DNA of 64,000 nt from Sipunculus nudus (lineage: Eukaryota; Annelida; Sipuncula; Golfingiida; Sipunculidae): the NCBI GenBank assembly GCA_026874595.1, contig CM049306.1, positions 43,834,019 through 43,898,018 of the forward strand, given 5' to 3'. Positions 1 to 64,000 of the stretch are shown in pieces. Position numbers and translations under genes: made by a program. Numbering within the stretch: position 1 is the stretch's first letter; each line of letters opens with the position of its first letter. The notes below the pieces were generated by a model that was given only the letters and a program-made list of their open reading frames with translations, did no database searches and had not been told where the DNA came from.

Positions 1-469
1 GTCCAATCAAACTGCTAGGCATACAGCGTGCTCTGTATGCACCTCTGAATGCTTCTGCAGAGTGGATGCGTCAAAGGTCACTTATAAAAGCATTTGTGCA
101 TTAGAACTGAAGTCCTTCATACCTGCACTGTTCAAACTCTACTAGCATGTCTAGCATGAGAAGCTCTGAAATAATCAGGGGCAAGTTATTATCATGCACA
201 GTCACTCATAATCTAAATATGATTCCTTGAAGTAACTTCTCAGCAACTTCTGGTTGATATAAATATAAGTATATGGTTCACGAAAAAAAAGAATGGCATT
301 CAGCTGTTGGCAAAGTCAACTAGAATATCAGCAGAAGCTGACAAAAGCCCTCAGCCAAAAGAACAGTGTTTAGAGGTGGTAACAGTAACAAGTACTAATT
401 CTCACATGGATGTATATCTGTACATGTCTCAGTTATAAATTTAAAATTGTTTTAACCATGATTAATAAC
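1..469. other. Intergenic, nothing recognised
   Basis: AT-rich sequence with frequent stops in all frames. No gene, RNA or clear repeat was seen. Confidence 0.5.
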
Positions 470-1015
470 AATCCACCAAATGCTTCCTGAAAAATAAGCT
501 TCGAAGTTTTATTCTATTATAAGCTCTGTGACCTTGAAAAGTAGGTCAAGGTCACCCATCTTCGAACTTGACCGCGATTTAGTCCATATACATCTTCACC
601 AAAGAAATAAAATTCCTATTGTGAATCCTTTTCGAGATATCCCGCTCACAAGCCCAAAGTTGAAAAATCCAATAAAAATAAGAAATTGTAGGTGGCGCCA
701 CCAAACTTGTGTAGCAGGTACAGACAATCAGTCCCAATAATCATAGTAAGTTTTGTGAAAATCCACCAAATGGTTCCTGAGTAATAATCATCTAAAGTGT
801 TTTTCTATAATCAGCTCAAAAATGTAGAAAAATAGGTCAAGGTCACCCATCTTCGAACTTGACCTAGATTTTGTTGATATACATCTTTACCGAGGAAATA
901 AAATTCTGACGGTGAATCCTTTTCAAGATATCCCGCTCACAAGGTAAAAGTTAACGGACGCCGGACAGCTTGGGTGACGACAATAGCCCATCAGCCTAAG
1001 GGCTGAGGGCTAAAA
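470..1015 (+). repeat. Dispersed repeat with two ~290-bp internal units
   Basis: Two tandem units share atccaccaaatgcttcctga, taggtcaaggtcacccatct (541 and 832 regions) and agatatcccgctcacaag. The block ends with gttaacggacgccggac and agggctgagggctaaaa, a terminus type I associate from memory with bivalve repeats. A GGTGGCGCCACC palindrome lies at 691-702. Confidence 0.75.
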
Positions 1016-2539
1016 AGCTACTGAATATGCACTGTTAAGTAATGAGGTCTTCCAAGGGGCATATCCCATCCCTCCACATTACTATTCACAGATATGTCAT
1101 AATCAGTTTACGTAACCAATTACCAAACCAACACACATGGGTAAAAATACAACCTCCTGAGCAAAGGTGACTCCTGACTTCTGATTCAATGTTTTCCATA
1201 TAGATACTATAATATTAGGATTTGGGCGTGGTCCAAAAAGGCATTTAATGATTTGATTATTACACAACATGCTTAGCTGATACATGTCCCCTTGACATAA
1301 CTCTCTCCACATCTTGACGCCTGGATAATATCCTCTTAATGTCTTGTGGATAATGCCACAACCCCAACATCCTTTTTAATCCTGACAGGTTTATTTCTTG
1401 AAACCGTTCATGGGGGCGGCCATGTTGTGCACACTCAAATCTGGATATCACAGTGCGCATGTCAAAATTATGGGCATACTGCTAGTTACTTTATATCCAA
1501 GCTGATGCATTAATTGATTAAATATTCAGAAATACAGGTTTAGAATTAAGGTTTGGTAGGCATGATCTACTGACAATTTGACCTGATTACTACATGCACA
1601 AAACAGGAATCAAATCATATTGAGCAGAGGACACTGGCTTTGGGAGTAATTTTGTTATTAACAGGTGATCTAAATCTGAAATACTCGCATTCACAAAGAC
1701 AAGTCCTAAGCGGCTGCCAGTCTATTTATATAATACTGTTTTCTAAAAGTACCAATAGCTGATCTACTCCTAAGTTCAATCCCAGAAAATCTCTGCAAAA
1801 TAATATACTCTTCTCCTCTACAGGCCCATGGAGATATGTGTTTCATGTATCTCTTTTTTAATGGACAACTTTGCATTCTACAGGGATTTCAACTTAGATC
1901 CTTACATGTGCAGAATTATACTCTGGACAACAGTCAAAGAGAACTAACAACATTTATGACTGCACTTAGTTATGCATGTCATGCTTTCCTCTCTGCCTTA
2001 TCAAGTAAGTACTAGCTTCCTTGGAAGTTACAATACTTTTTTTTTGGTGTGTACTGGTTGCCAAGAAATGACAGGAGCGCTGTTTTCTTCATGAATATGA
2101 TATCATTCTGTTTGGCATGAAAATAATGTGAATTATAACAAATTATACAAAAAATAACTAAATAGGCCCAGGGTTATGGCCTTAAAGGGAAAGGGTAAAA
2201 ATTAATCCAAACGACTTAGTGTTAAAGTGAAAGTATTGTGATACTTAGGTGTGTAAAGCTATTTCATACTACAGGTATTCTGTCCAATAGGAATACAGGT
2301 AAATTTCTAAATAAGTACAGGTGTGCACTTCATTAAAACACTGATTTGTTGAATATTTTTTCAGCAAAACTGAAAGATATTTTCAAGAATTCTCATGCAA
2401 ACAAAACACTTTAGTAACAGAAACATATCTGAAATTATTTCCCTCTAGTCACTATGAATTCAAAAATCTATATATATATCTCTTGTTAAGGTCTTTCTTA
2501 ATTTGATGTAAACTCCTCCAATATACCTAGCTCTGAGCA
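1016..2539. other. Intergenic, fragment of a dispersed repeat only
   Basis: Around 1132-1170 there is a diverged piece (catgggtaaaaatacaacct) of the same element that flanks the 3.9-kb TIR element near 38.3 kb. Otherwise the DNA is AT-rich without recognisable genes. Confidence 0.45.
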
Positions 2540-3010
2540 CAACTCTACCTGATTCAAGGCCCCTGTCATCTTGACAATCCTGCCTTCTGCTTGCTCTTAC
2601 TTGTAGAACTCACTGTCTAAATTAAAGACATATCAATCATTTTGATTGTTCAGTTTATCTTCTCCGCTGTTCATACCTACCCCTATAGGTAAAGTGCATC
2701 TAGTCCTAAACCTCTTCACAAATGGACCACACAGTAACCGTTACAGTACATATATTCACCTTGTTCTTCTACCTTGTTCATTGCTCTAATTAATCTCCTT
2801 TTTTATATACCTGCACTGTAGATAAGTGAATGACTATGATTCACTTCACATATGGACATTCTTAGTTAATATATATATACAGCCTTCTACCTGGTTCAAA
2901 GCTCTCAGTTCATCTTCTCTGCTGTTCAGACCTGTCACTGTAGATGAGTGTGTATCTAGTCATGAATCTCTTTACACATGGACTAGACATACATTCACCT
3001 AAAGACAACA
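2540..3010. repeat. Degenerate ~120-bp tandem repeat
   Basis: Copies near 2545, 2768 and 2884 share ttctacctggttcaaagctc, then gctgttcagacctgtcactg and a gatgagtgtgtatctagtca-like tail. A related stretch occurs near 20,705. Copies are diverged. Confidence 0.5.
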
Positions 3011-3654
3011 GGTCGATCTTCATTACCATGTCACATGTCAGCTCATACTTAGGGCAGATAAAATATCACCAGACTATTAGTATTACAAGCAGGGGCCCTT
3101 GTAAAAAAACTGTGGATACATGATTCAGTAAGGCAATTTATATCTTTGCCGTTTTAACAGCACCAGGGTCATGGCATACAAAATCTGTACTGCTTCAAAT
3201 AAACAAGACAAAGTTAAGCACGACACAAAACTAAGTTGGTTAACACCAAGATGGCATATATGCCTTAGTTTGCTTATTCTCATTTTCTTTTGTTTAAATT
3301 AAAATTCCTCATTTATAGCTTAAAATTAGTATCATCTATTCTGTAAAGTGATATCATGTTGGTATGAATGGCCACAGCAGTGCAGTTTTTGGTATGACTA
3401 GTGTAAAGACAAAAGGAAGTCAGGGCTTTCAGTCTAATAATAATTTGTTTTCATGGCTAGCTTTCCAATAACAACTGACACGGCAGGGTCATCTTTAAAA
3501 CATCTCAAGATTCCTGCTTCTCTGTGTGTACTGGAATCAGTTTTTTTCAGTAACAGATTTTGTACAAAGGCACAGGTCAATGTAACAAGTGTTATAGTTT
3601 TTCATCAATTTGACATTTTTCAAAATTTAATTAGAATCTAAACAAATGAGAGCA

Positions 3655-4745
3655 TGGCAAACATGCATAACACGCTCGTCGTGTATCTGCTGACCTCTGA
3701 CCTCATTAAATATGAGTGAATTTTGATGAGAAGGTAATTAAAGTGAGAAACTATTGGTAAATATATATAACAGGTTTCATAAAAATCAATAGTTTTGGTA
3801 AGTCACCGATGTGCCTCCAGATTGCATTGACCTCTGAATTCATTAAATATGCATCAATATTGCAGGAAATCTAACTTAGGTGAGTTATTTTATTGATTGA
3901 CATTTCTGATGAGTTTTATCAAAATCCTTTATATTCTTTATAAGTTATCGCGGCGACACCACAAAGTAGCTATCGTTATGACACAACAAAGCAGCCTGGT
4001 AACCTCTGACCTCATTAAACATGTGCCAAATCTGCTGAGAATATAATCTAGGGGAAAAACTACTGGTAAATTTGTATATTGATTTTCATGAAAATCCATA
4101 AGTGTTTTGTTAATTCACCATGGCGCCTCCAAAGAGTGGTGACCTCATTAAATATGCGTAGATTTTGCTGGAAATCAACCCAAGTGAAATATTTTTGTTA
4201 TTAACATTTCTGTTGAGTTTTATTGAAATCCTTCATATTCTTTGTGAGTTATGGTGGTAACAGCACAAAGTAGCTATCATAATGACAAAACAAAGCAGCC
4301 TGGTAACCTCTGACCTAATTAAATGTGTGTGAAATCTGCTGAGAATTTAGTTTAGTTGAAAAACTACTGGTTAATATGTATATTTAGTTTCTTGAAAATC
4401 CATTGGATGAGCCCTGACCTCATGTGTGTGGATTTTACCAAAAATCGTACTTAGGCGAGAGATTTTATTAAATAACATTTCTGACAGGTTTTATCAAAAT
4501 CCTTCATATTCTTCACAAGTTTTTGCGGTGACAGCATAAAATTGCTTAGTGACCCATGACCTTTTTAAATATGCTCGATTTGCCAATAATAGAACTCGGG
4601 CAGATAATATGGTGGTAAGTAGTTACGGCATGTTTGGTGATAATCCATCAAAGCCCCTGGAAGTTATTGAGGGGACACTAAAAGTTAATGGATGGACATA
4701 TGGAGGGAGGGTATATCATAATACTGGCAGGCGTATAAAAAGAAA
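3655..4745 (+). repeat. Tandem repeat block, 'gacctcattaaatatg' family, copy 1
   Basis: About seven half-units of roughly 155 bp alternate in two types (super-period about 305 bp). Each carries a version of gacctctgacctcattaaat followed by a ttttgctgagaat-like stretch. It ends ctaaaagttaatggatggac. Copy 2 at 9.77-10.29 kb ends the same way. Confidence 0.8.
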
Positions 4746-7609
4746 ATGATTTCACTTCACAAATGAAAATAACAAGTGTGAAAAATAAAGGTTATCAGAA
4801 GTTGAAGTTAAAAGTATAACTTCCAGCATAAATCAAAGTAAAATGCAACCAATGACATTGTCAGAAGCACTGACAAATGAAGGACGGTTTCCAAGAGAAA
4901 ATCCATTGACAAAAATTTAAAGAAAATTCTCCTTCAGAGCTTAAAATATTTTAACTGCCCAGTGCTAAATGATAATTAAGCATGTTGGATAGATCACTCT
5001 GACAGTTCTTTTAATTTATTCCCCGAGCATTAATACTGTAAAATATCTTCGACTCTTTATACTGTATGAGCTACAAAAAATAGGTTAAGCTGACAAAGCA
5101 GCTGGTCTTAACCCAACAGCATGCTTCCGACATAGCAGAGAAGTTAAAGACTCCCTAAAGATAAGAAATCTGAACTCTTAAAACAAACTAACAATCTGAT
5201 GATTCACTGAAATGACATAATAAAACCACCTTTAGATTTACAAGTGAACTTAAAAAATTCACATACTAGTATCAATTGTTAACAGACCATGGCACCATAG
5301 ACTTTTTACACCTGAGACTGTAAAGTTTAGTAGGTGTGCTTCAGTACACCCGGAAGAATCAAATCAAAAGGAAATGAGTTTTCCCTTTGGGGAAAAACTA
5401 GAGATCATTCACTCAAACCATATACAGTTTCTCTATATAAAGTTTCTGAAAGACATACATGTACTACATGAACTTGCCTGGCATGTTATTAATACTGTGA
5501 ATAATCACACCCACTGTTGTATGATTTACTTTAACAATTGTGTTGAATACTTGAGAACAAGCCAAGCATATCTACTTCTTTATTGTCATACATCATGGAT
5601 ACTCAGACACCAGCTGGGTATGATATGAAGCTATATTCCCAGGAGACTAAAATGAGTACATTACAAAAACAAGGGACCAATGGGTCACGGCGCTCAGCTG
5701 TTCTTTAAGATAAAAAAATATGATTTTGAAATGAGGCACATGCTAGTTTTGTGTGGAAATAAATATAAGCTGTATTATGAGTTATTAGTGTTAAGCTTAT
5801 GTAAGATTTTGATAGTTTCTTTTGAGAAAGGGAAGAGATTGATTTCATTTATTTTATTAACAAATGGAGTGCCACTGTCATACAGATTTTGACTTGGCCA
5901 TATAACTGATAAGCAGCACATATAATATAAGAGTTTAACTATTTATTAAAATTTAATTACCAATATTGTGCCAAATATAATTTTTATTAAAAATAATAAG
6001 AGAATCATATGATTTTTTTAATAAAATATAATTGAAATGATTATTAAAATAATATTATAGAATATATTCATGAATGCATACATGAATACATTTTGAAAGT
6101 ATTTGCACTGGTATTCAAATACTTTCATTTTTACCTGAATTCCCATTCTTATGCAAGAAATTTTATAATGGAGTACATATTCATATTCATATTCATATAC
6201 ATTTGCCAAGTATTCGCACCATGTCTGGTATTTATTCAGTTTTAGCCAAACAATGATGTTGAGAATCAAGAATATAAACAAAGGACCCATGGGTCACGAC
6301 AACCAGCTTAAGTTTGAATTTTTTGCAAATGCAAAATATGAAAAATATTCTATTGTAATGTTTTTATATATATATTAGAATATGAGAAGCAAATAGGAAA
6401 GGGCCCTCCTACTTGGTTATAGTAAAGTTCTCAATATATGATTGCAAACTAACACTCTGACAAGACTGTCATGTAGAAAAACAGTAAAAGTTTTGAGATA
6501 CTGTGATGCAAATGAAAAATTTGCAGATGGACAGGCAAGTGGACAGAATGGACTAATACCTTCATTTCACTTTCAAGGGAACAATGCATTTAAGTTTATA
6601 TATAACAACATGGCATCTACAAAATTATTCCTTGAATCCCTATTAAAATGTTTTGCAAATTGGAGTTTTCAGTACATGCTTAATATTATTCACCGAAATA
6701 AAATAAAAGATTCAGTACATTTGATAAAATAAAAACATCTTTTCAAATAAAGTATACACACTGTTGGTTGAATGAGGGACAAACAATATCATTATGCTAA
6801 TTACAATCTCAGCTATAATTAATTACTGGAATTAATAGTCAATTTCACACCTGGTGAAGTTTTTCTCTTCTGAAGTAAAGCATTACTTATCTGATGAACA
6901 TCCACACCATCATAGCAATACATCACTTTCTGGAGACAATTAAATGTGCACTTTAATCATTGTAACCCTGGTGGTACAATACAAAATCTAAAATGTAGCA
7001 TGTCCAAGAAAAAAATAAAATACAGAAAATTATAACATTCATCTAGTTTATGCACCAGCTGGGGGGGGGGGGGAGGGGTGAGTGCAGGGCAGAGGGGAAG
7101 CCTGCTAGTAGTGGCCAAGCTGGGCCAAGGCAAGGTGCCTGGGGTGGGTTACATAATGCAAGTGAAGGCTGTACTACTAGGTGGGCCAGATGTAAACAAC
7201 ACTTGACATGGTGTATGAAAACTTGAATAAAAGCTACTCTTTTCAAACAATTTCTTTGAAATTTCAGATTTTAAAAGATTAAATCCTTATGTGTATATGC
7301 TGTGAAAATAAAATCAACAGTACTTACAGGGAAAAAACGTGCCACTGCCAAATTTGGACAAAATTTAAGGTATTGATTTTTTATTTATGCTAATAACTTG
7401 AACAATTTGCAAAATTCAGATCTAATTTTGGGTAAACAATTGAATCTTGATTAAATAAAGTTATATTCCTGAAAAAAAGTCTCCAGCTTCAGCAATTCTC
7501 ATGTTAAGTGAGCAAATATATTTCCTGATTTTTAAAAAATTGCATTATATTTGGGCCTATAACTTCAAAATAATACCCAATACTGACCTAATTTTTGGTA
7601 TGTGCACAG
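4746..7609. other. AT-rich intergenic stretch
   Basis: No gene recognised. It holds a 13-base G run at 7061-7073 and a short attcat microsatellite near 6180. Two related motifs, accaatgggtcacggcgctc (about 5675) and ggacccatgggtcacg (about 6283), belong to small dispersed repeats. Confidence 0.45.
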
Positions 7610-8330
7610 AAAATGTTACGCTCTTTACACAGCGCTTTACCTATAGGGCTACTTCCTATATCGCAAGGCGCTGTTTGTTATGACCTCGTATCCTGAATTG
7701 CAACACCAGAGGGGAGCACTGTATTTTTGTCCAATCAGATGAGACCTTGTGCTGGAAGACAAAGCCAAGCGAGGAATACACGGAGCCAATCATATACATT
7801 TCTTTTTGAGTGACAGCTCATCCCCAAGCGTAACCGTCTGAACAGGCCAACGGCTCAGAGAGAATTGCCCCTGACGTGGTTTGCTTAGGGCCTTTTGCAC
7901 ATAGGATACTCGGCCGGTGAGCTGTAATTCAAACGAAACGTAACAACAAAGGCTGCGTGCACACCTCGCTGGCTGGTTTCAGTTCTGCAGACAACAGATA
8001 CATTGCTACGCTAACACAGTCATAGTGTCATAATCGAATCGGTCGATGATGCGAGAATGCAGAGGGAGCAATTTAAATTCGACCGGAAACTCAAGCGGCG
8101 CTTGAAGCGCGGCAATGGGCGGAGCCAGGATGCCTGTCGAGTGTTTGTTTATTGGCATCTGATTGGCTGCTTGTCACATCGTACGTACGTTTATTTCAGT
8201 GGACAACAAACCGCCATCTGGTGTTTAAATATATCATAAACAGTCAAAGCTGGCAGCGTGAAAATCAGTTGCTTCTTTAGAAGCGCAAGATTTCTGCTGC
8301 CTCGGGAGCGTAAGAAAATGTATGGAAGAA
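7610..8330. promoter_or_regulatory. GC-rich island with CCAAT and GC boxes
   Basis: A roughly 700-bp stretch with raised GC and CpG and several promoter-type elements: ccaatcagat near 7733, agccaatcat near 7787, an inverted attggc near 8163 and gggcggagcc near 8116. A 60-codon frame from an ATG at 8057 starts MQREQFKFDRKLKRRLKR, but no family is recognised and it may be chance. The 5' edge has small inverted copies (cagcgctttacc and gcaaggcgctg), so a mobile-element origin is also possible. Confidence 0.3.
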
Positions 8331-8519
8331 TATGAATACTAAATCTGATCAAAAACAGATCAGTGGTTTTGATATTAGGCAGCCTTGAAGTGTAACAATG
8401 GCTTTTTTATGGAAAACGGAGGTTTTTCCTTAATATCTTGAAGGAACAAAGTTCTAATGACCCAATTTTTGGTATGGTAGGAGATTTTGGGGACATCTAA
8501 TGGTATGCAGAATTTTGGA

Positions 8520-9690
8520 TTCGTAGGTCCAACAGTTTTAAAACGTGCCCTGTTAACGGCCGGACGACGGACAAAGGACCACGACTATAGCTCAGATGAC
8601 TTATAGTCAGCTGAGCTAACTAGAATACGGGTAGTCGACAAGCGACTATGTGTATCCACCTTAATCAGAGTGGAACGGGTGAAGTGAGGCATGGATTGAG
8701 TGGCAAGGGGAAATAGAGTGAAGTGTTGCATATTAGCATGGATGTCTGCAGCCAAATTGTTTATGTAGGTTGCGCCACTTACCATAAAATCCAGAAAGCC
8801 GTCCAAGTTGTATACATATGCAAAATTTAAGGCAGATAAGTCAAACCACTACGTGTATATGAGTGATTTTTGCCCTTGGCAGACAAACAGATGGACCCTG
8901 TGCAAAAATGGTTGCAGGTTTTGCATATGATAAAGAGCTATGTGAGAACTATACACATGATGCAAAACTTTGGCCTAATCGGTCAAAGGGTTCCCAAGAT
9001 ATGAGCTTGGATATCTGCTGCATAAACTAGAATGTAGGTGGCGCCACCTGTCATAAAATCAAGAGAGCTGTCGGGGATGTATAAACCTACAAAATTTTAG
9101 GCAGATATGTCAAACCACTGCCAAGATATGAGTGATTTTATCCCATGGCAGACAAATAGACGGGAGCTGTGCAAAAATGGCTGCAGGTGGCGCCACCAGT
9201 TTTGCGTATGATAAAGAGCTATGTGAGATCTATACACATGCAAAATTTTGGCCCAATCGGTCAAACGGTTCCCAAGATATGAGCTTGGATGTCTGCAGCG
9301 TAAACATGCTTGTAGGTGGCGCCACCTGTCATAAAATCAGAAAAGCTATCCAGGATATATAAGCATGCCGAATTTCAGGTGAATTAGTCAAACCACTGCA
9401 GAGATATGAGTGATTTTAACCCAAGGCAGACGAACAGATGGACACTGCAAACATGGTTGCAGGTGGCGCCACCATTTTTTGTGTATGTTATAAAGCTCTC
9501 TAAGGGTTACATTTGTGTAGCACAAACGGACGCAGAGCACAGAGGAAAGGTCAGAGGTCAAAACAAAATCGGGGCGCAGCAGTTCACATGTGACCCGAAC
9601 ATAATCCCGGGTTTCGTAAAATTCCGCCCAGCGGTTACAGAGGAGTTCTCCGGACACCTACCCGGCGGCGGCAGGGGCTGAAAACATAGT
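8520..9690 (+). repeat. Tandem repeat block with ~278-bp units and GGTGGCGCCACC palindromes
   Basis: The left edge holds gttaacggccggacgacgga and ctatagctcagatgacttat, a terminal sequence of a dispersed element. Then come about 3.5 units of roughly 278 bp, each with gatatgagcttggatgtctg, ggtggcgccacctgtcataa and aaaaatggctgcaggtgg. The palindrome lies at 9037, 9186, 9315 and 9462, alternating about 130-150 bp apart. Open frames across the block come from the repeat and do not look like genes. Confidence 0.8.
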
Positions 9691-9769
9691 ATCTGCAAAA
9701 CTCTGTTATGGCGGATACAATAAAGAGCACAACAAATGGTACATAAATTTGTGGTGCATTATACACCTG

Positions 9770-10285
9770 TTGTGTATCTGGTGACATATGACCTCATTAA
9801 ATATGTGTGAATTTTGCTAAGAATCTAATTCAGGTGAGAAAACTTTGAAACTGTATTAGTAAATATTTATAATGAGTGCCATCAAAATGCATAAGATTTT
9901 GACAAGTCGCTATGGTGCCACCCAAGTCTGGTGACCTCTGACCTCATTAAATATGCATGGGTTTTGCTTGAAATTAAACTTAGGCAAGATATTAAACTGA
10001 ATAATATTTCAAGTTTGGGTAAAAACCATTGTATTCCTCTGAAGTTATCGTGGCGACACCACAATGAAGCCTAGTGACCTCTGACTTCATTAAATATGCA
10101 TAGATTTTCCCATAATTTAACTCAGCCCAGGATAATAATCAATTGGTAAGTAGTTATGGTGAGTTTTGTGAAAATCAATCAATGCCCAAGTAAGTTATTG
10201 CAGAGACACTGAAAGTTAACGGATGGAAAGACAGACGGACATGGATATACAATAATACGTACCCTGATAGATAGGCATAATAACA
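9770..10285 (+). repeat. Tandem repeat block, 'gacctcattaaatatg' family, copy 2
   Basis: Half-units near 9779, 9928 and 10072 share gacctctgacctcattaaat. The end, gaaagttaacggatggaaag, matches copy 1. It directly abuts the palindrome-bearing block, making a composite repeat region of about 1.8 kb. Confidence 0.8.
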
Positions 10286-12029
10286 ACTTTATATATCCTG
10301 GTTATTTTCCGGCACGTTACCCTATCAATCATCTCTTATCATTTCTCCTACCAATTCATCTCCATAGTTCATTTAGGCTTTAAGAATGGCAGGTCCTGTG
10401 AACAAAACTTCTGACTGCTTAAATCAAACATACGACAGATAGGTATCCTAATCTTTTCTTGAGAGTCAAGATGCCTTTTATAAGTTACTGAAATACCCGC
10501 CTCGATTTCTATAATACTTCACTACAGAATGGTTCCTACAATAAGGATTTCTCCAATTTGCTCTCTCGTTATGTCAATAAAAATACCTAGGGTTAGGATG
10601 ATACCAGGAATTTTATATCATGATCATATAAATGTGATCAGGATATATCAGGACATTGTAACATCAGTATCTGGCGGGCAGGAACTAGAGCACTTGTCAT
10701 TATATCACTATTGTCAGTACTCTCTGCCAGGTGTCAGAACTAACTATAAGCTGGAAAATCCTAAAGTTTTCAGATATGAATAGTAATTTGTTAAACACAT
10801 AACAAACATACTTTTTTTTCATACCAATAGATTTTTTATATTATTTTATAATGGTTACTTCTTTCTAGAATTTCAAGTGATTCATTAAAATAAATGTTAT
10901 CCAGATAAAGACCCCAGTGATGCTATAATTTTTAGGTAATAAACCTAAAGGGCTTGTTTGTGTTATTGTGTACCAAAACTAGATAAAAATACATATGATA
11001 ACAGGGAAGTTAATGATATAATTATGGCAGCTATATCATAATCCCAGATATTGGAAATCAAATGACCAATGATAAATGTTAATCGATCTTTCATGTACCT
11101 ATAAATGGTGAAATTTGCTTTTATAGACTTATACCTAAAATATTGACTTTATAGCATTATACCTAAATTATGGACCATTCAGTCAACTTTTGCATCATGC
11201 TGAAAGGTCAAGGTAAATGGCCGAGTTGTAGATACACGCCAGCTTCACAAAGTTTGTCAGTTTCAATGCAGTTTGTTACTTTGATTTCCCACTCTCTTAT
11301 TTCCCTGACGCCATTAGAATATTTGTTTCTGGTAAATATGACCTCTTAATATTTGCATAAAAAAATTATGGGATTGATTAGGCAAACAAGCTGCAAATTT
11401 AATTGATATTGAAAGGAAACTAACAATTATTCATATTATCACTGATATTAATGATTAATTGGCACACCACTTCTATTTAACACGCTGAAAGGAGGCAAAA
11501 TCTCTTGACACAACATTTGAAGCCTTTTATCAAAACAAAAGTTAAGATCTCCCCTAATTCTTGCTTATGAATTTCTTAGTTCCACGATATCTTTTCAAGC
11601 TATTTTCCGTTAAAAATCTAAAGAAAACCATCCAGACTGGTCAATGCCTGTTCCTGATCCAATGAATTGAACCTTCTGACTTCTCCCGGATTTGAAACCC
11701 CCCCCCACCCCAGTATGTCCCAACTTTGAAAACAAAGAAAAAATACTCTCCATATATATTCATCTGTCAACCTTATCACCAAAGATAAGTGATGCAAGGT
11801 AACCCTAAAGTAACCATGGGTGCGCTGCATCTGTTACCTTAGGTTTGATCCTAGCTGTGACACCTAAACTCAGTAGGCAATGATAATTTGGCTCCTAAGC
11901 CTACTTGAGTTGTGATACAAGCAATATCAATGAATGCATTACACTATTCACAGTGGTCTACCATCATGCTGCATTCATATTATGGTAAACAGCCAATTAT
12001 CTTAACGTTATGTTATGAATGATGAATTA
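10286..12029. other. AT-rich intergenic stretch
   Basis: No gene or clear repeat recognised. There is a short C-rich run near 11700. Confidence 0.45.
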
Positions 12030-12320
12030 AGGCTTTAAACTCCAATAACGCCCGCCAGGGCGCGCGTTTGTCACGGGCCTGTAGTTCAAAGGCGCCCGCC
12101 CGGGCGCGCTAAAGCCCATTTTACATACCCGTAATTGGGGCAAGTTTTGGGGGTGAAATGTCTATTGTCATCCATCATATTTGTACTTAAATGAAAGAGA
12201 AAAACGTCAAGTGTTGTTCTAACATGTGACCAAGATCCAAACTGGCGCGAACGCAGACTTGTTGGAAAAATATAAAAATGATTGACTTTCACTCACGTGG
12301 CCTTGTTACGTGGGCCCTGG
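12030..12320. promoter_or_regulatory. CpG-rich island with two copies of a GC-rich palindromic unit
   Basis: A sharp GC-rich island in AT-rich DNA. Two similar units about 45 bp apart contain cgcccgccagggcgcg and gcgcccgcccgggcgc. The second is a perfect 7-bp hairpin with a 2-base loop. It could be a promoter, as a candidate coding first exon follows, or the end of a mobile element. Confidence 0.4.
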
Positions 12321-12324
12321 TAAC

Positions 12325-12377
12325 ATGTCGGCTGCGAGAGTAAAATCAGACACCTACGCTAAATTCATCAGAAATCG
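12325..12377 (+). CDS. Possible first coding exon of an unidentified gene
   Basis: Just downstream of the CpG island an ATG with A at -3 opens MSAARVKSDTYAKFIRN plus two bases of the next codon, then a donor gtaaat at 12378. Size, context and composition fit a short first exon. No following exon was recognised between here and POLL, so the gene is not established. I do not recognise the N-terminus. Confidence 0.25.
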
Positions 12378-13133
12378 GTAAATTACCAAATGTTGGCAAT
12401 CAATCCTGGTGACAAAATCAAGTGCAGTGTGTTTACAGATTTAACTTCCGTTAAACATTTCCAAGATCATATATTATCCCCTTTTTTATTGGTTTAACTT
12501 GTGACCAATGATCGCCGTCCGACTGACTGACGCGTCTGACAGACACCACGCACGTGATCTGCGTGACCTCCTTACTGTGTCATGTACTGGCACTGGAAAA
12601 CCATTTTTAACCGATATCATATAATAAAATGAGTATTTATTTTAAATATTAACATATTTTCTTAACTAAAAACCGAAGATACTGTCATATATCATGTCGT
12701 ATATATATATGTGATGTCTGATTGTTTACTAGTGATCATTTCTGTGCCAAACATTTTATGTACAATCGTAATCGGGCACAAGAACTGTCAATCATTCTAA
12801 GAGGCTTTTTGGATTGAAAATAAAATTAATACCGTCTTAAATTAGAAACAGCCAGATATTATAGAGATATAGTTAATTTTCCAATGTAAAATATAAAGAT
12901 AATTTTATACTCCATGAAATATTGAAGTAATTATTTTACGACGTACGTGGAACTGTACGCCTATACACCCAGATCCTTGAATATGTAAAACAAGACAGTA
13001 AGTGACTTATACGCTTGAACAAATATGTATTAATACGGTTTTAACACATACTGAACAGATTTTACAAATTTTTATGTGTAGTACTTCCTTTATATGTATA
13101 GGCTACATGTGTACGTGCACATGTGCGCGCTTT

Positions 13134-13165
<32 letters not shown>

Positions 13166-15312
13166 GGCCTATGTGCGTATTATAATTTTCATTAGTGATT
13201 GATAAAAGCACCAGTAGTTGTCACTGCCAGTGAAACAGATTTTTGGCGGAGCTGCAAAACATCTTTAAATATATATGGCACATAGCAAACTAAATTTTAA
13301 AAATATAAACTATTATTATATGAATTGAAGTTAATAATTTTTTTTTTGTAATACGTTTGCCTATAACAGGCTATTCATTGTTGTAAGGAACAGTACTGCG
13401 TTATAAATGTTTGTACCTTTTAAACATAAAATCTGATCACTAATACCAGAACTTATAACTCCTTTTTATATTTCATCCATGAAAGTTTCTCAAATCGGGT
13501 TCATTCGCCGCCTATATTCATAAAAAATACATAACGTATACCGCAGACTGCATATATATCGCATATACCGTACGTGCACCCGGTATAAACGCCGCTTTAT
13601 ATTGATATCGCTCTCAAAACCCAGTCAACGCTTGCATGCATGGCCCAGGGATTAAATATGGAAAATGTGTCGTGGTCATGATAATCCTTTAAAGTCATAC
13701 GGCGGAGTCAGTCTCAGTCATGATACATGCAAGAAAATGAATAAAATGCATTCGCCAATCTTAAATTAGAAGCTATAGCGTATATATATAGTGACGGTGA
13801 CACAGTGAAAGTAAAATATTAAGACCAAAGATGCGGACTTTCGATATGCATGCGCATGCTGTATTCAAAATGACGATCGAGAAATCATGCAGGTGGACAA
13901 ATTAGACTGAAATCTAATTGTACCTTTCCATTGCTGTAAAATAAGATTTAAAAGACGCAGGTATACAAATATATCTATATTGCAAAATGTTTGATGGCTT
14001 TGTCTCAAACTTGCCCCTTTCGAAGACCTAAAATACCACAGGGTGTCGGCTTCTATTTTTACCCACCGACCTTGTCATTTTCACGTTTGATTGACAGTTT
14101 TATTAGCACAAGGAAATTTTCCTATCACACAGAAGATTTTAGCGGAAAGACAGCACACAACATGTGGCCAACCAGACGGGGATTCGGAGTGAAAATTACT
14201 AATTTAAATTGGCATCAATTACATTAATCATCAAAGGATAATGACATCATTTACAATGTTCGGGAACCGAACGACATGTATAATTGCCAGGTGTAGGTCA
14301 TGGTCCGCGTCTCTACAGCTGACGGGACTGGTGAATACAAAATAAATAAATAAACAAACACCCAAGAGATCATAACTTATTAGAAGTTTTTTTGAACATT
14401 CCAGGTGCTTCTTAAGAATTATTGAATTGTTGCTGCATATTGTTTTATAATTAACTGGAACTCTGCCTCTCCGTGAAATCACCATGCACCTTGCAGCCTG
14501 GGGAGACCGCATGCTTTCCTGCTAAAGCTGAAGTTTTATCAGCAGTGCATGTTTTCTGACTATATGAGGGCCTAAATGTACAAAGTTGCATACGGAGGTT
14601 ACCAGATTAGCTATATGATTTGAAGTTAGGTCTCGTGTATACATCTAGTTAACCAAGGAATTGTGCATCTCAAAATTATAAAATAAATTTCCTACTTTTC
14701 TTCAAGTGAAGTTGAATTAAATAAATGTAATTATATATTATATTTCCATTTTATATTAATTTCATAAGACGTAATTATGCTTCATTTAAATGTCACTGAA
14801 ATAAAGTGCAAATTGAAGACCTGGATAAGTAAGTGCATGAAGATATGTAAGCCTACGTGCAATTTTCCTCTAAGATACCAGAATGTACTGCTATGAAATC
14901 ATAGTAACTAGGCATGATTTTGATAAGCATTGTTGGACTTACGTAGGCCTATATATTTGAATAACTTAACATACATTAAAATGTACTGTGAAAACATGTT
15001 TCTTTGGTGTTACTTCACAGTTTAGTATCGTTTTCTCACGTTTATAAACTTTGGTATTATGTGCATTATCCCCAATAGCACATTTTAAAAACACCTTTTC
15101 AACTATAAAAAATATTGATTTTCCGTTATTTTATATTCTTGTTAATAACGATTTGTTTACATTAATGTGCATAGGCCTATTTATTATATATATGTAATAA
15201 ATTATTGTTCCACTAGTACTACCAGTGTTTTCATTGTTTCTGATCCCTGCGGGAAAGAATCGATTCTAATGCATACATATTGCATGACGTGAGAGGATGT
15301 TTCCAGGTAACT
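12378..15312. other. AT-rich stretch with a GT/TA microsatellite
   Basis: A (GT)n then (TA)n tract lies at about 13135-13166. No coding exon was recognised. Confidence 0.45.
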
Positions 15313-15333
15313 CCCCCCCCCCCCCCCCCCCCC
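15313..15333. repeat. Poly-C tract (21 bases)
   Basis: Uninterrupted C run (poly-G on the minus strand), followed by a C/A-rich tail. Confidence 0.9.
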
Positions 15334-15399
15334 ACCACCCCCACAAAAAAAAAAGAATAATCAGACCGCCAGTCGGCACAGCATCTCATGATGCTTCTT

Positions 15400-15620
15400 A
15401 TAATGAACACGCCAGACTCAGTCACGTGAACCATGTCCATTTAAAAGACTTTACAAAATAAACACGCCAGACCCAGTCACGTGAACCTTGCTGATGTAAA
15501 AGTAGATACGATTGGGTGAGAAAAGTTTGCAGCGTCAGTGCGTCACCGCTGGCTGAGGGATGACGCGGTAAAATTGGACCGTTCAGGAAAAAAACCCAAA
15601 CAGACGTGTCGTCTTGCATC
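15400..15620. promoter_or_regulatory. Duplicated CACGTG-containing unit in a CpG-richer patch
   Basis: Two near-identical copies about 55 bp apart (15405-15434 and 15460-15490) read aacacgccagactcagtcac followed by gtgaacc. Each holds a palindromic E-box, CACGTG. Downstream sequence includes gtgcgtcaccgc and gatgacgcgg. This looks regulatory, but no gene start was identified nearby. Confidence 0.3.
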
Positions 15621-16145
15621 TTAATTGTCCAGTAAATGTTTTATTTATTTTTATTTTTTCGTTATATTGACTAGATAGGATAATTCTGTGACTAAAGTCT
15701 GCAAAACCGCCTCGTTAATGTACCTTGTGTGCTACATATTGCTAAATTCACTCATCATCGCTCAATCACCGTCAGCCGCGGAGGGGCGGTTACTTCAAAA
15801 GAAATTGCATGGATACCCTCAATTAAGAAAATAAGAGTTTTCACAAGTGCAAGACATATTTGTTTTGATTTTTTATTTCAAATTTTAGTACATTCGCACT
15901 GTTTCGAATGGGAAAGATTTGGATATATCAACGTTTATTTAGGCTAATCGTTGATCGAACCAAGTGCACACCTGTTTACCTGTCGCACCTGGATTTTTAC
16001 AAGTGCAGATAAACGCGACAGACCAACTAAACAGCAATTTTATTATTGCATGAAATTTTAACAAACAGGGTAGACACATTTTTCCAGATTTTATTTTAAA
16101 TCAGTCGGCGATTTGTTTTTTGCCTGCACATGTAAAAATATATTA

Positions 16146-17420
16146 ATTTGACATAAAAAGGTATATTACAGGTAACCAGATAATTAGTGCATTTCACACC
16201 CATAAATTATATATTTTGCACATTGGACAAAAGTAAATAGTTTTTATTGCAATGTCCCTTATAACAAGTATAATATATAATTTAAATTAAAAAAATGAGA
16301 ATTTACCTTTATTTACCTGATCTTACCTGTGCAGGTGAGTAAACTTTTACAGGTAGAAATTGGCAAAATTGAAATCCACAAGTCTCGTGGCTGTGCAGTT
16401 AATTCAAAGATAGTTTCTGCATATTGTTTTAACTCCTTCAAAAATTTCCTCTCCACTTTTAAAATAAAAAGTTGTCTTTATATTCTGTACTTACAAAGGT
16501 AATTAAATCTGTTTAAGATCAAAGGTATCATTTCAGGTAACCCAATAATTGGTGCAGTTAGTACCTATAATTCATAAATTTTACACATGGCACTCAAAAT
16601 TAAGTTGTATGTTTTTTTTTCTCCCTTATTACATGTATAAAATATATACTTCATTAAAAAAATAATTTACCTGTATTTACCTGAACTCACCTGTACAGGT
16701 GAGTATGTTTTTATGTGTAACCGTAACCAAAATTATCAATTTATGTTTTACATGTCTGAAAAATCAAAATATAATGGTTTTACACAGCTGACACTTGTTT
16801 ATCCATATTCTTCTCAGCCACTTTTCAGCATGATTTTGTCACTGCCACAGGTAATTAGATCAGTTGAAGAACAAAGGTACTATTCACATAGGTAACTTAA
16901 TTACTGTATTAAAAGCACCTGTTCTTATATCAAAATGAATTATACAGTCCATAAATAGAGAAGGTATTAATTTATAGTAACTATATTGATGAACAAGGTG
17001 TTTGCTAACATATTCAGAAAAAAAAAATAATTTACCTTTACTTACCTGTACAGGTAAACATATGTGTTATATGTTAATAATCATAGAATGTGCTCTTTGG
17101 GTCAGCAAGCTTTTCAGGTGAAAAATATTTGATTTCCACAGAAAAATCTAATTTACTTGCACATTCTGGTTCGTTGGTGGTTCCCTTTCCAGTATTTAAC
17201 CAAATCATTTACCTTTTTCTTACCATTAATTAATAATTACCTTAGAGTGAAAAAAATCCTTACATTTCCCTTTTTTTTATCAAAGGGTTAATGGGTTACC
17301 TGAACAGGATGAAAGGGGTCATTTTGGTGATATACCAGTGAGTGGAAATACAGTTAGTACAGATTTACCTGTTTTTACCTGTATATACCTTAGTTACATA
17401 CATATCAAACCAGGTATATA
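16146..17420. repeat. ~360-bp tandem array with ACCTGTRCAGGT palindromes
   Basis: Each unit holds attacaggtaaccagataatt-like sequence, then tttacctgtatttacctga and a palindrome. The palindromes are at 16325-16336 (acctgtgcaggt), 16689-16700 and 17044-17055 (acctgtacaggt), spaced 364 and 355 bp. A degenerate fourth unit lies near 17365-17415. The palindrome is two facing E2-box-type halves (CACCTG/CAGGTG in the second unit). Confidence 0.75.
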
Positions 17421-20173
17421 GAAAATAAATAAAATAACATGATGGACATATACCTGACAGTAAAAGCTGAAAATTTCACAAAGATACCTTTAACGGTTAC
17501 TGAGTTAATGTCTCTTATATAGATTCATGTCAAAATGTGGAAAAAATGCAAAATAAATCTGAACAGTAGGAGTGTGACAATCCACAGGCTAATCTGAACA
17601 GTAAAGGGTTAACACAAGAAAATACATGTGAACTCACAACCATAACTGAAACACTGTTTCTATGATTTATTATAACAAGTCATTTCCTGTATTGCATACA
17701 AGTTGGCTGCATCTAGTAACCTGTGCGAGCCCTGCCTGTATTCATGCGGTCAGAAATTCAACAATCATGCAGAGGGGCTTACAAATATTCATAGTTGAAA
17801 CAAAACTTTTCTCAATCATGTTTGGTGTTCTTAGAAAGTACTTTAAAAATGCTAATGATAAGTCTGGGTAATGTCAATTGTACCTGTAGGCCATGAGGTG
17901 TTGTCAGAATGACAAAAATTTTTGCATCCTCATGGTGCCTTAAATTGTGTTCCTCAGACCTAGATGTAAAGGTACTCTGACAGCTAATAATCTGGTTGTC
18001 ATGTCGGAGGGCCGATATGCTGCTAAGTGTAACTTGAAACTATGACAGCAAATATACTAATCCCATTCATTTCATTCCTTTAGAGCGGAGTTTCTGTGAT
18101 CCTTTAAGGTTAGGTTATCAACAGTTTTAGTACTCATGCTAACATTCCGACCGTGTTTGCACAGGAACTTGACGGAGATCAGAATTACTGATAAAAAGAT
18201 CTACGTTGATTTTCAATCTTTCCCCTGGCTTCAACCCGGCACACCTGCAGTTCATATACTCCGGCTTGGATGAGTGGGAGTCTAGTCATGATATATCTAT
18301 GGAACATGCACCAAACTGCCACCCACCACAGCAGAAGCACGACAACTTACCAACAGGGTGTACACAGAAATTAAATGTCTTTATTTCTTTTTCATGACAG
18401 GTCTAAGGTCAAATATGTGGCACTGTCCACTGAATGTGAATGAAGGCAAGCATTACACAAGATTAAGCATTAAGCCTTCTGGTGTTAATGTTTATATGAA
18501 TAGGGACAGAAAGCAAATCTCAAGAGACAAAGCTAGACTTGGCTAGTCTCAGGTTTTAATTTTATCAAGAATTCACCATTTCTTACGGCCAACTGCTCTA
18601 CAGTCCATCTCATCACTAGGCCAAATCTAAGTCTTTCTTATTCTTTTCAAACAGTAAAAGGCTCAGGTAACAAATAAGGACATTAAGCTTCAGCTGAAAA
18701 ATCCTTTCAACAATTCTTTTTCAGTTCAAATGGTAAAGACCATGCAGAATATTTGACATCAGAGAACAATAATATGTTCAATCAAACCACCAACAGCAAG
18801 CAAAGTCTTGACCAACAAGCAATGATCTCTCATAAGGTACATGTAACTCTTTCAACAGCTAATTCAATGGGGACAGACATGGCAGTGTATTCTATATTAT
18901 ACAAGGATGAAGAGTACCATAAATGACAAGATATGCAATTATTAATAAACCCCAACAATATGAGCTTCTGTGTCTTTGTATAATATCCACAGGGTCATAC
19001 CTGTATGATCCAAGCCTTAACCTATAGTCAATAGACTGAAGAGAAACCTCTTGGTTTCAATCAATAAAATAGAAAACCTCAGAGTGCCTTTAACCTCAAT
19101 ATAACCTGTAATTAAATCCAGGCCATATCAACCTTATAAATCTATAGTTGAGAATAAAGGATAATATGGTGTAAATTACTATTTTACAGATACAAAGCAG
19201 ACTGAGATAAGTCATTTACTCTGATGTGTTATTGAGATAATATTGGAAATGCATATCTGCAAGCATGACAATGCTGCTTCACCCCGGCCCTCACTAAAGT
19301 TAATGAATTCTTACCACAGTATCACCAGGTTTGCTGATGAAATGTCTAGTTATCAAAAGACTGCAACTTGTAAACTCAACCTAAATGATGCTTGAATCAC
19401 AAAATTAACTGGAATTGATACTTTTCTCTTAACACACTGAAGATTCATAAATATTACCAAATTAAAAAATGTAAATTGACCTTAAGTGTGGTTTCTGCAC
19501 GGTGTAACCAATCACTTGAAGGTCTGAGGCATAGAGTAATATATGTGCAAGCAGATGAAACAGAATCATAATCAAAGTGTTGCAATTTGCATACAGATAT
19601 CTGCTTGTTGCTATCATGTGAACTGGCCATGTCATATAATGATACAAAGTGTGCAGCATCAAGATATCAAAATTGTCTGGCAAATGGCTCAAAAGCAATT
19701 CCTGGTGATGATGCATTTCAACACACAGCACAGCCCTGCATTATGATCTTTTCATCTGTGAACCATACAGCACCGTTAAATAGATACAACTAGAACAGAG
19801 AATTGATTTAAGAGCTCAGGATTTAGTGAACAATTTCAACATCTTGCATAATTTCCCTAATATAATAGAGAAATGCATGGGTCTGTAGCATTCTGAAAAA
19901 AAAAGCATGAAATGCCAAACACACTATGAGTACCTGCAACAAAACACTTGGAAATGCCAACTTTGCTTGAATTGAAAAAAAAAAAAAAAAAAAAAACTAA
20001 CATTAAGTCATTAATAATTCAAAGTGGACCTTCAAAACAGTCACCTTATAACTATGCAAAATAATTTCAACATGTGTGGCAATCAGTTTACTGGCACACT
20101 GGCAACCATTAAGGACGGTTGCCACCTGGTGGCTCAACTTGGCATCAAGCTTTCCCATAAAACAAATTTTTTA

Positions 20174-20236
<63 letters not shown>

Positions 20237-22146
20237 GGAGTTCAAAACAAGTTACAACTGAATTTAATTTGGTTTTATAGTTATCCCATTTAGATATACA
20301 TTGAACAAAAGATTATTTATTCATTGATGCTGAGTGTGTCTGTGGACTGGCAATGCATCTATACATGTAATATTAGAAGATAATGGAAATTGTGCAAGAA
20401 TGAATTTTATAAATTTCAAGACTTAAGTATCCATGTACAAAAAGTAATAGTAAATAGTTAATAATGTAGACTATATAATTGCATCATTACTGTGTAAATG
20501 CAATGACATGTCTCAGCAGTTACTGAAATCTTCTGGGAATTAATTGAGTCAAGAGAATTTTGTAGAGAACCTTATCAATGAACTCTCACACCTGGTGCCT
20601 GGCAGCCATCAGGGTAAATCCAAGATGCAAGAGTGTTTTCATACACAAATACCAGACTTCAGTCATTTCATAAAGATTGTGTGATGTAATGACCCAGCTG
20701 TTTGATGAGTGTGTATCTAGTCATGACCTGGATAAACATGGGCTAGAACCACACCCACCAAACAGACAATGATCAGTCTCAGCAGATCCTATGCAGAGTG
20801 TCCGTCTCTATAATACAGAGATGGAGAGCACTGCATGCATTCTTGTGGTGCCCTGTCTGATATTACTAAATGTCCCTCCTTTAACCAAATTACCAAACAT
20901 AATCTAGCTAACATACCCTTAACTACAACTCCTTACTTGTTTTCTTGCTCAAATAAGAAAATTAAACATATAATCCAGGTGCAAAAGTTAAGAAGCGATG
21001 TTCGCAGCTTTCTGACCAAACATGACATGTTGCTTTAGGGTCAATGACACAGGGAGAAGCCAGTTTTCAAAGTCCTTCCTCTAATTGGCTGTTAGGTTTC
21101 AGGCTCATTCATCATGGAAATCCAACTTAATTCCAAGTATAAGATTTACTGCCTGGTCCCTAAAATAGTGCCATCTTGTGAATAAAAAAGAAAGTGCAAG
21201 CAAAACAATGGTTCCAAGCGGGGCTAGTTGCCACCTGCAAATATTCTCGTTTTCACTTATTAGAAATGGTTCACACACCCAGTTAAGACCCACGTTTGTT
21301 TATTTTAAGCTTATTATCTGATTTATCTAAATTTCTGTGTCCTCGCTCGCACACCAATATTTTCAATAGAGTGCACGTAAGCCTCACTGGGAGGCTTACT
21401 ATGTAGGCTAAGCAGATCCATGTGTAACACTGGCCAATCAGTTTTTAGACATTTGCTTAACAGACGACAGGAGCAAAAATCTTTCAGATATTCAAAATTT
21501 GTCCAAAGTGGGAACAAACCTTACTTATTTTAAATTTCAACTTAGAAAATAATCTTGCCTATTTATAAGTCACAAGACTACCCATAAAATAATTACACAT
21601 GAAATCCCAAAACAAACTCACAGTCAATGTGCACTGATTCTACAAATTTCAGACACACATTCTTACCTTCATCATGCGAAATAATCACAAATTGCCCATA
21701 AATAGGTAGGGTATACCTGCACAGCTTGTGTGAAGGTATTTCCACCTGGTGTTTAGCCAACATGTGTTTTTGTGTGTCACAGCTTTTTCTCCCATGGTCC
21801 CTGTACCTGGCTTAGCTTTTGTGAAGCAGCCAACCAGATAATATTCAATAACGTTTCACTGGGTCCCTCCAGGTAGCTATTGAATCCAGCCTGCAAACTT
21901 CCACAGAAAAGTCCTTTGTTAACATTTCCTTTGCAGAATTATGAGCGTGCAAACACTCAGTGTGCAAGTGGGAACAAATCCACCATTCAAGCCTCTGTGC
22001 AGTCCAATATGCATACACATACTTTTTCCTTTGTACAGGGAAATCCTGGCCATTATGAACTACTTCTTGAAGTCTCATGAAAGCCCATTTACTATGTATT
22101 CTAACCCCTCTCCTTGGCACTGTGGGGTGCCCATTCATTCATCCAG
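17421..22146. other. AT-rich intergenic stretch with homopolymers
   Basis: A 22-base A run (19975-19996) and a 61-base G run (20175-20235) are the main features. A piece of the 2.5-3.0 kb tandem repeat recurs near 20705. No gene was recognised. Confidence 0.45.
20175..20235. repeat. Poly-G tract of 61 bases
   Basis: An uninterrupted run of G, exceptionally long. It could fold as G-quadruplexes, or its length could be inflated by sequencing or assembly. Confidence 0.9.
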
Positions 22147-22326
22147 GTTAAATTTGCCATTATCCCTGAAAGCTTGCATGCACTTGGTGACACAATGTGC
22201 TTGCCACTGATGGGTCACAATGGAGAACCTTTCATTCCAGCGTGTTCACCAGACTGTGACAACTACCTTTGCCACTACCCCAAGAACACTGATTATCATA
22301 ATTTCAACCAGTTTTCTGGCACTTGA
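22147..22326 (+). pseudogene. Possible exon or gene fragment, Cys-rich
   Basis: After an acceptor-like atccag at 22141-22146, 59 codons stay open to a TGA. The translation is rich in Cys, Pro and His: VKFAIIPESLHALGDTMCLP, then GEPFIPACSPDCDNYLCHYP. It has a C-x3-C-x4-C spacing and is less AT-biased than its surroundings. It could be the last exon of an undetected gene or a decayed fragment. No upstream exon was found and the family is not recognised. Confidence 0.22.
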
Positions 22327-24129
22327 CATCCACATCATAACCAGAACAGGAAGTACTGGTTAATGTGACAAAATTCCTTCCTTGCCATGTTTAGCATGAC
22401 ACTTCTTCCACTCTTATTCATCTGTGCTAAGTCTTGAGGAAAAAGGTTGTGTCGACTTTAGGGCTGAACCAATACTAGGAGACTGACACAATCAATGGCC
22501 CTGACAAGAATCACGATTTTCTATTGCTCCAACAAAAATTGATATGATCTAATGACTAAAAAGTACCAATGTTTAAAAAATGTCTTCATAATAACTCATA
22601 GCACACTGAAAAATATCCTTATTTATATGTAGTGCATATGAAGCAAAATTACTTGTGGGCCTGTCAAGATATTTCAAAGCTACACAAGTAGCTGAAACTT
22701 TTATACTATTTTTGCTTTCTCAAGACATGTATTCTTTCCCTGAACTGCTACTACACTGATGCCAGATACAGTTATTTAAATGTACATTAACATTACTCTT
22801 GCCATAAAAGATTTATATATTGTCTCTTGCCCAGTATTATAGAAGTGATAAAATGTACCTCAACATTGAACTGATTACCAATCAGCAACCCCCTGTTAAT
22901 AACTGATATTAACATTTCCATGAGAGCTAAGCTGACCTGACTTCGCAAATCAATGACAACAGGGATTTTCACGATTTTAAGCTTAAGAATAAATGACCCA
23001 GATTTCAATAACATGAGAGTACAAGTCAATTGATGCACTGTAAACCTTGCACCTAAAAGAACTGCCACAAATGGGTTCTACAACAGGTTTTCTAATCCGC
23101 TCCCCAAACCATGCCATTCAATATTTTTGATATTGATATTTGTAGTTACTGATATAAAATCATTTTCAAAAAATATTTACAAGGAGAGAATTTGACTGCA
23201 GGAAAAATTCAGCAGATACCTTTGTGCAAGAATGATGAGCTATTCATTGGATATCTTATCTAACATGCATTTAATTTTTATATTACAGGAGTAATCAATA
23301 TTTAATTTTTTTTTTATTTTTTTGTTTCCAAAACTTTTTATATACTTTAGAGGCAGCTGGCAGCCATTATACATTTCCTTATATATACAGACAGTTGATT
23401 GAATTATTATTTGAACTGATTCTAGATGATACCTATTATTTGTTGCTCGAATCTTTCAAGGCTACATACTTCCAAACCACTAGTTTCTAACCATGGTTAT
23501 TCACATCTATATTACTCTTGGTAGTCTTGCTTATTATAATAGGTACTATGTAAAATGTTGTAATGATAAACCTTTTTAATGTTGAATCTTTCATTACTTA
23601 AATGTCATTTTTGTGTAGCTTGCAGACTCAATGAATTGAAATGAAGACTAAAAATTTTAGACAGGCCACTGACATATCAAACCTGTACATTTCTGGGCGA
23701 CTGTGACACGTTTAACACACAGGCTCCCTCTATGTGTCAACTTCGTTAATGATCTACCAACAGGTGTTAAACTCCTGCAGTCCGTCCCCGAGGGCCTGAT
23801 AACATCGGAACCAATCACTTTCTTTGACACTTCCTGAATCATTTAAAGAATTGCAACACTCTGGCAGGTGTTGGCCATAAAACTCCTTATTTCGACGCTT
23901 TAATACCACACAGGAAACTTATCCTGACGACATTCTTGTACACTCAGCAACTTCTCAAATTTCACAATCATAAGACAAGGTGAAGAACACAGAAGCTCCC
24001 GATAAAGAATAAGAAACTGCAAGAAGCGTCCGTAATTGTGTTCCAAAGTTTGACATGTCCATTCAAGTGTCACTAAACAGCCTGGCATGGCACATAGCAA
24101 CGTCATATGAACACACACCGTTACCAATG
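22327..24129. other. Intergenic, nothing established
   Basis: AT-rich. The minus strand at 23900-24127 is open for 75 codons, but it starts without a good ATG and resembles nothing known to me. Confidence 0.4.
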
Positions 24130-24649
24130 AACTACTGAACTCCCAACACGGAGCATGGCTTCGGCCGCACCTGAATCATGCTCCCTCGTCGTCATGCTTG
24201 GGTGAGCTCAGACTTCTTCGCTTTTCCAAGCGGCGTGGGGCACAACGAGGGGCCATATTGGGTGATAACACATTTATGTGTGATAAAAGGAACTACATAC
24301 TTACCTCCTGACAGTCGGGGAAGATATTTTCAATCAAAACTTTGCAAATTCATAAGAATTTTACAAGTTCACTTCAATTTAGCGCCATTTCGGTCTCCAT
24401 TTCCTGTCCCAAATCGAAAGAGAGGCTGCTCCCGAAGTGACGAATAAGAAGCCAGCTTTCTTAGGAGGGTATAGGAACCAATAAAAATAGCCGAGACAGG
24501 AGGCCTTTGGCAAGTGTGTTGACAAGCACGCATGGTGGCTTCTGCCAAGAGTGAGCTCGGCAAGCTTTTATCCAAATACGATTACATCAAAGTTTACGGT
24601 ACTATTTACGGAACACTTATGTAACTGCTATCATCCCCATAGTGTCTGA
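24130..24649 (+). promoter_or_regulatory. POLL promoter and 5' UTR region
   Basis: This stretch is visibly richer in G+C and CpG than the DNA on either side (for example cttcggccgcac near 24155 and aagcggcgtggg near 24230). It holds a CCAAT at 24478-24482 followed by an A-rich ataaaaat, and a gtgacg CRE-like half site near 24438. It directly precedes the POLL start. The exact transcription start cannot be read from sequence. A divergent transcript on the minus strand is possible, but no recognisable gene was found there. Confidence 0.5.
24532..24624 (+). CDS. Upstream ORF in the POLL leader (30 codons)
   Basis: An ATG at 24532 opens a 30-codon frame (MVASAKSELGKLLSKYD...) ending in TAA at 24622-24624, 25 bases before the POLL ATG and in a different frame. 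It starts with G at +4 but lacks a purine at -3. If transcription begins upstream of it, it would be a uORF that can lower POLL translation. Whether it lies in the mature mRNA is unknown, so this is inference. Confidence 0.3.
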   Translation: MVASAKSELGKLLSKYDYIKVYGTIYGTLM

Positions 24650-25540
24650 ATGATGGAACAGCCAAGTAAAAGGAGGAAAACAAACGGAGGCGCACATAAA
24701 AATACAGGTGTTCCGGACAACGGATCTGATCCTGGAAATCCCCTTCAACAACAAGTTCCTACTGGCAGTGGTGATAATGATAAAACAGGGTGTGAAATAA
24801 AGCCATCTGATAAGAATACAGATGCACCAAAAGCCACGGCATCTCCTACAGATTTTTTAACTGGTTTTAAAGTTTTTATAGTTCCTGCTGGGATAGGGAA
24901 AATGCGATGTGATTTATTTTCTAAACAGCTCACAAAACTCGGGGCAGTGTGCCATAAAACTTTAGAAGAAGATACAACACATATATTGGTAGATGAAAAA
25001 ATGGAGACAGATAGACTATTAAGGATATTGAAATTGAATGAAATCCCAGAATCAGTAAAAGTGACTAAAACAATGTGGTTGAGTAACTGTATTAAACATA
25101 AACAATTGCTAGGGACGACAAACTTTGAATTGATTTGTAACACCAGGAAGAAACCAACATTGTCCAAAAAAGATTCTTGTGAAGATGATGATGATACAAC
25201 AGAAGTGAAAGATAGAGCAGAAAACTTGAAGAAATTATCATCCTTTTTGAAGGGAAACCCAACAAATCTAACAACAGTCAATGATGAGCCGAGTGAGAAA
25301 AGTAACTCAAATGGTGCTGTGAATAAAAATTTTGAACAGGGAAAAGTGGAGGAAACTAATAAAATACCAAAAGTTGGTATTATGTGGAGTTTCAAGAAAA
25401 CTGGTGGGGGAGATGGAGCTAGTGATCCTGAGAGTGATTACCAGCCAAGTGATGAGGAAAAAGATCCATTAGATGATGCTGGGGAAGGAGCAAGCTCCGG
25501 AGCATCAGCAGCAAATTCCCCAACCAAGCGTCCTCTGCTT
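24650..25540 (+). CDS. POLL: POLL coding exon 1 (BRCT domain and linker)
   Basis: Encodes residues 1-297. The BRCT domain carries the expected Trp143 (TMWLSNC) and the segment THILVDE. It binds end-joining partners (XRCC4-ligase IV, Ku) in the known family. The linker is rich in Asp, Glu, Ser and Asn. An in-frame TGA at 24647-24649 sits directly before the first ATG, so the reading frame cannot extend upstream without splicing. Two ATGs are adjacent (24650 and 24653). The second has the better context, with A at -3 and G at +4, and may be the real start. The donor gtatgt follows at 25541, phase 0. The open frame continues 43 codons into the intron, but the next exon restores family similarity only if spliced here. 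Confidence 0.95.
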
Positions 25541-28500
25541 GTATGTGTACCAAGCTTCTCATCTTGGTCCTGTTTTATCCTTTTCAATAGGTTCATTATC
25601 ACTGTGTCAACATTAGCAGTTATATTTTCATCTCTTGTCCAACACAAGTCCTGTCTGAGAAGCCAATACTGACCCAATGCTGGTTCTTAAGTTGGTGCAA
25701 AATGAAATACTGGTCAATAAAATCAATATACACTTTACCTAAATCAATCCAATCTTGACACCAATTGTGATCCTTTTTGTATGACAATCAGACCTTGCCA
25801 CACCAATTCTGATCCTTTTTGTATATCAGTCAGACCTTGACACACTAAATCTGATCCTTTTTGTTTTTCAATCAGACATTCACACACCAATTGTGATCCT
25901 TTTTGTAAATCAGTCAGATCTAGAGACACCAATTGTGATCATTTTTGTATGACAACCCGACCTTGACATGCCAATTGTGATCTTTTTGCATATGAATCAG
26001 ACCTTGACACACCAATTGTGATCCTTTTTGTTTTTCAATCAGACCTTGACACACCAATTCTGATCCTTGTTGTATATCAGTCAAACATTGACACACCATT
26101 CTTGTTCCTTGTTGTATATCAGTCAAATATTGACACACCATTTCTGGTCCTTGTTGATTATCAGTTGGACATTGACACTTCATTTATGATCCTACTTCTA
26201 GATCAGTTGCACACTGCGACACCGTCTGTGATTAATTGTTGGGGCAGTTTTGGGGCTGATGTGGATTACAAGCTCAATAACATGTTAGCTAATAAATTGT
26301 GTCAATCACCAATTATGCTTTACCTGTGCACTGGTCTTGAATAAATTATGGACCATGCTTTGACCATTATAACGTCTTAAAATTTGTAAAAGCAAACACA
26401 CGCATGTATGTGCAGCATATGTATATATAAAATGGTTAATGGTGAACAAGTACTGAATGAAGTGAGGTGCTTTTTATATATCTCAGCTTATCAGTGTACT
26501 GTTCCTCAGCAGCCAATGAGTTTCTTATAATTTTTGTAAAAGTTAAGAAAATGGAAAATTTTTTTATCTGAACTGTCAGGTTTTGTTTATTATGGCTCTC
26601 AGAATTTTAAGAAAAAAATATGCAATTCATGATTATGCATCAGTCAGGGAATTTGAGCTTTTGAATTGTCGGCCTGCAATTCCATCCATACCTGCATAAA
26701 ATGCTGCCTACAGTTTAAGTGCCTATCAATTGCAAAATATATTTGAATATAGGAAATCATATTTAAATCTAGACTGGCCCAGTCCATGAAATGGTTAAGA
26801 CTTAATTGTTGCCTTTGACAGAGAAATCAAATGTTCTCTCACGGTTTTGTAATGCTTAGTGTTGGTACTGCCTCCTTGTTGCAAATTATATAACTATTTA
26901 CCATTCTGGCCCTCTTATTTAAGTTAAAAGAGCCACATGTACTGGTGCATAAAATCACACATTATCTACGCATTTAAGTAGCAAACAAAAATACTAACGC
27001 CCTGGCAGGGCTAATTAAATCACATTAATAGATTTCTTTTGTTTGATTAGGTGGTGTCAGGAATTGGTTGTAAAATCATGTTTGATGATTGAAAGAAAAC
27101 AAGACGACCAATGTAAGATTATTAATTGATTATTTTATATAAATGTACCTTCTGTTTTACCATGTAATCTGCTGTTAAAAATTATTCCTAAATCTCTTAA
27201 CTGATTATGAAAAAACAACCAATCATTGCTATAATGGATTAATCAGCACACATGTAACATTTGCGGGTGACAAATAATATAGTAAGCTTATTAACCTTAT
27301 AAATTCTGAATGCTGATATACAGGTGAAGATACAGTCCAACCTGTCTGAACCACCACCAGTAAAATGCAGGGAACTGGCTATAACGACCACTGGATATTA
27401 AACCCTTTTGAAATTCCATTATATTATCTATAGATAAACCCTGTGAAATGTGACCACCATGCTATTACAGATTTTGGGCAGTTTTTCCTGACCAAAGTGA
27501 TACATTAATTATAAATTGACCTGTCTAATGCGGGCACTCTTTTGGCTACTCCTTGACCAGTGCTGACTGGTCGGTTTATTGCCAATGAGTGAAGTCGCGG
27601 GCACTTGTACTGGCTCACTGTTTTATTAGTTTGCTTGTGTACAGCACACAGACTGGTGGTTTCGGTAACCCCTGGGCCAACACTGGACATGTTGCACTAG
27701 TGTGGCTACAAGCTTAACATTTTAATCAAATGTATGCCAATTCATTTCATTCATATATCAACACATAAAATTACACATATAAGTACATAATTACAAAATA
27801 CATTTAACACAAAGATCTTTCCCTTTTACAAAATTGTATCTAATTGATGGCCTTAAAGGTGGTCTATTTTGTATACTTGCGTCATAAATATGTCATCTAG
27901 GTTTGTGCCTTTCCTAAATTTTTACAGTACCTGTCTTATAAAACCACCTTTTTAGCCCAGTCCCATGGTGGTCCCATGAGACAGGTTCAACTGTATACAC
28001 TTAAACTGTTAAAGATGTAAAGAATTTAATATTATCTTTTCAGAAAGGCAGCTGGGCTTGTGCACAGGCCTCAAGCAGTAAGAAGATAAATCACAACAAA
28101 CACATCACTGATAAACTTGAGGTAATGCTACACTCATTGCAATAGTACTGCTGTTGTAGCTGTGCATAGTTTTAAGTATTGCTTCTGTAATCTGTATGTA
28201 ATGCTCTGTGTGTGCAATTTGTCAATACTTTATTTGCAGTATTAGTTTACTCAGAGTACATTTTATGATTGATTAAACAATATCAAGCAGTTTGAGACGT
28301 TGTGGCAGAGGGGTTGGTGTTTTGCATTTTAACAACAGGTGTCACCACCTACTTGCAGTTATTATATAATGGTAAGGCAGGATCTAATTTTGTCATATTG
28401 ATTGCATACTCTGAGTATGAAATACTTGTCCTTACATACACATGTACCTACAGCCACATCCTTCATTAGACAGATAGAAATTTTAGAACCCTTCTAAGTA

Positions 28501-28952
28501 TTTTGTGGAAAATTACAAAAACATTTCTTGGTGCAAATTTTCAACCTCATTTGTTAACAATGTAGCTACCAGATGGCAGCACAATACCCATGGAAAATAT
28601 TAAAGGTGAATTTCTTAGAAAAACTTAAGATTTAAAGATACTTGTGTTACATATTTCTTGAAAAAAAAGAGACCAGTTTCAGTATATAAACTTAAATGTT
28701 ACCAATTTTGAAGGACTAGAAATTTAATTAGTGGTATCATTTGCATGTTTAGGTAGCTGTTTTCCTCTTTATTATATATTGTTCTTGTTATATATTCATG
28801 TTGACAGGCCCTTGCAAAAACTTATGAGAACACCAATGATAAATGGAGAGCCCTTGGATATCAGAAGGCTATAGCAGCCCTGAAAAGGTATCCACATCAG
28901 ATCACAACATGGGAGGTAAGAGAGTGAGCTGTCCATTTGCATGACTGGTGGT

Positions 28953-29045
<93 letters not shown>

Positions 29046-32000
29046 GATGAAACAAAATTCTATGACAAACTTCACAAGAGACCAGTGCTGTCCAGTGTTT
29101 GCAGTTTCACTTGTTTAAAATTAAGTCCCCAGATGTCAGCACTGCAAACCACAAAGGGCATGTGAAGGTAGAGGTAATTTTGATGACACACCTTTTTATC
29201 AGAAAATATGTTTGAATTCACAGGTTTCCAAGAAATATATATGTCTTATGTTATAACATAAAGGCTTAAGTGGTGTCTTTTTATGGACAGAAATCAGTGA
29301 AAAATTCAGCAGACTCAGTGATCTATTTTGTATATGAATCTGAAATATTAATAAAAAATTTTTGAAGATATTAAGATAATATAGGTTGATGTGTTCATGT
29401 AGGATGTATATCCATTAGAGTATTATGTGTGATTTTTAACCTGCACAAAGCAAAGGTTATTGTTTTCACTATATCTGGAGATGATATCACAGATATTATT
29501 GAAAATTATCATATAGGTTGGCATTGTGAAATTTTCCAAGAAGTTCAATTTTGGTGTAAATCCAAACATGAATAACCCCAGAGAGAGTGTTTTATGGGGT
29601 TATATAGCACATATGTTTACACTAGGACGTCGCATGTGATGATATGGCTATCTTTAGAGTGCAAGTCATGTTGTCACAGTGGACAGTGACCTCACTCCAT
29701 GTGCCATTTCCCTGAAAGGTGTCAGTAAACCAACGTACATTCAGTGGGGGGGGGGGGGCATGTTTTTAATGTTTGCTATGTTTATAGTTAAGGACAGCAA
29801 TTCCACAATGTACAGGGTGTTTTCAAAATATTTTCAGTTAAAAAGGTTTCCAGGTGTAACACAGTTTTAATTAACATTCCATGGCACCAGCTGTCTTCCT
29901 ATCAACTTTCAACACTATCTTCTGCACATATCAGATGCTTTTTTAATTGTGAAATGTTTTGAAATCTCTAAAAATAAAAAAAGAGCATCCTGCCTTTGGA
30001 TACATATTGTTTGTGATGCAGATGATATAGATAAAAAGTCAGTCCAGGGCAATGGCATGTGTACTAAGATTATACTATCAAATTTTAGGTAAATTGGTAT
30101 TTTTTTTTCATATATAGGAAGCCAAATCATTGCAAGGAGTTGGCACACGATTAGCCGATAAAATCTGGGAGATCATGGAGAGTGGAGAGTTACAAAAACT
30201 GAATGAGCTGACATCCAGTGATGAAGTCAAGGCTATCAGTCTGTTTACAAACATCTGGGGTGTTGGGGCCACAACAGCACGCACATGGGTTCAGCAGGGC
30301 TTGCGTACATTAGAAGATGCCCACAGCAAAGCAAATTTGACTCGTCATCAGAAGATAGGGCTGAAGCATTACGATGATCTGCTGGATCGTATGTCACGGA
30401 ATGAGGCTGGAGAGATTGAAAAAACAGTAAGTTATATTTTTTTACAACCATTAGCAAGTCAGTACACTTCCAATGCAGCGGTCACTCTAAATTTGTTTTA
30501 GAACTCATTCCACTCAACCACTGCTTTCAGTAGCTGGGTGTGCTGTTTATCCACATGAGGGAGTTTGCACAAGGCCAGAAATGTTTTGACCATTGAGAGT
30601 GAAGTATCACTGACTTCAACTGTGGTTATACCTATTATACCCAGCTCATTGGTCAGAACATTCTTGGCCCTGTGCCAACTCCTTGGTGGTGATACCCTGC
30701 AAATGCAGCTCTTAAAAGCAGTGGATATGTAGGAGTTCGAGAACAAATGTAGTGTGAACAGTGTGACTCTTATGGAGCATAAGATGATATCTATCGAATC
30801 TATAAAAAAATGCAGATTTTAAAGGCATACTGTTGCACTCTATGGCTTACTTCCTTAATCTTCATGACTAAAAGAAATAATTATTTCAGAGATAACCTCT
30901 TTTTTTGTGTGCTCCATTGAATCAACCAATCATCTTCATACATTTGTCACATGACCAGATTCCAGTCAAAGCACCTTTCCTCTCCATTATGCCATTTTCA
31001 TGTGTAGAACTCCTAATAAACTTTCGTATGTTGTTTTTAGTGTGTATTACCATCTTATTTTTTCCGCATAATAAAAATGGCTGTTTGTATAAGTTTGCTT
31101 TATTCATGTTTAATATGTCCACAGAATTACCCAAGGTAACATTTGTCATGTGATACTTCTTTACCAACAGGTGAAGGATGCAGTCCAGAAAATCAACCCT
31201 GGGCTGATTGCCATGGCGTGCGGGTCGTACCGTCGAGGTAAACCAACTTGTGGAGATGTGGATGTGTTGATAACCCACCCAGATGGACATTCACATAAAG
31301 GAGTATTCAGCAAGCTCCTGTCTGCTCTTAAGGACACAGGTAAGTCAAATCTTATCTTGCTTGTCTGCATGTAATAATATTACCTGTAGCCTAATTCTCC
31401 CTTTGATACATTTACTGAGTTACTGTAATGTTTACAGACATTGAGACCAAATACTGATACATAGGATATACATATAAAGAGAGATACACACATATACATG
31501 GGAGAAATCTCCAGTGGTCTACAGTTATGAACCACTTAAGGATTTTCCATTCTGTTTGTGAGGCCAAGATGACACACAGACTTGTAGGTCATACATGGCC
31601 AGGGAGGGTTATTTGGTTGCTTTTACCTCTTTTTCAGTATTGAGACAACTTACAATAAGATTTTGTGGTTGGCTTCATATTCTTTAGGCTGACATTTTAT
31701 GAATTTATAAAAAAAATATATGAATTGTATTAGATTTTATGAATTTATGAAAAATTATATGAATTATAATAAATTTTATGAATGTATAAAAAATATATGA
31801 ATTATAATAATTTTTATGAATTTATAAAAAAATATATGAATTATATTAAATTTTATGACTTTATGAAGAATAATATGAATTATAATAAATTTTATGATTT
31901 TTGTAAATATAATATAAATTATAATAAATATAATGAATTTTTGAAAAATTATATGAATTTTAATAAATTTTATGATTTTATGAAAAATTATATGAATTTT

Positions 32001-35000
32001 AATGAATTTTATGAATTTTAGAAAAATTATATGAATTTAAATAAATTTTATGAATTAATGAAAAACTATATGAATTTTATGATTTTTTGAAAAATGATAT
32101 GAATTAAAATAAATTTTAAGAATTTATGAAAAATTATATGAATTATAATAAATTTTATGAATTTATGAAAAATTATATGTTTCTTCATTTTGAACATCTC
32201 ATGAGGGTTTCATTTTCTCAACCTTATCAGAGTCAATCAGATCTTAGTGAACCAGTGTTTGCATATATATAAAATTATACTTTATTCATACATATCCTCA
32301 TTCACTTCTGCATCTGCTATAACTTGTGTCACAGTCAATAAACCCCCTGTTATAACTGCATGTTTTGACAAAAAATTAATGTTGTTTGGATGGGCCAGAT
32401 CCGAAAACCTTGATGGGGTGTCCGTTTCCTAAGGGTTTCTATTTCCGATTGTTTCCCATTCACAAATTTTGCAAAAATAAAATCTTCATGAATTAACACG
32501 CAACTGCAGTATTCTAAAACATAAGCTGCTTTGGTAAACTTCTTCTCCATTTGAATAACCTGTTGATATTATTAACTTATGCTTTGGTTTGTATTTACAT
32601 CACATATAGTCCAGCATACCATACCCCTAATCCTGGTTACTCTGCCCTCATTTTCCTTTATTAAATGAGCAAAAGACATTCACTATCTGCCTTACTCTTG
32701 ATGATTTAAGAGTCTACCAAACACTCAGAGTAGCAGTATAAGTGTAACATGTCACTTCAACATCAGCTAGACAAACCATTTAATGTTTGCTCTTTAATTA
32801 CACTGTGTGTGACAAGAATGTGTGGAAAACTATAGACTCAGCATATTGATAAGTCTCCATGCATATGTATTTAATTTCTCTCCATTAAAGAGCATGTCTT
32901 CCAGTGGTTCTCCGATTTTCATCTTTGTCATGCAGTATGCAGGAAAGGTTGATGGTCATCATTGAGATGGGATATAAGCAGTGGTTATTTATTTCAAGTT
33001 TTCCATTGTGAATGTGACAAAATAGCCATCTATGATGAGTAAATATTGAAGTTATTATACTACCTTAAGGAGATACTGTTTTTCACATCCTGCAAAAAAC
33101 AGAGAGAATTTCAGTACTTCAAGGAATAAGGCAAAAAGAAATAAAATGAACGGAATTGGCAATGAATAAGATATATACATATTGTGTCAGAGGCAGATAT
33201 ATTAAGAAATATATTGAGTGTAAAGAAAGAAGACTAAGATGTAGTTTCAGTTTCAGTGACACACAACTGGGCATCAATAATTGTATATTTTAGTTTATAT
33301 TGTTATTATAATGCATTTTGCTAATTGTGATAATAAATGTAAACTGCCATAGAAATACTAGTGAACCAATGCTCTTGAATTGAGGTTACTATGACTAATG
33401 GCCACAAGACAGGTTCAAATTATTCTTTGAAGCAGGGGCAGCTCCCAAATTTAGGAAAAAGGAGGGGTCGAACCCAGGAGGACTAATGACAAAACCTAAA
33501 AAAAATATCCCCAGATCCAAAAAAGGGAGGGCAACAAAAATTGGTCTGAAACCCTTAAAATAAGGTTGCGGTGGCTTCTAAAAGGGGGGGGGGTTTGAAT
33601 CTGCTTCTGTGTATAGACTACTAACTCTTAATACAGTATTCAGATACTAGTATCTTTGCATTAGCTAAGCTGGTTGAATGAGGGATATGACTCATCAGTC
33701 TTTCTTTATTCTCATAAAGGACAGGGTTCATCGAAGGCACATGCAGCAGACAAGTATTCATGGGATGAGAGTACATGAAAGCTACAGAAGCCTGTGAATG
33801 GCTTATGGGGGTGCCAAGTCACTGCTACATAATTCATGTCGTCCTCAGTGAGGCACTGTACATTTACAAATAAGATACTCATGTCTAACATATTTACATG
33901 GTGGATTATCTGGGTATTTACACATGTACATGACCATTCAAAGATATGAACCTGACTGACCCAGTGGAAGTTGTAGATAGTTTACATAGCACTGATTAGT
34001 ACATAATTGTGTATTCCCAAGCGTGAAGGGTCCCTATCCCTGCTTCCATTGCTGTTCTGAAAGAAATACAATAACTGGTCCATTCAAAAGTACATAGAAT
34101 ATAGGCTTTGGCAACAGCATGTCCTGAATAATGTTTTTCAAATGTTTGCTGGTGGGTGTGGTGAAACAGGCATAGAACTCTACAGTTCTAATAAAAATGA
34201 GACTACACTTATGTAAACTAAGTTTGGCTCTCAGAAGATCACATACTGCTGTCAAGGCAAAAGAGTCCCACTCAGATCCACAAAATTTAATGGGGTCTTC
34301 CCTGCATATGTCTCACCCTTCCACAAAGCTTTATAGAGATTAGGTCATCGCTTTTGCAGGGATCATCTCAGATGGACGCTGTTCAGAAAGACGCCATTGT
34401 ATCACATGGACGCTGTTCATTTGGACGCCATGAAAATGGACGCTGATCCTATAGACGCCTTCGTATTATAAGCCCAAACACCATTAAGACCCCTGAATAC
34501 AGGCCATATAGCTGTGTATATATAGTGTTATATATTTCCTTTAAGTGTGTATATGGTGTGATTGAAGATGGATGTTAACAAAGATGTCTTAGAGACCATC
34601 GTATTATAGACGTCATCGTATATTGTTTCCTTAGATTTGAGACCTAATTTAATATAATATTTATTAATACATATGTGATATTTTATATCATATACTGATA
34701 TCGTGCGAATGAAACGGAATGCTGATCATATAGAAGTTATCGAATATAGACGCCATTGTCTGCATGCATCCTTCAGAAAGACTCCTAATGACAAGTCATA
34801 AAAATAATTCACATTCTTATTAATTATTTCCATAAAAAGAAGTCCCCATTTTATAATAACCATGGTATGTTTTGAATTATATTGTGCGTATATCGTGCGA
34901 ATGAGGGTCTTTTCATATCCTGTGAATGAAAAGGAACGCTGATCATGCAGACATTATCATATTACAGACGCCATCGTCTGCATCGTCCCTTCAGAAAGAC

Positions 35001-38000
35001 GCCTAATGACAAGTTATGAAAACTATATTTAAATAATTCCATGAAAAGAAGACCAAATTTAATAATAACCATGTTATATATTGTGTGTTTGCGTATTTTG
35101 TGCGAATGAGGGTCTTTGTTTCATTTACCAAACAAATTAAATTTTAAATAATGGTCATGTGTAGTTTCAGTTATATAAAAGTAATGTGAAGTAAATTATA
35201 TTTTCCATTGGTAATTATTCTATCATTCCTTAATATACTTGTATAGCTAAAATTTAAAAAGAACTTGAAGCAAAGAAATCATGTACATAAAAGGATTAAT
35301 TAGTCAACATCAAATAAAACCTACTCCATTATCGGGGTCTCCCGTTAATCAAATGATCAATCGGATTACTAGGCACTAGCTGACACTGTACCCAGAATAT
35401 GTTTATTGAAGGCACTAGCTGACACTGTACCCAATATACGTTTATTGAAGGCACTAACTGACACTGTACCCAGAATACGTTTATTGTTAAAATGACATCA
35501 TTTGATCACTGATCCATGTCTGTTTAGAATATTTGACTGCTTTTAAAGAGCTGCAAAAAATATTGGTTAAATCCCAAGCTGATATTTTGAGGCAATTTTA
35601 AATAAAACCTACATTAAAGGGGGGGGGGGGAGTTTCAAATATATCATACTAAAATTGTATATTTATTTAAACCTTTAAATTCTAATTATTGGTTTCCATA
35701 TATATATATACATATGTTAAAAACTTGACAAAAAAAGTTTAAAACTTGAAGAAACATTAGTATTATATATATGAGAGATTGCATAGTCAATGTTAAATGA
35801 AAAATCAATAAGATTACTGGACTTCCTTAGCCAATTACATACTAGGGTCTCATTTATTTTTACAATCACATTATAGTCACTAGTTGAATTAATATTTCAC
35901 ATTTCACCACATTCACCACATATACAATCCATACACGAATTACACAAAAATAAATGTATTGCCATTTCACACTTGTAAACTTACCAGATATGTACGGAAA
36001 GAGGCCTTGGAAATATTGATGCTGTTAAGATAAACGCCACATATCATCAGACAAACGCTATTGGTAGAATATATTGTGTGCCCTCTAATTATTTATTAAT
36101 AGAAACTAATCCAAATAAAAGTAGAACAAGTTAATATTCACATAAATGGAAAGACTTTTTTGGAATGTTTCCTTTTAGTTGAACGGGGTAATTCCAGTTG
36201 AACTATATCGCTTCGATAAAGTGTTCCACAAAGCGTTTCTCTCTCTCCCTTTCTCCCTCTCTCTCTCTCTGTGTCACTGTATAGAGAAATTGAATATGAT
36301 ACACATAAAAGTCGGATCACTGCCGATGGGAATCGAGTCCATGACTTTCCTATTGCCGATGATGACGAGAGAGGGAGAGAAAGAGAGAGAGAGAGCGAGC
36401 TGAGAGAGAGAGAGAATGAGAGAGAGAGGGGGATGGAGAGAAAGAGAGGGGGGGGGGGGGAGAGATGCACTTTGGAAATGGATGCTGTTCAGAGATCCGG
36501 TGCATTTTCAGATAGACGCTCCGTGTGCGTATTTTAAAATATTTTGGAAAACGAAACGATTCAATAATATGACTGTGTTTTTTTTAGTTCAGTGTTATGA
36601 CCACATTAAATGTTAGTTGTGTATATTCTTATCTGAAAGTACTCAGTTAATGAAAAAGTTTGAACGCTATTGATCACCGAGTACTTAATCCTGGTAACAT
36701 AGCAATATCTTTTGATTGTTACATTTCAAACGGTATATGTTGTTTAATTAGTCAATGTTAATGTAAGAAATCCCATTGAATTATGTTTGTTTTAATATTC
36801 TTTAATGTCCCTTGATGAGAACTTCAAGAAAAGTTTGCTTAATTCTACTTCTGGTATATACATGAGTATAAATTTAAAGTCTAAGCAAGAATCACTCACA
36901 TGATACTCACAACATGGAAACGTCAGATGCCGTATTAGTAAAGAAAGGATGAGGGTTTAACCTTATCTACCAGGAATATAGTCACAAGAAGGACCGCCAA
37001 CATGGTACAGAAATGCACTGGAGGTAAGATACGATTTATACAAAATTTACTTTTTTGGGGGATATGACCATAAAATATATTTCCACTTAAGTATTAAAGG
37101 TTACGTTTAACATGTACTATGTTTAATTCACGAAATTATAAACACATAGAATGCACAAACCAATAAGAATCAGTTATTCAGAATTTATAAACATTTATTC
37201 CAAAAATGTGTAAATCTTTTTTTAACTTACTATATAAACATCATTATTTTATTTTTAGAGCACACACATATATGCGACCAGTACGGAGGTACCCGCCATG
37301 TCATGTGATGATAACAGATATGCTCAATTAGCAGTAGACCTCAAGTCAAGAGTTATTGTTATTACAGCACTAATAAATTTAAAGACGGCAGACGGCCTTT
37401 GATCCCCGCTACCTACTGGCTAAACTGATAAAGCACCAGGAAACAGCAATGAATCTCTGATTATATGTGTATAGTTCACATTTTTAATCAAACTTTTTAT
37501 CTGGTATGCACTGGTGTGTAGATTGTCATCAGATTGTCTTTGAAAGATAAGTCATTGAAATAAAAAACATATACAAAATCACATAACAATATACAATGTA
37601 TTCACACTAGTATGTTTATTCTCGTCATATCGTGTTTCCTTGTACAGGTAAACATCTACAACGTCATGCTGCTGGAAAGCTTCATATTTTACCAAGCATA
37701 AAGATTGTCGTAACAAATGATTAAAAAAAGCAATGATTGTTACCTAAAATTAGTGGTTCTATCTCCTACGACATTGTTTTTATTGTCAAAAATATCAAGC
37801 TGGAAAATACGGTACGGATAATTGATCAGACTGGTTGCCCAGGTGTGTGTAGTTCAGAACAATTGCCCTTGGAAACTGTAAATCATTGCGTGATAAAAGG
37901 TTTGGTGGTATAAAAAATACACAAAACACACGTTTACAGAAAAATCTTTACTGATACAGTTCAATTACACTCAGCTGTTCCGGTCGTCCATTAATGGTAC

Positions 38001-41000
38001 ATGTCTTCAAAACGGTCGATATAGGCCGATACATATGGTTCCAAAATTGACAAAACTGCATAATATAAACAAACAATAACAATGGGTTGAGTTGGTGGAT
38101 TAACAGTTCTTTCTTTTGTATGGTTATCCCTGCATAATTCTCATAGTGTTGGAATAGCGTCTAAATGAATAGCGTCCAGCTGATCAGCGTCCATTTTCAT
38201 AGCAACAGCTGTCGGCGTCCATTTTTATAGCGTCCATCTGAACAGCGTCCAGGTGACATGGACCCGTTTTGTATAATCCTGCTAACAAAAAAAAAACAAC
38301 ATGGGTAAAAACATAACCTCCTTGGCAGAGGTCATCATAAGGCCTACTTTAGGGTACATCATGGTTAGCCACCTTACTGTTAACTGGTTTTACGAATCAT
38401 TTGCTGCATGTTTATTGAAATGATATCTACAAAGTCCAGCTTTACTGCACAGTTATCACTTTAAACTTTTGAAACATCCTCTGTTGAAAGGATCTGTATA
38501 GAAGGTATCCGTATTAACATACTGTTGTCACCTTTGTAATAGATTCATAGGACATTTCCATATTTGGGCTGCATTAAGTGACCCTTAAAGGAATTAAAAA
38601 AAAAAATAAACAGAAGGGTATGTGTAACAAATCTGCAGGAGACTAACAGCTTGAAATAATATTTGTATTATCTCAGGCTGTTTAATAAGTTCAGATGGTT
38701 GGATATAAAATTTCCTGGCAAAACCCTCCAGGTACATGGAATTACAATCTCCAATGCTTCTGTTATGTTGTTATGGAACTGTATGTGAGTAAATACAGTC
38801 CACATGTCTGTTTACCATAATTCCCTAACAAGCTGAAGAAACAAGAAGAAAGAAAGAAACACAGAAGAAATACCACCGATTTGGAAGCTTGAAAAATCTT
38901 GACATGTGAAGTTGCACAGTACAGTCACCAGGTGGTGTGCATGATATGTTTGATTGACATCACTGATTAACCCAGTGCAAATTCATTTCCACTTTGTAAA
39001 AAGGAGTAAGTAAAAAGTTTAATAAGGTTTTTTTTTTAAATATCATAATATTTCATGTATATTAAACATACCTGGTATGTAAATAGGTGCCTGTAAATGT
39101 AATACATGTTCTTGCTTAATATAGTCTTGTTTAGTAACATAGTAATTCATACCTTTATTCTGGTGTATTATTATGCTGTCACTAAGCCTGTCATCAGGAT
39201 TTGTTAGGATTAGGTAATTCAGAACAGTGACAAACATGTCTGCATGGTTGTGAACATAACAGTCACAATACTGTGTGACCATAGTGTATTATGCACTGCA
39301 GCTGTGCATGCTTTTAATTTGCTAAAGGAATGTGGCTTATAAGCCTCATGAATACTTCAAAGCCATGGCCGATTCACTTCATGTAACCATAAAATCAGAG
39401 TGTATGAGTGGTTTATTAAAAGTAAATGTCAGGTTCAGGGAACTGTTATTGTTTGTGTGTAAGATGTTAAGAAATCTGGCCTATGTCAAATTTCCAAATA
39501 CGAAATATTGATAAATAATTCTCTGTGCTAGTCTGAATCAATACTCATACTAACTCAGTACTTGGAAACCATGTGACGTCTGCAACATATAGACATATAG
39601 TGTACCTGTAGTGTACAGGGGTGGTACAATGAAAAAGTAGCTGGGATAAATCCTTGCTTCAAGGGGCAGAACCACTCATGACTTGAAGAATAATGGAAGA
39701 AGTGGTGTCCCTGTCTGATTCTTTGGACAAATTTTATCATTTAATGGACACATCTTTATATTAGAACCTGTAATGTTCCATTGTCTCAAAAAACTATGTT
39801 CACAAGAATTTTAGATTTTTATTCATTTTTTATTTGTTTATGAAAAAACAGTTAAAATATATTTACTTTTGAATCAGTTTCAACCACATGCTTTTAAAAA
39901 TATTATTGTTACGGTAATTAATTTCCTCTCAAAATGCTGATTTATTTTATTTTTTTTCTACTAATGACTAATTTTGTTTAAATTATAAATTGTTTTTTTT
40001 TTTTACAGTGTGTATGCCAGCTCACAAGATGCCTTGATCATCGATTACAATTTTGGTCCCCATATATGGCCTGAGTGCCATTTACATATTTGCTAAGCAT
40101 CATAAACTAGGGTGAATCTTAACCTCCTGCAAAATATCATTAAACAAATTACCATTAATTTTATTTAATTTGTATCATTAAAATCTAGGTCAAAGTGATG
40201 ACTAAGCAAGAATCCAGAATTTCATTATATATTGGTTAGAATGACTTGACTTTGATTATACTGTCTAGACCCACTTGCATAGTAATATTTAATATGTTAA
40301 ACAACCAATTTCCAGTATGTTTTGTGAAAACTAATGAAAGATTGCAAATTTATAAACTATCTATTTTATCAATGAAAAAAATTCTTTTGCTTCAAATCTT
40401 TTGTTTCACTTGATCCATTCACATCATGTATTGGCCTATCCAGGGGTCAAAGGTTAATTGTTGATCACAAGTACTTATGATCAGATGATGTTAAATGTTG
40501 AACTCCCAAGGTCTCCCAGTCCAGTTAGTTTTGGGCAGTGCTGGTTTGTACATGTCATTTTACATGTACATAGTTGTTTATTATGCCTCTTGTTTACCTG
40601 GTCGTCAATTGTTATGTATCCTGGTTCAGATTCCTGTATCAGATGTGATGATATGTTTCCTATTACAGATGGGACTGTTCTGCTTTACTGAGCTACTGTT
40701 GTCCTATGTTTTGGATGCTGTGACTGATGATAATACATTGTTCATATACAGACCACTTCAAGTACAGATCATTACTGATAATGATCCAGTTTATTTCATT
40801 AACATTGGCATTAATAAATGTTAATAAGTAAAGTGATTTATTACATAAACTGACCTGTCCATAAAACTGTATCAATAATTAGTTTTTCATATATTTATGA
40901 ATTTGTGCATTTATTAACAAGTTATTGTTTTTTTAATTATCAGACTTTTAATTAGCAGTAAATTTTTAGCCATCTGTCTGTATGTCCTCTCATGAACATA

Positions 41001-43395
41001 CCTGTTTGGGGTTGTTGTGTAAACCAAGACAATTTGTACATAGTTCATTGAAGCACAATGTATCTATACTTTAAGATACATGGGAAACATGTTTCAATCC
41101 AAATTTCTTGAAATGTACATGGTTAACCTAAGTTTTATCACAGCACTATGAAACATTTTATCTCATTTCAGGCTATTTTCACTTGATAATTTATGGTAAC
41201 TCCTTAGGTCAGCTCAGTGTCATAGTTTAATCACTTCCTTCTTTTATATCCAGTGCTAATGATCAAGTATATTTATATACCCACAATAAAACTGCTTCTG
41301 TCCCTTACAGGACCCTTTTTCTGTGTAAATTATGAGTGCAATATATCACATACTTATCACAATAACATATTGTTGATTAGAGAAGGGTTATTTTGACAAG
41401 AGCTTTATTACATTATCAACATGGGGTTTTCATGCTGACAGATTGGTTTGCATTAAGGGCTTAATTACAATAAAATTCATTATTTGGTTTTGTCAGGTTG
41501 GTTTTATATTACAAGCTTTGCGTTGCCTCTGTCTCTTATGACAGTCTTGTTATGTAACCTTTGAACAAATTCTTACTCATGTTGTAATGATATCATCTGT
41601 CCTTGCCTGTGTTATGACAAATTTGATGATATCATGCACATATGGTATCCTGCTTATGTAGTATACATGTAATACGACACTGATTTTGGAGAAACAGATA
41701 TTTCCCAGGATTCACTGATCATTCTTACTGGTAATACGACTATTCGCTTTGTCATCTGTGACTAAGCTCATCTGTTAAGCACTTTAAGATATTTGCCTGT
41801 TTATGATCAGATTGTATATGCAGTTCTATCTTTCAATGATTGATAGCTAGACTGGATTACTGGCTGCAGATGTTGTATTTATTCCATAGCTTCACATTAC
41901 AAGTCAGGGAAAGGCAGTCGCACACACACACACATATCAACTCATAAAAAAATGAAAAATGTGCATCATCCCCACAAATACATAACTAATATTATTTCAA
42001 AATCATCAGGGACTCATTGTTTACTTGTCTTTTTTCATTTAATTCACAGACAACTAATAGTTTTTCTCATCAAAGGCTGTATGGATTTGCAGTATAAATA
42101 TTTAGCACCTGTATAGGTGAAAGGAGGTAACTTGATTAATTGCCATTGTTGTCTACATATTTGACAATCTATCAGTGTTTTTTGTCCATTTATAGCACTT
42201 TTAAAAGAACTATCATGAAAGTGTATTATTAATTTTTAAAGCAAAAGGATGTACATCATCCCCAGATATATTCCTATAAAAAATTAAAAAGCACTGGATG
42301 AACAATTTTTCATAATCGTTGCTGACAACTGAGGAAATAAAATAGAAATTTGAAGTCGTTGCCAGGCTGATAGAAATGATTAATAAAAATTCATGGAATC
42401 TCAGCATAGAAGCTATATAGCAGCCATGGCAAATTTGTAAACTGTTAAGGAGTTTTGTGCCCAGTAGGAGGCATGTCCATTTTGAAAATGGTTCAATATT
42501 GTTGGAAAATTATGCCTGAAGTCCCTTTATCCTATAAGAATTCTCTGCAGGTTTCACAACTGAAGTGAATTATTAAATATCAAGAAGTTTCTTGTTTGAA
42601 ATGGAATATTTCTGCAAATTTATCACATGGAATTATCACATGGGAAATGTTCACAGGTGAGTTTTGGGTCATTTGACATTTATGTACAGAAATTATTGTT
42701 TCTAGTCTCACATTATTACACAGAAAAGAAAATGCTCCACAGAGGTGGGGGATTTGCTGCAAGAATATCTGTTGGGAAAATAGCTCATTTTGAGCGAATC
42801 TGTGAGCTTACGCGATTGGGTATATAGCGTCGTCCGTCGTCAGTTCATATCCAGCTTATGTGTAAGATAAATCCTTGAATAAAATATATCTGTATTCTGA
42901 TCTTGCTTTCAATAGGCATGGGACTCTGAGACCAATTAACAAATATATAGCGGGAAGCTGATATTTGTCTTGAAAATTTACAGGTCTATAGGGAGAATAT
43001 TTCCGATTTGTAGGAAAGACGGACATGGCCCGATTTCTTTAAATCATACACATAAGAATGATTAAGTTTAAATCCATTATCAATAATGCCTTTATGAATG
43101 TACATTTAGCTTTTTCATTATTATTAGTTCACCCAAAGATTTCTTTTAAGGGATCAATACAAGAACAGCAATCAGCTACGTTGCCGAGAATTTCTGTTAA
43201 TTTAGGTTTATGGTATTATGTGCCGCCGAAAACAAGGGAACCGCGTAGCATATGCTAATTTGCTGGCATATATATTCTAATCCGGATTGCGTCGGACGGA
43301 AGAAATGACAACGGACAAAGACCTTTACCTATAGCTCAGCATTTGCTGAAAGTTAGCCGATCTATATAGATATATATTCATATATATATATATAT

Positions 43396-43442
<47 letters not shown>

Positions 43443-46400
43443 CTTGGTTCTTGTTGTAAAATAAAGACACGTACATGTTATCTTTTTAGCCGAGACGTTA
43501 ATCTGATTTACAGCAAAGATATTGGTTTAATTGGCTCAATATAATTTAAATAAGGTTTCAATTTGGAATCTGTGACTTTCAGGTTCGGAATATTTAATAT
43601 GTGCTGTTACGAACAGTTGAAATATTTGTTTTTTTAATGTGAAAAAGATCAAATTATTTCAGCCGTCTAATATCCGGACCCCATTCCCATGCACCCACTT
43701 ATCCATGTACATGCATGTGCACATTCATGCATACTTCACGTGAACGGATATATAATTACTCAGCAGGTTGTAAATATATATACTTTATTAAGTACATGTA
43801 TTCGGAGAATCGTAGGGTTCGAAATGTACAAAATATGCATACAATATAAGTCTAATGTATGCTCTGGATTCCGAAAAAAATAAATTATACAACATATGCC
43901 ATCAAAGTCAAAACCATTTATGAGCATATTATTTAATATTTACAGACTGTTTAATATATACAAAATACAAAATATGTATGTTTATGTTGACCTTTCCGAT
44001 GGAAATATTTGTTGTGAACACTACAGAGAAGAAGCACATTGACATTGTTTCTATAAAAATGACGGAAATCTTAGAAATCTTATACGTATTTTTCCAAGTA
44101 CGGAAATTTCGTTCCTCTGTGTCTTAATGCATGGCAGATGATTTAGTGAGGGGAAACTCCATACACTATAAAAATCCTGAGTAGGATTAGAGGTGATCCA
44201 GTAAAAACACATTAAATTTCGGGATTCCACCGGACAGAGAACGCCACAGGAGGCTGCAAAATCCCGGAAGTATTGCGATAGTACTCCGGAAGCCTCGTTT
44301 TCATGATAACCACTGGGGACAATCTTGTTTATACAATGAACATGGCTAGGGAAATCATTACACGTGTTGAAGTAAGGCAAAGGTAGCTGCTGCCGTCTCC
44401 AATCACATCAACCTATGTATGTTCGTCACGACGTTGGTTTGTGATCACCTGGAGTGCATTCATGACGCACTCTCAAGGGCGGTTCCCCTGAGGATCAATT
44501 GAGGCCGCATTTCCATGGTTACAAAATCGTGTTATGTAGAGGAATGATTATTTATACAGAAAAGCTGTTCTCTTACATAGTTGCAGGTAGAATAACATCA
44601 GATATGTTTTACATATTATAAAAAAAAGGAAAATTCGTTCAACATATTGGTCAACCAAATTCTTTACTAATTATAATAATTATTAGTCCAATTAAGGCTT
44701 GAGCATCAGATGGCTACACACATAACAACATTACAATTATAAATTCAATTGTTCTCACATAATTTTTCCAAAAATATTCAAGCAGTATATTTAAAATTGT
44801 GTGGTCGCTAAAACACTCGACTGTGACAGTTATATCCATTGCTCTGAGAAAAATGTTGTACGCCGTGGCGCTGTAGGACTGTCCGTAGTGACGATACGTC
44901 TACTGATTCAAAAATGTTGTGCACTGCGTTTCTTCTTGGGGACATGACTCTTGGTCTCCTTCCGGGTGTAACTTGTATTTCTCGGACGCTGTCCAGTCCC
45001 ATCGCCGCTGTGAGACTGGCTAACGAGTCCAGGTACATATCTTGTAAGTGGATTTTCTGGTCGTCCGTCAGATCGGCCAGAACATCTGCCTTCCCATGAC
45101 GGCGTCGCATGTTAAAGGTTGCGCTCAGAGGGCTGTCTAGATCGTGTGTTGACATAATCTGCAAAGATATATACATAACATATAAAAATATATCATTGAG
45201 GTTTATACCATTGAGGTTTCATGACTGAATCGTGTACGGGGATTCACAGCCGATACTCAGCCTGGTACCAGTTAGGGTTGATGCATATTGAGGCTAATTA
45301 GACTATATGACCATAAATATTAGCAAGTTGCACGGTGCATAAGCGGATCAGTTGACAGTTTATATATGTAGTTTCGGGTGACAAACAAAAGCCCAGCCGG
45401 ACAAAAGCCCACCCTTAAAAGTGCAGATCAGGAAAAAAGCACTCCCTTGACTTAAATATAAAATAAAATGATATTTTTCCCAAAATATATTGATGTTTTT
45501 CTAATGATTTTTAAACAGCCACAGTGGGCTCTAGTTCGGTGGGGGTTTTGTCCTATATACACCCGCATTTTTTAGTTTACATACTCTTTGCCATCCGGAA
45601 TCTTTTGACAAATAAGGTGGCTAGATAATATTCCAAAACATAGTCGATCATTTCTTAGGCGTAATTTCGAGCCCTAAATAAGGTGACAAATGGTTAAGTT
45701 GGATTCTAATCATATATCATATGCCAGACAGAACTTCCAGTACAAAGTTCACGGCCTGTATATACAGATTAACGCGAAGACCATGCAAGTCTTATGTAGG
45801 CGAAAGTTACCAAAACTGTCATTGCAGTCCGGCAAGTTCAATAATTTAATTTCGCCTAGGCGTATGTGCACTAATATCCCGAAGAATTCTGTCTTATTCA
45901 TTTAACTAGATTTCCCAATTTGTGCCTGGCGAAGTATAGGAATAAGATCCATTCGCGCCCCAGTCCGCAGACATGTAGACACAAACCGATAACAAATATT
46001 ATATATACATATGTTACATTTTTTCCCCTTTACGTTATAAACTACACCTGTATGTGTTGGAACATGTATTTAATTGAATTATATATAAAAAATCATGGAA
46101 ACGAATGACAAACCTTCCATATGAATTAAATTTAAATTTGTTTAAATTGCCATATATGTTTAATATAGACCAATTTACCAATATATACACATAAAACTTT
46201 CGGTAATTTCACAGGCCACATATGATTTCATATGTAGCAGAACTATATTGGTATACTCAGAATTTCTATATTTTGAGTTATTTATCAGTAAACTAAAAAA
46301 AATCAAACAACCCTTCCTTTTTTTGGCAACCATTGTGAACAGTGTACACCGAAAATGTGTAGTTATATGATGATTATACTATATTTAGGATTTTGTTATT

Positions 46401-47889
46401 GTTAACATCTTAATCAATGTAGTTTCTTGTGTTATAAACTACATAAATTACCAAATTACCATGGTATGACTCTATAATAAAAACATGAAATTCCGTTTTA
46501 CGCTGTTTCCTTAATTACTAACTTATACCATAATCTTTTAATGAAAAAAAAACATAAGCGTATAAATATACTGACCTTACTTTTAACCGCGAACGTTTCA
46601 AAAAGACCTATATTCAGTCCTACGGGCAGTTGTATTTTTATCCCTTTTCCCTCTCTCGGAAGGTTAGATGTGTCCGTTGAAAGTTTAAAGCCTCTGTGGG
46701 AAAGCTGTTTCAGTCTGCGGGTATTTGCCGTAATCCTTTAGCAGAGCTGTTACTTCAACGCTCACACCATGTACTAACGTCTCAGCTTCTAGTACGTCTT
46801 CTGCCTTGGCCGCACGCACTCTATACTTCAACCAACCGTGAGTTTGTTCCTTATTGCAACTTGATGAATCGCATACGTAGGGCGGATTTTCCCGTGACGC
46901 ACGTTGGCAAGTCCTATTACTTCAGAGCATCGACCAGTTTTTGAAGTATGTGGCTTACAACGAGTGTGTACGTGTGATATGTGTGTTATATATACGTTAC
47001 TGTAAGCGAGGATTGACTGTGACTGGTGAAGCGTTTTGATTGGCCGCGGCTCCGTTTGCGTCACTGGCTGACCTGGTTGGCGCGTTCAGCGTATTCCTTG
47101 GGTGTATGTACACTCACCCTTAGAAATGTGATGCAAAAACTGAGCTTAGTAACCCAATAACACAGATGTGTTTGCATGTCCCGATGACTGTAACCCCACA
47201 GTAACGCTGCCCCCGTGTCCATAATAAAGACCTCGCCTCAAATCAAAGTTCATACATTTACATGTATATATGGACTGAGACTTGCGTTTTCATTAGACGA
47301 ACACGGGAGTAGTTATTCCGTGTTGCGCGTGTATGCAGGATGTTTGCTTCACAATATATCACAATATATATAATCAATTAACGATTTCTTAGTTACTTTC
47401 ATATAAGCATGGTATTTAGTAGTACATATATATATATATGTGTGTATTCAGGTACATTCGAAAACAATCCATCCACGGAATAGTAACAGCTTTTAATGTA
47501 CAATGAGCTGTGCCATTGTTTAGCTGCGACAGTGCACTTTTAGTGGCAGTTCAGTAGCATTTTCACATGCTAAAACCTCATAGGTGATAAAAATACTGCA
47601 CTTAAACTCTAGACAAATTAGGTGAAAATATATATATGCGTGTCCTGTGTTTAACATGACCCCTTACAATTGAATTTTACACGGGTATTAAACGTGTTTT
47701 TGACACGCCACTTTTCAAGAGTTTCCTAGTCGCCAGAATACGTGTTTTTCACATTTTACACGTGAAATAATTTGCTGGATGGCCGAAGTGTATAGGAAAT
47801 GAGTAAGAGCGACGCCATTTAGATATAGACTAACTTATTTATTATCACATGAATAAGTTATTATGTTTACACTTTACCCCATATATATA

Positions 47890-47972
<83 letters not shown>

Positions 47973-48922
47973 AGAAAATCAACGGGATTTCAAATATCAG
48001 TTTGATTTAAAATTAGACTATATGCAACAACCATTCCCATGCAGATATATAACTTTTAGAAATTTCTGTTATTTTCCGATAAAGCGAAGCTATGCATGGA
48101 AACATATATATGGTTTCCTGCTTCAGCAACATTCGAGATGTACAAATAATGGGGAAATAAGGTAATGAATTATCAGGTATATCCAAGATAATTAACATGT
48201 CTGAAGAAGCATCAGGTGTAATTTACTTCATCACGTGTATACTATTCGATGACATGTATTTTTATCATGAACATGCAACTAAAGGTAAACAATCAACACT
48301 CGTCGTGATGAGTCCATTATAAACATATGAAACTACGTGTGTACGTCATCAAGAGTCCACTGATTATGATATATAAATGTTTGCTAATGAAAACATGCAT
48401 GAACAGATAAACAATAAGACACGCGCCATGTATAATATATGTGCATGGCAACTGCTGAATTGTTTTGTTTGCTGGATACACTCGTGATGTTTATATAAAC
48501 GTCGTGTCTTAATCATCAACAACATTAGGTATACAGGTGCTAAGTGGCTTTTCCGGAATGGATATTCATCATGTTTTACATTCATTCCGAGCATCTTCTT
48601 GATTTTTCGTTTTTTTTTTTTAAACTATGATTCACAGTTAAGTATATATCTTTTTCATCTAATTTTAGCTTTTACATGACGCTCATGGTACATGGTCAGT
48701 GAAAAGTCTGGTAATTTCACCAATACAGAGACAATGCTATATTAAAAAAAAATAATTAAAGGTTCGGAAAGTGTTTTGATAGGAAGTTTTGATATGGGTT
48801 TGGCGACCGTATATGTTTGATCATCCGGTAAAAGGATTTGGTATCCATGCCTTCAAATGCATTGGAAGTGTCATTCCAAATTTTCCAAATTCATTGTTTA
48901 CATGCATACAGGTTTTGCATGG

Positions 48923-48981
<59 letters not shown>

Positions 48982-50517
48982 GATTTATTCTTAATACTTT
49001 AATTTTGAATTATATATATATTTGTATTTGTGTACCAGTTAAGGCGTTTCTGTATGATGTTATATGTATAGGCCTATATTGTTATAGTACTATATAGTGA
49101 TTATTTTATTAAGGTACATGAACATGCACATGCATGTATATTCGTATACATATATAGTATATATAGTATAGTATAGTACCAAGTGGTATACTACTTTACG
49201 AATTATATTAATAAAACATTAATATATAAATTATAATTTAGGGCTATTAAAAGAAAAGTGAATACGGCTTACTATGATTTTATAAGATGTGTATAGACCT
49301 ACCAAGTAAATGTTATCTATTATGCAATAAAACCTGTAAAATAGTGACTACTTTGTTTGAGATACTCTTCAGCATTCTCTGCCTGAACTCTTACTTGCGA
49401 AAGGGAATTCCAACAATTCTCCCTGCTCCTCTACCACACACACATACACACACACATAGTTTGTGATTATTCTCTGAAATAGTGTAAAGTGTGCATGGTA
49501 TATATTGTAATATATTAGATGGCCATGGAAAAGATGTTCTGATTAATTTGTATATTTTTGATATTGTATTTAATTGGTGGATTATGGTATCATAAGATGA
49601 AGTGGCAGAGGCGTAATTAAAATTGTGTGTGTGTGTTAATTTGTCGTTATAAACCGACTGAAAGCCAGTAAAACATCAGGGAAATTAAGGCATTTTCAAT
49701 AACAGTAGGATCCTGAGAACACGTTACTTTATACATGTGGCAGAAAATTCCGTTCCACCAGCTCCAACGTGACAACCTTTAAGCGTGCTCCTGTATGACA
49801 TCATCATTTCTTCTTTACTGATGTGATGGTATACATACTGCGTTTGTACTGTGATGGCTTTAACAATGATAAAGAAATATTGATTTTGGCGAAGCGTTCT
49901 TTTGGCATGGGCATTAGTTTATTCTGTTCATGCAGTAAGCCAAGCTTAAAGGGAAATTTTCTTTAGAATTTTGGCAGTTTAATTTATAATAATATTGAAA
50001 TGTTGTGAATACCTGATCCTGGTCACATTGTTATTAACAATACACATGTTTACAAAACATCTTCGCTTCATCAGTTTGCGTCAATAGACGGAAGACATAA
50101 TTACAAGTGTTTACTCTAGGAATGAGGAATTGAATAAACGAGTGTCATTGTTGGATTCCACCTGCATGTATTATTGATTGTGACTTAATTTTAATTCTGC
50201 GAAATGTCTGGCGGCGATCGCCTCAACTGCATAGCTACCTGCTTCATCTAAAGTCATTATCCACAGCGTAGACAAAAAGGAGTATGGAAGGCATGTGACA
50301 GTTGCTATGGGTGGTTGGCATGGCATGACTGAAATGCACACATCCTCACATGCAGCTAATTTGTAAAAGGGTGACGAATTCAGGTTTAACAATCTCAAGA
50401 AAAAAATAGATTTACAGACGGATTGACGTGAACTCATCCATATACATTCATTATATGAATGCACACTAACATGAATTTCCGACTGCTTGTTCGGTTTTAG
50501 TTCAAAAATAGTTGATT

Positions 50518-50595
<78 letters not shown>

Positions 50596-52137
50596 GATTG
50601 TTTATCTGATCATGATAATATGTTATTCTTGTACACGTGCTATGTTTGGTCAAGGTATAAAATATGTTCTTGACCAACTACTTTTGGAATCGTATATGTA
50701 CTAACGGCTTTAAAACATATATGTATTTCGTAAATATGATGACATGGTGATGTTTTGTATAGCTATTTTCATGTAAATCATTATATTGTATGTTTGACTT
50801 TTTCGTATATGAATTGATTGTATACTCGTCGAATTCGGAGGAATAAAGATTATCAGTCAATCAATCAGTAATGTATACGCATGCTGTCATGTAAAGGAGC
50901 CATGCAGTATTACGCGGAATGGGCGTGAACCTAGAACCAACCTGTTTTCGTATACCCAAAAAAACACACATGCATGAACCAACCCCGTAACACCATTCAG
51001 TGGACATATTAATCGTGGCACGCATGTATACATTTGAAATATGTTGACGGTAAGAAACCACTCTGTTCACCTATGGTACCTTGCCATTTCTGCTATGGTC
51101 AGGCCTCAGGGGCGGACCCAGGATTTAGGAAAAGGGGGGGGGGGGGGGGGGGTCCAACCCAGGAGGACTAATGAAATTCCTAAAAAAATGTCATCAGGTC
51201 TGGAAAAGGGGGGGTCCAGGCCGCAAAATTACGTCTAAAACCCCTTAAAAAAGGTTGCTTCGGGTGAAAAAAAGGGGGGGGGGGGGGGGGGTCGTGACCC
51301 CTTGGACCCCCCCCCCCCCCCCCGGATCCGCTTCTGGGCCTAAACGTTTCTTTATCGTATGCCTTTGAAAACCCTTGCAAGGTCCCCCAAAACAAAGAAG
51401 GTGTCAGTTCAGATTTCTACATGTATGATACCGTCAAACACCCGAATACAGTGTACACTGCACATATTCTTTGAAGGTGTCGCACGCGTGATCCAGATCA
51501 TGTGATATATGATAAACGGAAAAGTACACACACTGATACAGTAATGTAATTTTCTTTTATTTTTTTAAGACTCGTAGAGTTAAAGAGGTCCGTGGATGGG
51601 GGAAGCACTGGGTGACATTACGGGTGAGAATTGCAACAGAAAAGGTGTGCTTAGAGCGGTTATTGTACAGTGCAGCTTTAACCCACATCAAACAACGTTT
51701 TCTGCACAGTGATGCAGTGGCAGGATTCTGGGGAAGGCTTCAATCACGGCGAGATCGTGTCACCCAGTACAAATTGGCTAATTAATCCTTGGAAATCCTC
51801 ACGACTTGACTGCAGTCGTGTTTACTTCTGTTGCTCTATCCTTATGCTTGTTTACCTCGACGTGGTGAACTAAGGTGTTCACTAATGAAACCTGACTGCA
51901 GGAAGAGCTAATTAGCGTTGGTTGACTATAATAAACGTAATTTTCTAAAAGCTGATTTATATATGAGTTATCGCCGGTATTTGCTGTTTACAATTAGTTC
52001 CGCACGCCCATGCATGCTTGCACGTACGCACTCCTCTAACAGCACTATTCTTTTATAGACCATATGTTATTATGTTGACAAGATTTTCAACCATATAGTT
52101 ATACGTTAAAACTTGGTTGCATAACATATATGCAGTA

Positions 52138-52209
<72 letters not shown>

Positions 52210-54765
52210 AAACAAATGTTCTCGATTAGCAATAACTACTTACAACTCGGCCACTAAAGCTGGCCGTCAACAAAGTTTTCATAAAAGGAATTTAAAGAAG
52301 AACTTTACATTTAAATATGGCTTCGGGAACAATTATTAACGCTGGAAGATAAACCACGTTTTGTCTGAATGCACAAAGTACTCTTCAGTAGTTCAAAAGG
52401 TGCATCTTTTAAAAAAATATATACATAAATATTAATCAGGCAAAATTCTGCCAAACTCTTTATCATTGGATCATGGCATCTCAAATATACAATGGAACAG
52501 CTTTTATTTTTCATTGTTTCTTTATATTATCAGAAAAATTATGAATGTTTTTTTAGCTCAGCTGACTTTGTAAAATATAATGATGAAGAACAGTCTTAAT
52601 ATCTTTTCACACACGGACTGTTATTTTGCTTTATATTTTATGACTGTGCATTTATTATGAGTATCAACATTTGTATTCAGTCAAGATAAACCGATAGCAT
52701 GAGAAAATAAACATGGATGTGCAAATGTATATCTACCTTTAAATGATCGCGCCCAGTCAAAACATAGCTGCCGTTATCAGCAAAAACACAAGTATACCGC
52801 AGTGCCGTGATGTAGCCGATGTAGAACTTATACATGTTTATGCTGCACCCAAAATCTTGAAAATCTTTAATAGACGTCTTGGCATTATCAGTATTTCCTT
52901 ATACAATGCCATGAATAGAGATTTTACGTCAAGAGCACACAATTGCAGACTGTCCTTCCGTGCGAGGACTGGTGGAAGACAATCATGTAGTTTTCATTAA
53001 TTCCCTGGTCTTAAGCTGTGACGTTTATATTTCATGTGATTATACACGACTGCCCTAGAAAATTGTAAGAAATCGTATCGGAGGATGTCGTAGGTAACAT
53101 TGCCGCATCGCATGTGAGGGTTTAATTTATATATTCAGACGCTAGTCTGCATGTACAATTTTTTTACAGTATAGTGGTTGTCCCTTCTAACCAATTGAAA
53201 CTAAATGCCTGATTCTTAGTAACCCTTGCATTTTTAGCTGAGCTGACCGAAAGTCATCTGAGCTATAGCGATCCCCCTCTGTCTGTTGTCCGTCTGTCTT
53301 TCTGTCTGTCTGTGCGTTAAACAGGCACAAATCGTAACCACTGGACCTAGAATTTTCCTACTTCACATCCAGGGATGTCACTGAAAATCTCCATTGAAAC
53401 TGAAATTAGGTCTCTATTACCCACATCCTCTGAGAAATGGGGCTCAGAAGTAACCCCCCCCCCTTTGATACAAAAGCACCAGTATCTGAACAACTAATGA
53501 ATGGATCACCATAATTAGTTGTATGCATATTAATCATGGAGTGTTTGAGCATTTCCTGTAGACTGGTGGCGCCACCTGCGTTATTTTCAATTTTATACGC
53601 ATTTGTTCTCCATTTTTTAGACCTTCAAGGCAGCAGTTGTCCGTTAACAAGGCACAAATCGTAACCATTGGACCTAAAATCTTCCTACTTCACATCCAGG
53701 GATTTCACTGAAAAAATCTCCATTGAAACTGAAATAAGGTCTCTGTTACCCATATCCTCTGAGCGATGGAGCTTAGAAGTACCCCCCCCCCCCCCAGAAT
53801 AATTAAAAATTAGTTACAAAAGCTCAAGTATCTGAAAAACTCCTTCATTGATAACCATGAATCTTTGCATGCATATTGAAAATGAAGTGTTTCATCACTT
53901 CCTGTAGACTGGTGGCGCCACCTGCGTTTTCATTTTCATTTTTTTTCGCATTTCTCCTCAAATTTTGAGACCTTCATGGATGTGGTTGTCTGTTAACAGA
54001 GCACAAATCCTAACCATTGCAGCTAAAATCTTCTCTTTTGACATCCAGGGAGGTCCATGAAAAATCTCATTGGAATCCTGAAAATAGGTCTCTGTTACCC
54101 ATATCCCCCTAAGCTGGGGGCTCAGAAGTAACCCCCCCCCCCACACACACACCCTAGAATAATTAAAAATTTGTTACTAAAGCTCCAGTATCTGAACAAC
54201 TAATGCATTGATCAACATGATTCTGTGCATGCAAATTCATCATGGAAGTTTCATCAGTTCCTGCAGACTGATGATGCCACCTGGATTTTTTTCAAATTTT
54301 ACACATTTTTTTCTCTGTTTTTTTTCGATACCTTCAAAGATGTGGTTGTCTGTTAACAGGGCACAAATCGTCACCATTGCACCTAGAATATTATAACATG
54401 ACATTTAGGTCTATGCTACCCAAATCCTTCGAGCTAAGCTTCAGTTGAATGGGGATACCACCTACAAAATTTGGTATTCAGATGATAAAATTCGTTTTAT
54501 GAATGTCTTCTTAGTCAGCTGTGCGTCATGACCCATGGATCACTTTTTTTTTACTCTGACGAATCATAAAAGGTTTCATAAAGATTAATAAGTCACGTGG
54601 TTCTCGTTGCCAGGTTTCATCACAGATGACCTTGTGACACAGGAAGACAACGGCGCGCAGAAGAAATACCTCGGCGTATGTAAACTTCCCGGAGAAAACA
54701 GAAAGGTAACGAGGAAGATTGAGGTTTCATGCATCTTATAATCTTATAATAGTTAATAAACAAGG

Positions 54766-54830
<65 letters not shown>

Positions 54831-57800
54831 CATGTGTGCTTTGGAGTGTCAGGGGTTTTCCTTCACTCACCTGATACTTTGATTATCGATAGGGATGCAC
54901 ATTTGATTAATACGTAAATATAACAAAATTTCGCCTTCGCAGGCTGTTTTTTAGGAGCGAGGGTTATTCCGTATGTGTCTATAGAATCAATTTCTGTAAA
55001 GATGCCTGTCACAACCCCTTATTTATGACCCTTCATCAGTGATCTAGTCGAGTCCAAACCATCCGAGTCCGAGTGCAAGTCTGAGTCCCTGAGGTCAAGT
55101 CCGAGTTATATGGAACTCGAGTCCAAGTCCAATTTTATATTAAAAAATCAAAAATAAAAATCATATTTGGGCTAGTCAGCCATAATTTATGTTAGGATAC
55201 AAGCGCCCTTTAAAACTGTAAGTTAAATTACGTTTACCGCCGATGCAGAGCAGAAACTGGGCATGTATAGTCTTATTTTGTAATATTTTTTTCCCGAGAA
55301 AATTACACCTGTATTGCCTTAAAATGTATGCGCCTTTTTTCTGTATGTATATCTTATCACAATACAAAAATATAAGCGATTTAATACTTTTAATTATACC
55401 GTCAATAAGCCCAGTATCTTGCAACATAATATACCTTCAGCATATTACCCAGTTTACAGCCGGTCTATGTGAACTTAACAAAATTTAAAAAAAAAAAAAA
55501 TTTTTAAACTTTTTTTTATGAATGCTAAGATTTTACCATTGTTCTTTTGGTCCTTTGTTCAGATAGATAAAAAAAATTGAAAGGTCTTTCATGACCAGAT
55601 GCTACAAATAGAATAATACCTCGAAATTGCGTCTAGTCCAGGACGTCCCTTAAATCCACCCCCGGTTAAGTGTCGTTCAGATAAAGGGAAATGAATTAAA
55701 TGTGAAAGTGTCCTCATGTAACTTAACATTGACGTTACCTTTAAGGTACCAGAACTGGCCTAATTCTTAAAAAAAATTCTTGCAATAAAAGTTATTCTTA
55801 ATATTTAATATTGGGCAAATCTGATGCATTTGAGCACGTTCTGGGTCGCCGGTTGCATTTTGTGGATAAAAGGTGATTTCTATTCAGTAAACACTACCAT
55901 GTGCTCACGGGATGTTGTAAAGTAAATCCTGGCCTGCCATAACGTTACCCTTAAAGACGCCATTCGACCTGGTTGCAAAGTTCAAGTACAGTTCACGAGA
56001 ATACGTTTACCTCTCAGCCATATTATTTATCATACGCACCTTGAAAGTGCACATGTAAGCCTATTTGGTTGTAATCCGAGATTTCCTTATAATATAGTAT
56101 CCTTTGTGTCTTTATTTAAAGATATAGCTATCAAAGAACTGGCGATTTCTCCAAAGATGATTATACATAATCAAATCATGGATTTGCCTGAAAAGAGACC
56201 ATAGACTCCATTAGCATGGTATAGTTGACCAGTTCGAGTGGGCGACCTTGAACCAAACTCTCCTGACCATGAACCCTAGCAACCACGAGTTCTAAATCTC
56301 TTTAGATAATCGCATTAGTACAGATTAGGCCTACACGTTAAGCATGTAGAGACTGCCGTTTCACTGCCATAGCAGCATAGGAATTAGGACCAAAGCTCCT
56401 TCGTATAGGAAAAAGGGAAAACCATGCCGGCGGCTGTCTGGCTTTCGCTATCACCGAATTTTAACTGTTTGTAGTTCTCCCATGAGCACATCTTTATATA
56501 GTATGTGACAAAGTTTTCTTTTTTATTTTACTCGACAGGGACTCGGCCTGATGTTTCGAGCCCTTACCGCCGAGTCCGAGTCCTGAAAATTGGACTTGAT
56601 TCCCCACTCAGGTCCTACATTATTGCCCTTCACACTATATAATTGAAGGAACAAACGTAAACGAAACGAGGAACTCAGAATACACACAGTTTGCCATGAG
56701 TACTATAGTATGTCATCAGAATAAAAAATTAAAACTGCATGCGCAGCATATGTCTAAAGTAAAAAACAGCATGCATCCTAAGTTTTAATCAGAAATGTTA
56801 GTCGCAATTTACAAGCAAGACTTAAAAAAATAAATATATTCTTCTAATATATAAGGAACAAAACTGTGCTCGCACTGAACCGTAAATGTAGTCCTGCCAT
56901 TAAAATTAAATATTTTAACAGTTCGATTTGTTTTGATATAAAAAGGTACCTTTGCAAACCAAATTTTTATTACGAACAAAGAACCAAACTGTATTATTAT
57001 TAGTCCATGTTGGGTTCCGGACAGTACACGTTTTGTATAACATTTTAGGATTCATGATATCCGTCAACTTGTATACGTGAACTTAAATCATAAGTCCCAA
57101 TCATATTCCCTATTTTAATCATCACTTGAAATCACAGAAGGGTTTCTTATGAACCATATTATCATTGAATCCCCCCTATTACACAAACTGAGAAGCCGGG
57201 GGGGGGGGGGGGGGGGGTAGTGCAGATTGTAACCAGTAACGTGAGCTCCCTTCAAACTCGGACATCTGATCTTTCATTACAAGCGTATTCAAACTGAGAA
57301 AAACCGTGTACGGCCGCATTTTCTCGCCCCAACTCTGTGTTCCCACTTGCTCTGTTGCTGTTCGTCAACTTTTTTATACGGAGTATCACAGTTGTGGTTT
57401 CCGGAACAGCCGCACTGCACTGAAACCTCTTGAACTAACTAACCCTTTCCCAAACTCTCCACAATATTTCCCCCCTAATTACTCAATCCCCTTGTGCATG
57501 TTTTGAAATATTATGTCAGTCATATTTAAGAATACGCTTTCGGTCACCGCTTCAGTAAATGAGCAGTTTTACAAAGTGTTGATAACTCACACCTGCCAGC
57601 CTTTGGTGTGTTGGCGTGGCCATGAAATTACCAATCGCGCTCGTCTTAAACTTTCCGAAAGTAAATATTTACGTCTGTTCTTGTTAAATCAAACAGCAGG
57701 TGCAAAAGTACCTTGAACAAATTTATTACCTACATACCCAACTTATCAACAAAACAAGAAACGAAAATCACGTTCCGTCATTATCAATTATCACAAGAAA

Positions 57801-60397
57801 CCTCATAATAATCATTGTCTAATAAAGAAAACCTTTTTACTTAAATTTACTAAACTCAACTGACAATGCCACGATTTTATTACAAATCCTGTCCTTGTTA
57901 AGAGTACTTTTAAAGTAAGTTGATATAATCATTATCAGTCACCAATTACGATGATTAAAGTGAAAAAAAGACAATGTATTGTATTTCGCACAGGATATGT
58001 CTGTTTTAACAGCACAGGTACGCCCCATATCCCTGGATATCAGCTCCGTCGTCGGTTAATTATTTCGAAATCTTTTTTTTTCTAATTTTTTTTTACATAA
58101 TTTCTACTTAATAATGAATAAAATTATATGTTTTATTTTTGTATGCAGCATAGGAGGCTCGACATCATTGTGGTGCCATACGATGAATACGCCTGTGCCA
58201 GTATGTACTTCACCGGCTCAGCGCACTTCAACCGGTCCATGCGCCACCTGGCGGGTAAAATGGGAATGTCTCTATCAGAGCATTCCTTAAACGTCGGAGT
58301 CGTCCGAAAGGTATCATTACGTTCATCTTATCTGAAGTCTCCTTTGTTAACAATAGCAGGCGCGGAACCCGGGGGGGGGGGGGGGGGGGTCGAGACAGTC
58401 AGGTTAAAGTTTTTTTGTTAATCTCATTTCTCCATTGCTAATTAAGACATTTCAATTAAACATAATACACTGATGTACAGTGACAATACCTAGCACAGCT
58501 ATAAAAAAGTTTTTATCATAAATTTAGGGCCAGTAATAAGACAAAATGTGTATAGATCCGAACCCAGTTCAGGGTAAAGTTTGGAAGTGGCTAAAAAGCC
58601 GGCAAGATGAAGGCAGATTAGTCCACAGGCCAAACAGACGGCAGGGAAAATTGACCTTTCCGGTAGTCTCGCCCACAGGGTATACTGCTGGCAAATGAAT
58701 GCATGCTCTTTTTTTCAAAATTTCAGTGTGATACTCAAGACTTTCCATTTTTATTTTGACAATAAGCTGCCAATATAGACTAGTGCTGACTTACCAAATC
58801 AGATATTTTGCAGGTTTATATGTAAAGATAACCATTTGGTGTGGAGATTTCTTGCATCATCTCACAACACAATAGGCTCAACAACTTTATTGGGGTGTGT
58901 TGTAAGTTTTTTGATAACCTTTGAGCAAGTAATAAGCTGATCCTTGTCCCATTTATTTGACATTTCCCGAGTTGACATTTCATTAGTGTATAAACTGATG
59001 TTACGCTTCACACTGGATTACCTTTAATCAAAGAATCTGCATTTCGTTTGATATGACATATCATGAGTTGTTTGTTATTTCACACATTACCCATTGTTTG
59101 CTCATAAGTGTATATAAGCAACTGATATGCCAGTCCACTTCTGTTCATTTCCTAAAAATCTACGTTAAACTACACTGTTAATACCTTTTAATACCTACTC
59201 AACATACTTATTACATATAAACCAGCAAAATATCTGTTTTGGCAAGACAGCACTATATTGTCAGCTCATTATCGAAATAATAAGGGAAAGTTTTGAGTTT
59301 TAATTGTAAAACTCTGAAATAGAGCATGAATTCTTTTGCCGGCAGTTTAGTTTTTGGGCTACACTGCCGGCAAGGTCAATTTTCCCTGCCGGCTGTTTAG
59401 CCTGTGGACTAAACTGCCGGCACCCTGCCGGCTGTTTAGCCACTTCCTTAAAGATTTTGTTTACTCTTTATAACTGGGCAAGTACTTACCCTAATGCTTT
59501 TATATTTCACATATGTATTGCATAGGGCATCAGAAATCCCCCGAATGATTTAGGGATCAAAAGGTCAAGGTAACAGGGCCCGGTTGTTCGTGAGCTAGTC
59601 TGGTTAAAGTTTTTGTTAGGCTCATTACTCCACTTGCTGATTAAGATATTTCCATAAAACTTAGTAGACTGATGTACAGCGACAATACCAAGCATACCTA
59701 TTAAAACTTTCCATAAATTTAAATTTCTGGACCAGTAATTTGCACTTTACGACGAATAAACTTATAGTACAGATCCCAGCCCAGCTCAGGTTTAAGTTAA
59801 GGGATAACTCTTTATAACTCAACAAGCACTCACCATGTAGCTTTCATATTTCATATATGTATTGTATAGGGGCTTTGGAATGCAACAAATAATTTGGGGG
59901 TTAAAGGTCTAAGATTTTCTTAATGCCCCGTACCGCCGAGTTGTTGTCCTCAGACGACTTGTTATGAACCATTGTCCAGACTGCCAACTGGGTAAAAGGA
60001 CATAAAAAAATTATCCGCTTGATAACAGAAATTTTCACTAATGGCATACAGGCCCCTCACTATACTGAGATATCTTAATATGGTATTTCCCTCATATAAT
60101 AAAAATTTTTCGTATTAGCTTTAGAGTCGTCAGCAGTGTCTGTATATGATTAGACTCTGTGATTGAAAAAGTCTACCAGTTTAATTTTTTAAGTTATAAT
60201 TATTCTTTCAGTGATAAGCTGTATTTGTCCAATGCTAAAATATATTTCTCTTTATTTATACTTATGTATTGTCGTATGTGCTGGCACAGGGAGGTGAGAA
60301 ATTAAACAAGGGGACCCCACTACCAACACCGACCGAGGCTTCAGTTTTCGAGCATCTTGGGTTAAAATACAGGCCACCGGAGGAGAGAGACCACTGA
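24650..60397 (+). CDS. POLL: DNA polymerase lambda, complete 8-exon gene
   Basis: This is a family X DNA polymerase that fills short gaps in base excision repair and non-homologous end joining in the nucleus. The exons 24650-25540, 28044-28121, 28808-28915, 30118-30426, 31171-31339, 54614-54705, 58149-58310 and 60290-60397 join in frame to 638 residues (human about 575; the linker is longer here). Visible parts are a basic patch PSKRRK (5-10), a BRCT domain (about 69-161), an acidic Ser/Pro-containing linker (162-297), and an 8-kDa lyase domain with HhH motifs [11 protein letters not shown] (364-374) and [10 protein letters not shown] (405-414). Lys374 matches the Schiff-base lysine of the family. 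Metal ligands are Asp491 and Asp493 ([10 protein letters not shown]) and Asp554 (RRLDIIVVP), and the sugar-selecting YFTG is at 569-572. The order BRCT plus Pol X with LPTPTE near the C-terminus separates it from pol beta, mu and TdT. It looks intact. Confidence 0.97.
25741..26200. repeat. ~42-bp minisatellite in POLL intron 1
   Basis: About eleven diverged copies of a unit close to cacaccaattgtgatccttt followed by ttgtatatcagtcagacctt. The unit is 42 bp, a multiple of three, so several frames stay open across copies and give false repetitive ORFs on both strands. Confidence 0.85.
26201..28043. other. Rest of POLL intron 1
   Basis: AT-rich intronic sequence without recognised features. Confidence 0.5.
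28044..28121 (+). CDS. POLL: POLL coding exon 2
   Basis: Residues 298-323 (26 codons, phase 0 at both ends), between cag at 28041-28043 and the donor gtaatg at 28122. It begins [18 protein letters not shown], matching the short tract just before the 8-kDa domain in vertebrate pol lambda (a KWVCAQPSSQK-like segment). Confidence 0.93.
28808..28915 (+). CDS. POLL: POLL coding exon 3 (start of lyase domain)
   Basis: Residues 324-359 (36 codons, phase 0), between acag and gtaaga. It contains [17 protein letters not shown], the family signature of the first helices of the 8-kDa domain, which binds the 5'-phosphate side of a gap. Confidence 0.95.
28955..29046. repeat. (TA)n(CA)n microsatellite in POLL intron 3
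   Basis: TA repeats to about 29000, then CA repeats at 29001-29040, then TA again. It lies 40 bp after exon 3. Short ORFs on both strands here are repeat artefacts. Confidence 0.95.
30118..30426 (+). CDS. POLL: POLL coding exon 4 (HhH motifs, fingers)
   Basis: Residues 360-462 (103 codons, phase 0), between tatag and gtaagt. It carries the first helix-hairpin-helix with the presumptive lyase Lys374 and the second helix-hairpin-helix at about 403-418. The segment [20 protein letters not shown] (441-460) links to the palm. Confidence 0.96.
30498..30733 (-). pseudogene. Coding-like fragment antisense in POLL intron 4
   Basis: The minus strand of this 744-bp intron holds an open stretch of about 70-80 codons. 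It can be read from a ttgcag acceptor (around 30702-30697) to a TAA at 30498. The translation looks protein-like, with balanced residues and few rare codons: [18 protein letters not shown], then [20 protein letters not shown] and [18 protein letters not shown]. No ATG suits a full gene, and the intron leaves no room for more exons. It may be a fragment of an inserted gene or element. I do not recognise it. Confidence 0.25.
31171..31339 (+). CDS. POLL: POLL coding exon 5 (palm, two catalytic Asp)
   Basis: Residues 463-518 plus the first base of codon 519. It contains [20 protein letters not shown], with Asp491 and Asp493 binding the two catalytic metals. The donor gtaagt at 31340 leaves the only split codon (phase 1) in the coding region. 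It opens the 23-kb intron 5. Confidence 0.96.
31690..32180. repeat. AT-rich minisatellite in POLL intron 5
   Basis: About a dozen copies of a roughly 38-bp unit close to tatgaattataataaatttt followed by atgaatttatgaaaaat. A 79-codon frame of Tyr, Asn, Phe and Lys through it is an artefact of the repeat. Confidence 0.85.
32181..33432. other. POLL intron 5, unremarkable stretch
   Basis: AT-rich. No gene or clear repeat recognised. Confidence 0.45.
33433..33610. mobile_element. Small palindromic element (MITE-like), copy 1
   Basis: It begins caggggcagctcccaaattt, contains gaacccaggaggactaatga and aaaagggggggggg, and ends aatctgcttctgtg. The interior matches the copy at 51101-51341, but the terminal inverted repeats are more decayed. 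Confidence 0.65.
34255..34358 (-). repeat. 3' part of an older dispersed repeat split by the 3.9-kb element
   Basis: Read on the minus strand it continues gcaaaagcgatgacctaatc, then aaagctttgtggaagggtga and cattaaattttgtggatc. This is the second half of the element whose first half lies at 38266-38350. Confidence 0.6.
34610..35115. repeat. ~220-bp direct repeats inside the 3.9-kb element
   Basis: Two units and a partial third share cgtgcgaatgagggtctttt-like sequence, ggaacgctgatcat, gacgccatcgtctgcatc and ccttcagaaagacgcctaat. Confidence 0.7.
35371..35487. repeat. Three copies of a 39-bp unit inside the 3.9-kb element
   Basis: Unit close to aggcactagctgacactgta followed by cccagaatacgtttattga, three nearly identical copies. 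Confidence 0.9.
36238..36462. repeat. Pyrimidine and purine arms with a possible SINE-like core
   Basis: A (CT)n-rich arm at 36238-36270 and a (GA)n-rich arm at 36366-36462 could fold back. On the minus strand the core between them includes ggactcgattcccatcgg, which loosely resembles a pol III B box. Open frames on both strands are low-complexity artefacts. Confidence 0.4.
38266..38350 (-). repeat. 5' part of the older dispersed repeat
   Basis: On the minus strand it reads gacctctgccaaggaggtta, tgtttttacccatg and gttagcaggattatacaaaa. This is the start of an element I remember as widespread in marine invertebrate genomes. Its continuation lies beyond the 3.9-kb insertion. Confidence 0.6.
38351..42784. 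other. POLL intron 5, AT-rich stretch
   Basis: No coding exon recognised. Only short CA and T runs (for example near 41920 and 39990) stand out. Confidence 0.45.
42785..43375. mobile_element. ~590-bp element with 'agctcag' type inverted ends
   Basis: The left end, atagctcattttgagcgaat with gcgtcgtccgtcgtcag, is mirrored at the right by cggacggaagaaatgacaac and ctatagctcagcatttgctg. The end type resembles those at 8.58 and 53.24 kb. No coding capacity. Confidence 0.5.
43376..43440. repeat. (TA)n microsatellite
   Basis: TA dinucleotides with an internal cac interruption. Confidence 0.9.
44051..44413 (-). other. Open frame downstream of the antisense gene, possible 3' UTR or terminal exon
   Basis: About 400 bp beyond the antisense stop, the minus strand is open for roughly 120 codons with fairly balanced composition. 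It includes [17 protein letters not shown] and [14 protein letters not shown], and ends in TAG at 44051. It has no good ATG near its 5' end and an in-frame TGA just above. It could be 3' UTR, an alternative terminal exon or chance. I do not recognise the translation. Confidence 0.2.
44808..45155 (-). CDS. Antisense gene in POLL intron 5: unrecognised 115-aa basic protein
   Basis: I do not recognise this protein. On the minus strand a strong acceptor (pyrimidines then ttgcag) is followed by att and an ATG at 45155. The 115-codon frame ends in TAG at 44808. G+C and CpG are clearly higher than in the surrounding AT-rich intron, and third positions favour G/C, as expected of real coding sequence. 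Visible parts are a short N-terminus, a basic patch MRRRHGK (16-22), an amphipathic stretch [20 protein letters not shown] (29-48), a second basic patch [12 protein letters not shown] (64-75), then [20 protein letters not shown] (78-97) and the C-terminus CHSRVF. No signal peptide or membrane segment is apparent. The acceptor implies at least one upstream exon, probably a noncoding one near 46.6-47.1 kb. The frame stays open through the acceptor, so an upstream coding exon is also possible. Confidence 0.6.
   Translation of the reverse strand: MSTHDLDSPLSATFNMRRRHGKADVLADLTDDQKIHLQDMYLDSLASLTAAMGLDSVREIQVTPGRRPRVMSPRRNAVHNIFESVDVSSLRTVLQRHGVQHFSQSNGYNCHSRVF
45375..45560. mobile_element. ~180-bp palindromic element
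   Basis: gacaaaagcccaccc at the left and ggtgggggttttgtc at the right are inverted copies. The left end also has an extra acaaaagcccag unit. It lies just upstream of the antisense coding exon and has no coding capacity. Confidence 0.45.
45561..46559. other. Likely intron of the antisense gene
   Basis: AT-rich sequence with no recognised exon. It separates the antisense coding exon from the GC-richer candidate promoter. Confidence 0.35.
46560..47110 (-). promoter_or_regulatory. Candidate promoter and 5' noncoding exon of the antisense gene
   Basis: This is a GC- and CpG-richer stretch inside the AT-rich intron, 1.4 kb upstream of the antisense coding exon. Read on the minus strand it has a CCAAT box (attgg on + at 47039-47043) next to a GC-rich ccgcgg and a CRE-like TGACGCAA. 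Further along, donor-like sites gtaagg (46580-46575) and aag|gtcagt (46575-46570) could end a leader exon. No convincing reading frame is present on either strand, which suits a promoter plus untranslated exon. Linking it to the coding exon is inference. Confidence 0.35.
47480..47775 (-). repeat. Dispersed repeat rich in acgtg motifs, copy 1
   Basis: Shares tttcacatgct, taggtgataaaaatactgca and gtgtttttgacacgccactt with the opposite-strand copy at 61655-62080. Confidence 0.65.
47893..47972. repeat. (TA)n(AG)n G-run compound microsatellite
   Basis: TA repeats to 47930, AG repeats to about 47961, then 11 G. Confidence 0.95.
48924..48978. repeat. (TA)n microsatellite
   Basis: Uninterrupted TA dinucleotides. 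Short ORFs across it are artefacts. Confidence 0.95.
48979..50521. other. POLL intron 5, unremarkable stretch
   Basis: AT-rich with short TA and CA tracts. No coding exon recognised. Confidence 0.4.
50522..50592. repeat. (TA)n microsatellite
   Basis: About 35 TA units. The 168-codon minus-strand frame that runs through it owes much of its length to Tyr-Ile repeats and is not a credible gene. Confidence 0.95.
51101..51341. mobile_element. Small palindromic element (MITE-like), copy 2
   Basis: Terminal inverted repeats are aggcctcaggggcggaccc at the left and ggatccgcttctgggcct at the right. The interior holds ccaacccaggaggactaatg, shared with copy 1, and G or C homopolymers (51134-51152, 51274-51291, 51307-51323). 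It has no coding capacity and no clear target duplication. Confidence 0.75.
51570..51623 (+). other. Candidate 18-codon exon in POLL intron 5
   Basis: A pyrimidine-rich acceptor (ttttttaag) and a donor (gtgaga at 51624) bound 54 bases that translate as [18 protein letters not shown]. The frame stays open to a TAA at about 51785. The VRxWxKxWVT pattern resembles the N-terminal motif of BCL7 proteins (VRKWEKKWVTV), but only over about ten residues. It does not belong in POLL, because exons 5 and 6 join seamlessly without it. It may be a decayed exon of another gene or chance. Confidence 0.2.
52139..52206. repeat. (TA)n microsatellite
   Basis: About 34 TA units in POLL intron 5. Confidence 0.95.
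53236..54480. repeat. ~345-bp tandem array ending 250 bp before POLL exon 6
   Basis: The left edge, tagctgagctgaccgaaagt with a gtctgtctgtc run, is a dispersed-element terminus. Then about 3.4 units share ggcacaaatcgtaacca (53326, 53653, 54002, 54362), tctccattgaaactgaaa, a C run and gtagactggtggcgccacct. GGTGGCGCCACC is intact at 53565 and 53911 and lost in the third unit (gatgatgccacc). Confidence 0.85.
54614..54705 (+). CDS. POLL: POLL coding exon 6
   Basis: The second and third bases of codon 519 plus residues 520-549, after ttgccag at 54611-54613. It reads [20 protein letters not shown] and CKLPGENRK, the same length as the human stretch. The donor gtaacg is at 54706. Joining it to exon 5 across 23,274 bp restores the frame exactly. 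Confidence 0.95.
54768..54828. repeat. (TA)n microsatellite in POLL intron 6
   Basis: About 30 TA units, 60 bp after exon 6. Confidence 0.95.
55043..56615. mobile_element. Block flanked by inverted 'gagtcc' arrays
   Basis: cgagtccaagtccaatttt at about 55119-55137 is mirrored by aaaattggacttgattcccc at about 56586-56605. Both sides carry further cgagtccgagt copies. The block encloses copy A of the 1.1-kb duplicated sequence. The inverted ends suggest a mobile unit, but no target duplication was identified. Confidence 0.4.
55290..56462 (+). repeat. 1.1-kb duplicated sequence, copy A (POLL intron 6)
   Basis: It runs from a tgtattgcctt region to ggctttcgctatcaccgaat. It aligns along its length with 62676-63708, sharing tatgaatgctaa, aaatccacccccg, ggttgcaaagttcaagtaca and aatcaaatcatgga. 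Confidence 0.8.
56616..58148. other. Rest of POLL intron 6
   Basis: A 20-base G run lies at 57198-57217. The stretch from about 57240 to 57720 is slightly GC-richer, with two short ORFs (57306-57506, 57513-57716), but neither is recognisable. Confidence 0.4.
58149..58310 (+). CDS. POLL: POLL coding exon 7 (third catalytic Asp, thumb)
   Basis: Residues 550-603 (54 codons, phase 0), between atgcag and gtatca. [11 protein letters not shown] holds Asp554, the third metal ligand. [13 protein letters not shown] (569-581) forms the nucleotide-binding pocket, and [15 protein letters not shown] lies in the thumb. Confidence 0.97.
58361..58389. repeat. Fragment of the MITE-like end with a 19-base G run
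   Basis: caggcgcggaacccggg resembles the left end of the 51.1-kb element (caggggcggacccagg). The G run is 58371-58389. Confidence 0.4.
58390..59915 (+). repeat. Tandem duplication of a ~330-bp unit, first copy interrupted
   Basis: Unit 1 is split into 58390-58582 and 59448-59575. Unit 2 is 59585-59915. They share tctggttaaagttttt, gactgatgtacag, gacaatacc, ctctttataac and catatgtattg. The interruption is the 865-bp TIR element. Confidence 0.75.
58583..59447. mobile_element. 865-bp TIR element in POLL intron 7
   Basis: Inverted termini of roughly 115 bp: ggaagtggctaaaaagccgg at the left and ccggctgtttagccacttcc at the right, with shared inner parts (cagggaaaattgacctt against aaggtcaattttccctg). 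A TAAAG direct repeat lies at or near both edges (58575-58579 and 59449-59453). The interior has no coding capacity, so it is non-autonomous. The second unit of the surrounding duplication shows the uninterrupted site. Confidence 0.8.
60290..60397 (+). CDS. POLL: POLL terminal coding exon 8
   Basis: Residues 604-638 and a TGA stop at 60395-60397, after ggcacag at 60283-60289. It reads [20 protein letters not shown] and ends EERDH, where the human protein ends ERDW. The TPTE(x)xVF and LGLxYRxPxERD pattern is the normal Pol X C-terminus, so the protein is not truncated. Confidence 0.95.
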
Positions 60398-60469
60398 GGA
60401 CGGAGACACCATCCGTCAATCAACCACAGACCATCCCATCCACGACCATTATAATCAAATATGAATATC

Positions 60470-61052
60470 ATTAAATTTCATTTAAATATCATGTACATCT
60501 CTATCATGTAGCTCTCATTTCATAACATATGATATGAGCATATTGCTTATATAATTTATTGTTTGCATTTTCTTCATGTGGACTATGTATTACAGACACA
60601 CTTGTTCGACATGGTTAAAATTCACACTAGATATGCTGTGCGTCGATTTACATTATGTTTTAATTTTCATGATTTTGCGTATAAGGTGCATTTGCTTCCT
60701 GTGGAAAAGGAGCACGGCTGATCACGAAATTTTACTCAAAGTACGTAACAGAAGAAATTGTACAAAATGATAGCCATATCTATCATCTAGTCATTTCGCT
60801 TAAGACTTGGATCGATTTAAATATAGTCTGCGTCTTAGATTAGCCATTATTTCTAGCACCCAGGTCCGTGTGTTTTTATAGAATATGCAATATGTTTGTT
60901 TTTATATTATAATTATAATATGTTTACACGTTATCTTCCTTATATCCATGTTTTTACTATTGTTTTATTAAAATTAACACAACTATTATCTGTTGGTGTA
61001 GGATGTTTTTACTTTTATTTGTGATGTTAGTCCAGTATAGATACTCAATAAA
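60470..61052 (+). promoter_or_regulatory. Candidate POLL polyadenylation signals
   Basis: Two candidate hexamers follow the stop codon: ATTAAA at 60470-60475 (about 75 bases after the stop) and AATAAA at 61047-61052. The first would give a short 3' UTR. No transcript evidence is available to choose between them. Confidence 0.35.
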
Positions 61053-61654
61053 CGAATATGTTACTCTATTGAACGCGAATTTTTTGTTGTATAGCAAAAC
61101 CTGGCCTAGCGACCATCTAAAAAGCAGCCACCACTTTCTATGGGTCCCGACTGCCGATCTTTTTCTCTCTTTATATAAGAACTCGCTCAGACGACTACCT
61201 GGCAAATGCGACCACTTTTCCGAGGTCATGATGGTGGTCGTAACATCCAGATTTGCTGTATAAGGTTTTACAGAAGGTTTAGTGGTAACAGCTATGGTTT
61301 ATGGCAAGTTCAAGTCTCCGCTTGTTCAGATTTTTAATATTGATTAAAGTGTCTAGTGTCCCTCAGTAGAGCGCATATACTTCCGCCAGGGGCAGAACAA
61401 TCCTGCTCGCCCGTCCCTTCATCCACTATATCCCACTTAAAGTTCTTTGGGTGTTTAGATCCATGCATGTTCTGCTCTACAATGTTTCATTGAAAGCGAT
61501 ACAGTATTTTTCACAAACCTGCTGAAACAACCTAGAAAACAAATTTCGATAAAAACAATATCCTGTACAATGATCAGTATTACTGGCGGGGGAGTTCTTA
61601 TCAGAGGCATTCGTGTATTAAATTCGCTGTTGGCGCAACCTAGCAAAATATGAA

Positions 61655-62080
61655 AACCATGTATTCTTGATACTGGGAAACACCTGAAAAGTGGCGTGTC
61701 AAAAAACGTGTAAAACACTTGTACATTTCCTAAGTATAGGACACTTGAAAAACACGTATTTTTTCACCTAATACTGCAGTACTTTTTCACAAAACAAAAC
61801 TGCCGTAGGCAGAATAAACATGCAGTATTTTCTGCAGTTTGATTGCAGTATAATTTTCACTTGAGAGATTCCAGCATGTGAAAGTGCTATTGAAACTAAT
61901 GGTGAAACTAGTGCTCAGAATGGGTGATTTTCAATTTTTCTTACGTGTAAGTTTTCACATGTAGAATCCACGTTTTTCACGTGAACTTAACATGAAATAA
62001 ATCATGTGTAACGGTACCCCTACTCTTCACGTGTTTTATACGTGTCCTACACGTGTATAGTGTTTGCGGGGAAACCGTTA
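61655..62080 (+). repeat. Dispersed repeat rich in acgtg motifs, copy 2 (inverted)
   Basis: Reads aagtggcgtgtcaaaaaacg, cacctaatactgcagta and gcatgtgaaa: the reverse complement of the 47.5-kb copy, with extra sequence including many cacgtg boxes. Confidence 0.65.
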
Positions 62081-62203
62081 CAAAGAGGACCCCAGCAGAC
62101 TTCATAACTTTGGATATTAAGCTCAAGTTTATTCTCTTGAACAGGTTACTACTAGAAAATATTTTTACCCTTTGAATTTTCAGTTGAAAGGTCCTACACC
62201 CGC

Positions 62204-62204
<1 letters not shown>

Positions 62205-62237
<33 letters not shown>
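62205..62237. repeat. (TC)n microsatellite
   Basis: About 16 TC units downstream of POLL. Confidence 0.95.
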
Positions 62238-62239
<2 letters not shown>

Positions 62240-62675
62240 CTTACTCCCTGGCATACACATCCCACTGGACGGAGATCATGCGTTTGTATATGCATGGCTA
62301 GTTGGTACGGCTTGTAACAAGTGGGCATCGTTGATTGGCAAAGTAAAAACATTCATTGCTTTATTGTGATCAGGACTAATTGTCATGGCGTTCATGATGG
62401 CCATTTCTGTCGTCAAAATGCATAAGGAATGTCCAGTATGAAACTAACACCAGATAAGTCTTCTAACATGGAGGAAAATGAGGATACATAATTTGGATAA
62501 ATTTAATCCAGGATTTTATGGGACTCGTGTATGCACATCAATGCCCTGAATGATACCTTCTACTGGGCGTGAATCCCTATATTTGAATATTTAAGGGTCA
62601 CTTAAACGACAGTATTTGTAAAAACCAAGCTGGGGGAACCAATTTGTATCTTACATACCACCATGCATGCAGTGT

Positions 62676-63708
62676 TTTCGACAAAATGACACCTATATTG
62701 CCTAAAAAGTATGAGCGTTTTTTGTGTGAGCCTATCTTGTCAAATACAACAATATATAAGAGATTTGATAATTTTAATTACACCCTCTATAAACCCAATA
62801 TGTAGCAACTTAAAAAACCTTTAGGAACCAATTCACAGCCGGCCTTTGTGAACTTATAAGGTTATAATCATAGAAAAGCATTTTTTATGAATGCTAAAAT
62901 TTTACCAATATTCTGTGTCCTTTGGTCATATAAAAAGAACTGAAAGGGTTGTCGTGATCAGAAATTACAAATAAAGTTTGGCCTCCCAAGGTCGTCTGGT
63001 CCCCTTGCTTAAATCCACCCCCGCGGAGGTGTCGCTGAGATAAAGGAAATGAATGAAATGTGAAAGTGTCCTCGTTGTATTGAACATTTGGCAAATTTCA
63101 TGCACTTGAGCTCGTTTTGGGTCTCCGGTTGCATTTTATGGAAAAAGGTGATTTCTGTTCAGTAAACACTTTACGTTGTGCTGACCAGATATTTCTAAAC
63201 AAAATCCTGCCCTGCCGTTGACCGGGTTGCAAAGTTCAAGTACAGTTCACAAGAATACGTTTACCTCTCAGCCATGCATGTTATTTTCGTACTCACCTTG
63301 AAACTGCACATGTTATAATCCGAGATTTCCGTATAATATAATATCCTTTGCGTCTTTCTTTAAAGATATAGCTTTCAAAGAACTGGTATTTTCTCCAGAG
63401 ATGATTATACATTATCAAATCATGGATTAGCCTGAAACGAGACCATGATATTCATTAGCACGGTGAGACTCACCAGTTCAAGTGGGCGACCTTGAACCAA
63501 ACTCGTGTGCCCATGAACCCTACCAGGAGTTCTAAATCACATTAAATAATCGCATTAGTATAGATTTCAAGATTAAATATATAGAGGCTGAACTGCTGGT
63601 GTTTTCAATGGTCTGCCAGCCTTGGAGAATCGGACCAAAGTTCATCGTATATAGGAGAGATGGAAAACCATTCTGGCGGCTGTCTGGCTTTCGCTATCAC
63701 CGAATTTT
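62676..63708 (+). repeat. 1.1-kb duplicated sequence, copy B (downstream of POLL)
   Basis: A direct-orientation copy of 55290-56462 with point changes and small indels. Neither copy has a convincing shared open frame, so it looks like a dispersed repeat and not a gene. Confidence 0.8.
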
Positions 63709-64000
63709 GATATTAACGGATTCACAGAATACAGAAAGTTTGAGATATGATCATACATAGCTAGCTAGCTATGTGTAGGAGTTTTATATTGACGTAAACT
63801 GGAGTTCTTCAACGTTCTCTGTACCCCCGCTGACTGAATGTCACGTACGCTCTTTCGCACGCAGTCTCAAGAGTTGTTGAAACAATTACGGAATTTTTGA
63901 TTGCAAATTAGAATATATCAAAGATACTGCTATATGTCGAATTTTACATTCGACATCAAGTAAGAAATCAAATATGACCGCCAGCCAACTTCTCGGATAT
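63709..64000. other. Intergenic, nothing recognised
   Basis: AT-rich. Contains an agctagctagct run near 63760. Confidence 0.4.

Follow-up and report, generated by a model that had tools for sequence, protein, structure and literature searches.

The question raised by this locus, part of a 64,000-nt window of the Sipunculus nudus genome, is whether a reading frame lying antisense within a long intron of POLL belongs to a nested protein-coding gene and, if so, to what kind of protein. The initial annotation had proposed an antisense gene for a protein of no recognised family inside a 23-kb POLL intron, and the position and integrity of the frame are borne out. All 115 codons are present on the minus strand, and from stop to stop 136 codons are open (45218–44808) in the ORF reading of the window. 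On the plus strand Pfam places the BRCT domain of POLL in 24650–25669, the fingers domain at 30118–30498, the palm at 31114–31371 and the thumb at 58122–58418, and tblastn with a fragment of human POLL aligned exons at 30190–30429, 31165–31341, 54613–54714, 58146–58307 and 60293–60391. The host intron can accordingly be set approximately between the segments 31165–31341 and 54613–54714 (Table 1). The frame is wholly inside this single intron on the opposite strand, as a nested gene would be, and there is nothing unusual in that arrangement, since nested intronic genes of animals likewise may lie as whole genes inside one intron on the strand opposite to the host. Such genes are reported to be numerous in the genomes of a ctenophore, of primates and of some arthropods (PMC8527503).

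Table 1. Features of the antisense locus and its host intron, in positions of the window (a slash marks a predicted splice boundary)
Feature	Position	Strand	Detail
POLL host intron, ends approximate	31342–54612	+	From Pfam domains and tblastn; about 23.3 kb
Possible variant poly(A) signal, TATAAA	44551–44556	-	Putative; about 250 nt past the stop
Candidate CDS, 115-codon frame plus stop	44808–45155	-	ATG at 45155, coding 45155–44811, stop 44810–44808
TC1-like core, 25 residues (protein residues 74–98)	44862–44936	-	11/25 identities, ungapped, with human TC1
Acceptor-like tract, tatatatctttgcag/ATTATG	45159–45178	-	93.0 percentile of all AGs, approximate matrix
Modelled intron of the nested gene	45159–46575	-	Predicted from donor- and acceptor-like sites; alternative 5′ end 46580
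Modelled non-coding exon 1 (5′UTR)	46576–46960	-	Start at 46960 predicted from TATA position
ATG-poor stretch	46576–47176	-	3 ATGs in 601 nt; where promoter and 5′UTR would sit
Candidate core promoter	46986–47043	-	CCAAT at 47043, TATA-like at 46994/46992

Several properties of the frame that might have argued for a gene, namely its length, its GC and CpG content and its codon use, fail to separate it from chance. Frames of 136 codons or longer occurred in 70 of 200 dinucleotide-preserving shuffles of 34–58 kb, as well as in 8.2% of 500 dinucleotide shuffles of 44–48 kb, and length is thus not significant. Codon use had been described as balanced; the period-3 signal of the frame is weak (1.67, shuffle p = 0.13), with 296 of 2,547 windows equally high, and does not set the frame apart. 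Three short POLL exons were no better than the antisense frame by the same measure (1.44, 1.27 and 1.38), and the large first POLL exon reached 7.80. Residue composition was matched by 28% of 3,000 nucleotide shuffles. High GC and CpG, also put forward as a gene mark, did not hold up, because CpG observed/expected runs from 0.54 to 1.20 per kb throughout 43–64 kb, so that a value near 1 does not single out the frame, whose 1.03 is ordinary there. These lengths, periodicities and compositions are what could be expected of a chance open frame in intronic DNA, with its splice and promoter strings coincidental and its family match, described below, a 1-in-60 accident.

The distribution of CpG is of separate interest for the host gene. 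In a scan of 24650–60400, CpG makes up 0.057 of all CG/TG/CA dinucleotides before a single sharp change point at 42658–42828 (best 42795; lnL gain 97) and 0.171 after it, and this boundary at about 42.8 kb falls inside the POLL intron, approximately 2 kb past the stop of the antisense frame. The pattern suggests that a putative germline gene-body methylation of POLL ends at about 42.8 kb, though three POLL exons follow. CpG across the window, strongly depleted in parts and near expectation elsewhere, would fit mosaic gene-body methylation rather than the vertebrate pattern; a mosaic, gene-body methylation has been described for the oyster (PMC4378273). Elsewhere in the intron, 31779–32036 is an extremely AT-rich repeat, with GC of 0.08–0.09, in which each strand carries open frames.

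A gene model can be assembled around the frame. The acceptor upstream of it had been called strong; an acceptor-like site does stand there, but its rank is decent, not high, and an AG inside the frame (45007) stands at the 93.3 percentile. If this acceptor were used, the first base of exon 2 would be 45158, 3 nt ahead of the ATG. By an approximate matrix the donor AAAGTAAG/gtcagt, with its first intron base at 46575, ranks at the 99.0 percentile, the alternative AAAA/gtaagg (46580) at 97.9 and a further donor, TTCTAAGG/gtgagt (47117), at 99.8. Splicing from the 46575 donor would leave the main frame open into exon 1 with no ATG, and the modelled exon 1 holds three upstream frames of 2, 7 and 2 codons. 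A 136-aa form starting at 47177 and spliced through the 47117 donor is less favoured, as that donor lies above the CCAAT/TATA pair. The promoter-like, CpG-richer stretch with a CCAAT box that had been described is present (GC 0.45–0.46 and CpG observed/expected 0.94–1.17 in 46701–47200), but CCAAT and TATA-like strings abound in the window, with 50 of the former on the minus strand and 339 of the latter, an abundance that favours coincidence. Downstream of the frame, the first AATAAA is at 43789. Also within the modelled exon 1, at minus 46884–46901, the CRE-like string TGCGTCA is followed after one base by the κB-like GGGAAAATCC, a pairing noticed post hoc; the pattern GGGAAANNCC has 4 occurrences in the window, both strands together.

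The region in which a promoter and 5′UTR would sit is poor in ATG. From 47176 to 46576 there are 3 ATGs on the minus strand versus 9 on the plus strand, and among 601-nt windows sampled every 5 nt, 0.11% of those on the minus strand had 3 or fewer and none on either strand had fewer than 3. Mononucleotide shuffling of the stretch gave 3 or fewer in 0.98% of 5,000 replicates (p = 0.01), a value to be read in light of the ends of the stretch having been picked after the fact. CGA is depleted there to the same degree. Taken by itself, the modelled exon 1 of 385 nt shows no significant shortage of ATG (minus strand 3, plus strand 4; as few in 3.7% of windows; p = 0.07 by shuffling). The stretch is compatible with a 5′UTR but is no proof of one.

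The family closest to the frame is TC1 (PF15063; TCIM/C8orf4), its best Pfam match at E = 0.017 and 15.5 bits; as three frames were scanned together, the chance of such an E value is about 5% overall and 1.7% for this frame, which had been specified in advance. The Pfam gathering cut-off for TC1 is 27 bits, which was reached neither by the whole frame nor by its 44-residue C-terminal piece (E = 0.0087, 16.5 bits). Residues 73–100 of the frame align to model positions 22–49, or 28 of 75 model positions. Pfam confirms the human TC1 sequence used for direct comparison as PF15063 (E = 4.4e-30). Its own core, RKKAVGNIFENTDQESLERLFRNSG, is the counterpart of the core found here. Smith-Waterman alignment of frame and human TC1 returned this core as a single ungapped block. 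When the frame was shuffled 20,000 times, 9 shuffles reached the score of this block, and the frame had the best TC1 score among 2,149 window frames of at least 20 aa, no other reaching it. The frame and human TC1 have R-x-x-A-V-x-N-I-F-E-x-x-D-x-x-S-L in common, but as a test of the conserved NIFE core this is partly circular, the motif having been read off that very comparison, and the profile match is sub-threshold. The core match was missed by default tblastn of human TC1 against the window; with the two-hit rule off, it was the best TC1 match in the window (E = 0.025).

Controls on this match point in both directions. Pfam matches at E ≤ 0.5 were found in none of 10 shuffles of the frame, a result which, with the shuffled alignment scores, counts against accident. 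On the other side, the match is at E = 0.017 only, one of 14 other non-POLL window frames gave a match at E ≤ 0.5 (minus 46498–46737, HTH_39, E = 0.2), and a human TC1 in which four residues had been masked hit tRNA_bind_2, an unrelated family, at E = 0.015, a chance match of the same size. A chimera of human TC1 carrying the 25-residue block of the frame scored 88.9 bits, versus 103.9 for the human protein and 44.2 with the block masked, and permuting the 14 non-identical core residues gave 72.3–87.1 bits, with none of 20 reaching 88.9; this test is biased upwards because the segment was chosen by the HMM itself. When the first 14 residues of the frame took the place of TC1 residues 12–25, the score was 86.0 bits, against 83.5–85.7 in 8 permutations, so that an N-terminal MSTxxxxSP likeness to TC1 has next to no profile support and was set aside (fixed-register p 0.02–0.06, post hoc).

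The C-terminal half of TC1 is missing. The frame ends 17 residues past the core, leaving model positions 50–75 unmatched, and tblastn with the two-hit rule on or off found nothing of the C-terminal half (about 50 residues) below E = 0.64 in 36.0–47.2 kb. There is no good donor after the core, where the GTs score poorly, and the best downstream minus-strand candidate for a C-terminal exon, at 43520–43440, was rejected, being of noise-level E (3.3), preceded by stops and running into a TA repeat. Since the C-terminal half is missing and default tblastn misses the match, we speak of a TC1-like core rather than of a TC1 member. As judged from sequence, the frame appears to hold such a core, and membership in TC1 is not claimed below 27 bits with the C-terminal half absent; homology of the core with TC1 is a serious possibility, a little short of an even chance. 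The description of the protein as matching no family is probably incomplete, TC1 being its best family, though by a sub-threshold match.

Other searches gave weaker candidates or none. HeH/LEM (E = 0.15 for the whole frame, 0.039 for the C-terminal piece) and RHH_1 (E = 0.16 for one fragment of the frame) were both weaker than TC1 in Pfam. PDB sequence searches that took as query the frame, the human TC1 protein or an alignment of the two returned nothing below E = 0.2, and neither NCBIfam nor phage tblastn gave a match to the frame up to E = 1; homologues were likewise absent from viral and prokaryote contigs, as expected. No Rfam family reached gathering in 43.0–48.5 kb, no tRNAs were found in the window, and an origin in a transposon or repeat was rejected, with no second copy of 44.0–47.5 kb within the window at E ≤ 0.01. 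The predicted 115-aa protein contains 12 R, 2 K, 10 D, 2 E and 7 H. AlphaFold, given the single sequence, produced an unreliable model of it (mean pLDDT 46.6), in which helices of low confidence span residues 9–19, 31–51, 75–82 and 87–96.

Compared with human TC1, the predicted protein is similarly small (115 aa versus 106 aa), and it differs in the position of the core, at residues 74–98 here and 32–56 in the human protein, in the absence of the C-terminal half and in its score below the family cut-off. According to PMC5349172, the cDNA of human TC1 maps without interruption, versus two modelled exons here; TC-1 is there said to be found only in jawed vertebrates, its origin being set between jawless and jawed vertebrates. 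PMC3506533 characterizes human TC1 as a basic, intrinsically disordered protein that has helical segments, the N-terminal half being disordered and helical propensity lying in the C-terminal part, and as competing with β-catenin for Chibby. By likeness to human TC1 the protein would be a small docking regulator and not an enzyme, an analogy weakened by the absent C-terminal half. No paper on an invertebrate TC1 was recognised among the literature search results listed, most subscription papers lying outside the search.

A resemblance to Kip/Cip proteins was also observed, between the NIFE core and the cyclin-binding segment of p27. The p27 sequence RNLFGPVDHEEL resembles 12 residues of the frame, and the p27 score was reached in 29 of 10,000 shuffles; p57 was weak (641 of 10,000) and p21 no better than chance (4,394 of 10,000). 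The frame differs in having His at the Arg of the p27 cyclin-binding motif and in lacking a WNFDF-like segment after the core. Membership in Kip/Cip was rejected, since p21 and p57 do not follow p27 and Pfam listed no CDI match at a maximum E of 10, with filters that drop most matches above about 0.1. Human TC1 itself shows in NIFENTDQESLER a likeness to the Kip/Cip segment LFGPVDHEEL, its scores being reached in 72 (p57), 328 (p21) and 403 (p27) of 10,000 shuffles. There is possibly, on weak sequence evidence, a distant link between these two families of disordered regulators.

Taken together, we tentatively favour, at a probability of roughly 0.4, a two-exon nested antisense gene whose product would be small, for the most part disordered and built around a TC1-like core. 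Transcription would begin near 46960, downstream of the CCAAT/TATA pair; a non-coding exon 1 would end at 46576 or 46581, and a 1.4-kb intron would be removed. Exon 2 would then open 3 nt ahead of the start codon and encode the 115-aa protein, which may be mostly disordered, with Arg-rich patches and the 25-residue core related to TC1/TCIM, and which might bind partners by way of segments that form helices, in the manner of human TC1 and Chibby. The proposal of a nested antisense gene is thus narrowly retained, but on grounds other than those first given: the main arguments of the initial annotation do not set the frame apart from chance, and it is the TC1-like core, the ATG-poor block and the donors that lend it support. 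Putative interference with transcription of POLL is possible.

A chance frame is given the same odds as the nested gene with a TC1-like core, in view of the masked control at E = 0.015, the match of another window frame at E = 0.2 and the lack of a significant ATG shortage in exon 1 alone. What accident explains poorly is that acceptor, donors, ATG-poor block, family match and open frame coincide on one strand, and a real coding gene of some kind is, on these predictions, slightly better than an even bet. Such a gene could also encode a lineage-specific protein unrelated to TC1, as originally proposed, given that the ATG-poor block and the splice sites are independent of the TC1 match and that this match is sub-threshold and without the C-terminal half; the shuffle frequency of the alignment score and the rank of the frame among all window frames favour a TC1-like core instead and make an unrelated protein rather improbable. 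Insertion into the intron of a decayed copy of a TC1-like gene, or of a fragment put to new use, would explain why the core alone is matched with no C-terminal exon, and is very improbable given the 136 open codons of the frame, its own acceptor-like site and the lack of any repeat copy in the window.

TC1/TCIM is a subject of research on cancer, stem cells and inflammation. If the frame is a chance opening or an unrelated lineage-specific gene, the locus would represent noise or an ordinary gap in the annotation of nested genes. The gene with a TC1-like core could, in its strongest and more doubtful form, be an invertebrate short-form member of TC1/TCIM lying antisense in POLL, in which case the family would predate jawed vertebrates, its NIFE core would be the oldest part and the helical C-terminal half would have been added or lost later. 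Were this true, an invertebrate relative would push the origin of TC1 far back, and the 25-residue core could then be the ancestral working part of the protein.
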